From a virus, in IMG/VR virus record IMGVR_UViG_3300020473_001771, positions 1 to 38,781 of that record: a stretch of DNA of 38,781 nucleotides; one strand, given 5' to 3'. Made by a program: the position numbers and the translations under genes. This document shows, piece after piece, positions 1-38,781 of the stretch. Each line of letters starts with the position of its first letter. Position 1 is the first letter of the stretch. The notes beneath the pieces were generated by a model. That model was not told the DNA's origin. It made no database searches and worked only from the letters and a program-made list of their open reading frames with translations.

Positions 1-1
1 C

Positions 2-361
2 AATGAAAATGAAAAACTAAATGCCACATGGGAATTACACAGAGGTAACACAAATGAAACACTGAAAGAAACCACTGTAGACTTTGCATTTATAGATGGT
101 GGACACTCTGTTGATACTATTGCAAATGATTACGAAAAGTTACAGAAATCAAAAGTTATTGTGTTTGATGATTACTATAATCCAGGAAAAAATAATGAAA
201 TCCACATTGACACAAATTTATGGGGAGCCAATAAATTAGTTGATAGCCTTGACAAAACAAAATACATTATTGATGTAGGTGACAAAATAATAAAAGATGG
301 CATCCATGTAGCCAATGTTTGTTTGGCTGTAATAGAAAATGACGTTAAAGATATATCATAA
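2..361 (+). CDS. Class I SAM-dependent methyltransferase, C-terminal part (5' end outside window)
   Basis: The reading frame is open from base 2, so this is the C-terminal 119 residues of a gene that begins upstream. The GTG at 161 is internal, not the start. The visible part contains FAFIDGGHS followed about 20 residues later by VIVFDDYY, the late strands of the Rossmann-like fold in the Methyltransf_24 (macrocin O-methyltransferase-like) family. In that family the His and Asp residues lie near the metal and SAM site. Such enzymes O-methylate sugars or small molecules; the substrate cannot be read here. The 3' end overlaps the next gene by 23 bases, so the two are probably translated together. 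The N-terminal SAM-binding glycine motif is not in the window, so the family call rests on the C-terminal motifs only. Confidence 0.68.
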   Translation, partial: NENEKLNATWELHRGNTNETLKETTVDFAFIDGGHSVDTIANDYEKLQKSKVIVFDDYYNPGKNNEIHIDTNLWGANKLVDSLDKTKYIIDVGDKIIKDGIHVANVCLAVIENDVKDIS

Positions 362-1157
362 ACCTGGTAGCAAAGATTCTAAGGCATGGTATGTTTTCAA
401 TCCAATGGCCAAAGGTTGGAAAGACGGTGTGGAGTATATTGACAACTACAGGCTCACAGATGGTCCTTCATTGTTTTGGGGATTTGTAGGACAAAATTAT
501 GAACTTGTTGAACGTCACAAAAAATTAGGACACACATGGTATTTCTCTGACATGCCATATTGGGGACGTTGGAACGGACTATTTGAAGCACTAGATCCTA
601 ATCATGATTTTTATTGGCGTATAATAAAAAATAAATTACATCACAACACCATTGTAAAAAGACCATCAGATAGATTTAACAAGTTAGGAATCGAAATCCA
701 AGACTGGCGTGCCCCAGGCGAACACATACTTGTATGTCCAAGTTCCCCCACAATGAATCGCTATTATGGTGACCCCAATTGGACTGAAAACACAGTTGCA
801 GAATTAAAAAAACACACAGACAGACCAATTAGAGTAAGACACAAACCAAGACGCAAAGGTACTAGTGGCCCGGCCGCGGCACTTGTATCATTGAAACAAG
901 ATCTTGAAAACTGTCATGCCATGGTCACTAGTGTAAGTATGGCGGCTATAGAAGCAGTTATAAATGGCGTTCCTGTGTTCACAAACCAGTATTCTCCATG
1001 TGCTCCTGTTGGTTTACAAGACGTAAGTAATATTGAAGAGCCAATACGACCAGCACGTGAGGACTGGGCGTACAGTTGGGCCTATGCACAATTTACACCT
1101 AAAGAAATTGAGTCAGGTCTTGCTTATGAGATATTAAATGACGCTGAAACCACATAA
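339..1157 (+). CDS. GT-B-like glycosyltransferase/capsule-synthesis-like protein, paralog 1
   Basis: This 272-residue protein is a clear paralog of the product at 2175-3026. Shared blocks are HILVCP, an NW..(T/E)T...(L/I)(K/R)K(H/Y)T(D/N)RPI.VR segment, a (L/Q)(K/E)(Q)DL.(N)(C/A)H..VT stretch and an A.(E/D)AV..G(V/I)P.F motif. The last two resemble the C-terminal Rossmann half of capsule-polysaccharide and CDP-glycerol transferase-like GT-B proteins, where an invariant serine and a downstream G.P loop face the nucleotide. The ATG at 339 is supported because the paralog starts with a matching MT..(I/L)Y(H/R) N-terminus. It overlaps the methyltransferase upstream and the radical SAM gene downstream. 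No transferase activity is proven, and the N-terminal half has no recognised motif. Confidence 0.55.
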   Translation: MTLKIYHKPGSKDSKAWYVFNPMAKGWKDGVEYIDNYRLTDGPSLFWGFVGQNYELVERHKKLGHTWYFSDMPYWGRWNGLFEALDPNHDFYWRIIKNKLHHNTIVKRPSDRFNKLGIEIQDWRAPGEHILVCPSSPTMNRYYGDPNWTENTVAELKKHTDRPIRVRHKPRRKGTSGPAAALVSLKQDLENCHAMVTSVSMAAIEAVINGVPVFTNQYSPCAPVGLQDVSNIEEPIRPAREDWAYSWAYAQFTPKEIESGLAYEILNDAETT

Positions 1158-2178
1158 AAGTATGCTATGGAAAGTCGCACAGACTGGATATACCATGGAG
1201 AAAGATTTAAAAGCAAGTGGCTTTTGTAGTGTGCCTTATGAATATTTGATTGTTGATATAAATGGCGAGTGCTTTGCATGTATGTGTCAAGATTGGTTAC
1301 CTATCAGTATCGGCAATGTGTTTGAAAGTGATCTAGAAGATATATGGAATGGTGCTATAGCCGATGAACTTAGGGAATCTGTAACTGATGGCACAATGAA
1401 ATACTGTAACAATTTCAATTGCAGTAAAATAATACAGGCAGAATATGATATCGAAGTTCCAATAAAATATCCACGACCTAGATTTATAAATTTTTGTTAT
1501 GACATGAGTTGTAATTTGCATTGTCCTAGTTGCAGAACAGATAAACTTTTTATATCTGAAGGCCCACAATATGAAAAAATGTTACAGATAAATGACAAAA
1601 TCAGCAAATTTATTCAAGGTAGCAATGTCACACTTAACATTACCGGCAGTGGAGATCCTTTCGGTAGTAAAATTTTCAGAGAATTTTTGTATGCTTTTGA
1701 CGGAGAAGCAAGTCCTAATGTGAGATTTCATTTACAAACAAATGGCCAAATGATAAAAAAATGTTGGAAACACATGCATAAAATACATAACAATATCGAT
1801 GTGATAAGAATTAGTATGGATGCAGGTACAGAAGAAACATATAAAATTGTTAGAGCACCCGGAGATTGGAATAGGCTTATTGCTAATATGGCATATTTGA
1901 ATTCTGTAAGATATAATTATAATTTTCAAATATGGTCAGATTTTGTTGTGCAAAAAATAAATTACAAAGAAATTCCGAAATACATTCGACTAGCAGAAAA
2001 TTTAGGAGTTGATCGCATAAATTTACAAAAAATTACAGACTGGGGTACTTGGGGCACACAAGCAAACTTTAATGACGTTGCAGTATGGAAAGAGACACAT
2101 AGCGAATACCCTGCATATTCTGAAATAATAAAAAATATTCGCAGTGAACGTGTTGAAATAGGCAACATAGAAGCATGA
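1138..2178 (+). CDS. Radical SAM enzyme with N-terminal SPASM-like cysteine region
   Basis: The radical SAM signature is C125-x3-C129-x2-C132 (SCNLHCPSC), which binds the catalytic 4Fe-4S cluster that cleaves SAM. It is followed by a glycine-rich NITGSGDPFG segment and a RISMDAGTEETY strand typical of the core barrel. Before the core lies a cysteine-rich region (C30, C45, C48, C50, C90, C95) with a DINGECFACMCQDW..ISIGNV....LEDIWNG pattern. This matches SPASM/Twitch auxiliary-cluster domains, which normally follow the core. The product is 346 residues. Alternative starts are ATGs at 1162 and 1195; 1138 overlaps the upstream gene by 20 bases, and the stop overlaps the next ATG at 2175 (ATGA coupling). 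SPASM enzymes usually modify peptides or sugars; the substrate is unknown. Confidence 0.8.
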   Translation: MTLKPHKSMLWKVAQTGYTMEKDLKASGFCSVPYEYLIVDINGECFACMCQDWLPISIGNVFESDLEDIWNGAIADELRESVTDGTMKYCNNFNCSKIIQAEYDIEVPIKYPRPRFINFCYDMSCNLHCPSCRTDKLFISEGPQYEKMLQINDKISKFIQGSNVTLNITGSGDPFGSKIFREFLYAFDGEASPNVRFHLQTNGQMIKKCWKHMHKIHNNIDVIRISMDAGTEETYKIVRAPGDWNRLIANMAYLNSVRYNYNFQIWSDFVVQKINYKEIPKYIRLAENLGVDRINLQKITDWGTWGTQANFNDVAVWKETHSEYPAYSEIIKNIRSERVEIGNIEA

Positions 2179-3026
2179 CAGTAGCATTGTATAGAACAGG
2201 TAGACCATTCACAGAAAAATTTATGGAAAACTTTGCATTAGGTTTCACGGCAGGTGAAGCAAAGTTTTACACATATGAAGAATACAAACAGCACGGACTC
2301 CCTACTGCTGACCTGCATTGCTTCTTTGGTATACTGCGTGGCATGAGTGAAATATTTTTAGAGTGTGAACAAAAAGGTATTGATCACATGTATATAGATC
2401 ATGCATATCTAAAGGGTGGATACAATCCACCATTTTGGTTTAGAATTGTTAAAAATGGGCATTGTCACAATAAATTAATTCAGAGGCCTGATGATCGTTT
2501 CAAAAAATACTTCGGAGATGTCAAATTGAAACCATGGCGAACAACTGACGGTCACATACTAGTTTGTCCTCCTACAAATGCAATGTTAGAATGGTTTAAG
2601 ATTCCCAATTGGTACGAAGAAACAATAAATGAAATAAGAAAATATACAAACCGACCAATCAAGGTAAGAGAAAAACCCTTCAATCCGAAAATTGATAATT
2701 TACTAGGGTTTGGTTTGCCAACAAAAGGTGGCGGAACTGCCAAAAAGGTACGCAACGATGCATCATTGCAAGAAGATTTGAATAATGCACATTCAGTGGT
2801 TACTTTTAATTCACAAGTTGCCACAGACGCTGTAGTTCAAGGCATACCTACGTTTATATTCGGTGGAGTAAATGGTGCCTTGCCAGTTGCTCATACAGAT
2901 TTTTCACTAATAGAAAAGCCAATTCATTTTGATAACAGACAGGAATGGTTGAATCATCTTGCCTATTGCCAATTCACTGATGAAGAATTTAGATCCGGCC
3001 TTGCTTTCAGAATATCAAATCAATGA
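2175..3026 (+). CDS. GT-B-like glycosyltransferase/capsule-synthesis-like protein, paralog 2
   Basis: This 283-residue protein is homologous along its length to the product at 339-1157, including HILVCP, the RPIKVREKP segment, a DLNNAHSVVTFNS motif with the expected serine, and AVVQGIPTF. It differs by a glycine-rich insert after the RPIKVREKP block. The Ser plus G.P arrangement is as in capsule/teichoic-acid-type GT-B folds, where it contacts the nucleotide-sugar phosphate. The start overlaps the radical SAM stop by four bases, so the two should be translated together. The 3' end overlaps the convergent oxygenase gene by 12 bases. Having one copy on each side of a radical SAM enzyme suggests that the two act on one pathway. 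Function is inferred from fold-like motifs only. Confidence 0.55.
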   Translation: MTVALYRTGRPFTEKFMENFALGFTAGEAKFYTYEEYKQHGLPTADLHCFFGILRGMSEIFLECEQKGIDHMYIDHAYLKGGYNPPFWFRIVKNGHCHNKLIQRPDDRFKKYFGDVKLKPWRTTDGHILVCPPTNAMLEWFKIPNWYEETINEIRKYTNRPIKVREKPFNPKIDNLLGFGLPTKGGGTAKKVRNDASLQEDLNNAHSVVTFNSQVATDAVVQGIPTFIFGGVNGALPVAHTDFSLIEKPIHFDNRQEWLNHLAYCQFTDEEFRSGLAFRISNQ

Positions 3027-3785
3027 TTGATTGTACATTTTTTTGCCAATTTTGGCATTGAACTCTGCTATAATGTTGACTGAACGACGTTCAACAGTTG
3101 GCATGGGTGTGCGTGGTGTTACACTATGTACCGAACCAGGCAAGTTAAGAAAACAACAAAAAGTATTTGCCTTATAAGTAATTGTTTCTGTAATTGTGTC
3201 CAAAATATTTGTAGGCACAGAACGTCCATCCTTTTTTACAACTGAAAAGTCATTTGTTGTCACTTTGTGTACATTAAAATCGCCGCCAGTGGTATTGTCA
3301 TCTGCTCGCTTCATGTAGAATAATCCTGCATATATTTCAATTGGATTGTCCACGTGTGGAGTTCGAGTTGACCCAGCAATTGGTTGATGAATGACTGCTT
3401 GACAGTCTGTCACAAGACTAGTTGGGCCTCTGCCTTTTGTTCTAACTGACGTGGCGCCTCGCAAATCTTTCTGTAAATTTTCAGGAATGTGTGGCCAAAA
3501 TATATCAACCATACGGTTATAAAATTCATTGCTGGTATGATACTCATAAAAATCTTTCCATACCCCTTGTAATAAATTATCTTGTATTGCTAATGAAGCA
3601 TTCAATCTGTAGCAGGTGTCATTGTCAACACCTTTTGCATGTTCTAATATTATGTCTTTCGGGTACTCTGCATCTAATCTATCATATATGTCTTGTGGCA
3701 ATGCATTTTCAATACAAATATATTTGTATGGTTCTGTCCTTAGACATGAGGCAGTAAAATTTTGTAGTACACTAATGTTTTCCAT
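3015..3785 (-). CDS. 2OG-Fe(II) oxygenase (prolyl-4-hydroxylase-like)
   Basis: The 256-residue product has the facial triad of 2-oxoglutarate/Fe(II) dioxygenases: H144-x-D146 in TPHVDNP and H220 in GSVHSV. An arginine follows at 233/234 (ERRSVNI) that would bind 2-oxoglutarate. The strand GLFYMKRADD and the TGGDF turn lie between, as in the double-stranded beta helix. I chose the ATG at 3785 because it overlaps the preceding gene (stop 3772-3774) by only 14 bases; a longer open frame to 3959 would run through most of that gene. Such phage enzymes hydroxylate protein, nucleotide or small-molecule substrates, and this one cannot be assigned. It sits in an operon with a glycosyltransferase, so hydroxylation followed by glycosylation is conceivable. 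Confidence 0.8.
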   Translation of the reverse strand: MENISVLQNFTASCLRTEPYKYICIENALPQDIYDRLDAEYPKDIILEHAKGVDNDTCYRLNASLAIQDNLLQGVWKDFYEYHTSNEFYNRMVDIFWPHIPENLQKDLRGATSVRTKGRGPTSLVTDCQAVIHQPIAGSTRTPHVDNPIEIYAGLFYMKRADDNTTGGDFNVHKVTTNDFSVVKKDGRSVPTNILDTITETITYKANTFCCFLNLPGSVHSVTPRTPMPTVERRSVNIIAEFNAKIGKKMYNQSLI

Positions 3786-4464
3786 TTGTAAATCCGTTGT
3801 ATTCTTTATGGTATTGATTCCAAACATCTGCGTATTCACAGTCTCTGTAATCGTCAAACCAAGGACCGCCTTCTGTGTAATGTATCGCTTTTGGTTTGCC
3901 ATCCTCAGGCTCTTCATACCAACCAGCCAGCCAGTTCCATTCACATGACAATTCACCAATCAAGTCGTCATCTAGCCATTGCATTCTATGGAGAAACAAA
4001 GCAGACTGATGATTCAATAAATCAGGGGTTAGTATTTTATTTTTTTCATGGCCAGCATTGAATAACATACATGATGACCAATTCTTTCTTGGATATTGTA
4101 ATTGCACCTGACCGTCCATCTTGCGTGTATTTTTTGGTGTGTAATCATGTTTGACACACATGATTGCATATTTGTCATCTGCTTTCTTAAACAGTTCTTC
4201 TATGTCTGTTGTGAAAATAAAATCGGAATCACAAAACAAAACCCAGTCTTCGAAGCCTGCCAACATTGGAGTGAAAAATCTTGTAAAAGTGAACTCTGTT
4301 GATGCTTTTTTGTCTATGGGACGCCAATACAAACCAAGTTCACGCATTAGATCTTGCTTCAATGGATTGACCATTGCAGTAGGTGAATGTTTCTGAATAC
4401 TATACTTGCATACTTCATATGCAATTGGTTCCCTGCTGTCCCAGCCTACAAAAATTTTTCGCAT
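3772..4464 (-). CDS. GT-A-fold glycosyltransferase (GT8-like)
   Basis: This 230-residue protein begins MRKIFVGWDSREP.AYEVC, the first strand of nucleotide-sugar transferases. It carries a DxD motif (D79-S-D81) in WVLFCDSDFIF, preceded by FTRFF, as in GT8-like enzymes where the acidic pair holds the metal and nucleotide diphosphate. A C-terminal HYTEGGPWF resembles the conserved His-Gly region that closes the active site. It is the first gene of a two-gene minus-strand unit with the 2OG oxygenase and is divergent from the PP-loop gene across a 46-base gap. Transfer of a sugar to a surface glycan, protein or base is possible; the acceptor is not visible. Confidence 0.75.
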   Translation of the reverse strand: MRKIFVGWDSREPIAYEVCKYSIQKHSPTAMVNPLKQDLMRELGLYWRPIDKKASTEFTFTRFFTPMLAGFEDWVLFCDSDFIFTTDIEELFKKADDKYAIMCVKHDYTPKNTRKMDGQVQLQYPRKNWSSCMLFNAGHEKNKILTPDLLNHQSALFLHRMQWLDDDLIGELSCEWNWLAGWYEEPEDGKPKAIHYTEGGPWFDDYRDCEYADVWNQYHKEYNGFTNGKH

Positions 4465-4484
4465 ACATCTATTTAATTTTGTGT

Positions 4485-4490
4485 TATACT
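4485..4490 (+). promoter_or_regulatory. Possible sigma70-like -10 box
   Basis: TATACT lies 20 bases before the ATG at 4511 in the 46-base divergent gap 4465-4510. No convincing -35 hexamer is seen at 17 bases upstream, so this is a weak call. The gap contains no T4-late-type motif, unlike the virion gene upstream regions. Confidence 0.3.
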
Positions 4491-4510
4491 ACTGAAAAAT
4501 AATTAATACT

Positions 4511-5608
4511 ATGACGCACACTTGGACAGTTGGTAATAAAACATATGACAACAAACTACAAGCCATATATGAAAGTAGCAGTAAAAATTTACCAATCTAC
4601 TATCAAGGACTTTCATGGTGGGATTCTCATAATTGGACTGAAAAACCTGCTGAAAGTTTTGAGAAATTATGTTTAGATAGAGCAGTCCAAATAAGCAAAA
4701 CACATGACAAGGTAATATTGTATTACAGTGGTGGTTGTGACAGTCACACAATATTAAAAACTTTTGTTGATTATAACTTACCTTTGCATGAAATAATAAT
4801 ATGCAAGTCTGGTATACTGTCTTCAGACTTTGAAATAGACAGTCTTGCCATACCTTATCTGCAACAGAATAATTTATTACACAAGACTAGAGTGATTACC
4901 CATACAGTGAATGATTATAAAAATTTTTATAGCCAAACATATTGGCACGAAAAGTTACAAGGCAGTCAACAATTACAATTTAGGTTGCAACAATACTGGT
5001 CACTGCATGAAGAGTACACAGACACAAATGAAGCAAATGCTAAAATATTTGGAGGAGAAAAACCAAGAGTGTGTCATGTGAATGATAAATGGTACACATA
5101 TCAACTAGACATAGAACATGATGCTAGAACTTTACTGCCAGGACAGATCGACTTTTATACAGGGGATCCTGCACTTGCAACCAAACAGACTCATATGGTA
5201 AAAGACTATATCAAAAATCACGTACCATCAATTGATTGGAATAAATTTACCGACCAATCAAACAAAAAGTATTATAAAGATTACTGTTTAGCATCTGGTA
5301 GAACATATGATAAAACAAAAAGTTTTCTTACAAAAAATCAATATGATCACAATATAGAAGGCTTTGAAGTGCATAACTTTAAAGAACAATCATCTCTGAA
5401 AGAATTTATTAGTAGTATGCCTAACATTGTTGAAAATTATAAAAAAGGCATCATTGATTTGCAACAAGCCTATGCAAAATATTTTAACAAAGGAAAGCCA
5501 CAACTAGGCACTATTGGCAGTCTAAGTAAATTTTATGGATTAGATCAGGCCGAAATTACAACGGTTGATCATCTGTTTCCTCAGGGATTTCACCTGGATC
5601 ACTCATAG
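4511..5608 (+). CDS. PP-loop ATP pyrophosphatase family protein (adenine nucleotide alpha-hydrolase fold)
   Basis: The 365-residue product has the PP-loop SGGCDS (73-78) after a hydrophobic strand VILYY. This is the SGGxDS signature of enzymes that adenylate a carboxyl or carbonyl group, such as asparagine synthase C-domains, QueC, TilS and PAPS reductase-type proteins. A following IIICKSG strand and FEIDSLAIPYL fit the alpha-hydrolase fold. The long C-terminal half (roughly 170-365) matches no subfamily I recognise, so the substrate is open: amidation, thiolation and 7-deazaguanine-type chemistry are all possible. It faces a glycosyltransferase/oxygenase pair divergently. Its 3' end overlaps the small minus-strand gene by 53 bases. 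Confidence 0.7.
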   Translation: MTHTWTVGNKTYDNKLQAIYESSSKNLPIYYQGLSWWDSHNWTEKPAESFEKLCLDRAVQISKTHDKVILYYSGGCDSHTILKTFVDYNLPLHEIIICKSGILSSDFEIDSLAIPYLQQNNLLHKTRVITHTVNDYKNFYSQTYWHEKLQGSQQLQFRLQQYWSLHEEYTDTNEANAKIFGGEKPRVCHVNDKWYTYQLDIEHDARTLLPGQIDFYTGDPALATKQTHMVKDYIKNHVPSIDWNKFTDQSNKKYYKDYCLASGRTYDKTKSFLTKNQYDHNIEGFEVHNFKEQSSLKEFISSMPNIVENYKKGIIDLQQAYAKYFNKGKPQLGTIGSLSKFYGLDQAEITTVDHLFPQGFHLDHS

Positions 5609-5912
5609 GCATACCACCATTATCAAACCATCTGCCGTCAGCAGTTTTATATAAAGTTTGTCTAAAAGTATGTCCTGTGTGTGTTTTCTGTCTGCGACTA
5701 GTCTCTGTGATTTTCCCTTGATATTCTGTCCCATCTGCATTTATCAGATAATGTTTCATGCTGTCACCAAATCCAGAAGAATAAATTCTGTCTATCCACT
5801 GGTTTGCATAATAGTTACTGACAATTCTGCCGTGAACATTAGGTTTGTTGAATTGGGAGTCGTCTATTGCCGTAGTTTTTGTAGGTTTTTTCCTGGTGGT
5901 TTTCCGAGCCAT
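5556..5912 (-). CDS. Small basic protein of unknown function
   Basis: I do not recognise this 118-residue protein. Its first 15 residues are Lys/Thr/Arg-rich (MARKTTRKKPTKTT), suggesting a disordered nucleic-acid-binding or surface tail. A compact middle follows with many aromatic residues (YYANQWIDRIY, RQTLYKTADGRWF) and an acidic end (EIPEETDD). The coherent composition and the ATG beside a 70-base intergenic region argue that it is real. However, it overlaps the end of the PP-loop gene by 53 bases, which is long for this genome. It is divergent from the symporter gene. Confidence 0.55.
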   Translation of the reverse strand: MARKTTRKKPTKTTAIDDSQFNKPNVHGRIVSNYYANQWIDRIYSSGFGDSMKHYLINADGTEYQGKITETSRRQKTHTGHTFRQTLYKTADGRWFDNGGMPMSDPGEIPEETDDQPL

Positions 5913-5919
5913 TTTGTTA

Positions 5920-5948
5920 TTGCACCTTTTTGTTTTTCATTATATAAT
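5920..5948 (+). promoter_or_regulatory. Sigma70-like promoter for the symporter gene
   Basis: A perfect -10 hexamer TATAAT (5943-5948) lies 17 bases after TTGCAC (5920-5925), which matches the -35 consensus only in TTG. An AAGGA ribosome site follows at about 5970-5974, before the ATG at 5983. Host RNA polymerase could therefore read the symporter early in infection. Confidence 0.5.
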
Positions 5949-5982
5949 ATAGTTAATTTTTGTCAAATGAAAGGACATTTAC

Positions 5983-7422
5983 ATGGACTTATTTCCACTT
6001 TTTGACCCCAGTGTGGGTATAGGCGTATTGGCAGTATATGGCATAGTTGCTTTTGCGTTTACATATTATTTTTCAAGAGGTTACAATGACAACAAAACAT
6101 CGTTCTTAGTAGCAAGACGAGAACTAGGAACATTTCAGGGGTCACTTAGTGTAGCGGCGGCTTGGTTATGGGCGCCAGGATTGTTTATATCTGCTCAACA
6201 GGCATACGTGAATGGTTTGGTAGGATTGTTTTGGTTTTGTTTGGGTAACTTCTTAACACTAGGCGCATTTGCCTATTTTGCCAAGAGAATCAGAAACAAT
6301 GAACCGGAAGGTTTTACATTCTCAGGATACTTGCGTGAAAGATTTTCAGGCCGAGTGCAATCATTGTTTGTAGTTGAAATGATGATACTTGCAACCTGTG
6401 CCTTTGCAATTAATTTACTTGCAGGTTCCAAAACAGTTGAAACACTGACTGGTGTTGACTACACTTTGGCCACATTTTTAATGGCTGGTGTTGCTATTTT
6501 GTACAGTTTCAGAACAGGACTGAAAGCAACAGTTGTAACTGAAATCATAAAGATCATTGTTGTATGGACCGGTGTTATTATATTAGTGCCATGGGTCATT
6601 GCCAATGCAGGTGGCTGGGACACAGTGGTGGCTGGACTCGGCGGACGTACTGGCGAAGGTGCGGCAATATTCGGCACATCATTTGCTTGGGGTATATTCA
6701 CAGGCTTTGGTGCGGCGGCGTTCTTAGGACACATGGGCGGTCCATGGGGCGACAATTCATTTTATCAAAGAGCCTTTTCAATCAAGACTGAATCAATTAT
6801 TCCATCATACGTGATTGCATCATTTGTATTCATTGTGATTCCAATTTGTATGGGATTACTTGGATTTATTGCGGCAGGATCAGGAATGGAGATTCCAAAC
6901 AACATGGTAGGCACAACCAATGCTATTGTGATAGGGACATATCTTCCTCCAATAGCGGCATTGGTGTTTGCGTTCATGGTGTTTGCAGGATTGGTTGCAA
7001 TACTTGATTCACAGTTTGCATCTATTGCCAACATGACAGGGCATGATATCTATAATAAGTTCAAAACAGGAAGTCCTATTAGTTCTGCAAGGTACGGAAT
7101 GGTTGCCCTTGCAATAGCAGGATTAATTGTTGCAAATATTCCAGGTATGCAGTTAGTGTACTTGTTTTTATTCTTTGCAATACTAAGAGCATCTGTTTGG
7201 TTGCCGTCAATGATTGCAGTACTAAAACCACAATGGATTACAGAACAAGGAATGTTTTGGGGAATCTTAATACCAGCAACAATAGGTGAGATACTTTATG
7301 TGTCTGGTAAATTAGGATACACTGATACTGCGTTCATGGGAACATTGATTGCAATCTTTGGGTCACCTGTGCTAACATTAATATTAAGCAATGGTGGACT
7401 CAGAAAAAAAGCAACAGCCTAA
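5983..7422 (+). CDS. Sodium:solute symporter family permease, Dur3 (urea/polyamine)-like
   Basis: This 479-residue integral membrane protein has about 13 hydrophobic segments, the size of a complete SSS (LeuT-fold) transporter. Similarity to eukaryotic and bacterial Dur3-type permeases is visible as an ordered set of motifs: AAAWLWAPGLFISA in early TM2, GLFWFCLGN, a TFSGYLRERF loop, LLAGSKTVETLTGVDY, ILYSFRTGLKATVVTEIIK, GPWGDNSFYQRAF, and an AGLVAILDSQFASIANMTGHDIY stretch matching the SSS TM8 region where Na+-ligating serines lie. The start is fixed by AAGGA nine bases upstream and by the promoter before it. The 3' end overlaps the next gene by 32 bases. Substrate is inferred only at family level; acetate, proline or nucleobase transport cannot be excluded. 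Both ends look intact. Confidence 0.85.
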   Translation: MDLFPLFDPSVGIGVLAVYGIVAFAFTYYFSRGYNDNKTSFLVARRELGTFQGSLSVAAAWLWAPGLFISAQQAYVNGLVGLFWFCLGNFLTLGAFAYFAKRIRNNEPEGFTFSGYLRERFSGRVQSLFVVEMMILATCAFAINLLAGSKTVETLTGVDYTLATFLMAGVAILYSFRTGLKATVVTEIIKIIVVWTGVIILVPWVIANAGGWDTVVAGLGGRTGEGAAIFGTSFAWGIFTGFGAAAFLGHMGGPWGDNSFYQRAFSIKTESIIPSYVIASFVFIVIPICMGLLGFIAAGSGMEIPNNMVGTTNAIVIGTYLPPIAALVFAFMVFAGLVAILDSQFASIANMTGHDIYNKFKTGSPISSARYGMVALAIAGLIVANIPGMQLVYLFLFFAILRASVWLPSMIAVLKPQWITEQGMFWGILIPATIGEILYVSGKLGYTDTAFMGTLIAIFGSPVLTLILSNGGLRKKATA

Positions 7423-8041
7423 ACTACTAATTATTACCGGGCCTCAAGGGTCCGGTAATCATCTATTTGCAAAAATATTTTCAATGCATCCTCGAGTAGA
7501 AGGTTGGCCCATGCTGATTGATGAATGGCAGGGTCATCATGAAGAGCCGTTTGCACATTATTGGGATAATCCAGAAAGTCTCAAAGACAAAGTATGGACT
7601 AAACCATTTGCTATGACAAGTATAAGTTGTCCATATTTTAGAAACAGAGAACCACAGATTCCTGACTACAGAAAATTTATTACCGAAGCAAAGAAACACA
7701 TGGATGTGGTTGTTGCCATAATTGGTAGAGACAAAAACATTTTAGAGCATCAACAGACAAGAGTAAGAGATGGACACACCACTCCTACCTTTATGGAAAA
7801 TTACAAGGTTCTTTTCAAACTTTGTGATGACATACATTTTGTTAGCCAAGAACTATTTTTTCTTTATGGAGCAGAATATCTTAAAGTTTTAGAGAAGGAA
7901 CTTAATTTTCCTGTGGCTTGGAATCATGAAACGAGAATTAAAGATCATTTGAAAAAATCTGAAAGTAACAAAAAGTATGTAACTGCATCTGACAAGGGAA
8001 AGTTTGATGAAGAAGTGAAGAAGGCCTGTGAAGAATCATGA
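7391..8041 (+). CDS. Sulfotransferase-like P-loop protein
   Basis: The 216-residue product opens with ITGPQGSGNHLFAKIFSMHP (15-34). This matches the 5'-phosphosulfate-binding loop of sulfotransferases (G-P-x-x-S-G-x-x-L...HP), with Asn-His where many have Thr-Thr. A VVVAIIGRDKNILEHQQ segment in the middle could serve as the 3'-phosphate site. If active, it would move sulfate from PAPS to a sugar or small molecule, but it could also be a kinase-like P-loop protein. It overlaps the symporter by 32 bases and the epimerase by four (ATGA), so the three genes form one transcriptional unit. The C-terminal 40 residues are Lys/Glu-rich. Confidence 0.5.
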   Translation: MVDSEKKQQPKLLIITGPQGSGNHLFAKIFSMHPRVEGWPMLIDEWQGHHEEPFAHYWDNPESLKDKVWTKPFAMTSISCPYFRNREPQIPDYRKFITEAKKHMDVVVAIIGRDKNILEHQQTRVRDGHTTPTFMENYKVLFKLCDDIHFVSQELFFLYGAEYLKVLEKELNFPVAWNHETRIKDHLKKSESNKKYVTASDKGKFDEEVKKACEES

Positions 8042-8871
8042 TGAACATATTAATTACAGGTGGAGAAGGCTTTATAGGCGGACATCTTGTTCGAAAACTT
8101 AAAGCATTAGAACATAGAGTCACTGTGGTCGACGATATGTCAGGCACACAAAGCAAAGATACCAAACACACACCCATATTTGCCATGCGAATACAAGATT
8201 ATTTGACCAGATGTGAAGAAAAATTTGACATAATTTTCCATTTGGCCGCTACTCCACGCATGGGTTTTAGTTTCGATCACCCAAGACAAGTGCTCGATAA
8301 CAACATTACTAGTACAATAGCAGTGGCAGATTATGCCTCAAAAGCAAACAGTTGGGTATTCTGGTCTAACTCAAGCATGACAACCGCCATAAATGACGCT
8401 AAAATCAACCCTTATGTGCATTCTAAAAGCATATCTAAAGACATTTTAGAACTTTATTCAAGGCATTTTGACCTAAATTATAGTATTTTATCCTTCCATA
8501 ATGTATATGGACCAGAAGAAAAAATAGAGGGAGAATACACCACATGCGTGGCGAAAATGCTTGATGATTACCAAAAGCATAACACAATAACAGTAACAGG
8601 TGATGGCACACAATCAAGACAGTTTACTCATGTTTATGATGTTGTTGATGCAATAATTTTGGCTATGAAAGACCAAAATCATGCTACAGATTATGTTATT
8701 AGTAGTCCAGAATTATATTCTGTAAATGATCTTGCAGATTGTTTTCCATGTGATAAAGTTTTTACTGATGCAAGGCGAGGTGAAGTACACACAATACAAC
8801 ATCCATCAAACATATTAGGTTTTCAACCTAAACATAATGTGTTAAATTTTATAAAAGAACAATTATCTTAG
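8038..8871 (+). CDS. NAD(P)-dependent SDR sugar epimerase/dehydratase
   Basis: This 277-residue extended short-chain dehydrogenase has the dinucleotide loop GGEGFIGG (8-15), an acidic pair VVDD after strand 2 that selects NAD, and a DIIFHLAA strand. The catalytic serine region is SNSS (110-113) and the catalytic pair Y126-x3-K130 is in NPYVHSK. NVYGPEE and QSRQFTHVYDV are hallmark motifs of UDP-glucose 4-epimerase-type enzymes, so its substrate is probably a nucleotide sugar. It is a little shorter than the usual 310-330 residues. The stop overlaps the convergent uvsY-like gene by nine bases. It would supply or alter sugars for the glycosyltransferases upstream. Confidence 0.85.
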   Translation: MMNILITGGEGFIGGHLVRKLKALEHRVTVVDDMSGTQSKDTKHTPIFAMRIQDYLTRCEEKFDIIFHLAATPRMGFSFDHPRQVLDNNITSTIAVADYASKANSWVFWSNSSMTTAINDAKINPYVHSKSISKDILELYSRHFDLNYSILSFHNVYGPEEKIEGEYTTCVAKMLDDYQKHNTITVTGDGTQSRQFTHVYDVVDAIILAMKDQNHATDYVISSPELYSVNDLADCFPCDKVFTDARRGEVHTIQHPSNILGFQPKHNVLNFIKEQLS

Positions 8872-9321
8872 ATCAGCATCTTCCATACCAGCAACTCTTA
8901 ATTTGGTTACATTAGTAATTTGCCATTGCTTTTGATCTAATCCTTTGAGGATGCCTAACCATCTGTTACGCATAAGTGCCCACTCATTTACAAGAGCCTC
9001 CATGTCACATACTTCATCTTCGCCTTCAGCGTATTTTTCAGCATCACGTGAACTTAATGCTCGAGCATAATTTTCTAAATATTTTTTGTAGTGTTTGGTC
9101 TTTACACGTCTAAGTTGTATATTAAGATGTTCTAATACTGCTTCAAGTTCTTGTAATTGATTCCATCTGTGTTCTACGATGCCCGGCATACTGGATGCAT
9201 GTTTTTCCAAATTGCCTTTTAGTCCACACTCACGTCTAGCAGATTCATATTCTGTTTCGAAGTGTGCTAAAGCATCTGGAATCCTAGATAAATTTTTTGT
9301 TATTTCTGCGTACCAAGTCAT
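8863..9321 (-). CDS. uvsY: UvsY-like recombination mediator
   Basis: The 152-residue product is helical and charged, the usual size of T4-type UvsY (about 140). It has a long central coiled-coil stretch with a KTKHYKKYLENYARAL segment, as in the central helix of UvsY. The end reads NRWLGILKGLDQKQWQITNV.KLRVAG, like the conserved UvsY C-terminus (L..I..R...I.N.I....F..G). UvsY loads UvsX onto gp32-coated ssDNA, and both partners are encoded immediately upstream on the same strand. The ATG overlaps the preceding stop by four bases. The sequence is divergent from T4, so the name rests on length, C-terminal pattern and neighbours. Confidence 0.6.
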   Translation of the reverse strand: MTWYAEITKNLSRIPDALAHFETEYESARRECGLKGNLEKHASSMPGIVEHRWNQLQELEAVLEHLNIQLRRVKTKHYKKYLENYARALSSRDAEKYAEGEDEVCDMEALVNEWALMRNRWLGILKGLDQKQWQITNVTKLRVAGMEDADLR

Positions 9322-9548
9322 TCAAAATCTACTTCTTCAAGATCATCTTCTTCTTCATCAAATTCAAAAATCTCAAGTATAGCAGTATCAAGATAGTCAT
9401 CATTACCCATACATTCCTTCAAATCTGATTCTGCCGCACCAAAGTCCATCACTAATTGCACAAAAGATGTTGCAACCACGCTTTTATCTTTGGTGGGAAG
9501 ATAATCTAAAAATAAATTCCAAATCTCAATTATTTGTTCACTGTCCAT
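9318..9548 (-). CDS. Small acidic protein between uvsX and uvsY
   Basis: I do not recognise this 76-residue protein. The middle is helical (IWNLFLDYLPTKDKSVVATSFVQLVMDFG) and the C-terminal third is almost all Asp/Glu (EFDEEEDDLEEVDF). The ATG at 9548 is preferred over an in-frame TTG two codons upstream. It overlaps the uvsX stop by 11 bases, and its own stop overlaps the uvsY-like ATG by four. Such tight coupling suggests that all three are made together. An acidic tail of this kind could mimic DNA or contact gp32/UvsX, but this is inference only. Confidence 0.7.
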   Translation of the reverse strand: MDSEQIIEIWNLFLDYLPTKDKSVVATSFVQLVMDFGAAESDLKECMGNDDYLDTAILEIFEFDEEEDDLEEVDFE

Positions 9549-10593
9549 CTTCAACTAAATCTTCTTCCGGAGCGTCAACAGTATCATGCATGTTCCATTC
9601 TTGCATAATCATATCAAGTTTTTCTCCAGTCCATGCTTTTCGATATTCTAATATTTCTTCTCCGTTTGCGTTTATATATTTCAATCTGTTACCTTGTTGA
9701 TTCAATATACCTTTCTTTTCGCATAGATCAACTAGTCCACTGTAAGGATCCATACCTGTTTCATATGGAATCTTAACTTGTACACCTTCGAAAGGTTTAG
9801 CATATCTTGTCTTCATTACTTTACATCCGGCTCTGATACCTCTAACATCGGATACTTTATTACCGGCTTCATCTTCTTTTAGTTTGAGTTTTTTCATTGC
9901 AACAACAATACTTGATGCATATATAAAACCTTGTCCGCCTGATATTTTATCATCTGGATCAAACATGTCTTGTGATGCATAAGTGTGATTAGTTGCCACT
10001 AATCCAACATTGTATGCACCTATCATGTTCACTGTGTTTCGAACAAGAGCAGTTAGTGCCTTAGGTTTTCTACCCATGTCACCTTTCATATCTCCCTTGT
10101 CAAACTGATCAACATCAGTTGGAGTCAATAACATGCCTAATGAATCAATTACAAATAACACTTTTGGTTTGTCATTGTCGTCTAATAACTTATAATCTCC
10201 CATGAAAGTTGAAATAGTTTTTGCTACATCATCAATCATACTCATTGAAAGTTTTAACAACTTGTCTTCACTTGTATCTACGCCTAGTGCCTGCAACCAT
10301 TTTTCATCTAGTGCGTTTTCACTATCTATTAGCACAACAAAAATACCCTGTTGTTGTGCATGTCTTACAATATTACCAGAGCAAATATATGATTTGCCTG
10401 AACCTGATTCTCCAGCAAACACAGTTACTTTGCCCAAAGGGACTCCTCTATTGAAGTCCCCTGAGATTAAGTAATTCAGTGCATAGTTGCCAGTGTTGAC
10501 CCAGTCAGTTGGGTCATTAAATCCAACGCCAAGACCATTTATACTTTTTGTTAGATCCTTGCGAAATTTTGATACGTCAAATGGCTTTACCAT
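9538..10593 (-). CDS. uvsX: UvsX, RecA-like strand-exchange protein
   Basis: The 351-residue product has Walker A GESGSGKS (61-68), a VVLIDSENA strand, Walker B VLFVIDSLG (145-153), and VATNHTY followed by SGGQGFIYASS, the region of the DNA-binding loops in RecA/UvsX. This order is diagnostic of the phage RecA family; T4 UvsX is about 390 residues. It catalyses strand exchange in recombination-dependent replication and repair. A strong ribosome site, TAGGAGG, lies eight bases before the ATG. It is followed by the acidic protein and the UvsY-like gene and preceded by gene 32, all on one strand, forming a complete presynaptic-filament module. Confidence 0.95.
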   Translation of the reverse strand: MVKPFDVSKFRKDLTKSINGLGVGFNDPTDWVNTGNYALNYLISGDFNRGVPLGKVTVFAGESGSGKSYICSGNIVRHAQQQGIFVVLIDSENALDEKWLQALGVDTSEDKLLKLSMSMIDDVAKTISTFMGDYKLLDDNDKPKVLFVIDSLGMLLTPTDVDQFDKGDMKGDMGRKPKALTALVRNTVNMIGAYNVGLVATNHTYASQDMFDPDDKISGGQGFIYASSIVVAMKKLKLKEDEAGNKVSDVRGIRAGCKVMKTRYAKPFEGVQVKIPYETGMDPYSGLVDLCEKKGILNQQGNRLKYINANGEEILEYRKAWTGEKLDMIMQEWNMHDTVDAPEEDLVEDGQ

Positions 10594-10607
10594 GTCTTAC
10601 CTCCTAA

Positions 10608-11609
10608 TTACTGTGCTTGTTTACGTTCTCTGATCAACTTGAGAATATCTTCGGCCTTCGAAGATGATTCAGTTGTCGGAGCAGTTTGTGTTTCTGCTTG
10701 TGCCGCCGGAGTTTCCTCAGGTTGGAACACAACTTCACCTTGTGGTTTTGGTTCTACCGGTGGAGTTACTGTTTCAGCAGTAGCCATCACTGTTTGTTTG
10801 TTTGGATCACCTGTTGCCTGACTCATGCCTGCAGGTTTGAAATAATTTCCAAATTTTTCAGTGTCATATGCTTCGCCATTTACACTTGCTTCAAACATTT
10901 CCTTCATAACTTTTAGTTCTACCTCGGAAGGTTTTTTCGGCAAAAAGTCATTCAAGTTGTATAAGCCATGTGTGTTTATTGCGTTGTTTTGTGCTTCAGT
11001 AAGTGCTGACTCTCTTCTACTCCATTTAGAAGTTGAATAGTCTGCGTACCCACCTTTAGAAGTTTTATTAATTCTAAAGTCTACACCTCTTACATAATCA
11101 GTTGGAAGATCTTCCATTTCAGGATCAAGTAATGCTCCTCTGATTATATTGAAAATTTGTGGACCAATAATAAAACGTCTGATTGGATTTTCCGGAGTAG
11201 TATTTTCATTTAGTGGATCCTCATTCACAAATCCTTGAAATATGTATGAACGTTTTTTCCAATATTTTCTACCCATGTCTTCAAGACTTTTATCTTTAAA
11301 CCACGGACGCACTTCTGCTAAGATTGGACATGGATCGCCCCACATCTCAACACAAGGAACTTGTACCATTGTGTTTGTACTACCTGCTTCACCTTTGATT
11401 CCAGCGAATGGTAATTTAATCATAGCACGTTCTACCCAAAAGAATGTGTTGTTTTCATCCTTGTCTGGTAAAAACCTTAGTACTGCTTCAGTACCTTCTG
11501 GCATATTCCAATGTGGGTAAATTGCGTTATCTCCAGTGTATTGTCCACCGGCCTGCGATTTGTTGTCTTGTTCTTTTAGTTTTGCTCTTATTTCTGCTAG
11601 TGTTGCCAT
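10608..11609 (-). CDS. 32: gp32-like single-stranded DNA-binding protein
   Basis: This 333-residue protein has the T4 gp32 layout. The N-terminal basic stretch MATLAEIRAKLKEQ would drive cooperativity, followed by the OB-fold region with AVLRFLPDKDENNTFFWVER. VPCVEMWGDPCPI (84-96) lies where T4 has its zinc ribbon, but only C86 and C94 remain here, so zinc binding is doubtful. The C-terminal third is Pro/Glu/Thr-rich and ends in a basic helix (DILKLIRERKQAQ) rather than the acidic tail that recruits partners in T4. A perfect AAAGGAGG ribosome site precedes the ATG. It coats ssDNA for the UvsX module just downstream. Confidence 0.9.
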   Translation of the reverse strand: MATLAEIRAKLKEQDNKSQAGGQYTGDNAIYPHWNMPEGTEAVLRFLPDKDENNTFFWVERAMIKLPFAGIKGEAGSTNTMVQVPCVEMWGDPCPILAEVRPWFKDKSLEDMGRKYWKKRSYIFQGFVNEDPLNENTTPENPIRRFIIGPQIFNIIRGALLDPEMEDLPTDYVRGVDFRINKTSKGGYADYSTSKWSRRESALTEAQNNAINTHGLYNLNDFLPKKPSEVELKVMKEMFEASVNGEAYDTEKFGNYFKPAGMSQATGDPNKQTVMATAETVTPPVEPKPQGEVVFQPEETPAAQAETQTAPTTESSSKAEDILKLIRERKQAQ

Positions 11610-11702
11610 ATTAGCCTCCTTTGTTGCCTATATAAGTTGCCTGTAAAAGCATATATCATAATAATATACACTTATTAATATTTAGTCAAGATTATTTTTA
11701 AA
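11610..11702 (-). promoter_or_regulatory. Upstream region of gene 32
   Basis: This 93-base gap is the AT-rich leader of gene 32. On the minus strand it holds a TAAATATTAATAAG stretch near 11675-11690 and a TTATATAGG box near 11625-11633 before the ribosome site. T4 gp32 represses its own mRNA by binding an unstructured leader. The A/T-rich, structure-poor leader is compatible with that but does not prove it. Confidence 0.35.
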
Positions 11703-13646
11703 TTAATTTATTAGACCCGCAAGTTTAAGAATTCTGTCTACTGGTACATCATTGTCTGGTAATTCATCACTGAGTCCATCAAGATCAATATGTATCTCTT
11801 TTTCCTGTGATTCTGCCATTTCAGTATCTTCGTCTGGATAGTTTGGTTCATCCTGGTCACTCTTTAAAATGATCATTGCATTTTTTATTCTGCCTTTTTC
11901 CAACTGTTGAATTGCTTGCTCAACTTTTTCTCTGAACTCTATTTCTGGTTGTGCATCGCGATCATTTACTGGATCTACACCTGGGTCATATGTGCCGTTA
12001 AGTATATCAGTTAATTCATCAGCAAGTCTAGTTGGATTTAGAAATTGTCTTGATCCATCTTTATCACTGGTTTCAATTGCACCCACAAAGTCATCAACTT
12101 CGTCTTTTAATCTTTTGAATGTGTTTGCATCTTCAGTTGGTATTTCTGTATTTTCTGCGTTAGGATTTTCATACTTTTCAACTTTGTCATCTGCCCAAGA
12201 TTCAAATTCTGACTGTGCTAATTTGTACTTGTCTTTTTTGTATCCTAGGTCTTTGTTTTTCACTGTTTTACCTTTTATATCTTTGTATCCTCCAGTTACT
12301 TCTGCTGGGTCTTTTCTAAGAGCATCTTTCTGTTTAGGATCACTTTGTATTTTTTTAATATCTGCTACATAGCGTCTTGCAAGATCCACAGCAATCTTTT
12401 TAGATTTAGCAAAGTCAGGGGACGGCCTGTTAAACAATTCGCCTTGTGATTCTATTTCTACTGCCATGTCAGAAGCAAAGTTAGCCACTCTTTCATCTTC
12501 TGGATTAGCAAACAAGGCCCTTGTTGCAATGTCTCTTAGTATGTTGGATAATAATATGTTTGGATCTTTGAATCTTGCTTTTTGTGTTAGTTTGTCCATT
12601 GCATCATTTATTTTAAGCACTAAAGGGTCACCTTTGTTTAGCCATTGGGCAACATATCCTGCATCTCTTGCCGATGCTGTTTCTGCCTTGTCTACATCAA
12701 AGTCATCATCATCTTGTTCATTAACTATCTTGTACACTAATGGTAATATATCACCAATGTTTTCATCAAATGTTTTCACTGTAAACTTATCTTTCCAATC
12801 AGCAAGTGTCTCTTCATTAACTTCCATTTCTTCTGCGTCTTTAAAGTTTTCAAACGCTTGTTCATATCCTCTTGCAGAGTTTAATCTTTCCATTGCTTTT
12901 TTCAGTTTCATTGATTTTTTGCGTGATTTTTCAACAATGGTGTTTGTATCATCATTCATTAAATCATGACGTGATACATATCTGTCAAATGTTCTAAGTT
13001 TTGCCAAACTTTCTGACATATCAATAATGTGTTGTCCAAAGTTATCATATGGATATCCACCATGAGCCACGTGTTGTTGCATTGCTCTAGCACCTGCTAA
13101 ATGCTTGAAAGGATACTTAAATCTTTCTCCTTCGCCATTCTCAATGAACAATGCTTTAATACTTCTTGATCTTGACCCTGGGACTTCTTCATCTACATTT
13201 TTAGAATGTCTAATAATTAACTTTGTTTTATCTAATGTTTGAAAAGAAGAACGTCTACTACCAAACATATTTGAACGTGCTTCTGTCATATTTTCCTTGG
13301 CCATAAATTCAAAATCTCTTTTGTCCAAATTCGACTTTTGTATATCTCTAGGGTCAAAAGTCATCATGTGTCTCTTGGCAAAGAATCTTAATTCTTTCAA
13401 AAACCCTTGCCATTGGTCCATGACATCTTCTGTCATGCCATCTGTTATATCTTTTGCATAAAAAACCTTCATGCTTTTGGGGTCTGCTATGCTTACAGAT
13501 ACTTCACCTGTATTTACTTCAAATGTAAAGAATTTTGCTTCAGTTGGTTCCAGGGTAGTTTTAGCCTCTGCATCAGCCATTTGCATACCCTCAAAACGTG
13601 ATCTGATCTTGTCAAATAGGTCCTGTGATATGGTTGATTGTTCCAT
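11703..13646 (-). CDS. Large acidic protein of unknown function
   Basis: I do not recognise this 647-residue protein. It is rich in Asp, Glu and Lys, with no membrane segment and few cysteines. The first 250 residues look globular (RFFAKRHMMTFDPRD, KYPFKHLAGARAMQQHVAHG). The middle is helical and charged, and a disordered Lys-rich linker lies near 440-500. The C-terminus is VDRILKLAGLIN after an acidic stretch. A short terminal helix of this kind recurs in proteins of marine T4-like phages as I recall, possibly as a docking peptide. It sits between gene 32 and virion/packaging genes and has an ATAAATAC motif immediately upstream, which suggests late expression and perhaps a virion or scaffold role. 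Confidence 0.75.
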   Translation of the reverse strand: MEQSTISQDLFDKIRSRFEGMQMADAEAKTTLEPTEAKFFTFEVNTGEVSVSIADPKSMKVFYAKDITDGMTEDVMDQWQGFLKELRFFAKRHMMTFDPRDIQKSNLDKRDFEFMAKENMTEARSNMFGSRRSSFQTLDKTKLIIRHSKNVDEEVPGSRSRSIKALFIENGEGERFKYPFKHLAGARAMQQHVAHGGYPYDNFGQHIIDMSESLAKLRTFDRYVSRHDLMNDDTNTIVEKSRKKSMKLKKAMERLNSARGYEQAFENFKDAEEMEVNEETLADWKDKFTVKTFDENIGDILPLVYKIVNEQDDDDFDVDKAETASARDAGYVAQWLNKGDPLVLKINDAMDKLTQKARFKDPNILLSNILRDIATRALFANPEDERVANFASDMAVEIESQGELFNRPSPDFAKSKKIAVDLARRYVADIKKIQSDPKQKDALRKDPAEVTGGYKDIKGKTVKNKDLGYKKDKYKLAQSEFESWADDKVEKYENPNAENTEIPTEDANTFKRLKDEVDDFVGAIETSDKDGSRQFLNPTRLADELTDILNGTYDPGVDPVNDRDAQPEIEFREKVEQAIQQLEKGRIKNAMIILKSDQDEPNYPDEDTEMAESQEKEIHIDLDGLSDELPDNDVPVDRILKLAGLIN

Positions 13647-13649
13647 ATT

Positions 13650-13657
13650 GTATTTAT
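13650..13657 (-). promoter_or_regulatory. T4-late-promoter-like ATAAATAC
   Basis: ATAAATAC on the minus strand ends three bases before the ATG of the 647-residue gene, with no Shine-Dalgarno sequence. If it works as a late -10 element, transcription would start at or inside the start codon. It may instead be chance in AT-rich DNA or serve another start. Confidence 0.3.
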
Positions 13658-13661
13658 TGTA

Positions 13662-14801
13662 TTAATTGTGTTCTAATAATTCAGCATACATAGGATCTAA
13701 CTGTGTTATATCTGTTTTTTTGTGTTTGTCCATCTGTATTGTCTTCATTTTGAAAATGTTGAACATTTTTTCATCATATTCAAATTGGTCTAATCCTTCA
13801 TACATATTATAAATTTCTTCATCCGACCCTAAAGTTTGCAGTTTGCTTTTGACATAATCTTTGTATTTTGTAGGCATAGAAGCAAATGTCATGCCAACTG
13901 GTTCCATACATTGTATTATTCCTATGTCACCAAATATGTGCTTCAATTCTGGATACCATTTATCCACAGTAAAAGCATTACTTGGTTGCCAAACCAAATT
14001 TGACCATATAACTTGATTTGGTTTAAGTTCAGCAAATAATGTATCAATGTTTTGTTTTACAACTGACCATTTTGCAGGATTCCTTATGTATTCATATGTG
14101 TCTCCTGTGCCATCAATACTGATTCCTATTCTTACTTGTTTAAAAGCATCCAACAAAGCATAAAAATCTTTTGGCAAGACAGTTGCATTTGTTGTTAGTT
14201 TTAAGACAATGTTTTCTGCAAATCCATTATCAATACAAAATTGTAGAAGTTCTATATGGTTTTTTTGTAGAGTCGGTTCGCCTCCTTGCATTTTAATCCT
14301 TACAGTATCTTTATCTATAAAGTCATCAATAGGTTCCCAAGATCCATTTTTTTCAAATGGATCATCAAAAGGTAGGTCAAATTTCTCCATTGAAAAAGTA
14401 TCAGGATATTTTTTGTACATTTTTTCTATCAGCACTGAGTTTCTTGGCTCACACATTGTACACCTTAAGTTACATAAGTTTCCAACACTATAATCAACCA
14501 TTATTGGTTTGCCTTTTTTGTTTCCTGTCTGAGCGTTAGGATTTTCTAATAGTAGATCGTCATACTGTGTGCGTGGCTTATCAAACTTAGTTTCTTGTGC
14601 AACACACTTATTGCAATGATCAGGAATCTTGCCGTCTAGTATTTCTTGTCTAAAATTTACTGCGTATTCACTTGTCCACCAGTCTTTGATTGTTTGATTT
14701 GGTTGCAATATAGTTTTGGTTTGTTCACAACAAAATCCTACTAAGTTGTTACTGGCAACATAGTGAACACCCGTAAATGGTGCTTTACATAATAAATCCA
14801 T
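13662..14801 (-). CDS. Radical SAM protein with N-terminal Twitch/SPASM-like domain
   Basis: The 379-residue product has the radical SAM motif C110-x3-C114-x2-C117 (CNLRCTMC), then KMQGGEPTL (the GGE motif that contacts the SAM amino group) and IGISIDGTGDTYEYIR. Upstream are extra cysteines C5, C24, C25 and C63/C66, an auxiliary-cluster-like region placed before the core as in the 1138-2178 protein. Proteins of this layout are often labelled Twitch-domain radical SAM proteins in marine phages. It lies between terminase gp17 and the 647-residue protein, nine bases after the terminase stop. The reaction is unknown; peptide or protein modification of a virion component is one possibility. Confidence 0.82.
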   Translation of the reverse strand: MDLLCKAPFTGVHYVASNNLVGFCCEQTKTILQPNQTIKDWWTSEYAVNFRQEILDGKIPDHCNKCVAQETKFDKPRTQYDDLLLENPNAQTGNKKGKPIMVDYSVGNLCNLRCTMCEPRNSVLIEKMYKKYPDTFSMEKFDLPFDDPFEKNGSWEPIDDFIDKDTVRIKMQGGEPTLQKNHIELLQFCIDNGFAENIVLKLTTNATVLPKDFYALLDAFKQVRIGISIDGTGDTYEYIRNPAKWSVVKQNIDTLFAELKPNQVIWSNLVWQPSNAFTVDKWYPELKHIFGDIGIIQCMEPVGMTFASMPTKYKDYVKSKLQTLGSDEEIYNMYEGLDQFEYDEKMFNIFKMKTIQMDKHKKTDITQLDPMYAELLEHN

Positions 14802-14809
14802 ACTAGTAT

Positions 14810-16402
14810 TTAATTCATTGAAATGAATATAGGCATTGGGTCAACTCTGTCTTCAACTTCATCACGTAATCTGTCATAGACTTTTGCGTCCCAGCCTGCT
14901 ATAACCTGCATCATTCTGACAACAAGTAAACAAGCAGATACTAGATCATCATGTTCTCCAGGCTTGGCTCCATAACTTGTGCCAGTAGCAACAAAATTTT
15001 TAAGTTCGCTTAACAAATTTTTACTGCTAATAATCATTTTGTCTTCTTCGATCAACTGTTTAAATTTTGCACAAGCAGATATTTTATGTTTGAATGTTGT
15101 GTTGAATCCTTTTCTAAACTTTCGCACATGACCTTTGCGTTGTGGTTCCGATAATAAAGTTCCTTGAATATTTTCTTCTCCTATATCTTGCACAGCCATA
15201 AGTGCGGCTTCGCCTAGTGTATTATTTTCAAGTGTGTAATAAATGGTTGGAGCATAGTCTCCTAGTTCAGTCAATCTGTCATATATGTGTTTCAGTATTT
15301 CACGCATGACTTTTACTTGCCCATTCACTGGTGTTGTGTTATGTTGCCATTCTGCTACCTGTATCATTTCAGGAAGTTGAAATATTTGTAGTGCCGCATA
15401 ATCTCCGCCAGTCCCTAAACAAGGATCAAGTGCTACAAGATATACTTTGTTCTTTTTGATGTCTTCATACCAACGTGTTTGTCCCATTCTTATTTTTGGA
15501 TCCTTTGCTTCAAGATCAACTAGTTTGACACTATTAATTAAAGTTTCATCATAAATTAAAAATTCACATTCATGCTCACGTCTGAATCTTTCTTCACCAA
15601 TCCGTGAACGCTCATCTTTTGCCCACTCCTCATCTCTGTCAGGATGTTCTGACCAGTGACACTTATATGCGGCAAATCCATTGCGTCCCAATCCGTCTTT
15701 GTTGGGATTGCCAAACTCGTCTTCTGTTTTGAGAGCCTCTTTCCAAATCAAAGCAAACTGATCTTCGTCCGAATTAGGAGTTGAAGTAATCAGACACTTA
15801 CCGCCTGTTGCTAGGGTTGGAGATAATGCAGTCCAAAATTCTTTGGCCTTTGTGGGTGGATTAACAAAAGCAAACTCATCACAATAAATTACAGATAGTG
15901 ACATACCCCTACCAGTGTTTTCAGTTGTGGTGGTTGCTTTAACACGTGATCCATTGTCAAATTCGATTGTGTTTCTGTTGTATGAATACACACCAGGTCT
16001 TATAAAGTCTGGCACAGATTCATATGCGTATCTGAATCTGTTCATTATGTCTTGAGCGCCTGCATATTTGTGGGCGGCAATTAGTATTTGTGAATCAGGA
16101 TTGAACATTGCATACCATAAAAGATAGGCAGATGCACAGGTAGTTTTTCCTGTTTGTCTTGGCAACATACTGATACTGAATCTATTTTCATTGTAATTTT
16201 TTAATAACTTTTTCTGATATGAATAAGGCTTAAATTTTATTGCACCTTTGGTTGGATGCTGTATTGATAAAAAGTTTTCAGCAAAGTATAAGGGGCCCTT
16301 TTTTGGATGAGCACATTTTTTTAGATGTTCTATTTCCTCATCTGTATATTTGTGTTTTTTGTGGGCCTTTTTTACTAGATTCCCTTGTAAACTTACACTC
16401 AT
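14810..16402 (-). CDS. 17: Terminase large subunit (gp17)
   Basis: This 530-residue protein is the DNA-packaging motor. The ATPase half has Walker A PRQTGKTT (81-88), Walker B plus catalytic glutamate VIYCDE (171-176) and the coupling motif LITSTPN (204-210). The nuclease half has YLVALDPCLGTGGDYAAL, where D326 is the first metal ligand of the RNase H-like fold, and a late GEHDDLVSACLL with the last acidic pair. Layout and motifs match T4 gp17 (610 residues), slightly shorter. It uses ATP to pump DNA into proheads and cuts concatemers. Unlike T4, the small subunit gene is not adjacent: three small genes intervene. Confidence 0.96.
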   Translation of the reverse strand: MSVSLQGNLVKKAHKKHKYTDEEIEHLKKCAHPKKGPLYFAENFLSIQHPTKGAIKFKPYSYQKKLLKNYNENRFSISMLPRQTGKTTCASAYLLWYAMFNPDSQILIAAHKYAGAQDIMNRFRYAYESVPDFIRPGVYSYNRNTIEFDNGSRVKATTTTENTGRGMSLSVIYCDEFAFVNPPTKAKEFWTALSPTLATGGKCLITSTPNSDEDQFALIWKEALKTEDEFGNPNKDGLGRNGFAAYKCHWSEHPDRDEEWAKDERSRIGEERFRREHECEFLIYDETLINSVKLVDLEAKDPKIRMGQTRWYEDIKKNKVYLVALDPCLGTGGDYAALQIFQLPEMIQVAEWQHNTTPVNGQVKVMREILKHIYDRLTELGDYAPTIYYTLENNTLGEAALMAVQDIGEENIQGTLLSEPQRKGHVRKFRKGFNTTFKHKISACAKFKQLIEEDKMIISSKNLLSELKNFVATGTSYGAKPGEHDDLVSACLLVVRMMQVIAGWDAKVYDRLRDEVEDRVDPMPIFISMN

Positions 16403-16414
16403 AGTAATATTTAA

Positions 16415-16729
16415 CTAGATAGATATAGTGGGAACATATTCTTTTATTGGATAAAAGTTACCATCTTTGCCTAAGTACCATTGCATACAACTGATTTCCA
16501 TATTTGTGATTTCGTATTCTTTTAGATCATCGTTTGGATTTGATGGACTTTCCCAAAACATTTTGAATGAAGTTTCAAAATCTATATCAAGATTTTGCTT
16601 ATGCATTTCACACTCTTGCCTTCCGGCATAGATAGCATTCTTATAATAGGTTGAATAATCGTCAGCAACTTCATCAAACTGTAAGGTTGCTGATATCATC
16701 CAAAAACTGATTATTGCTGTTTCTATCAT
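16415..16729 (-). CDS. Small protein with hydrophobic N-terminus, unknown
   Basis: I do not recognise this 104-residue protein. The first 17 residues (MIETAIISFWMISATLQ) are hydrophobic and could be a signal peptide or membrane anchor, although there is no basic residue near the start. The rest is acidic and aromatic with two cysteines (QECEMHKQ, ISCMQWYL), which might pair if exported. It is co-transcribed with the terminase gene, 12 bases before its ATG. A TAAATA motif lies just upstream. Confidence 0.6.
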   Translation of the reverse strand: MIETAIISFWMISATLQFDEVADDYSTYYKNAIYAGRQECEMHKQNLDIDFETSFKMFWESPSNPNDDLKEYEITNMEISCMQWYLGKDGNFYPIKEYVPTISI

Positions 16730-16767
16730 ATACTTTATTTACTGGGGGGTATTGTAAAATTGTAATG

Positions 16768-17238
16768 CTACTTAACTTCTGCGTAAAGGTTACGCAGGTC
16801 TTGTTTCATTTGTTCTAGCATTTCACCATCATCCATTAATGGATTATCGCCTGTGTTATTTGTTCTTGCTAGGTCACCATGCTTTGCTCTTTTTAGCATA
16901 TGGTCTTCTGGATCAGGAAAATTAGGATCTGGTTCATTTTCATAATCAGACTCTTCAGTTTCTTCTTCGCTTGGTGCTTGATCCATTTGTCCTTGTTGTG
17001 GATTCAAACCAGCATTTTTTAAAATTTGCATCAGTGCCATCATTTCTTGTGGATTGTCACCTACAATCTGTATGGCTTCTTTCACAACTTTTTTTGGTGC
17101 ATCTTTATTAACTTTTTCATCCCAAGTTTTTTGATCAACAACTTGTGGTTCAGAAAGCATGTTTACAGCCTTCATGCTGTTACGCATTTGTTCTATTTGA
17201 TCGTTGTGTTCTTTACTGTAATTGCTCATTGCCTGCAT
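16768..17238 (-). CDS. Small acidic protein between gp16 and gp17, unknown
   Basis: I do not recognise this 156-residue protein. The N-terminal half is helical (EQMRNSMKAVNMLSEPQ, EMMALMQILKNAGLNPQQG). The middle is a disordered acidic stretch (SEEETEESDYENEPD) and the end a short helix (EQMKQDLRNLYAEVK). Starts at 17238 or 17229 (MSNYSK) are both possible; AGG five bases before 17229 slightly favours the latter. It overlaps the end of the upstream gene by 26 or 17 bases. Its position in the packaging cluster suggests a head or packaging accessory role, unproven. Confidence 0.65.
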   Translation of the reverse strand: MQAMSNYSKEHNDQIEQMRNSMKAVNMLSEPQVVDQKTWDEKVNKDAPKKVVKEAIQIVGDNPQEMMALMQILKNAGLNPQQGQMDQAPSEEETEESDYENEPDPNFPDPEDHMLKRAKHGDLARTNNTGDNPLMDDGEMLEQMKQDLRNLYAEVK

Positions 17239-17815
17239 CCAATATTGGTGACTTTGTATTTACCTCAGTTTTAAACTCTCCTGAGTCTCTTTCTCCTGAG
17301 TCTTTTTCAAATGATACTGGATGATTTTCTCTGCTTTTTGAAATTTCATCCATCAATGACTTCAACATACTTTTATTGTATTTGTCACCTGTCAATTTTT
17401 CCTGTGGAACTTCTGGCTTTTCATATTCTGGCGTTGTTAAAATAGGAGCATATTCTTGTTTTACATTAGTAGGAGCAAGATAAGTTTCTGTTGGATCATT
17501 TGGATTTTTTACTTTAAGCATTTCAGGATTCATATTGAAATACTCGCACAAATAATTCATTAACACATCTGCCGTTACAGGATAATTTAGGCTGATTTCA
17601 AAAATATTAATTTCCTGGTTTTGTAATTTTGGAAAGTCCAGTGGATGTTCTTGCACCACTGTTTTTTTGACAGCACTAATTTTTGTTGCTTCATATTTTG
17701 CCAGTGCCATTTTAATTTTTTTCTTAAAATTTTCTGGCAACTCACCAGCAATTTTTACTTTGAATTCAAAAACTTTTTTAGATTCTGTTAAGTATTCTGA
17801 AAATAATTTTGCCAT
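17213..17815 (-). CDS. Conserved-looking head-region protein with capsid-targeting-like N-terminus
   Basis: The 200-residue product starts MAKLFSEYLTES. This resembles the capsid-targeting peptides of T4 internal head proteins (MKTYQEFI.E type), and LTE fits the L/I-x-E cleavage rule of the T4 prohead protease gp21. The next 100 residues look globular (FEFKVKIAGELPENFKKKI..., NIFEISLNYPVTADVLMNYL). The tail is charged and disordered (EKDSGERDSGEF). It lies directly after gp16, with an ATAAATACTTG motif and an AGGA ribosome site upstream. I infer an internal or scaffold-associated head protein; no enzymatic motif is visible. Confidence 0.7.
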   Translation of the reverse strand: MAKLFSEYLTESKKVFEFKVKIAGELPENFKKKIKMALAKYEATKISAVKKTVVQEHPLDFPKLQNQEINIFEISLNYPVTADVLMNYLCEYFNMNPEMLKVKNPNDPTETYLAPTNVKQEYAPILTTPEYEKPEVPQEKLTGDKYNKSMLKSLMDEISKSRENHPVSFEKDSGERDSGEFKTEVNTKSPILDAGNEQLQ

Positions 17816-17831
17816 ATGTTGTTCCTATCAA

Positions 17832-17839
17832 GTATTTAT
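17832..17839 (-). promoter_or_regulatory. T4-late-promoter-like ATAAATAC
   Basis: ATAAATAC followed by TTG on the minus strand lies 16 bases before the ATG at 17815, with TAGGAAC between. Spacing and sequence resemble the TATAAATACTTG site upstream of the tail sheath gene. Confidence 0.42.
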
Positions 17840-18369
17840 TATTTCTTTATCAGATTCTTTAATAATTCATTGCGGTCTACAATGGTTCCTGTTGACTCAA
17901 CAGCATCTAATTCACCACTATCACGGTCTAATTTACTCTTTTTTAACTGCAATTCTACCATTTTTAACTTCTTATCTACCTTAGCCGCCTTGGCATCAAG
18001 GGCAGTTTTAAGGTTTGTGCCTGCAACTTCAAATATTCTACCGGCATATCTTGCCTCAATGTTCATGCCCAAATCCATCAAATCAGCATAAGTTTTCATT
18101 GCCTCTGCGGCAATATTGTCCATTTCCTTGTCCATGGCGTCTAGTCCAATAACTTCTGGCAAGGCCGCATCGATCTTGTCTAGGACAGCGTACTGTTTTC
18201 CGCCTTTGGCTAGTTCTTTTTGTTGTTGTGCTTGATCCAGATCTGGAATTTCTAGTTGGCCTTTTTCTTCTTCATTGTCATCTGTGACATATTCTTCTTC
18301 AACATCTGCCTCCTTCATTGCTTTTTGTATTTCTGGTAAATTAAGCAGTTCTTCTAACTTTTTTGTCAT
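17839..18369 (-). CDS. 16: Terminase small subunit (gp16)
   Basis: The 176-residue product matches the cyanophage-type gp16 pattern. A short N-terminal LEELLNLP is followed by an acidic linker, then the core VLDKIDAALPEVIGLDAMDKEMD. Next come AMKTYADLMDLGMNIEARYAGRIFEVA and AAKVDKKLKMVELQLKKSKLD, and the tail is IVDRNELLKNLIK. The small subunit forms a ring that recognises concatemeric DNA and regulates gp17. I use the ATG at 18369 (MTKKLEELL). An upstream GTG at 18429 would add 20 residues that overlap the nuclease gene and have no matching pattern. It is separated from gene 17 by three small genes rather than abutting it as in T4. Confidence 0.85.
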   Translation of the reverse strand: MTKKLEELLNLPEIQKAMKEADVEEEYVTDDNEEEKGQLEIPDLDQAQQQKELAKGGKQYAVLDKIDAALPEVIGLDAMDKEMDNIAAEAMKTYADLMDLGMNIEARYAGRIFEVAGTNLKTALDAKAAKVDKKLKMVELQLKKSKLDRDSGELDAVESTGTIVDRNELLKNLIKK

Positions 18370-18379
18370 GCTATGATAT

Positions 18380-18817
18380 TTACTTGCGTTTTGTGGTGTT
18401 AGAAAATATTTCATGTTCTGTGACAACACGGAACTTGATACCTTTTCCTTTGCTCCATTTATAAGCGGCTTCCCACTTTGCTTGATTTAATGCAGATGCT
18501 TTTTGTGTGTGAATACTTTTTCCTTCTGCTGTAAATCCTGTTTGATTGCTTGGTTTTATTTCTATTAGTTCTGCTCTTGGTTTGCCTTTTTTGTCAGTGT
18601 AAACAATAAAAAAATCAGGAACATAAATTGTGTTCCTGCCTGTGAAAGGATTGACATACGGAATTTTAATACTTTCAGATGCCCATTTTGATATGCTTGG
18701 ATGATTATCACAGAATCGCATAAATGCCGCCTCCCAACTTGATCTGTATGTTGGCTTTCTAAGGCCTACATACTTGTCAGGATTTTTGACTTCATATTTT
18801 CCACGGGAGTACGCCAT
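18380..18817 (-). CDS. 4: Head completion nuclease (gp4-like, TnsA-type fold)
   Basis: This 145-residue protein lines up with T4 gp4 (also gp50/65) over its length: N-terminal GKY..KNP.KY.G, YRSSWEAAFMRFCD with glutamate 29, a VPDFFIVY strand with D68, and ELIEIKP with E86-x-K88. The E...D...ExK set is the metal-dependent active site of TnsA/restriction-endonuclease-like folds. KWEAAYKWSKGKGIKFRVVTE matches the gp4 C-terminus. gp4 acts at head completion after packaging. Start and stop are tightly packed (TAATG with the upstream gene, 10 bases to gp16). In T4 gene 4 lies far from 16 and 17, so its place here is notable. Confidence 0.88.
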   Translation of the reverse strand: MAYSRGKYEVKNPDKYVGLRKPTYRSSWEAAFMRFCDNHPSISKWASESIKIPYVNPFTGRNTIYVPDFFIVYTDKKGKPRAELIEIKPSNQTGFTAEGKSIHTQKASALNQAKWEAAYKWSKGKGIKFRVVTEHEIFSNTTKRK

Positions 18818-19326
18818 TAATCTATGATGTTGCGTTTGGCAAAGTTATCACTTGCACGATCTTTTTTGAAACCTATGAATGATGTGTTTGCTCTGTTGGT
18901 ATTCATTATTTCAGCCACAAGTTCTGTAAGCAATACTGGGTTGGTTTTTCTTAATGCATCTAATACTTGCTGTGGATTAACTCCATCATTTTGCGCCTGT
19001 TTTAGGATACTGAATGTTATTGAATCTGCCGCTTCATCTGTAAAACCATTACCATTAAAAAATCCTTTTACAGCGTCATGATCTCCAACTGCAAATTCAT
19101 AAGGTTTAACATAAAAGCCGTCAAAATATTGTATTGTGGCATCAGTTGGACTGACTTCTTTTTTTGATGGCAAATTTGTTAGCACATTTTTATTATTGTG
19201 TGCAGTTCTTACTGTTCTGTTTGTAGCAGGAGTATTAGCACTCTGCGGAGCCGCAGATGGAGTGTTGGCGGATACTGTTGGTGCATTGCCTGTGGTTGAA
19301 CTTGGTCTGTCACTATATACTGCCAT
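18817..19326 (-). CDS. Small virion-region protein, unknown
   Basis: The 169-residue product has a 55-residue Ser/Thr/Ala/Pro/Asn-rich disordered start. A compact helical part follows (FDGFYVKPYEFAVGDHDAVKGFF, ADSITFSILKQAQNDG, VLDALRKTNPVLLTELVAEIMN), ending NTSFIGFKK...FAKRNIID. I recall similar SxxGF/Y...RNI ends in hypothetical proteins of marine T4-like phages, but give no name. TAATG overlaps on both sides couple it to the tube-like protein and to gp4, implying a shared role in tail or head-tail assembly. Confidence 0.65.
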   Translation of the reverse strand: MAVYSDRPSSTTGNAPTVSANTPSAAPQSANTPATNRTVRTAHNNKNVLTNLPSKKEVSPTDATIQYFDGFYVKPYEFAVGDHDAVKGFFNGNGFTDEAADSITFSILKQAQNDGVNPQQVLDALRKTNPVLLTELVAEIMNTNRANTSFIGFKKDRASDNFAKRNIID

Positions 19327-20798
19327 TAGTATGTGCTACCTCCTCCTCCACCACTACTGTAAGTTTGTGTAGTGGCTTGTGTTGTTGCTCTTGCAGTTGC
19401 AGTCGCAGTTGATGTAGTTGTTTTACTTAATTTTGCTAAAGTTTCTTTGTTGATCGTTTGGAAAGTTTTAACAACATCTTTATCCAATCTAAGTCTAACA
19501 ACACCACTGTTTACTAAATTGGGAACCAGAGCCAAAGCCTGTGATGTATAAACAGTTTTTTCTGCATCAGTCAGCCTGTTCCAGGCGGACTTATTTTCGT
19601 CTAAAGTTTTTGAAGTATCAGCCAGATATACTGTGTCTCTTGCAAGTCTATCTAATGCCTCAGTATTATGTGTGTAGTATCTTGTTGCCTCATCAGGCGT
19701 TAGTATTATAAATCCATCTTGATCAACAGCATACAAATTCGGACGTGGTTGGAAAGTTTGACCACTTACAAATGCATCTCTTGATATTGCATCTACTTTT
19801 CTTTTTCTTGTGCCTTTAGGAAAATTCATACCTGGAGGCGATCCTGCCCCCATCATTGTAAATGCTGTATCCCTCAAAATATCTCTGCCTATACCAACAA
19901 TTTCTTCTTTGAATCCTTTTTTATAATTGTCACGTCTTTTGTATAAATTGATTGCTCCAAGTATACCACCAAAAATATTTCCAGATTGAAAGTTTTTGAA
20001 TACACTTATACCTCCTGGTATAAGTCCGCCTGGCCCAAAAATGGAATCTGTTCCACCGCCTATTATGCTCAATGGAGAAGGCGATCGGTCATAGTGCAAA
20101 GACGTAAGACCTTCTGGCTTGTCAGAGTTTCTGCTTACTTTTCCTTGATTAATTAAAACACCGTTATAGGCAACAGTCATTGTTTGTTCAGCAACACTTC
20201 CGGTTGCAGATTGATCCAAATCTGCATGACTAAAGTTTGTAATCTTTGGTTCCATTAAGGCCCATTCTATGTAGTTGCCTTTGTATAGTTGATAAATTTT
20301 TATTGTCTTAATTAAATTACCGCCAACTTCTGTGTCCATTCCCCATCTATGACTTTCGCCTGTACGGGAATATCTGCTCGGTCTATCAAATGCCGCTTCA
20401 GGATATCTGCCGTCAGCAATATAATATTGATAATACATTGACCAAAATGCAGTAACAACATCTTTCATATCATCATGAAAAGTCATGTTAATTGGTTGAT
20501 ATGTTATTCTTGTATTGAAATATGTTTTTTTATTATACATATTTCTTTCTTCTACACCAAAATCATATTTAGGTAACTGCACATTTTTTACCAGCATTCC
20601 TAATTCTATTTGAGACGTGTTTAAAAAATTTGTTGCTTTGTGTCTTGGATTAAGTTCAAATACCACATGGTACATGAACGTTGATTTTGGCGCCAACGCA
20701 AAATTGTCATCAATATAAAGTCTTGCCGCGTGTTGATAATCTTTGAAACTTGTGTTGGGTAACAGTTGTGAAAGAAAATTGTTAAGAAAAGACCCCAT
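19326..20798 (-). CDS. Tail-tube-fold baseplate/tube-cap protein (gp48/gp54-like candidate)
   Basis: The N-terminal 230 residues of this 490-residue protein look like a tail-tube domain related to gp19: TFMYHVVFELNP, LGMLVKNVQLPKYDFGVEERNMYNKK, ITYQPINMTFHDD and TAFWSMYYQYYIADG. T4 gp48 and gp54, which cap the baseplate and start the tube, share this fold, so one of those roles is likely. The C-terminal half is Gly-rich, then helical. It ends in a Thr/Ala low-complexity tail with a Gly5 run (TATATARATTQATTQ). AAGGAG lies six bases before the ATG, and the gene follows gp19 by 11 bases. Assignment between gp48 and gp54 is not possible by eye. Confidence 0.6.
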   Translation of the reverse strand: MGSFLNNFLSQLLPNTSFKDYQHAARLYIDDNFALAPKSTFMYHVVFELNPRHKATNFLNTSQIELGMLVKNVQLPKYDFGVEERNMYNKKTYFNTRITYQPINMTFHDDMKDVVTAFWSMYYQYYIADGRYPEAAFDRPSRYSRTGESHRWGMDTEVGGNLIKTIKIYQLYKGNYIEWALMEPKITNFSHADLDQSATGSVAEQTMTVAYNGVLINQGKVSRNSDKPEGLTSLHYDRSPSPLSIIGGGTDSIFGPGGLIPGGISVFKNFQSGNIFGGILGAINLYKRRDNYKKGFKEEIVGIGRDILRDTAFTMMGAGSPPGMNFPKGTRKRKVDAISRDAFVSGQTFQPRPNLYAVDQDGFIILTPDEATRYYTHNTEALDRLARDTVYLADTSKTLDENKSAWNRLTDAEKTVYTSQALALVPNLVNSGVVRLRLDKDVVKTFQTINKETLAKLSKTTTSTATATARATTQATTQTYSSGGGGGSTY

Positions 20799-20809
20799 AG
20801 GTCAACTCC

Positions 20810-21427
20810 TTAACCTGTAGCCGCTGTACCGATTGCTCTACTTACTTGTGTTCCTATGCCAGTACCTCGCGGTGTTTGTATTGCGTTGTCATATTTGACT
20901 GTCAATGTAATTAGAACCGGATCACTAGTAGCATAAGCCAAAGTGTTGTAATTTATGTTTTGCACATAACAACCATATAATTCAAATGTCTCAAGAACGT
21001 TTGCCTCATTAGCACCATTACCTCCATCAAGTATTTCAATTCTTGATTGGAATTTGTAATCAATACCAGACGCCGCACTTGACTGTTCGAAGAAATCATA
21101 TTGTTTCTGAATTTGCTCACCGCAAAGTTTAGAAACAGCGTTGTTCACGTCATCACGTAAATTGATAGTAATAGGCTCCCAAGTGTGTTTACCAGCCATA
21201 TACACTCTTGAGTTATAAACATCTAGTGTAATGTCGTCAAAAGATACTGACGGTCTAGTAACATCTTGTACTTGTTTTGTTATTTCCGAACGTGGTGTAG
21301 ATACTCCAAAATTTTCAAGTATTAATCTAAAGCGATACTGAAGTTTTGGCATCAACAGACCTTGCGTATTTGCTGATTGGTCTGACGCTAAAGGTACTGT
21401 AAATTTTGAAAGTGTACTAATTGCCAT
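20810..21427 (-). CDS. 19: Tail tube protein (gp19)
   Basis: This 205-residue protein is the hexameric inner tube through which DNA passes. Visible family marks are the LQYRFRLILENFG first strand, QVQDVTRPSVSFDDITLDVYNS..Y..GKHTWEPI.I.LRDD, and a late ETFELYGCYVQNINYNTLAYATSDP..ITLTVKYDNA strand pair. The T4 protein is 163 residues; this one has short N- and C-terminal extensions. AGGAG lies seven bases before the ATG. It follows the sheath gene, as in T4, but here an intrinsic terminator and a separate TAAATAAA promoter-like site lie between the two, so sheath and tube may be transcribed independently. Confidence 0.9.
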   Translation of the reverse strand: MAISTLSKFTVPLASDQSANTQGLLMPKLQYRFRLILENFGVSTPRSEITKQVQDVTRPSVSFDDITLDVYNSRVYMAGKHTWEPITINLRDDVNNAVSKLCGEQIQKQYDFFEQSSAASGIDYKFQSRIEILDGGNGANEANVLETFELYGCYVQNINYNTLAYATSDPVLITLTVKYDNAIQTPRGTGIGTQVSRAIGTAATG

Positions 21428-21483
21428 TGTTGTCTCCTATTACTGTTTTATTTACCACGATCGATAAATTTTTTAATTCGTAC

Positions 21484-21498
21484 CCTTTAAAGGGCAAA
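21484..21498 (-). repeat. Inverted 15-bp motif, copy 1 (TTTGCCCTTTAAAGG)
   Basis: On the minus strand this 15-mer is followed by GTACGAATTAA. It contains the 12-bp palindrome CCCTTTAAAGGG (21483-21494). The same 15-mer occurs at 25016-25030 on the plus strand. It is upstream of the tail tube gene and downstream of the sheath terminator. Confidence 0.7.
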
Positions 21499-21506
21499 AC
21501 AGTCAA

Positions 21507-21546
21507 TAAAAAAAGTGCCTAAGATTTCAATGTCTTAGGCACTTTA
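21507..21546 (-). terminator. Rho-independent terminator after tail sheath gene
   Basis: A perfect 13-bp stem, AAAGTGCCTAAGA (21512-21524) with TCTTAGGCACTTT (21533-21545), encloses an 8-base loop. Read on the minus strand the stem is followed by a run of T (plus-strand A at 21508-21514). It begins six bases beyond the sheath stop codon. No comparable T-run follows in the plus direction, so it serves minus-strand transcripts. Confidence 0.9.
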
Positions 21547-21551
21547 AAGTA

Positions 21552-24500
21552 CTATAATTGTGCTATTTCGCCTGTGTTTTTGAGTCTTACTGGAATAAAG
21601 ATAAACTCAACTGCTTTTACAGGTTCAATTGCAACGTCTACATATAATTCATTACGGTCAATTCTAGCCGCTGTGTTATTTGTTTCATCACAAACAACTG
21701 CAAAGTCAAATAGTCCTCTTTGCGCCACTAGTTCTAACATGAATGATTCAATTGATTGTTTTAATTCATTTCTTGTTAGTTGATCGTTTGGTTCAAATAT
21801 AAACGGCTTAGCAATTTTGTCTAATTGATTTCTAACAAAGTTTACAAGTCTAGCAACATTAATTCTGTCTAAGGCAGAACTTGCTTCTTGTCTTGTTTTT
21901 TGTCCAAACACTGACAAACCAACACCATTAATAAATGTTACTGGGTTGATCCTTGCAGTTGCACATGCATCTTTCAATGTGTTTGAAGTACCAATTGTTT
22001 CAAACTCGCCAGTGATAGCATTAATTGTACCTACACCTGATGCATTGTCAACTAAACCACGTCTTGTACCTGCTGGTGCAAACCATGGAAACGCAACATC
22101 ATCATTGAGTGCAATTACTCTTAGTGCCATGTGTGACGGTGGAACAACCACGTTGTTTCCTGCAAGATCACTTGTAAATCCTGATGGATAATAAACACCT
22201 GTGAATGAATTATTACTTGTCAATCCATCTTCGCCATTAGTAGCCGCGTTGTTTGTGTTTAGTCCATAAGCATTAATGGCAGTTGTAGTTGGCTCTAGTC
22301 TGAATGGAGTATCACCAACAACAAATGCTGTGAAGCCTCTGTCGGAGTTTAATGTTTCCATTTCATCAATTGTTTCTGGATAACCAGGACAAGCAATTAC
22401 ATTATATTCTCTTTGCTCTTCACGTATCGCTGTGTTTGATGTAATTGATGCTTGTAAAGATTTAACAACAACTTGTCTTTGTGCTTTTCTTCCCATAAAT
22501 GGTGAACCATCTTCTTTGTTTCCTGACTGTGTGACCCATGCATCTTTTTCAGTTGGTAGAGTTGGGAAGTCAGTAGTTGAAGGGAAGTTCGCCCTTGAGA
22601 ATTTGCTTTTTACAAATTTTTTCACATTGTTACCTGAACGTCTTGTGTTAAACAACAACATACCTTTCGGGAATATTGTTGGGTCTGGAGCGTCCAAATC
22701 CAAATAGTTGTCTGTTAATAGATCTTTAATCGTTGAAGTTGTATCCTCTATTACATCTAAACTTGCACCAGTATGATATCTTGCATCTGCAAATAAAATA
22801 CCGTTACTTGATGTTTGATCAGTGTTGTCAAGCAATACAAATTTTTTGCCTTCAACTTGTGAATCATCAAATCTATAAATTTTTGGATAGTTTTCTAAGT
22901 CTGAAGTATCAATCCAAATGTCTCCGCTTACAAGTATTGTGTTGTCTGATTGTGTTTCAGGCTCTGTAGCAGACATAATTGGTCCATTTGGATCAGTATT
23001 TGCTAAATTAAAGCCTCTGATGTCAGTACCACCATTTTGATATCCAACAAAAGCAGATCCATTGTGTACTAAAATATCTGCTTCTAAACTTGTATCAAAC
23101 CATAGTGTGCCATCTTCTGGATCCGTTACTGGAGCAATGGTATTTGCCTCATAACTTAATTTTTCCCAACCAGATATTAAAACATCTGCCGCTGGATTCG
23201 ATCCACTTGGTGCAACATATAGGTTGTCAGCAACATTTGAATTGCCTGATGTTGTAGTTCCTGCAAATACAGTAGTTTCATCTTCATTTAATCCATATGC
23301 ACTTGCAAAACTAGTTCCTAGTTTAGCATCAACAACTGGTGTACCTGACACGTCTTTAAGTCTAATTTCACCGCCTAGTGCATGAGTAATTGTAATTTTA
23401 TCAGTTGTAGAATCATACGATGCAGATACATGGTTAAGTCCTGCCGCACTTACTGCCGCAACAAAGTCATCACCTTCCGTACCACCTAGTGTTACAGTGA
23501 CAGGTGAATTTAGTCTTTCCTGTCCTGGAATACTTTCTTGTACTGTGAATGTTTCTGCATTTGTAAATGGAGATGATCCTAGTGCTACTGGTGAAGTTGC
23601 ACTAACTGCCAATCCATCGCCAACATTACGTTTGAACACATGATAATCAATTAATTTACCAGTTACAACAGATGAGTCACCTTGATTTTCAACTTCAGTG
23701 TCCTCTGAACTGTTTACTTGTACATATAAGTCTGTGTTCAATAGTGTTTGACCGCCACCTGACTTATCAAGGTTGAATATTGCTTGATGGTGTGTGTCAA
23801 ACAAAGGAACAGTTTGTGAAGTAAATGCACCAGTAGTGTCTGAGTATAATTTTACTGCAAAGTCGGCGCCGTTGTTTACTGCTGTTGTTTGAATCCAAAC
23901 TGAACCAGTTGGTCTTGGTGCAGATGAACTTGTTTCAAACAGTGGTAAATCGTATGACTCACCAACATGACATTTTGGAACAAAATAAGTTCCTGTGTCT
24001 ATACCAACATCTGCTAAAGGCGTTCCTGGAGTAGATGCCGCCAACACAATGTTGCCATCCGATGTTGAGTCTGCGTTTCCGTCTGCTGTATAGTTTCCAT
24101 AAATTTCTAGTACTCCATCAACTATCGCCGCCGACACACCTTGTATGTTTGCGTTGTTGATATCAGTAGCCATTGAAGCCATTGTTGTACCAGTAAGTGA
24201 CACAGAGTTACCATTGATTGTAAATGTTTCATTTTGTGTCAGTGTTACGTTTGTTTTTGTTCCTTGTACTGTTGGATGTGAAGTTACCCAAGCACCGTCG
24301 CCTGATTCTGAGTTTGCTGATCCAACCTGTACCCAAGTGTTTGATCTTGTTTTGTAGAACAATTTGTTTGATGTGTTTGAAAATGCCACCACAGCATAAT
24401 CACCAATTGATCCAAAACTAGATTTTGGTGTTCCTGAAGTTACTTCTGTCAATGACGGTAATTTTGGAGTTTTAACAGTGAAAGCCTGCGTAGATGAGTT

Positions 24501-24947
24501 CCACTCTTTGATTCCAAATTTTGTGTTTGCTAGATCTAACCAGTAAGTTCCACTTGCTGGTCTTCCAACTGGTCTTGAAGAAGATCCTGTTAATTCTGCT
24601 AGGTCAACATCTGCTCTTACAACAAATACTCTGTTAGAAACTCCTAACAGTGAATATGCCGCAAATAGTCCATATTCATTTGTTTCTGCACCATGTAACA
24701 TGTTACCTGATGAGTCAGAAGCAAAAGTTGGATTTCCAAATGTTGCTGTTAATTCTCTTTGTGATGAAATTGCGAAAACAGATCCAATGGTAGAATTTGT
24801 TGTTCCTGCCGCTGTTCCTGATCCTGTTCCCGATACTTTATTCTTGCTTGTCGCAACGAATATCATTGGCGTCATTCCAAGGTTTGATACCGCATAAAAA
24901 CTTTCGTCAATTACGCTAACCTCTACGCCTGGTCCGATTAGTGCCAT
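21552..24947 (-). CDS. 18: Tail sheath protein (gp18), with large internal insertion
   Basis: The 1131-residue product is the contractile sheath, far longer than T4 gp18 (659). The start MALIGPGVEVSVIDES and the YSLLGVSNRVFVVRADVDLA segment (about 98-117) are typical sheath domains. So is the last third: PGYPETIDEMETLNSDRG, VPPSHMALRVIALNDDVAFPWFAPAG, RINPVTFINGVGLSVFGQKT, RLVNFVRNQLD, PFIFEPND and the KAVEFIFIPVRL end. Between about 130 and 800 lies an insertion with recurring W-D-T blocks (GTYWLDL, GSVWIQTT, GTLWFDTS, GDIWIDTS), probably protruding beta domains. AGAGGAAT precedes the ATG, and a consensus late promoter lies 34 bases upstream. A strong terminator follows. Confidence 0.93.
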   Translation of the reverse strand: MALIGPGVEVSVIDESFYAVSNLGMTPMIFVATSKNKVSGTGSGTAAGTTNSTIGSVFAISSQRELTATFGNPTFASDSSGNMLHGAETNEYGLFAAYSLLGVSNRVFVVRADVDLAELTGSSSRPVGRPASGTYWLDLANTKFGIKEWNSSTQAFTVKTPKLPSLTEVTSGTPKSSFGSIGDYAVVAFSNTSNKLFYKTRSNTWVQVGSANSESGDGAWVTSHPTVQGTKTNVTLTQNETFTINGNSVSLTGTTMASMATDINNANIQGVSAAIVDGVLEIYGNYTADGNADSTSDGNIVLAASTPGTPLADVGIDTGTYFVPKCHVGESYDLPLFETSSSAPRPTGSVWIQTTAVNNGADFAVKLYSDTTGAFTSQTVPLFDTHHQAIFNLDKSGGGQTLLNTDLYVQVNSSEDTEVENQGDSSVVTGKLIDYHVFKRNVGDGLAVSATSPVALGSSPFTNAETFTVQESIPGQERLNSPVTVTLGGTEGDDFVAAVSAAGLNHVSASYDSTTDKITITHALGGEIRLKDVSGTPVVDAKLGTSFASAYGLNEDETTVFAGTTTSGNSNVADNLYVAPSGSNPAADVLISGWEKLSYEANTIAPVTDPEDGTLWFDTSLEADILVHNGSAFVGYQNGGTDIRGFNLANTDPNGPIMSATEPETQSDNTILVSGDIWIDTSDLENYPKIYRFDDSQVEGKKFVLLDNTDQTSSNGILFADARYHTGASLDVIEDTTSTIKDLLTDNYLDLDAPDPTIFPKGMLLFNTRRSGNNVKKFVKSKFSRANFPSTTDFPTLPTEKDAWVTQSGNKEDGSPFMGRKAQRQVVVKSLQASITSNTAIREEQREYNVIACPGYPETIDEMETLNSDRGFTAFVVGDTPFRLEPTTTAINAYGLNTNNAATNGEDGLTSNNSFTGVYYPSGFTSDLAGNNVVVPPSHMALRVIALNDDVAFPWFAPAGTRRGLVDNASGVGTINAITGEFETIGTSNTLKDACATARINPVTFINGVGLSVFGQKTRQEASSALDRINVARLVNFVRNQLDKIAKPFIFEPNDQLTRNELKQSIESFMLELVAQRGLFDFAVVCDETNNTAARIDRNELYVDVAIEPVKAVEFIFIPVRLKNTGEIAQL

Positions 24948-24980
24948 ATGCTTATTCCTCTTTTAGTGTTATGTTGCAAG

Positions 24981-24988
24981 TATTTATA
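24981..24988 (-). promoter_or_regulatory. T4-type late promoter TATAAATA for tail sheath
   Basis: The minus strand carries the exact T4 late -10 consensus TATAAATA, followed by CTTGC, 33 bases before the ATG and upstream of the GAGGAA ribosome site. T4 late genes use this element with gp55/gp33 and the sliding clamp. It is the best example of a motif that recurs before virion genes here. Confidence 0.65.
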
Positions 24989-25015
24989 ATTAATCCGTGT
25001 TTTTGCCCATATTTA

Positions 25016-25030
25016 TTTGCCCTTTAAAGG
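25016..25030 (+). repeat. Inverted 15-bp motif, copy 2 (TTTGCCCTTTAAAGG)
   Basis: This copy is followed by TAACGAATAAATAT and then the ATG at 25049. It matches the motif at 21484-21498 on the opposite strand, including a shared ACGAAT two bases beyond the 15-mer. It lies in the divergent gap between the sheath and HNH genes. Confidence 0.7.
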
Positions 25031-25036
25031 TAACGA

Positions 25037-25044
25037 ATAAATAT
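25037..25044 (+). promoter_or_regulatory. T4-late-promoter-like ATAAATAT
   Basis: ATAAATAT ends four bases before the ATG at 25049 and no ribosome site is visible. It fits the recurrent motif, but the spacing would give a leaderless transcript. Confidence 0.3.
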
Positions 25045-25048
25045 CTTT

Positions 25049-25411
25049 ATGTCTAACAGACCACTTTGTATTCAATGTAAAGCACGTCCTGCCGCTTACA
25101 ATTATAAAAAGGGCAACAAGATTTATTATCGCAAAAGATGTGACGTGTGTGTAAGAAAAAATGCAAAAAAGAAAACAAATGGATTAGAAAATTGGCAACG
25201 TGCAGGCTACAATAAAAAACAACAATGTGAATCATGTGGCTTTCAAGCACAACATGAAGTTCAACTTGATGTGTTTCATCTAGATGGCAATCGGAATAAT
25301 AACTCTTATAATAATTTAAAAACTTTATGTGCTAATTGCGGAAGACTTAGAGGTATCAGTAAAACAAAGTCTACTTGGCGACAAGGACATTTGATACCAG
25401 ATAATTTGTAG
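25049..25411 (+). CDS. HNH endonuclease-like zinc-ribbon protein
   Basis: The 120-residue product has two cysteine-pair zinc sites. The first is C7-x2-C10 with C31-x2-C34; the second is C60-x2-C63 with C94-x2-C97. The second surrounds LDVFHLDGNRNNNSYNNLKTLCANC, where H77 and D79 precede N84/N90, as in HNH nucleases with a beta-beta-alpha metal fold. The N-terminal part is strongly basic (KKGNKIYYRKR, RKNAKKK), suiting DNA binding. It could be a homing nuclease or a phage DNA-processing enzyme. It stands alone on the plus strand, divergent from the sheath and overlapping the convergent dNMP kinase gene by 41 bases. Confidence 0.72.
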   Translation: MSNRPLCIQCKARPAAYNYKKGNKIYYRKRCDVCVRKNAKKKTNGLENWQRAGYNKKQQCESCGFQAQHEVQLDVFHLDGNRNNNSYNNLKTLCANCGRLRGISKTKSTWRQGHLIPDNL

Positions 25412-25991
25412 TTTCTTCTAATTCTGGCAGTCCTTTATCATTATTAATTGTGTAGTCAAATTCACTAGATGTCCATGCCCACTCCGAACTGTGTACACCT
25501 AAATTTTGCATTTTTTTAATTGCATCTTCATTGCCCATTGCGGCATCCATGCCAATATTTGCCCATAATGGTATATCACGTTTGACCCATACAACATAGC
25601 CACCAAACTCTTGTATCATTTTTATTTCATTAGGAAATCTAACGTCACTAACAACCACATTACGATCACCTACACGTTTTAGCAATGATGCGACCCAAAT
25701 ATCGTTGTGAAAGTTTCCACGGAATACTTCTGTGCCTATCACTTGCAAAGCAAGTCTTGGACTTACAGGCATTTCTAGTTGATTCGTCCACCAACTGTCT
25801 TCTGCTTCACGCCATTCTCTACTTTCTTTTGTGTTGCCTTCTAATAGTTCTCTTGGCCAACCAAACACAGCAGATACGGCATCTTTCAATGATTTTGCAA
25901 AACTGTCCTGCTCATATCCATGATTTTTTACTAGCATTTCTGCCACAGCATTTTTACCACTGCCAATGTATCCACATAGTCCTATAAGCAT
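25371..25991 (-). CDS. 1: Deoxynucleoside monophosphate kinase (T4 gp1-like)
   Basis: This 206-residue P-loop kinase has Walker A GYIGSGKN (7-14), EMLVKNHGYEQDSFAKSLKDAVSAVFGW, a LQVIGTEVFR motif, and VVVSDVRFPNE with a Walker B-like aspartate. VWVKRD follows, a typical nucleotide kinase lid region. The order matches phage dNMP kinases, which phosphorylate dNMPs to feed phage DNA synthesis. It ends inside the HNH gene (41-base convergent overlap). No strong ribosome site is visible in the AT-rich 41-base gap 25992-26032. The T4 gene number is given by family resemblance; substrate range is not visible. Confidence 0.8.
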   Translation of the reverse strand: MLIGLCGYIGSGKNAVAEMLVKNHGYEQDSFAKSLKDAVSAVFGWPRELLEGNTKESREWREAEDSWWTNQLEMPVSPRLALQVIGTEVFRGNFHNDIWVASLLKRVGDRNVVVSDVRFPNEIKMIQEFGGYVVWVKRDIPLWANIGMDAAMGNEDAIKKMQNLGVHSSEWAWTSSEFDYTINNDKGLPELEETTNYLVSNVLVAK

Positions 25992-26032
25992 AAACTATTA
26001 TAAAATTTTATTTGTTAAAATGCAAGAATATT

Positions 26033-26836
26033 TTAGCCGATTACAAACGACATAGGTTTGGAACCTTCTGTAAACATTTCAAGTTGTCTATCAAGTTCTG
26101 TCATCTCTGCAGTTGCTTCAGCCTTGAGTGCATCACCATTAAGTGCTGTACCACCCTGTGGCCCTGCCACAGTTGCAAATTTAGATCTTGCTTCGCCTAG
26201 CATAAATTTTGCACCTGCTAGTGTGTAATCTCTGATCCACGGTTTTGCATAAACGTCTTTCAATAATGTTTCATCTGGCTTATGATTATACAACCATAAC
26301 AACACAGTTTCTGCTGATCTTACACGCCTAACTATTTCAAGGCGTCTATTCACTTCTTGATAATGGAAGTTTATAAAGCCGCCAAACATTCGACCCACAA
26401 GTTCTTGATATCCTGCAAAAGCGTCATAAGTTGCTAACCCACCTAATCTACCTGTTTGTAGTAGATAGACGTTTGTGTAAGCAAGTTCAAAAGGATCAAG
26501 GGCGGTACCACCTTCTGAGGAACTTGCTCCCCCAACGGTACGTCTAAAAATTTGTCTTACAGATACCACTTCATCTGGAAGTGTATAAACATTTTGATTA
26601 GGTTGTAGTTCTAAAAATCCATATGATTCTTCAACAGCATTTTCTGCTCTCTGTCTATATTTGTCTATGGCTCTTTCTAATGCAACTTCATAGTGATCAG
26701 GGTCTAGTTCAACGTCGATCATGCCATCGCCAAGCAGAGTTCTGACGTAATCAAATACTTTTTGTCTTTCTGTTTGTGCGGATGTGATACTGTTTACTGC
26801 GTCAACCATACACATATTTATTGTATTCACAGTCAT
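26033..26836 (-). CDS. 13: Neck protein (gp13-like)
   Basis: The 267-residue product has the pattern I know from cyanophage gp13-type neck proteins. It reads ERAIDKYRQRAENAVEESYGFLEL.PNQNVYTLPDEVVSVRQIFRR, then DPFELAYTNVYLLQTGRLGGLATYDAF..YQELVGRMFGG. AGAKFMLGEARSKFATVAGPQGGTALNGDALKAEA follows, and it ends SFVIG. Neck proteins join head and tail after packaging. Possible starts are ATG at 26836, 26815 or 26809; none has a good ribosome site and the conserved part begins after MVDAVN. It is divergent from the gp14-like gene, whereas in T4 genes 13-15 run in one direction. Confidence 0.62.
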   Translation of the reverse strand: MTVNTINMCMVDAVNSITSAQTERQKVFDYVRTLLGDGMIDVELDPDHYEVALERAIDKYRQRAENAVEESYGFLELQPNQNVYTLPDEVVSVRQIFRRTVGGASSSEGGTALDPFELAYTNVYLLQTGRLGGLATYDAFAGYQELVGRMFGGFINFHYQEVNRRLEIVRRVRSAETVLLWLYNHKPDETLLKDVYAKPWIRDYTLAGAKFMLGEARSKFATVAGPQGGTALNGDALKAEATAEMTELDRQLEMFTEGSKPMSFVIG

Positions 26837-26845
26837 GAACCAACA

Positions 26846-26853
26846 ATAAATAC
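26846..26853 (+). promoter_or_regulatory. T4-late-promoter-like ATAAATAC (gp14/gp15 unit)
   Basis: ATAAATAC lies nine bases before the ATG at 26863. A related ATAAATAT occurs on the minus strand at 26814-26821, near the alternative gp13 starts, so this 50-base gap may hold divergent late promoters. Confidence 0.38.
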
Positions 26854-26862
26854 AAACAAGTT

Positions 26863-28035
26863 ATGCCTAGATTATCAATATTCAAGCCTGAAAAGGGCAA
26901 TGATTACAGATTCCTTGATAGAAACATTTTTGAAATGTTTCAAGTTGGGGGTACTGATGCCTTTATTCATAAGTTTCTTGGCCCGCAAGATCAAGGGAAT
27001 CAAAATGACGCAACACAACCCAATTATGTAGGTAAAACATCAGAAACTACAATACAAGATTTATTATTCTTGGAAAACAGAGATAGAAAATATTCAGAAG
27101 ATGTGTTCACTGCTAGATGCATTTATAATGTACAGGACATTGATTTTGATCTCACACAGTTTGGTTTATTTTTGCAAAATGATCAGTTGTTTATGACTGT
27201 ACATTTAAACGATACTGTTGAAAGATTAGGCCGTAAAATTATGGCTGGTGATGTTATAGAATTACCACATTTGAAAGATGATTTTAGTCTACAAGCCACT
27301 GATATAAATGATAACACAATTGATCAAGCATTGAAAAGATTCTATGTTGTTGAAGATGTAAGCAGAGCGGCAGAAGGATTTTCTCAAACATGGTGGCCAC
27401 ATCTATTAAGAGTCAAAACCAAACCTATAATGGATAGCCAAGAATACAGAGACATATTTGGTGACAAAGATGATCCAAATGCCTATGGTAGAGTTGGAAG
27501 TACATATGATAGAGACAAAGAAATAAATGATGCTATTGTAACACAGGCAGAAGCAGATGTTCCAAAATCAGGTTACGACACATCAAATTATTTTGTCATA
27601 CCAACTGATGAAACAGGAAAAGTTGCTCTTGTTACAGGCGATAATGTAGATTTACTAGCAAGTAGTAACATTGGTTCGGACACAGTTTTTGAAGCGGCCA
27701 AAGCCAATGGTTATATTGATGGATACTTAACCGGAGACGGTATAGCCGCTAATGGCAATAGTGCAGGATTCGGAACAAGTTTTCCAACCTATCCTGTAAA
27801 GGACCAACTTTTTTTAAGAACAGATTATGTGCCACAAAGATTATTTAAATTTGACGGAAAGCGTTTTGTTAAAGTTGAAGATAATGTAAGACTAACATTG
27901 TCTAATAAAACAAATAGAACAGGTGGAAAATTTGGCTTCATTAACAACACAACCGAAACAACTAGAAAAGATGGAACCACGTACAAAGAAAGAGTATCAT
28001 TATCTGAAATAATGAAACCTAGAGAAGACAATTAA
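26863..28035 (+). CDS. 14: Neck protein candidate (gp14-like)
   Basis: The 390-residue product starts MPRLSIFKPEKGNDYRFLDRNIFEMFQVGGTD. It has a LLFLENRDRKYSEDVFTARCIYNVQDIDFDLTQFGLF block and then ERLGRKIMAGDVIELPHLKDD, which resembles the GD.I.(L/F)P segment of T4 gp14. ALKRFYVVEDVSRAAEGFSQTWWPHLLRVK continues the domain. The C-terminal third is extra relative to T4 gp14 (256 residues) and ends in a domain with RLFKFDGKRFVKVEDN. It abuts the gp15-like gene with a TAATG overlap and is divergent from the gp13-like gene, so position supports the neck assignment. Motif support alone is moderate. Confidence 0.52.
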   Translation: MPRLSIFKPEKGNDYRFLDRNIFEMFQVGGTDAFIHKFLGPQDQGNQNDATQPNYVGKTSETTIQDLLFLENRDRKYSEDVFTARCIYNVQDIDFDLTQFGLFLQNDQLFMTVHLNDTVERLGRKIMAGDVIELPHLKDDFSLQATDINDNTIDQALKRFYVVEDVSRAAEGFSQTWWPHLLRVKTKPIMDSQEYRDIFGDKDDPNAYGRVGSTYDRDKEINDAIVTQAEADVPKSGYDTSNYFVIPTDETGKVALVTGDNVDLLASSNIGSDTVFEAAKANGYIDGYLTGDGIAANGNSAGFGTSFPTYPVKDQLFLRTDYVPQRLFKFDGKRFVKVEDNVRLTLSNKTNRTGGKFGFINNTTETTRKDGTTYKERVSLSEIMKPREDN

Positions 28036-29837
28036 TGGCCAATAATATACAACACTTTTACGATGAGCAGATACGCAGATTTATTATTCAATTTGTGCGT
28101 ATGTTAAGTAACTTCCAATATGAAACAGGAAAGAACAGTGATGGTTTACGGGCATTTGTACAAGTTCCTGCAAGATATGGAGACCCAAGCAGACAGGTAG
28201 CCAACATTTTAAGGCAAGGCTCTGAAAACACAGTCATGCATGCACCAATGATTAGTTGTTATCTCAAAGACTTAACTTATGCAAGGGAAAGAATGCAGGA
28301 TCCAACATTTGTAGATAAAATTCATGTAAGGGAAAGAAAATTTGATGTTGATACTGGCACCTACAAAAACACAATGGGGGAAGGTCATACCATTGAAAGA
28401 ATGATGCCAACACCATATAATTTAACAATGGGTGCTGACATTGTTACAACCAACACAGATCAAAAACTGCAAATTTTAGAACAAATATTAGTTTTATTCA
28501 ACCCAGCACTGGAACTACAGAGTACAGAAAATTTTATAGACTGGACTAGTTTAAGTTATGCTGAATTAACAGATATTGTGTTTACAAGTCGAAGTATACC
28601 ACAAGGAACAGATGAACAATTAGATATATGCAGTCTAACTTTCACAATGCCTATATGGCTCAATCCTCCAGCAAAAATTAAAAAACTTGGAGTAGTAGAA
28701 AAAATTATTGCCAGCATATATGATCAGGATGCGTCTGAAATAGATATAGATGGATTGATCGGCGGTAATTTAATTTCAAGGCAAAAAATAACTCCAGGAA
28801 ATTTTGGCATTTTAGTATTGAACGGACAGGTACAATTATTAGGCAGTAATTTAACATCTGAAATAGATCCATTTAGTGGTGGTGATTCTACAACCGGTGC
28901 TGATAGTACTAGAAGTCATGCATACCAAGAAAAAGAAATAGAACTGCCTTCAAAATTTGGTCCAAAAATAAGTTGGAACAAATTAGTTTCTCAGTTTGGT
29001 TATATTAGAGATGGCATTAGCCAATTGAAACTTTTAGCCAGTGTTCATACCGCATTCGGAGACGATGTGCTTACAGAAATAAGTGGCACCATTGCATTGA
29101 GTTCAACCGATGATTCAATATTGTTATTCACTGTTGATTCTGATACTATTCCAACCGACACATTAACAGCGGTTACCGCAATAGTTGATCCGCAAAAGTC
29201 AGGTCCAAGCACAAAGCCAAATGGTTTGGCCGCGGCGGCTAATGGACAAAGATATCTAATTACAAAAGCAATAGGTGGTGATAATAACATTCCAATATCT
29301 AATCTAACAATTAGTGGATCTACAATTACAGTAACCACTGCCGAGACAGCAAGATTAGATGATTCATCATTAGCACGAAATCCACATGGACTTACTGTTG
29401 GTGATACTGTAACAATATCAGGTGCGTTTCCAGATTATTACAATGGAAAATTTACAGTGGCAACTATACCGGCAGATGACATTTTCACTGTTACTATGAC
29501 TACAGATGGATCCACAGCAAGAACTATTGCAAATCCAATCACGCCGGCAACTACAATTGGCACATTGACAACAATTAGAACAATAAATGCATGGGGAAAT
29601 GTAATTGCTAGTCCAAACGATATAATTCAATATGATGGTTCCAATTGGTCTGTTAGTTTTGATGCCAGCAATTTCACAGTAGGATTAGACAGTAGTTTAG
29701 ACTCAACAATGGATTCAACATTGTTCCAATATGTAACAAATTCAAACACACAAATACAATACAAATGGACTGGAGTACAATGGGTGCTGTCATACGAAGG
29801 CGAATACAAACCAGGTGACTGGCGTTTGGTCTTGTAA
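28035..29837 (+). CDS. 15: Tail completion/sheath stabiliser protein (gp15-like), C-terminally extended
   Basis: The first 240 residues follow T4 gp15 (272 residues): HFYDEQIRRFIIQFVRMLSNFQ (FY...RR....), FVQVPARYGDPSR, a MISCYLKDLTYARERMQD block, TPYNLTMGADIVTTN..QKLQILEQILVLFNP, and FTMPIWLNPPAKIKKLGVV. gp15 caps the tail and joins it to the neck. The remaining 350 residues are added: a Ser/Thr-rich linker, an Ig-like region (TVGDTVTISGAFPDYYNGKFTV) and a terminal repeat-like part (IIQYDGSNWSVSF, IQYKWTGVQWVLSYEGEYK). It is the second gene of a plus-strand pair. The extension may decorate the neck. Confidence 0.75.
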   Translation: MANNIQHFYDEQIRRFIIQFVRMLSNFQYETGKNSDGLRAFVQVPARYGDPSRQVANILRQGSENTVMHAPMISCYLKDLTYARERMQDPTFVDKIHVRERKFDVDTGTYKNTMGEGHTIERMMPTPYNLTMGADIVTTNTDQKLQILEQILVLFNPALELQSTENFIDWTSLSYAELTDIVFTSRSIPQGTDEQLDICSLTFTMPIWLNPPAKIKKLGVVEKIIASIYDQDASEIDIDGLIGGNLISRQKITPGNFGILVLNGQVQLLGSNLTSEIDPFSGGDSTTGADSTRSHAYQEKEIELPSKFGPKISWNKLVSQFGYIRDGISQLKLLASVHTAFGDDVLTEISGTIALSSTDDSILLFTVDSDTIPTDTLTAVTAIVDPQKSGPSTKPNGLAAAANGQRYLITKAIGGDNNIPISNLTISGSTITVTTAETARLDDSSLARNPHGLTVGDTVTISGAFPDYYNGKFTVATIPADDIFTVTMTTDGSTARTIANPITPATTIGTLTTIRTINAWGNVIASPNDIIQYDGSNWSVSFDASNFTVGLDSSLDSTMDSTLFQYVTNSNTQIQYKWTGVQWVLSYEGEYKPGDWRLVL

Positions 29838-29865
29838 TATATTTCAATATAAGTTATAATAAAGT

Positions 29866-30288
29866 ATGAATAAGATAATATGTTCTGGTGCATTTTTCTA
29901 TGCACAAAAAACAAAAACTTTTATGTTTTTACAAAGAACTGGCAAGCACAGTGGTCAATGGGGACTCGTTGGCGGCAAAACTAACGACACAGAAACTCCG
30001 TTTGAAGGACTTAAACGTGAATGCATAGAAGAAATTGGCTCTATGCCAACCCACACAAAAGTTATTCCACTTGAACTTTTTACCTCAAACGATAATCAGT
30101 TTCAATTTCACACTTATGTTGTCGTTGTAAAGGATCAATTTATTCCAAAATTGAATGGTGAACACAGTGGTTTTACATGGGTAAAAAATAGTTGTTGGCC
30201 AAAACCACTACATCAAGGATTAAAACACACACTAAATGACAAATCAATCAAGAATAAATTACAAACAATTTTAGATTTGATTGTTTAG
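29866..30288 (+). CDS. Nudix hydrolase
   Basis: A complete Nudix box is present: G37-x5-E43-x7-R51-E52-C-I-E55-E56-I-G58 (within GGKTNDTETPFEGLKRECIE and EIG). The glutamates bind the metal that activates water to cleave a nucleoside diphosphate linked to X. Length (140 residues) and the FMFLQRTGKHSGQWGLVGG strand-turn before the box are normal for MutT-like proteins. The substrate could be an oxidised dNTP, a nucleotide sugar or an RNA cap. It starts 28 bases after the gp15 stop and overlaps the convergent fibre-region gene by four bases. Confidence 0.92.
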   Translation: MNKIICSGAFFYAQKTKTFMFLQRTGKHSGQWGLVGGKTNDTETPFEGLKRECIEEIGSMPTHTKVIPLELFTSNDNQFQFHTYVVVVKDQFIPKLNGEHSGFTWVKNSCWPKPLHQGLKHTLNDKSIKNKLQTILDLIV

Positions 30289-30722
30289 CCAGCACTAATT
30301 TTTACAGTACCATTATCGTTCCAAAGTTGCCCTGCATTGCTAGGATCACTTGTAGGCAAATCACTTGCCATTACTTTACCTTTGTTATTAATCATTAACA
30401 CACCGTTGTCATCTGGTAGATCAATATGTCTTTTTGTGCTTGACTTGCCTGAAAGAAAAGTCTTCTTGCCACCAGTGTTTTGTAGGCATAATGGCACATT
30501 GTGGTGTGCATAAATGGCATTGTTAGCAACTGTTAATAAAGGTTTATGCTGTCCGTCTTTACGACCAATTATGGTAATTACACTCTGGTCTTTGCCTTTT
30601 TTATTATCTTTGATACTGCCTTTGATTTGTCCAATTTTGATTTCTTCTCCGGCATCATTCAGACCTCTAAATTCTAAAACTTGTTCTGCATTTACTGTTA
30701 TATTTTTGCCAACTTTAAACAT
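30285..30722 (-). CDS. Fibre-associated virion protein
   Basis: This 145-residue product lies at the 3' end of the fibre block. It is Gly/Asn/Lys-rich beta protein (TVNAEQVLEFRGLNDAGEEIKIGQIKG...) with a terminal DLPTSDPSNAGQLWNDNGTVKISAG-type ending. That GQLWNDNG.(V/L).(I/V)S pattern is common at the ends of marine phage tail fibre or structural proteins. The ATG at 30722 begins one base after the upstream TAG. In-frame TTG/CTG codons before it were rejected because they overlap that stop region. The role is probably a fibre tip or adaptor. Confidence 0.6.
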   Translation of the reverse strand: MFKVGKNITVNAEQVLEFRGLNDAGEEIKIGQIKGSIKDNKKGKDQSVITIIGRKDGQHKPLLTVANNAIYAHHNVPLCLQNTGGKKTFLSGKSSTKRHIDLPDDNGVLMINNKGKVMASDLPTSDPSNAGQLWNDNGTVKISAG

Positions 30723-30723
30723 A

Positions 30724-31527
30724 CTACACAGCAACTAAAGTTCTATAAATTTTGTAAACAGTTGATGTAGCAGATCCGTTTGTAGTTCTTAACCTCACGT
30801 CATTACTTGAAATGTCAACTGTGTAGGTTGATAGCACACTACCACTTCTTGTTTCTGCATAGTCGTTACCATAGGCTGTGGTGCCATCATGCGTAACAAC
30901 AATTTCATTTACTTGAAAAGCACTACCTTGAGTAGCCTGCACAATATATTTTGCAGTCCTGAATGATCCTTTTGCAAATGTATCAATGGTAGCAATACTT
31001 GTCGAGCCAACTGTCGCTGTAACATAATTTGAGGAAACATTTTCTTTCAATGTCAAGCCATCTGTCGAATCTAATTTTAGTAATTCAGCATCATTACCTG
31101 CAGTTTGCGTGTTGATAATAAGTTGTGCATCCTCAGAACTATCAGAAGCATCAGTAATTTTACCAACAATTTTAATATAATCAATTGTACTACTGCCGTC
31201 ATCAGTTCCTTTGAATCTAATTGTGCCAATTACATCATTATCCTCTGGTGTAACTTGATCTTGCTGAAACACAAGTTCAGCACCAAGTCCTGTGGATAAT
31301 GTATTTTTTAGTGTTAATACTGGTTTGTTAGACGTTGCTGATTCAAATGTAATATCATCTCCAGCACCTTTACCCGATTCGTTAATCATTTCGAATCCAC
31401 CAGCAGTTGATCCATCATGTACTCGGATTGTGTCTTTGGTGCTATCTATACTAATTTCACCAGTTGATCCAGTGAATGCGTCATTTTGTGCTGTGGTTCC
31501 GCGTCTAAATTGTACAATAGTTGGCAT
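30724..31527 (-). CDS. Tail fibre-like protein with Mtd_N-like N-terminus
   Basis: The 267-residue product opens TIVQFRRGTTAQNDAFTGSTGEISIDSTKDTIRVHDG.T.GG. This is the (R)RGT...N......GEI..D.....(I/R)V(G/H)DG pattern of the phage major-tropism-determinant N-terminal repeat found at the base of receptor-binding proteins. The middle is beta-rich (ITFESATSNKPVLTLKN, LVFQQDQVTPEDNDVIGTIRFKG). The last 80 residues (FRTAKYIVQAT..., STVYKIYRTLVAV) recall the last segment of the 1578-residue fibre. AAGGAA lies seven bases before the ATG and an ATAAATAT motif further upstream. Confidence 0.65.
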   Translation of the reverse strand: MPTIVQFRRGTTAQNDAFTGSTGEISIDSTKDTIRVHDGSTAGGFEMINESGKGAGDDITFESATSNKPVLTLKNTLSTGLGAELVFQQDQVTPEDNDVIGTIRFKGTDDGSSTIDYIKIVGKITDASDSSEDAQLIINTQTAGNDAELLKLDSTDGLTLKENVSSNYVTATVGSTSIATIDTFAKGSFRTAKYIVQATQGSAFQVNEIVVTHDGTTAYGNDYAETRSGSVLSTYTVDISSNDVRLRTTNGSATSTVYKIYRTLVAV

Positions 31528-31544
31528 TTATTTTCCTTGTTTTA

Positions 31545-31552
31545 ATATTTAT
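31545..31552 (-). promoter_or_regulatory. T4-late-promoter-like ATAAATAT
   Basis: TAATAAATATTA on the minus strand lies 17 bases before the ATG at 31527 in the 30-base gap, ahead of an AAGGAA ribosome site. Spacing is compatible with a late promoter. Confidence 0.42.
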
Positions 31553-31557
31553 TAAAC

Positions 31558-33498
31558 TTATGCTCCTACGTGACTTTCATCTGCACCCAAATCAGTTGTG
31601 TTTATCTGCCCACGTGGTTCAGCACAATCAAAAACTGAAACAATACTAATACCAAATGCATCTTGTGTGCTACCAGTGCCTACACCACCACCTTCAGCAT
31701 CTGAGAAATCAACAGTGGTAGAATCACCAACATCTGTTGGGAACTCCGCCAGTGTTGAGGTTGTAAATCCAGTGCTGGCAGATGAGGCAAAATTTGCATC
31801 ATTTCTAAATTCGGAAAGTTTAACATTTCCTTTTGCAATACGTTTCAATGCTCCGCCATCATTAATTAAGAAATGATCAAGATCACTTGTTGACGATGTC
31901 AGTGTAACCGCATCAGCAACATTTCCTGTGTGGATAACTGTATCAGTGCCAACTTTTACAGCACCTGTACCTGACGGTTCCAACACTATATCTGCATTTG
32001 ATTCTGTTGTTCTTACTTCATTGCCTTCAAATTTTAGAGCATCAATGACTACACCACCAGTGCCGTTTCCAAACAGTTCTAAATCAGCATTCGACACATT
32101 GGCCGATATGGTGTTATCATCAACAGTAACTCTGTCCATAACCACAGCACCTGTGCCATGTGGAGTAATGTTTATATCAGCATTCGACGAGCCAGTTGTT
32201 ATTTCATTGTCCGCTATTGTTATTGCGTTTCCTGTTGTTACAAATGAACCAGCAGTAACTTTTCCTGCTGTCAAATTATTATCACTTGGATTATAAGTTA
32301 ATGCTGTGTCAGTTTCAAGACCTTGAGCACCTGTTGCTCCGTCTACAAAAGTTAAAAATATAGTTTCGTCTGTAGAATTATTTGCACTTACAGTGATAGT
32401 TGCAGGCACAATATCACCTGTACCATCAAATGATGTACCACCAATATTTCTGGCTGTCTGTAGTGCTGTGGCTGTGTCTGCGTTGCCTGTTACAGCACCT
32501 TCAATATTTGCCACTATGGTTGCAGTACTTGAATCAGTTACTGATGTAACTGTTGATGCTGAATTAGATAGGACTGCTTTGAATTTATCATCGCCCTCGT
32601 TCCAATAAAATACTGCGTTGTTTCCTGCTGATCCTCTGTTTATGTGTATTCCAGAATCTATATCAGCACCACCTGAATTTTTAGAGTTAATAGCAATTAG
32701 TCCATCTTCAATTTCTGTTGTAGTGGTTTCAAGGATACTTTGTGTCCCTAGTACCGTGAAGTTTCCGTTGACTTGTAAAGCACCAGACACACTCATTAAA
32801 CCTGTGTTGGATATATTCAATGCTCCACTTGATGCTATTGTTAAATTTGTGCCATCGCCTTCAATTTTTTCTCCATCATCACCAAACACTAAACCAACAT
32901 TGTTAGGTAAATTAACATCAGCAGTTGCAGTTAAATTAATATCTGCTCCGGATGTGATAGTTAAATTTGTATCGTCACCTTCAATTTTTTCACCTGTGCC
33001 AAATGTTAGTCCGATGTTTGCAGGAATAATAACATCTGCACCTGCTGTCAATCTTATGTTACCTGTGCCATTTGTATCAATTGTGATGTCAGCGTTAGAA
33101 CTTTCAGTTGATATTTTAGGGCCATTACCTCCCGAAGGTGTGATTAAAAGTTGATCATTGCCGGATCCAATCTGTGTTGTTGCATCTAAGACTACCTGTC
33201 CTGTACCATGTGGATCAAGAGTGATATTTGCATTGGAATTAATAGTTTGTATAGATCCTGTTTCACCAGTAATCCTAAAATTATCGATATCGACTGTGCC
33301 TGCACCTTTTGGGAAGATTCTAATACTAATATCAGTGTCATCACCTTCTGCAAGTAAGGCAACCGGACTGCCCGATACAGAACCTGTAATATTAAGTGAA
33401 TTTACTGTAGAGTCATTTTCCTGATCAACTACTTTTTTACCTCTGACTTTAAGTTGTTTTCTTCTGTTGTCCCATTGGAACCCTCTACGTCTTGGCAT
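31558..33498 (-). CDS. Repeat-rich tail fibre protein, 646 residues
   Basis: The N-terminus is basic (MPRRRGFQWDNRRKQLKVRGKK). It is followed by many beta-helix-like repeats built on SNADI(T/N)(I/L)(D/T)P(H/N)GTG.(V/I) and FG(D/T)(D)GEKIEGDGTNL(T)I, then a module INSKNSGGADIDSGIHINRG..., which is shared with the next gene. This composition (Gly, Thr, Ser, Asn, Asp) and repeat period suit a trimeric fibre shaft. The end (FASSASTGFTTSTLAEFPTDVGD) may be an attachment or tip segment. TAATG overlap couples it to the 1578-residue fibre gene, so the two are likely subunits of one fibre. Function in host attachment is inferred. Confidence 0.75.
   Translation of the reverse strand: MPRRRGFQWDNRRKQLKVRGKKVVDQENDSTVNSLNITGSVSGSPVALLAEGDDTDISIRIFPKGAGTVDIDNFRITGETGSIQTINSNANITLDPHGTGQVVLDATTQIGSGNDQLLITPSGGNGPKISTESSNADITIDTNGTGNIRLTAGADVIIPANIGLTFGTGEKIEGDDTNLTITSGADINLTATADVNLPNNVGLVFGDDGEKIEGDGTNLTIASSGALNISNTGLMSVSGALQVNGNFTVLGTQSILETTTTEIEDGLIAINSKNSGGADIDSGIHINRGSAGNNAVFYWNEGDDKFKAVLSNSASTVTSVTDSSTATIVANIEGAVTGNADTATALQTARNIGGTSFDGTGDIVPATITVSANNSTDETIFLTFVDGATGAQGLETDTALTYNPSDNNLTAGKVTAGSFVTTGNAITIADNEITTGSSNADINITPHGTGAVVMDRVTVDDNTISANVSNADLELFGNGTGGVVIDALKFEGNEVRTTESNADIVLEPSGTGAVKVGTDTVIHTGNVADAVTLTSSTSDLDHFLINDGGALKRIAKGNVKLSEFRNDANFASSASTGFTTSTLAEFPTDVGDSTTVDFSDAEGGGVGTGSTQDAFGISIVSVFDCAEPRGQINTTDLGADESHVGA
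32481..32790 (-). repeat. Shared fibre module A, copy 1
   Basis: This DNA encodes VLGTQSILETTTTEIEDGLI, then INSKNSGGADIDSGIHINRG, SAGNNAVFYWNEGDDKFKA and a TSVTDSSTATIVANIEG tail. Near-identical protein modules are at about 34530-34790 and 36775-37030 in the next gene. Many codons differ synonymously, so the copies are old rather than fresh duplications. Confidence 0.85.
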
Positions 33499-36400
33499 TA
33501 TTCTATAACCTCATAAGTTCTAACCACAGCAACCCAACTGTAATTTTGCGACCCAACACCCGTTACTGTAATTTTTAAAGATTTATTTGTATTATCTGCT
33601 GTGGCATCTACTGCCAAGTCAGCATTATCTTCCGCAATAATAATTTCATACAAGTCACCCACGTCTGCCACTGTGCCTCCATTGTTGTCCAAAACACCTT
33701 TTAAATGATAACCAGCACCAGTACCATCAGCATCTGTTCTTCGTGTAGTTATATCTGCTGTGAATGTCATTGTGCTATCAGTAGGTACAGGTATCCTTGC
33801 GTTTGATTGTCCGCCCACAAATATTTCTGTTTCTGTGGCATTGGTTGTTGTGCCATGCATTATATATTCTCTTGTTCTAAATCCAGTGTTAGCAAACATT
33901 TGAATTGTGTCTGTTTGCAGTTCAATTTCTCCTGTGCCATTTGGAATCAATTCAAGTGATGCATTAGAGTCTGTTGTTTGTATTGTGTTATCATCAATTT
34001 GAATTTTGTCTAGTACTACTTTTCCTGTACCATGTGGAGTTATTTCGATGTCAGCATTTGATGCCACTGTTTTGATTTCATTATCAAAAATTTCCATTCT
34101 GTTGGAACCAGCAGTTGTTAATTTTGCTCCTAGTGTTACTTCACCTCCCGAAAAAGTTAAAGCAGTTGTGGAACTTGTGCCTGACTTAATTACTAATTCA
34201 TTACCTGAATTTGTAAGTCTACCAAACTCTGTACCGGCATCTTTGAAAATTATATCCTGATCATTTGCATCAATTATGACATCACCTTCAGCATCAAGTG
34301 TCAAGTTACCACTTGAATTAATTTGTAAATTTGTTCCATCGCCTTCAATTTTTTCTCCATCATCACCAAATGTCAGGCCAATGTTTGCTGGTATGTTTAC
34401 ATCTGCACCTGCTGTTAAATTAATGTCACCTGTGCCATGTGGGTCTAAAGTTATGTCGGCATTAGAAGCAGAAGTTGTAATTGTGTTATCTGCAAGAGTC
34501 AAAGGCTGGCCGCCATGTGTTTCTATGTTTGCTACCACAGTAGCACCTGACGTATCAGCAACTGAAGTTACACCTGATCCTGAACTTGACAACACCGCTT
34601 TAAACTTATCTTCACCCTCATTGAAATAAAACACCGCATTGTTGCCAGCAGATCCTCTGTTAATATGAATACCAGAATCTATGTCTGCACCACCTGAGTT
34701 TGTAGTGTTAATTGCTAGTAATCCATCTTCAACTTCTGTCGTTGATGTCGAAACAGTCGTACCTATGACTGTTAAGTTTCCTTCGACCTGAAGTGCTCCA
34801 GCAACACTCATTAGTCCTGTATTGTTTACAGTCAATGTACCTGAAGATGCAATAGTTAAATTTGTTCCGTCACCTTCTATCTTTTCTCCATCATCACCAA
34901 ATGTCAATCCTTTATTTGCTGGTATGTTTACATCTCCTGTTGGATTTAAATTAATATCTGCTATTGATTCCAGTGTTAAGTCAAGGTTATCACTTTCTAT
35001 TTTTGCAGTACCAAATGTTACTCCTATGTTTGCAGGAACAACAACATCAGCACCAGCAGTCAAGTTAATGTTTCCAGTTCCATGTGGCACTATGTTGATA
35101 TCTGAATTTGATGACGTTGTTTTTATACTAGGTCCATCACCACCTGTTGCTGTAAGTTCTAATAGATCTCCGCCAGTGCCAACTTCTATTTTTGGAATAA
35201 CAACTGAGCCAGTACCATGTGGTGTAATTTCAATGTTGGCATTTGAACTAGATGTTTTAATTAAATTGTCCGCTATAGTAATTGCATTTGACCCTTTTGC
35301 TGTCATGTTAGCAGTTATAGAGTCAGGCAATCCAATAGTAACTGTGTTATCTGAAACAGCCACCGTTGTCTCATTTGACGTTGCACTAAATGTTAGTGTG
35401 TCTGATCCAATAGTTACATTGTCATTTGTTGATCCATCTGATATTGCTAATACTGTTGAAATAGCGGCTGTTGATACCGCTGTAATCAAACCTTTTCCAT
35501 TTACAGTTATTACTGGAATAGCAGTTGTGCTACCAAAGGACCCTACGTTTGAATTGACTGTGTCTAAAGTAGTGTTCAATGTAATATTACCGGAACCATC
35601 AAATGCTGTGGCACTTGCATCAACATCACCTGCAATAGTAATATTTCTTGCAGTTGCTAATGTAGTTGCTGTTGAGGCATTTCCTGTAACATCTCCAGTA
35701 AATCCTGTTGCTGAAGTTATCCTGCCACTTACATTTACAGCATCAACTATTTGTATCGCTGATGAATCAGATGATGTAATTTCATTTACGTCTAAACTTT
35801 TAACAACAACCTTACCTGTGCCATGTGGTGTAATATTGATATCAGCATTTGATGATCCTGTGGTAATTTCGTTGTCTGCTATTGTTATTGCGTTTCCTGT
35901 TGTTACAAATGATCCTGATGTAGTTGCACCTGTTACTGTAACACCACCTGATGTTGTTTCTAACTTTTTACTGTTATCATGATAAAGTTCAACTGCTCCA
36001 TCGGCAATACCCTTAACCATGGTTTCCGAACCACTGTCTTTGCCAAGTATCACATTGTTATCACTTTGAAGGAAAAGGTTTCCGGTTCCTGTTTCACGTA
36101 TTATTGAATGACTTCCATTGTGAAATAACTTCAGGTCGGCGGCATCACCAATCCCTAGATAGTTGTCAGAGGCACTACCATCGGGTAGTTCTAAAATACC
36201 TGAAACTTTTGCTCCGCCCTGTGTGACTCTAAATGCTTCTGCCAGGCTACCGTCAAACGTCTGGAAGATCAATTCATTTGCTGTGCCACTTGTACCGTCG
36301 AACAAGATCTTTGCTCCTGACGTGCCACTGGCACCAATAAAATCTATACCAGGTGTTTGTGCATTGTCAGTTCTTCTAAGTTTTAAAAGAGGTGTTGCTT

Positions 36401-38234
36401 TGTGTAATAATATGTCCGAATCTGAAGTTATTGAATTTGTAGGAGATGAAACAGTACCCGACACGTTGAATGTACCGTCTACAATTAATCCTTCATTAAT
36501 ATTAATTAAAGATGAATCACTTGAACTCATTGTGGTGCCACTAAATGAAACATCGCCTGTTGAACTTATACCAGTTAGTTCCGAACCATCACCCTTAAAC
36601 TTGGTTGCCGTTACTGCACCTGTGCTTGGATTATATGTAAAGTTTCCATCTGACTCAAGTCCAACATTACCGCCATCTGAATCTGCACCAGCAACAAATG
36701 TCACAACATTTTCTTCATTTGTGCTTTCATTGTCTGTGACTGTTACAGTTGTCGCCACAGACGCTGTTCCTTCTAAGTTTGCCACAATAGTTGCCGTGCT
36801 TGAATCTGTTACTGATGTTGCTGTTGATGTTGAATTAGAAAGCACCGCTTTAAATTTATCTTCACCTTCATTCCAATAAAATACAGCGTTGTTTCCAGCA
36901 CTACCTCTATTGATATGCATACCTGCATCTAAGTCAGCACCTCCTGAATTTTTTGAATTTATTGCAATAAGATTGTCTTCAATTTCTGTTGTGGTAGTTT
37001 CTAAAATTGTTTGTGTGCCCAACACAGTAAAGTTGCCTGTGACTTCCAATGCTCCTGATACTTTTGCTCCAGTGTGTGTTACTCTGAAACGTTCTGCAGT
37101 TGAGGAGCCATCATATGTTTTTACAAACACTTCATTTGACGTGCCGCTAGTCCCGTCCATTCTTAATTGTGCTCTTACGTTTCCGCCTGACTGTTGAAAA
37201 TCTATTCCAGGTTGATTTGCATCTGCAGTTCGTTGAAGTGTGATTACTGCATTTGGTTTTTTAATATGCAAGTCTGTGTCTGGTGAACTAACAGTACCAA
37301 TACCCACCTGGCCACCTGCTTTTAATAATATGTCTCCATTACCATCTGTTTCGATTGTGATGTCACCGTTACTAGCATCTACAATTTCAATTTTACCAGA
37401 GTTTGTGCCACCATTTGTGTTTAATAATAAATTACTTGCATCATCTGTTGTTATTGTACCATTGACTGATAATGTTCCATTAACATCTAAACTATCATTG
37501 ATTGTAATAGCAGATGAATCAGAAGATGTAATTATACCATCAGCAACTTCTAAACTTGTAATTACAACCTTCCCTGTTCCGTTGGGTGTTAGTTTTAAAT
37601 CTTGATTAGAAGAATCAGTTGTTATGATACCTTGCTCGCCATCAATACTCATATTTTGTATTACAACTTTACCTAATCCATGTGGCGAAATTTGTATGTC
37701 AGCATTCGAAGATGCTGTTGAAATTAAATTATCTCTTACTGTAATTCCTTGAGCACCATCAGACGTAAACGATGTGGCTGTGATAGCACCACTTGATGGA
37801 TTATATCTCAATCCTGTGTCTGTCCTAACTTGTTCGTTGCCAGTTGCAGAGTCTGTAAAGTTAATGAACATATTTGCATCTGTTGAGTTTGTTGCAGTAA
37901 GAGCCACAGTGGTTGAAGTTGCTGAGACAGAAGCATCTTGGAAAGTTATAGTGCCACTTCCATCTGTCATTAGTACTTGGTTAGTGTCTCCATCTGTTGT
38001 TGGAAACTGATAGGAGTTATAAAAATTAACTTTTCCTGTGCCGTTAGGATTTAAAATAATGTCTTGATTGGATTCTGATGCAACTGTCGAACCACTAAAT
38101 GTTAGGTTTGAAGAGACAACACTATCTGAAAAAAGTTCAGTAAAGTTTGTATTTGCTTTTACTAAAGCCGCTCGTAGAGTATCACCATCGCCTGTATTTT
38201 CACCAGTTCCTACATTGATTACTAATTGAGCCAC
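33498..38234 (-). CDS. Giant repeat-rich tail fibre protein, 1578 residues
   Basis: The start MAQLVINVGTGENTGDGDTLR..L.KANTNFTELF is a recognised N-terminal pattern of phage fibres that bind the baseplate. The body consists of beta-rich repeats (SSNADI.I.PHGTGKVV; DNTI.T..SN.D), two copies of module A, and two copies of a (Q)PGIDF...GTSGT.NE...T(Y/F)DGS.AE.FRVT..GAKVSG module. The last 120 residues (FRTREYIMHGTTTNATETEIF ... GSQNYSWVAVVRTYEV) form a distinct terminal domain. The start is GTG at 38234, preceded by GAGGG; no ATG fits. Such length fits a long fibre that reaches the host surface. Trimerisation and receptor are not visible. Confidence 0.8.
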   Translation of the reverse strand: MAQLVINVGTGENTGDGDTLRAALVKANTNFTELFSDSVVSSNLTFSGSTVASESNQDIILNPNGTGKVNFYNSYQFPTTDGDTNQVLMTDGSGTITFQDASVSATSTTVALTATNSTDANMFINFTDSATGNEQVRTDTGLRYNPSSGAITATSFTSDGAQGITVRDNLISTASSNADIQISPHGLGKVVIQNMSIDGEQGIITTDSSNQDLKLTPNGTGKVVITSLEVADGIITSSDSSAITINDSLDVNGTLSVNGTITTDDASNLLLNTNGGTNSGKIEIVDASNGDITIETDGNGDILLKAGGQVGIGTVSSPDTDLHIKKPNAVITLQRTADANQPGIDFQQSGGNVRAQLRMDGTSGTSNEVFVKTYDGSSTAERFRVTHTGAKVSGALEVTGNFTVLGTQTILETTTTEIEDNLIAINSKNSGGADLDAGMHINRGSAGNNAVFYWNEGEDKFKAVLSNSTSTATSVTDSSTATIVANLEGTASVATTVTVTDNESTNEENVVTFVAGADSDGGNVGLESDGNFTYNPSTGAVTATKFKGDGSELTGISSTGDVSFSGTTMSSSDSSLININEGLIVDGTFNVSGTVSSPTNSITSDSDILLHKATPLLKLRRTDNAQTPGIDFIGASGTSGAKILFDGTSGTANELIFQTFDGSLAEAFRVTQGGAKVSGILELPDGSASDNYLGIGDAADLKLFHNGSHSIIRETGTGNLFLQSDNNVILGKDSGSETMVKGIADGAVELYHDNSKKLETTSGGVTVTGATTSGSFVTTGNAITIADNEITTGSSNADINITPHGTGKVVVKSLDVNEITSSDSSAIQIVDAVNVSGRITSATGFTGDVTGNASTATTLATARNITIAGDVDASATAFDGSGNITLNTTLDTVNSNVGSFGSTTAIPVITVNGKGLITAVSTAAISTVLAISDGSTNDNVTIGSDTLTFSATSNETTVAVSDNTVTIGLPDSITANMTAKGSNAITIADNLIKTSSSNANIEITPHGTGSVVIPKIEVGTGGDLLELTATGGDGPSIKTTSSNSDINIVPHGTGNINLTAGADVVVPANIGVTFGTAKIESDNLDLTLESIADINLNPTGDVNIPANKGLTFGDDGEKIEGDGTNLTIASSGTLTVNNTGLMSVAGALQVEGNLTVIGTTVSTSTTEVEDGLLAINTTNSGGADIDSGIHINRGSAGNNAVFYFNEGEDKFKAVLSSSGSGVTSVADTSGATVVANIETHGGQPLTLADNTITTSASNADITLDPHGTGDINLTAGADVNIPANIGLTFGDDGEKIEGDGTNLQINSSGNLTLDAEGDVIIDANDQDIIFKDAGTEFGRLTNSGNELVIKSGTSSTTALTFSGGEVTLGAKLTTAGSNRMEIFDNEIKTVASNADIEITPHGTGKVVLDKIQIDDNTIQTTDSNASLELIPNGTGEIELQTDTIQMFANTGFRTREYIMHGTTTNATETEIFVGGQSNARIPVPTDSTMTFTADITTRRTDADGTGAGYHLKGVLDNNGGTVADVGDLYEIIIAEDNADLAVDATADNTNKSLKITVTGVGSQNYSWVAVVRTYEVIE
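34530..34790 (-). repeat. Shared fibre module A, copy 2
   Basis: This copy encodes STSTTEVEDGLLAINTTNSG, GADIDSGIHINRGSAGNNAV and FYFNEGEDKFKAVLSSSGSG. It is the most divergent of the three and lacks the ILETTT segment. Confidence 0.8.
36180..36390 (-). repeat. Fibre module B, copy 2
   Basis: Encodes RRTDNAQTPGIDF...GTSGTANELIFQTFDGSLAEAFRVTQGGAKVSG. It pairs with the copy at about 37050-37260 in the same gene. Confidence 0.75.
36775..37030 (-). repeat. Shared fibre module A, copy 3
   Basis: Encodes VLGTQTILETTTTEIEDNLI, INSKNSGGADLDAGMHINRG and SAGNNAVFYWNEGEDKFKA. It is closest to the copy in the 646-residue fibre gene and is directly followed in DNA order by module B copy 1. Confidence 0.85.
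37050..37260 (-). repeat. Fibre module B, copy 1
   Basis: Encodes QRTADANQPGIDFQQSGGN, GTSGTSNEVFVKTYDGSSTA and ERFRVTHTGAKVSG. It is homologous to the 36180-36390 segment. Confidence 0.75.
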
Positions 38235-38251
38235 TACTCACACCCTCTATG

Positions 38252-38267
38252 ACCTACATTAGTAGGT
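38252..38267. other. Small hairpin upstream of giant fibre gene
   Basis: ACCTAC-ATTA-GTAGGT forms a six-base stem with a four-base loop in the 74-base gap 38235-38308. It is too short for a confident terminator, and the T-rich side (TTTTATTA) follows it only on the plus strand. It could be an mRNA leader structure or a weak plus-strand stop. Confidence 0.3.
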
Positions 38268-38308
38268 TTTATTACATATTATATAGATATTTAGTGGATT
38301 TTACCCAA

Positions 38309-38781
38309 TTACATCATCATGGCAAAAGCATCAATCACAGCATCGCCGCCTGCATTTGATTCGACTGCTTTACCAATCACTGTGCCCACCGCTGGGTTGG
38401 CCTCTGCTCTTGCTCTACCGTTGCCTGCTGACACAAGTAAATCACCTGCATTGACTATGCCAGTTACTTTGACTGGTACACGTCCTGACAATGCAAGTTC
38501 AACACCCTCGCCTTCAACATTCATGATAAATCCTGGCTTTGTGGACACAATCCCTGCAACTGATGAATGTGCATCTTCGTCACACACTCCAACTTTTTTA
38601 TCACCTGTGAAATGTACCACTGTGCCTGCTTCGATTGATTCTCCAGTGTCAGTAGGGAATATCTCTGCCAAGTCACTATATTGAGCGGCAGTAACAGTCG
38701 TTGTCAGTAAGTTACTACTTGGATTATACTGTATTCCAGCATCAGTAAATAACGATTCTGCTGTTGCAGAACCATTGTCGT
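38309..38781 (-). CDS. Tail fibre C-terminal part (5' end outside window)
   Basis: The minus-strand frame is open to the window edge, so this is the last 156 residues of a longer fibre. The TTG at 38671 is internal. The visible part reads ESLFTDAGIQYNPSSNLLTTTVTAAQYSDLAEIFPTDTGESIEAGTV..., continuing the fibre repeat style. It then enters a compact C-terminal domain (VVHFTGDKKVGVCDEDAHSSVAGIVST, VELALSGRVPVKVTGIVNAGDLLVSAGNGRA). The A.(Y)(S/A)(D/E)(L/Y)AE entry resembles C-terminal autoproteolytic chaperone domains of the peptidase G2 type. That would mean the domain guides trimer folding and is then cut off. The cut site cannot be confirmed. It is the first of the fibre genes on this strand. 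Confidence 0.65.
   Translation of the reverse strand, partial: DNGSATAESLFTDAGIQYNPSSNLLTTTVTAAQYSDLAEIFPTDTGESIEAGTVVHFTGDKKVGVCDEDAHSSVAGIVSTKPGFIMNVEGEGVELALSGRVPVKVTGIVNAGDLLVSAGNGRARAEANPAVGTVIGKAVESNAGGDAVIDAFAMMM

Follow-up and report, generated by a model that had tools for sequence, protein, structure and literature searches.

What is a complete membrane transporter gene doing in the genome of a T4-like phage, and what would its product bring into the infected cell? The gene lies in IMG/VR virus record IMGVR_UViG_3300020473_001771, all 38,781 bases of which were analysed and are referred to here as the window; the record is likely a fragment of a genome. Phage transporter genes are usually read singly, as nutrient boosters, and a first-pass annotation had followed this reading, describing a Dur3-like transporter of the SSS (sodium:solute symporter) superfamily that would import urea or another nutrient to feed phage synthesis. 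The transporter gene, its downstream neighbours and the phage backbone genes are as follows:

5983-7422, plus strand: SSS-family transporter, 479 aa, approximately 13 TM helices (profile, PHROG, AF2 model and fold match)
7391-8041, plus strand: predicted sulfotransferase-fold P-loop-like protein (GPQGSGNH), 216 aa, its start overlapping the end of the SSS gene
8038-8871, plus strand: NAD-dependent nucleotide-sugar epimerase/dehydratase, third in the local run (PF01370, 6.5e-37; phrog_540)
9538-10593, minus strand: UvsX-like recombinase, phage backbone (phrog_97, 2.7e-69)
14810-16402, minus strand: terminase large subunit, phage backbone (8e-124)
21552-24947, minus strand: tail sheath, phage backbone (8e-216)

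The plus-strand ORF at 5983-7422 is open and uninterrupted from its ATG at 5983 and, together with a full-length Pfam SSF match and the AF2 model, it confirms the gene as complete. Its placement among phage genes was also borne out: the UvsX-like, terminase and tail sheath genes share the contig with genes for a gp32-like SSB, a tail tube protein and a dNMP kinase. In the uvsX/SSB region, DNA identity to large phages such as RaK2 and 121Q is 66-68%, and 3 of 11 other SSS contigs searched carry the T4-type capsid gene gp23, one of them being a 108-kb contig from a close relative. A chimeric assembly join at 5983-7422 was ruled out because the same gene is carried by 61 other, independent viral contigs in IMG/VR (up to 158 kb in length, with proteins 48-90% identical to that of the window). 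The gene therefore belongs to phage DNA, as expected for an auxiliary metabolic gene (AMG), and not to a host or chimeric segment. Among the SSS contigs, the nine longest (82-158 kb) have a single copy each. The gene is under purifying selection: dN/dS is approximately 0.05-0.1 between the window SSS and its nearest relatives where dS is unsaturated, while several wider comparisons are little informative because dS is saturated. Based on its spread in IMG/VR and low dN/dS, SSS is a maintained phage gene. At one locus (L049:5096-6461) it is split into two ORFs, by either a frameshift or a sequencing error.

The description of such a gene as unusual holds for described phages, as 50,697 phage records contain a single weak relative (34% identity, gut phage MT836198), but it does not extend to viral contigs in general: at least 62 in IMG/VR carry the gene, and phrog_20720, a PHROG family without a function, already covers it. 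Two pattern scans of 84,980 genomes found no close cellular relatives; as these scans require near-exact conserved stretches, they exclude close relatives only. The best plasmid match is 28% identical. The BFVD viral protein models gave no full-length SSS match, a result that does not establish absence, and a literature search returned nothing linking SSS to jumbo phages, pelagiphages or AMGs. Solute/sodium symporter genes are mentioned in estuarine viruses as an osmotic aid (PMC13288924), the transporter of PMC5705922 is a sodium bile acid symporter (a family other than SSS) and the transporters named in PMC12285232 also belong to other families.

Both profile and fold place the protein in the SSS superfamily (PF00474, TC 2.A.21). 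The Pfam SSF match (E-value 1.7e-20) spans positions 1-405 of 406 and scores 73.7 bits where the cut-off is 22.8, while NCBIfam TIGR00813 (sss) scores 112.7 bits, below its curated cut-off of 184. The AF2 model (approximately 13 TM helices, mean pLDDT 85) has the SSS/LeuT fold with helix breaks at residues 62-63 (TM1) and 252-257 (TM6), and its top 36 structural matches, at Z 36 and below, are SSS proteins without exception. Among solved proteins, plant DUR3 ranks first by profile (5e-32, the next being 4e-15) and by fold (Z 36.4), so that both the SSS class and the resemblance to Dur3 hold. In trees where the rows for DUR3, CHT, NIS and vSGLT are aligned parts instead of whole proteins, the viral SSS proteins fall on the DUR3-containing side, apart from PutP, PanF, ActP, SGLT, NIS and CHT. 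Support for this split is 100/99 in one tree and 97/99 in another; a smaller tree resolves it weakly. The viral proteins and that of gut phage MT836198 form one clade (100/99), and the branch that holds it also includes DUR3, tenA-linked haloarchaeal SSS proteins and several plasmid SSS proteins. DUR3 was not recovered as the sister of the viral clade, but a joint viral and DUR3 clade is not rejected (p-AU 0.157).

Substrate-site and ion-site residues were compared with those of UreA and CHT1 at four positions:

6163-6171, plus strand: codons for W61-L62-W63 at the TM1 break, a W-x-W pair equivalent to UreA W82/W84
6538-6552, plus strand: codons for T186-E187-I-I-K190 in TM5, in place of the usual SSS TDxxQ motif
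6730-6762, plus strand: codons for H250 to F260 at the TM6 break, a putative substrate site with H250, W255 and D257
6997-7011, plus strand: codons for A339-I340-L341-D342-S343 in TM8, Na2/Na3-like positions

The residues of the urea site of UreA are W82, W84, N279, T282, D286 and Y289 (PMC9783183). In mappings that rest on low-identity sequence alignment, with counts over 46 viral sequences, W82, W84 and D286 are kept as the invariant W61, W63 and D257 (the W-x-W pair in 46/46), while N279 is replaced by H250, T282 by G/A253 and Y289 by F260. The ion site is also altered. CHT1 uses the side chains of S346 and S347 at Na2, where S347A abolishes transport, and D188, D349 and S350 at Na3 (PMC11589582). 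The latter three correspond to E187, D342 and S343 of the phage protein: D342 and S343 are invariant, E187 replaces the Asp and the adjacent Gln is replaced by K190 (E187 and K190 both occur in 45/46). At Na2, position 340 is Ile/Val in 45/46 and position 339 is Ala/Ser, so the TM8 Ser/Thr pair by which a Na+-coupled SSS protein is recognized is absent. The loss of this pair, along with the change of TDxxQ to TExxK, makes Na+ coupling appear doubtful. DUR3, which is described as a urea-proton symporter, likewise deviates at the Na-site positions in the alignment, and proton coupling would be a reasonable supposition for the phage SSS.

Divergent phage SSS genes at L132:695-2035 and L133:2151-3491 encode proteins 42% identical to that of the window. 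L133 has the methyltransferase-SSS-sulfotransferase-fold gene order of the main viral clade, and it is the one exception among the 46 sequences, retaining D187, Q190 and the S-T pair with T340. As this protein is sister to all of the others in the tree, the residue switch is placed within the viral lineage; the ion-site changes and those from F to H250 and from F to W255 would most simply have originated on the stem branch leading to the main viral clade. A phage lineage that has lost the sodium site and gained a TM5 lysine, alongside an unchanged L133, provides a natural case for the study of a coupling-ion change in the LeuT fold.

Two gene families recur around SSS. The first is that of the downstream gene 7391-8041, whose product has no match in Pfam or PHROG. 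Its model (pLDDT 93) has sulfotransferases as its best PDB matches (Z 11.7, at low identity, with kinases at Z 9.1 and below) and places GPQGSGNH at the P-loop position; by this structure match it has the PAPS sulfotransferase fold and is, as modelled, a sulfotransferase-fold protein. The second is a methyltransferase family, class I SAM type by its motif DVGCGYN and with weak Pfam support. In profile searches of the 62 SSS-fetched loci, the methyltransferase family was found within approximately 8 kb of SSS in 59 and the sulfotransferase-fold family in 56; a 2OG-oxygenase-like family (weak Pfam support) is present in 29. No methyltransferase was found by profile search in the 38.8-kb window itself. 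Gene order differs from locus to locus, but in 74 of the 90 fetched loci that have both SSS and the sulfotransferase-fold gene the two share a strand and are no more than 100 nt apart (repeat-fetched contigs included). The sulfotransferase-fold gene was considered as an SSS-only partner and rejected: both are large families, with members also in loci that have neither of the transporters discussed here, and the sulfotransferase-fold genes are found with the TTT system (TctA/TctC) as well.

Two unrelated importer families, SSS and TTT, are exchanged at one phage operon position, with repeated swaps beside related methyltransferases. Each partner family has more than 500 loci, of which the best 80 were analysed (a non-random set in which some contigs were fetched repeatedly). 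Among these 80, loci without SSS often have in the same slot a gene for TctA (Pfam match 8e-85) and one for a TctC-like receptor (Pfam 0.09 in the one copy tested). No locus was found to contain both SSS and TTT. None of 36 SSS contigs has TctA, and in 34 partner-gene contigs TctA is present in 22, SSS in one and both in none. The resulting comparison (TctA in 0/37 SSS contigs and 22/33 others; Fisher p = 2e-10) is descriptive because the 34 partner-gene contigs were picked mainly for length. ORFs with at least five hydrophobic segments in the loci comprise 91 SSS, 55 TctA and 8 others, none of which is a recognized transporter. This mutual exclusion, observed on contigs that are genome fragments, could be due to different hosts. 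Two contigs carry TctC-type receptor genes in which TctA was not detected: L185 (G050), with four such genes, and L140 (G060), with one.

The exchange is evident in both trees and gene order. The methyltransferase tree requires at least 15 changes between SSS and TTT, at least 7 of which are forced by supported branches; compared to 24 changes in shuffles, 15 indicates that transporter type is still clustered. The tree of the sulfotransferase-fold family requires at least 4 changes, versus 17 in shuffles. L024 and L018 have the order radical SAM, methyltransferase, SSS, sulfotransferase-fold and oxygenase genes, while L204 and L187 have methyltransferase, TctA, TctC and a second sulfotransferase-like gene, with an oxygenase gene also present in L187. 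The methyltransferases across this syntenic swap are 71-75% identical, and those of a second swap (L031 and L197) are 84% identical.

The most economical reading of these results is an operon with a fixed import need and a free choice of importer. We tentatively favour, with doubt and belief about evenly balanced, the explanation that a dedicated phage operon has the SSS protein as its importer, serving the co-located enzymes and interchangeable with TTT. The protein would be placed in the host inner membrane during infection and would work as a LeuT-fold rocking-bundle transporter, presumably inward. Solute binding is predicted at the TM1 break (W61, W63) and the TM6 break (H250, W255, D257), with coupling probably involving either protons or the E187/K190/D342 cluster that remains, as opposed to a classical Na2 site. 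The imported small polar solute may then serve the methyltransferase, the sulfotransferase-fold protein and, often, the 2OG-oxygenase-like enzyme, and related phages would fill the same need with TctA and TctC in the same position. TTT systems generally carry carboxylates, which makes a small organic acid a reasonable first guess; the evidence points only loosely to such a solute or a similar one. The sharing of one operon position by two unrelated importer families suggests that the phage needs one kind of solute for particular enzymes and, since an unrelated transporter can take the same place, this seems to be a specific molecule and not simply urea as food. As a stand-alone account, the earlier "feed the phage" reading is weakened by the fixed methyltransferase, sulfotransferase-fold and oxygenase surroundings, as well as by the swapping of SSS and TTT. 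Whether the importers are interchangeable is a testable question. A broader proposal, possible but one against which we lean, is that T4-like aquatic phages carry a self-contained import-and-modify pathway, made up of an importer, the methyltransferase, the sulfotransferase-fold protein and the 2OG-oxygenase, in which SSS and TTT importers have been exchanged many times and the sodium site of the phage SSS has been replaced by a TM5 lysine. Such a pathway might yield a modified metabolite, glycan or nucleic acid that infection requires.

The alternative that best survives these data treats the slot as a hot spot for variable cargo, holding one general importer (SSS or TTT according to host) with neighbouring enzymes that are irrelevant to the solute. 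The partner families are indeed widespread without a transporter, gene order differs among loci and transporter type clusters by lineage. However, in the loci examined the slot holds two transporter families only, and the close pairing of SSS with the sulfotransferase-fold gene on one strand is strongly maintained; we regard this explanation as unlikely, if not markedly so.

A Dur3-type importer of urea (or polyamines), acting as an AMG to supply the infected cell with nitrogen, is a distinctly less probable explanation. DUR3 is the best solved match, it shares a broad tree branch with the viral proteins and the urea-site W-x-W and Asp (W61, W63 and D257) are common to both, and to this extent the first-pass annotation was correct. 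On the other hand, the viral SSS clade is separate, Asn279 and Thr282 of UreA are replaced by His (H250) and Gly/Ala (position 253), position 260 is Phe and the substitution of TTT beside modification-type enzymes fits poorly with urea uptake. The phage SSS is thus not established as a Dur3-type urea permease.

Phages often block rivals via membrane proteins, and the loss of the sodium-site residues would suit another membrane role, such as superinfection exclusion or a decoy, with transport being vestigial. We consider this very unlikely, as 46 sequences conserve the residues at the breaks that form the putative substrate site and an unrelated full transporter takes the place of the gene in other phages. 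Least credible is a vitamin-precursor (HMP/thiamin) transporter with a role akin to that of SAR11 ThiV, itself an SSS protein and a likely HMP transporter (PMC11452348): two of three trees group tenA-linked haloarchaeal SSS proteins with the viral ones in one broad branch, but they are not close to the viral clade, and no Rfam match to a TPP riboswitch was found in six viral loci (the window, L002, L024, L031, L042 and L057).

The dedicated-importer explanation can be compared with the closest known systems. Like the DUR3/UreA urea:H+ symporters, the phage SSS has the LeuT/SSS fold (Z 36.4), the TM1 W-x-W, the TM6-break Asp and altered canonical sodium-site residues. It differs in having H250/G253/F260 in place of N279/T282/Y289 and TM5 TExxK in place of the DUR3 residues, and in being shorter, in a separate clade and in a phage operon context. 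CHT1/SLC5A7 and bacterial sfCHT have the SSS fold (Z 33) and a W62 equivalent to W61, and CHT1 shares the Na3-like TM8 Asp and Ser and an acidic residue at the D188 position; in contrast, Na2 Ser347 of CHT1 is Ile/Val in the phage protein. A choline transporter was rejected on these grounds: although W62 and the Na3 Asp/Ser are matched, the aromatic cage W62, W141 and W254 of CHT reads W61, A140 and W255 in the profile alignment, the W141 position being Ala.

The nearest cellular sequences found are plasmid SSS proteins of Pararhizobium, Sulfitobacter, Paracoccus and Pseudoalteromonas (23-28% identity), which have W-x-W in common with the phage SSS but, unlike it, retain S-T at the Na2 position. 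Those of Sulfitobacter, Paracoccus and Pseudoalteromonas also keep TDxxQ, and their genes are followed by one for a putative transporter small subunit. The SSS of gut phage MT836198 shares 34% identity and branches as sister of the aquatic viral clade, but has intact TDxxQ and S-T sodium residues; its neighbours, judged by eye, are ParB-like and PAPS-reductase-like genes. In the gut phage contig (L053), SSS is followed by one gene resembling the PAPS-reductase family by eye, with another further downstream (9291-10073 and 10666-11820). Phage-encoded tctA has been described in SUP05 viruses, whose AMG set also included a 2OG-FeII oxygenase (PMC4164917). TctA and 2OG-oxygenase-type genes occur in viral contigs there as in the present ones; tctA belongs to a protein family unrelated to SSS, and the passage on it makes no link to SSS or to importer exchange.

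The signals flanking the SSS gene are as follows:

5556-5912, minus strand: divergent ORF, 118 aa, without a family match
5939-5966, minus strand: 12/12 sigma70-like promoter match (TTGACA-16-TATAAT), directed away from the SSS gene
5970-5975, plus strand: ribosome-binding-like AAAGGA
7433-7459, plus strand: 12-pair hairpin, 11 nt past the SSS stop codon

The ribosome site reported previously is present 7 nt ahead of the ATG. The gene had also been assigned its own sigma70-like promoter, but the 12/12 match is on the wrong strand to serve SSS and reads (5966-5939) toward the divergent ORF. A promoter scan found no plus-strand sigma70 match of at least 9/12 within approximately 700 nt upstream of 5983; a plus-strand TATAAT is located at approximately 5943-5948, without a -35 satisfying the scan. 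Near SSS relatives have TGGACA-16-TATAAT immediately ahead of the start codon. The hairpin is built from the GPQGSGNH P-loop codons of the downstream gene and could be either an attenuator or a codon accident. Equally strong hairpins (approximately -16 to -20 kcal/mol) occur in L006, L028, L032, L078, L015 and L031, though not in all relatives. The window is also rich in modification-type genes: ORFs at 339-1157, 2175-3026, 1138-2178, 3772-4464 and 13662-14801 include two paralogues that, judged by eye, look glycan-related, two radical SAM proteins, of which one has SPASM, and one weak glycosyltransferase-8-like protein.
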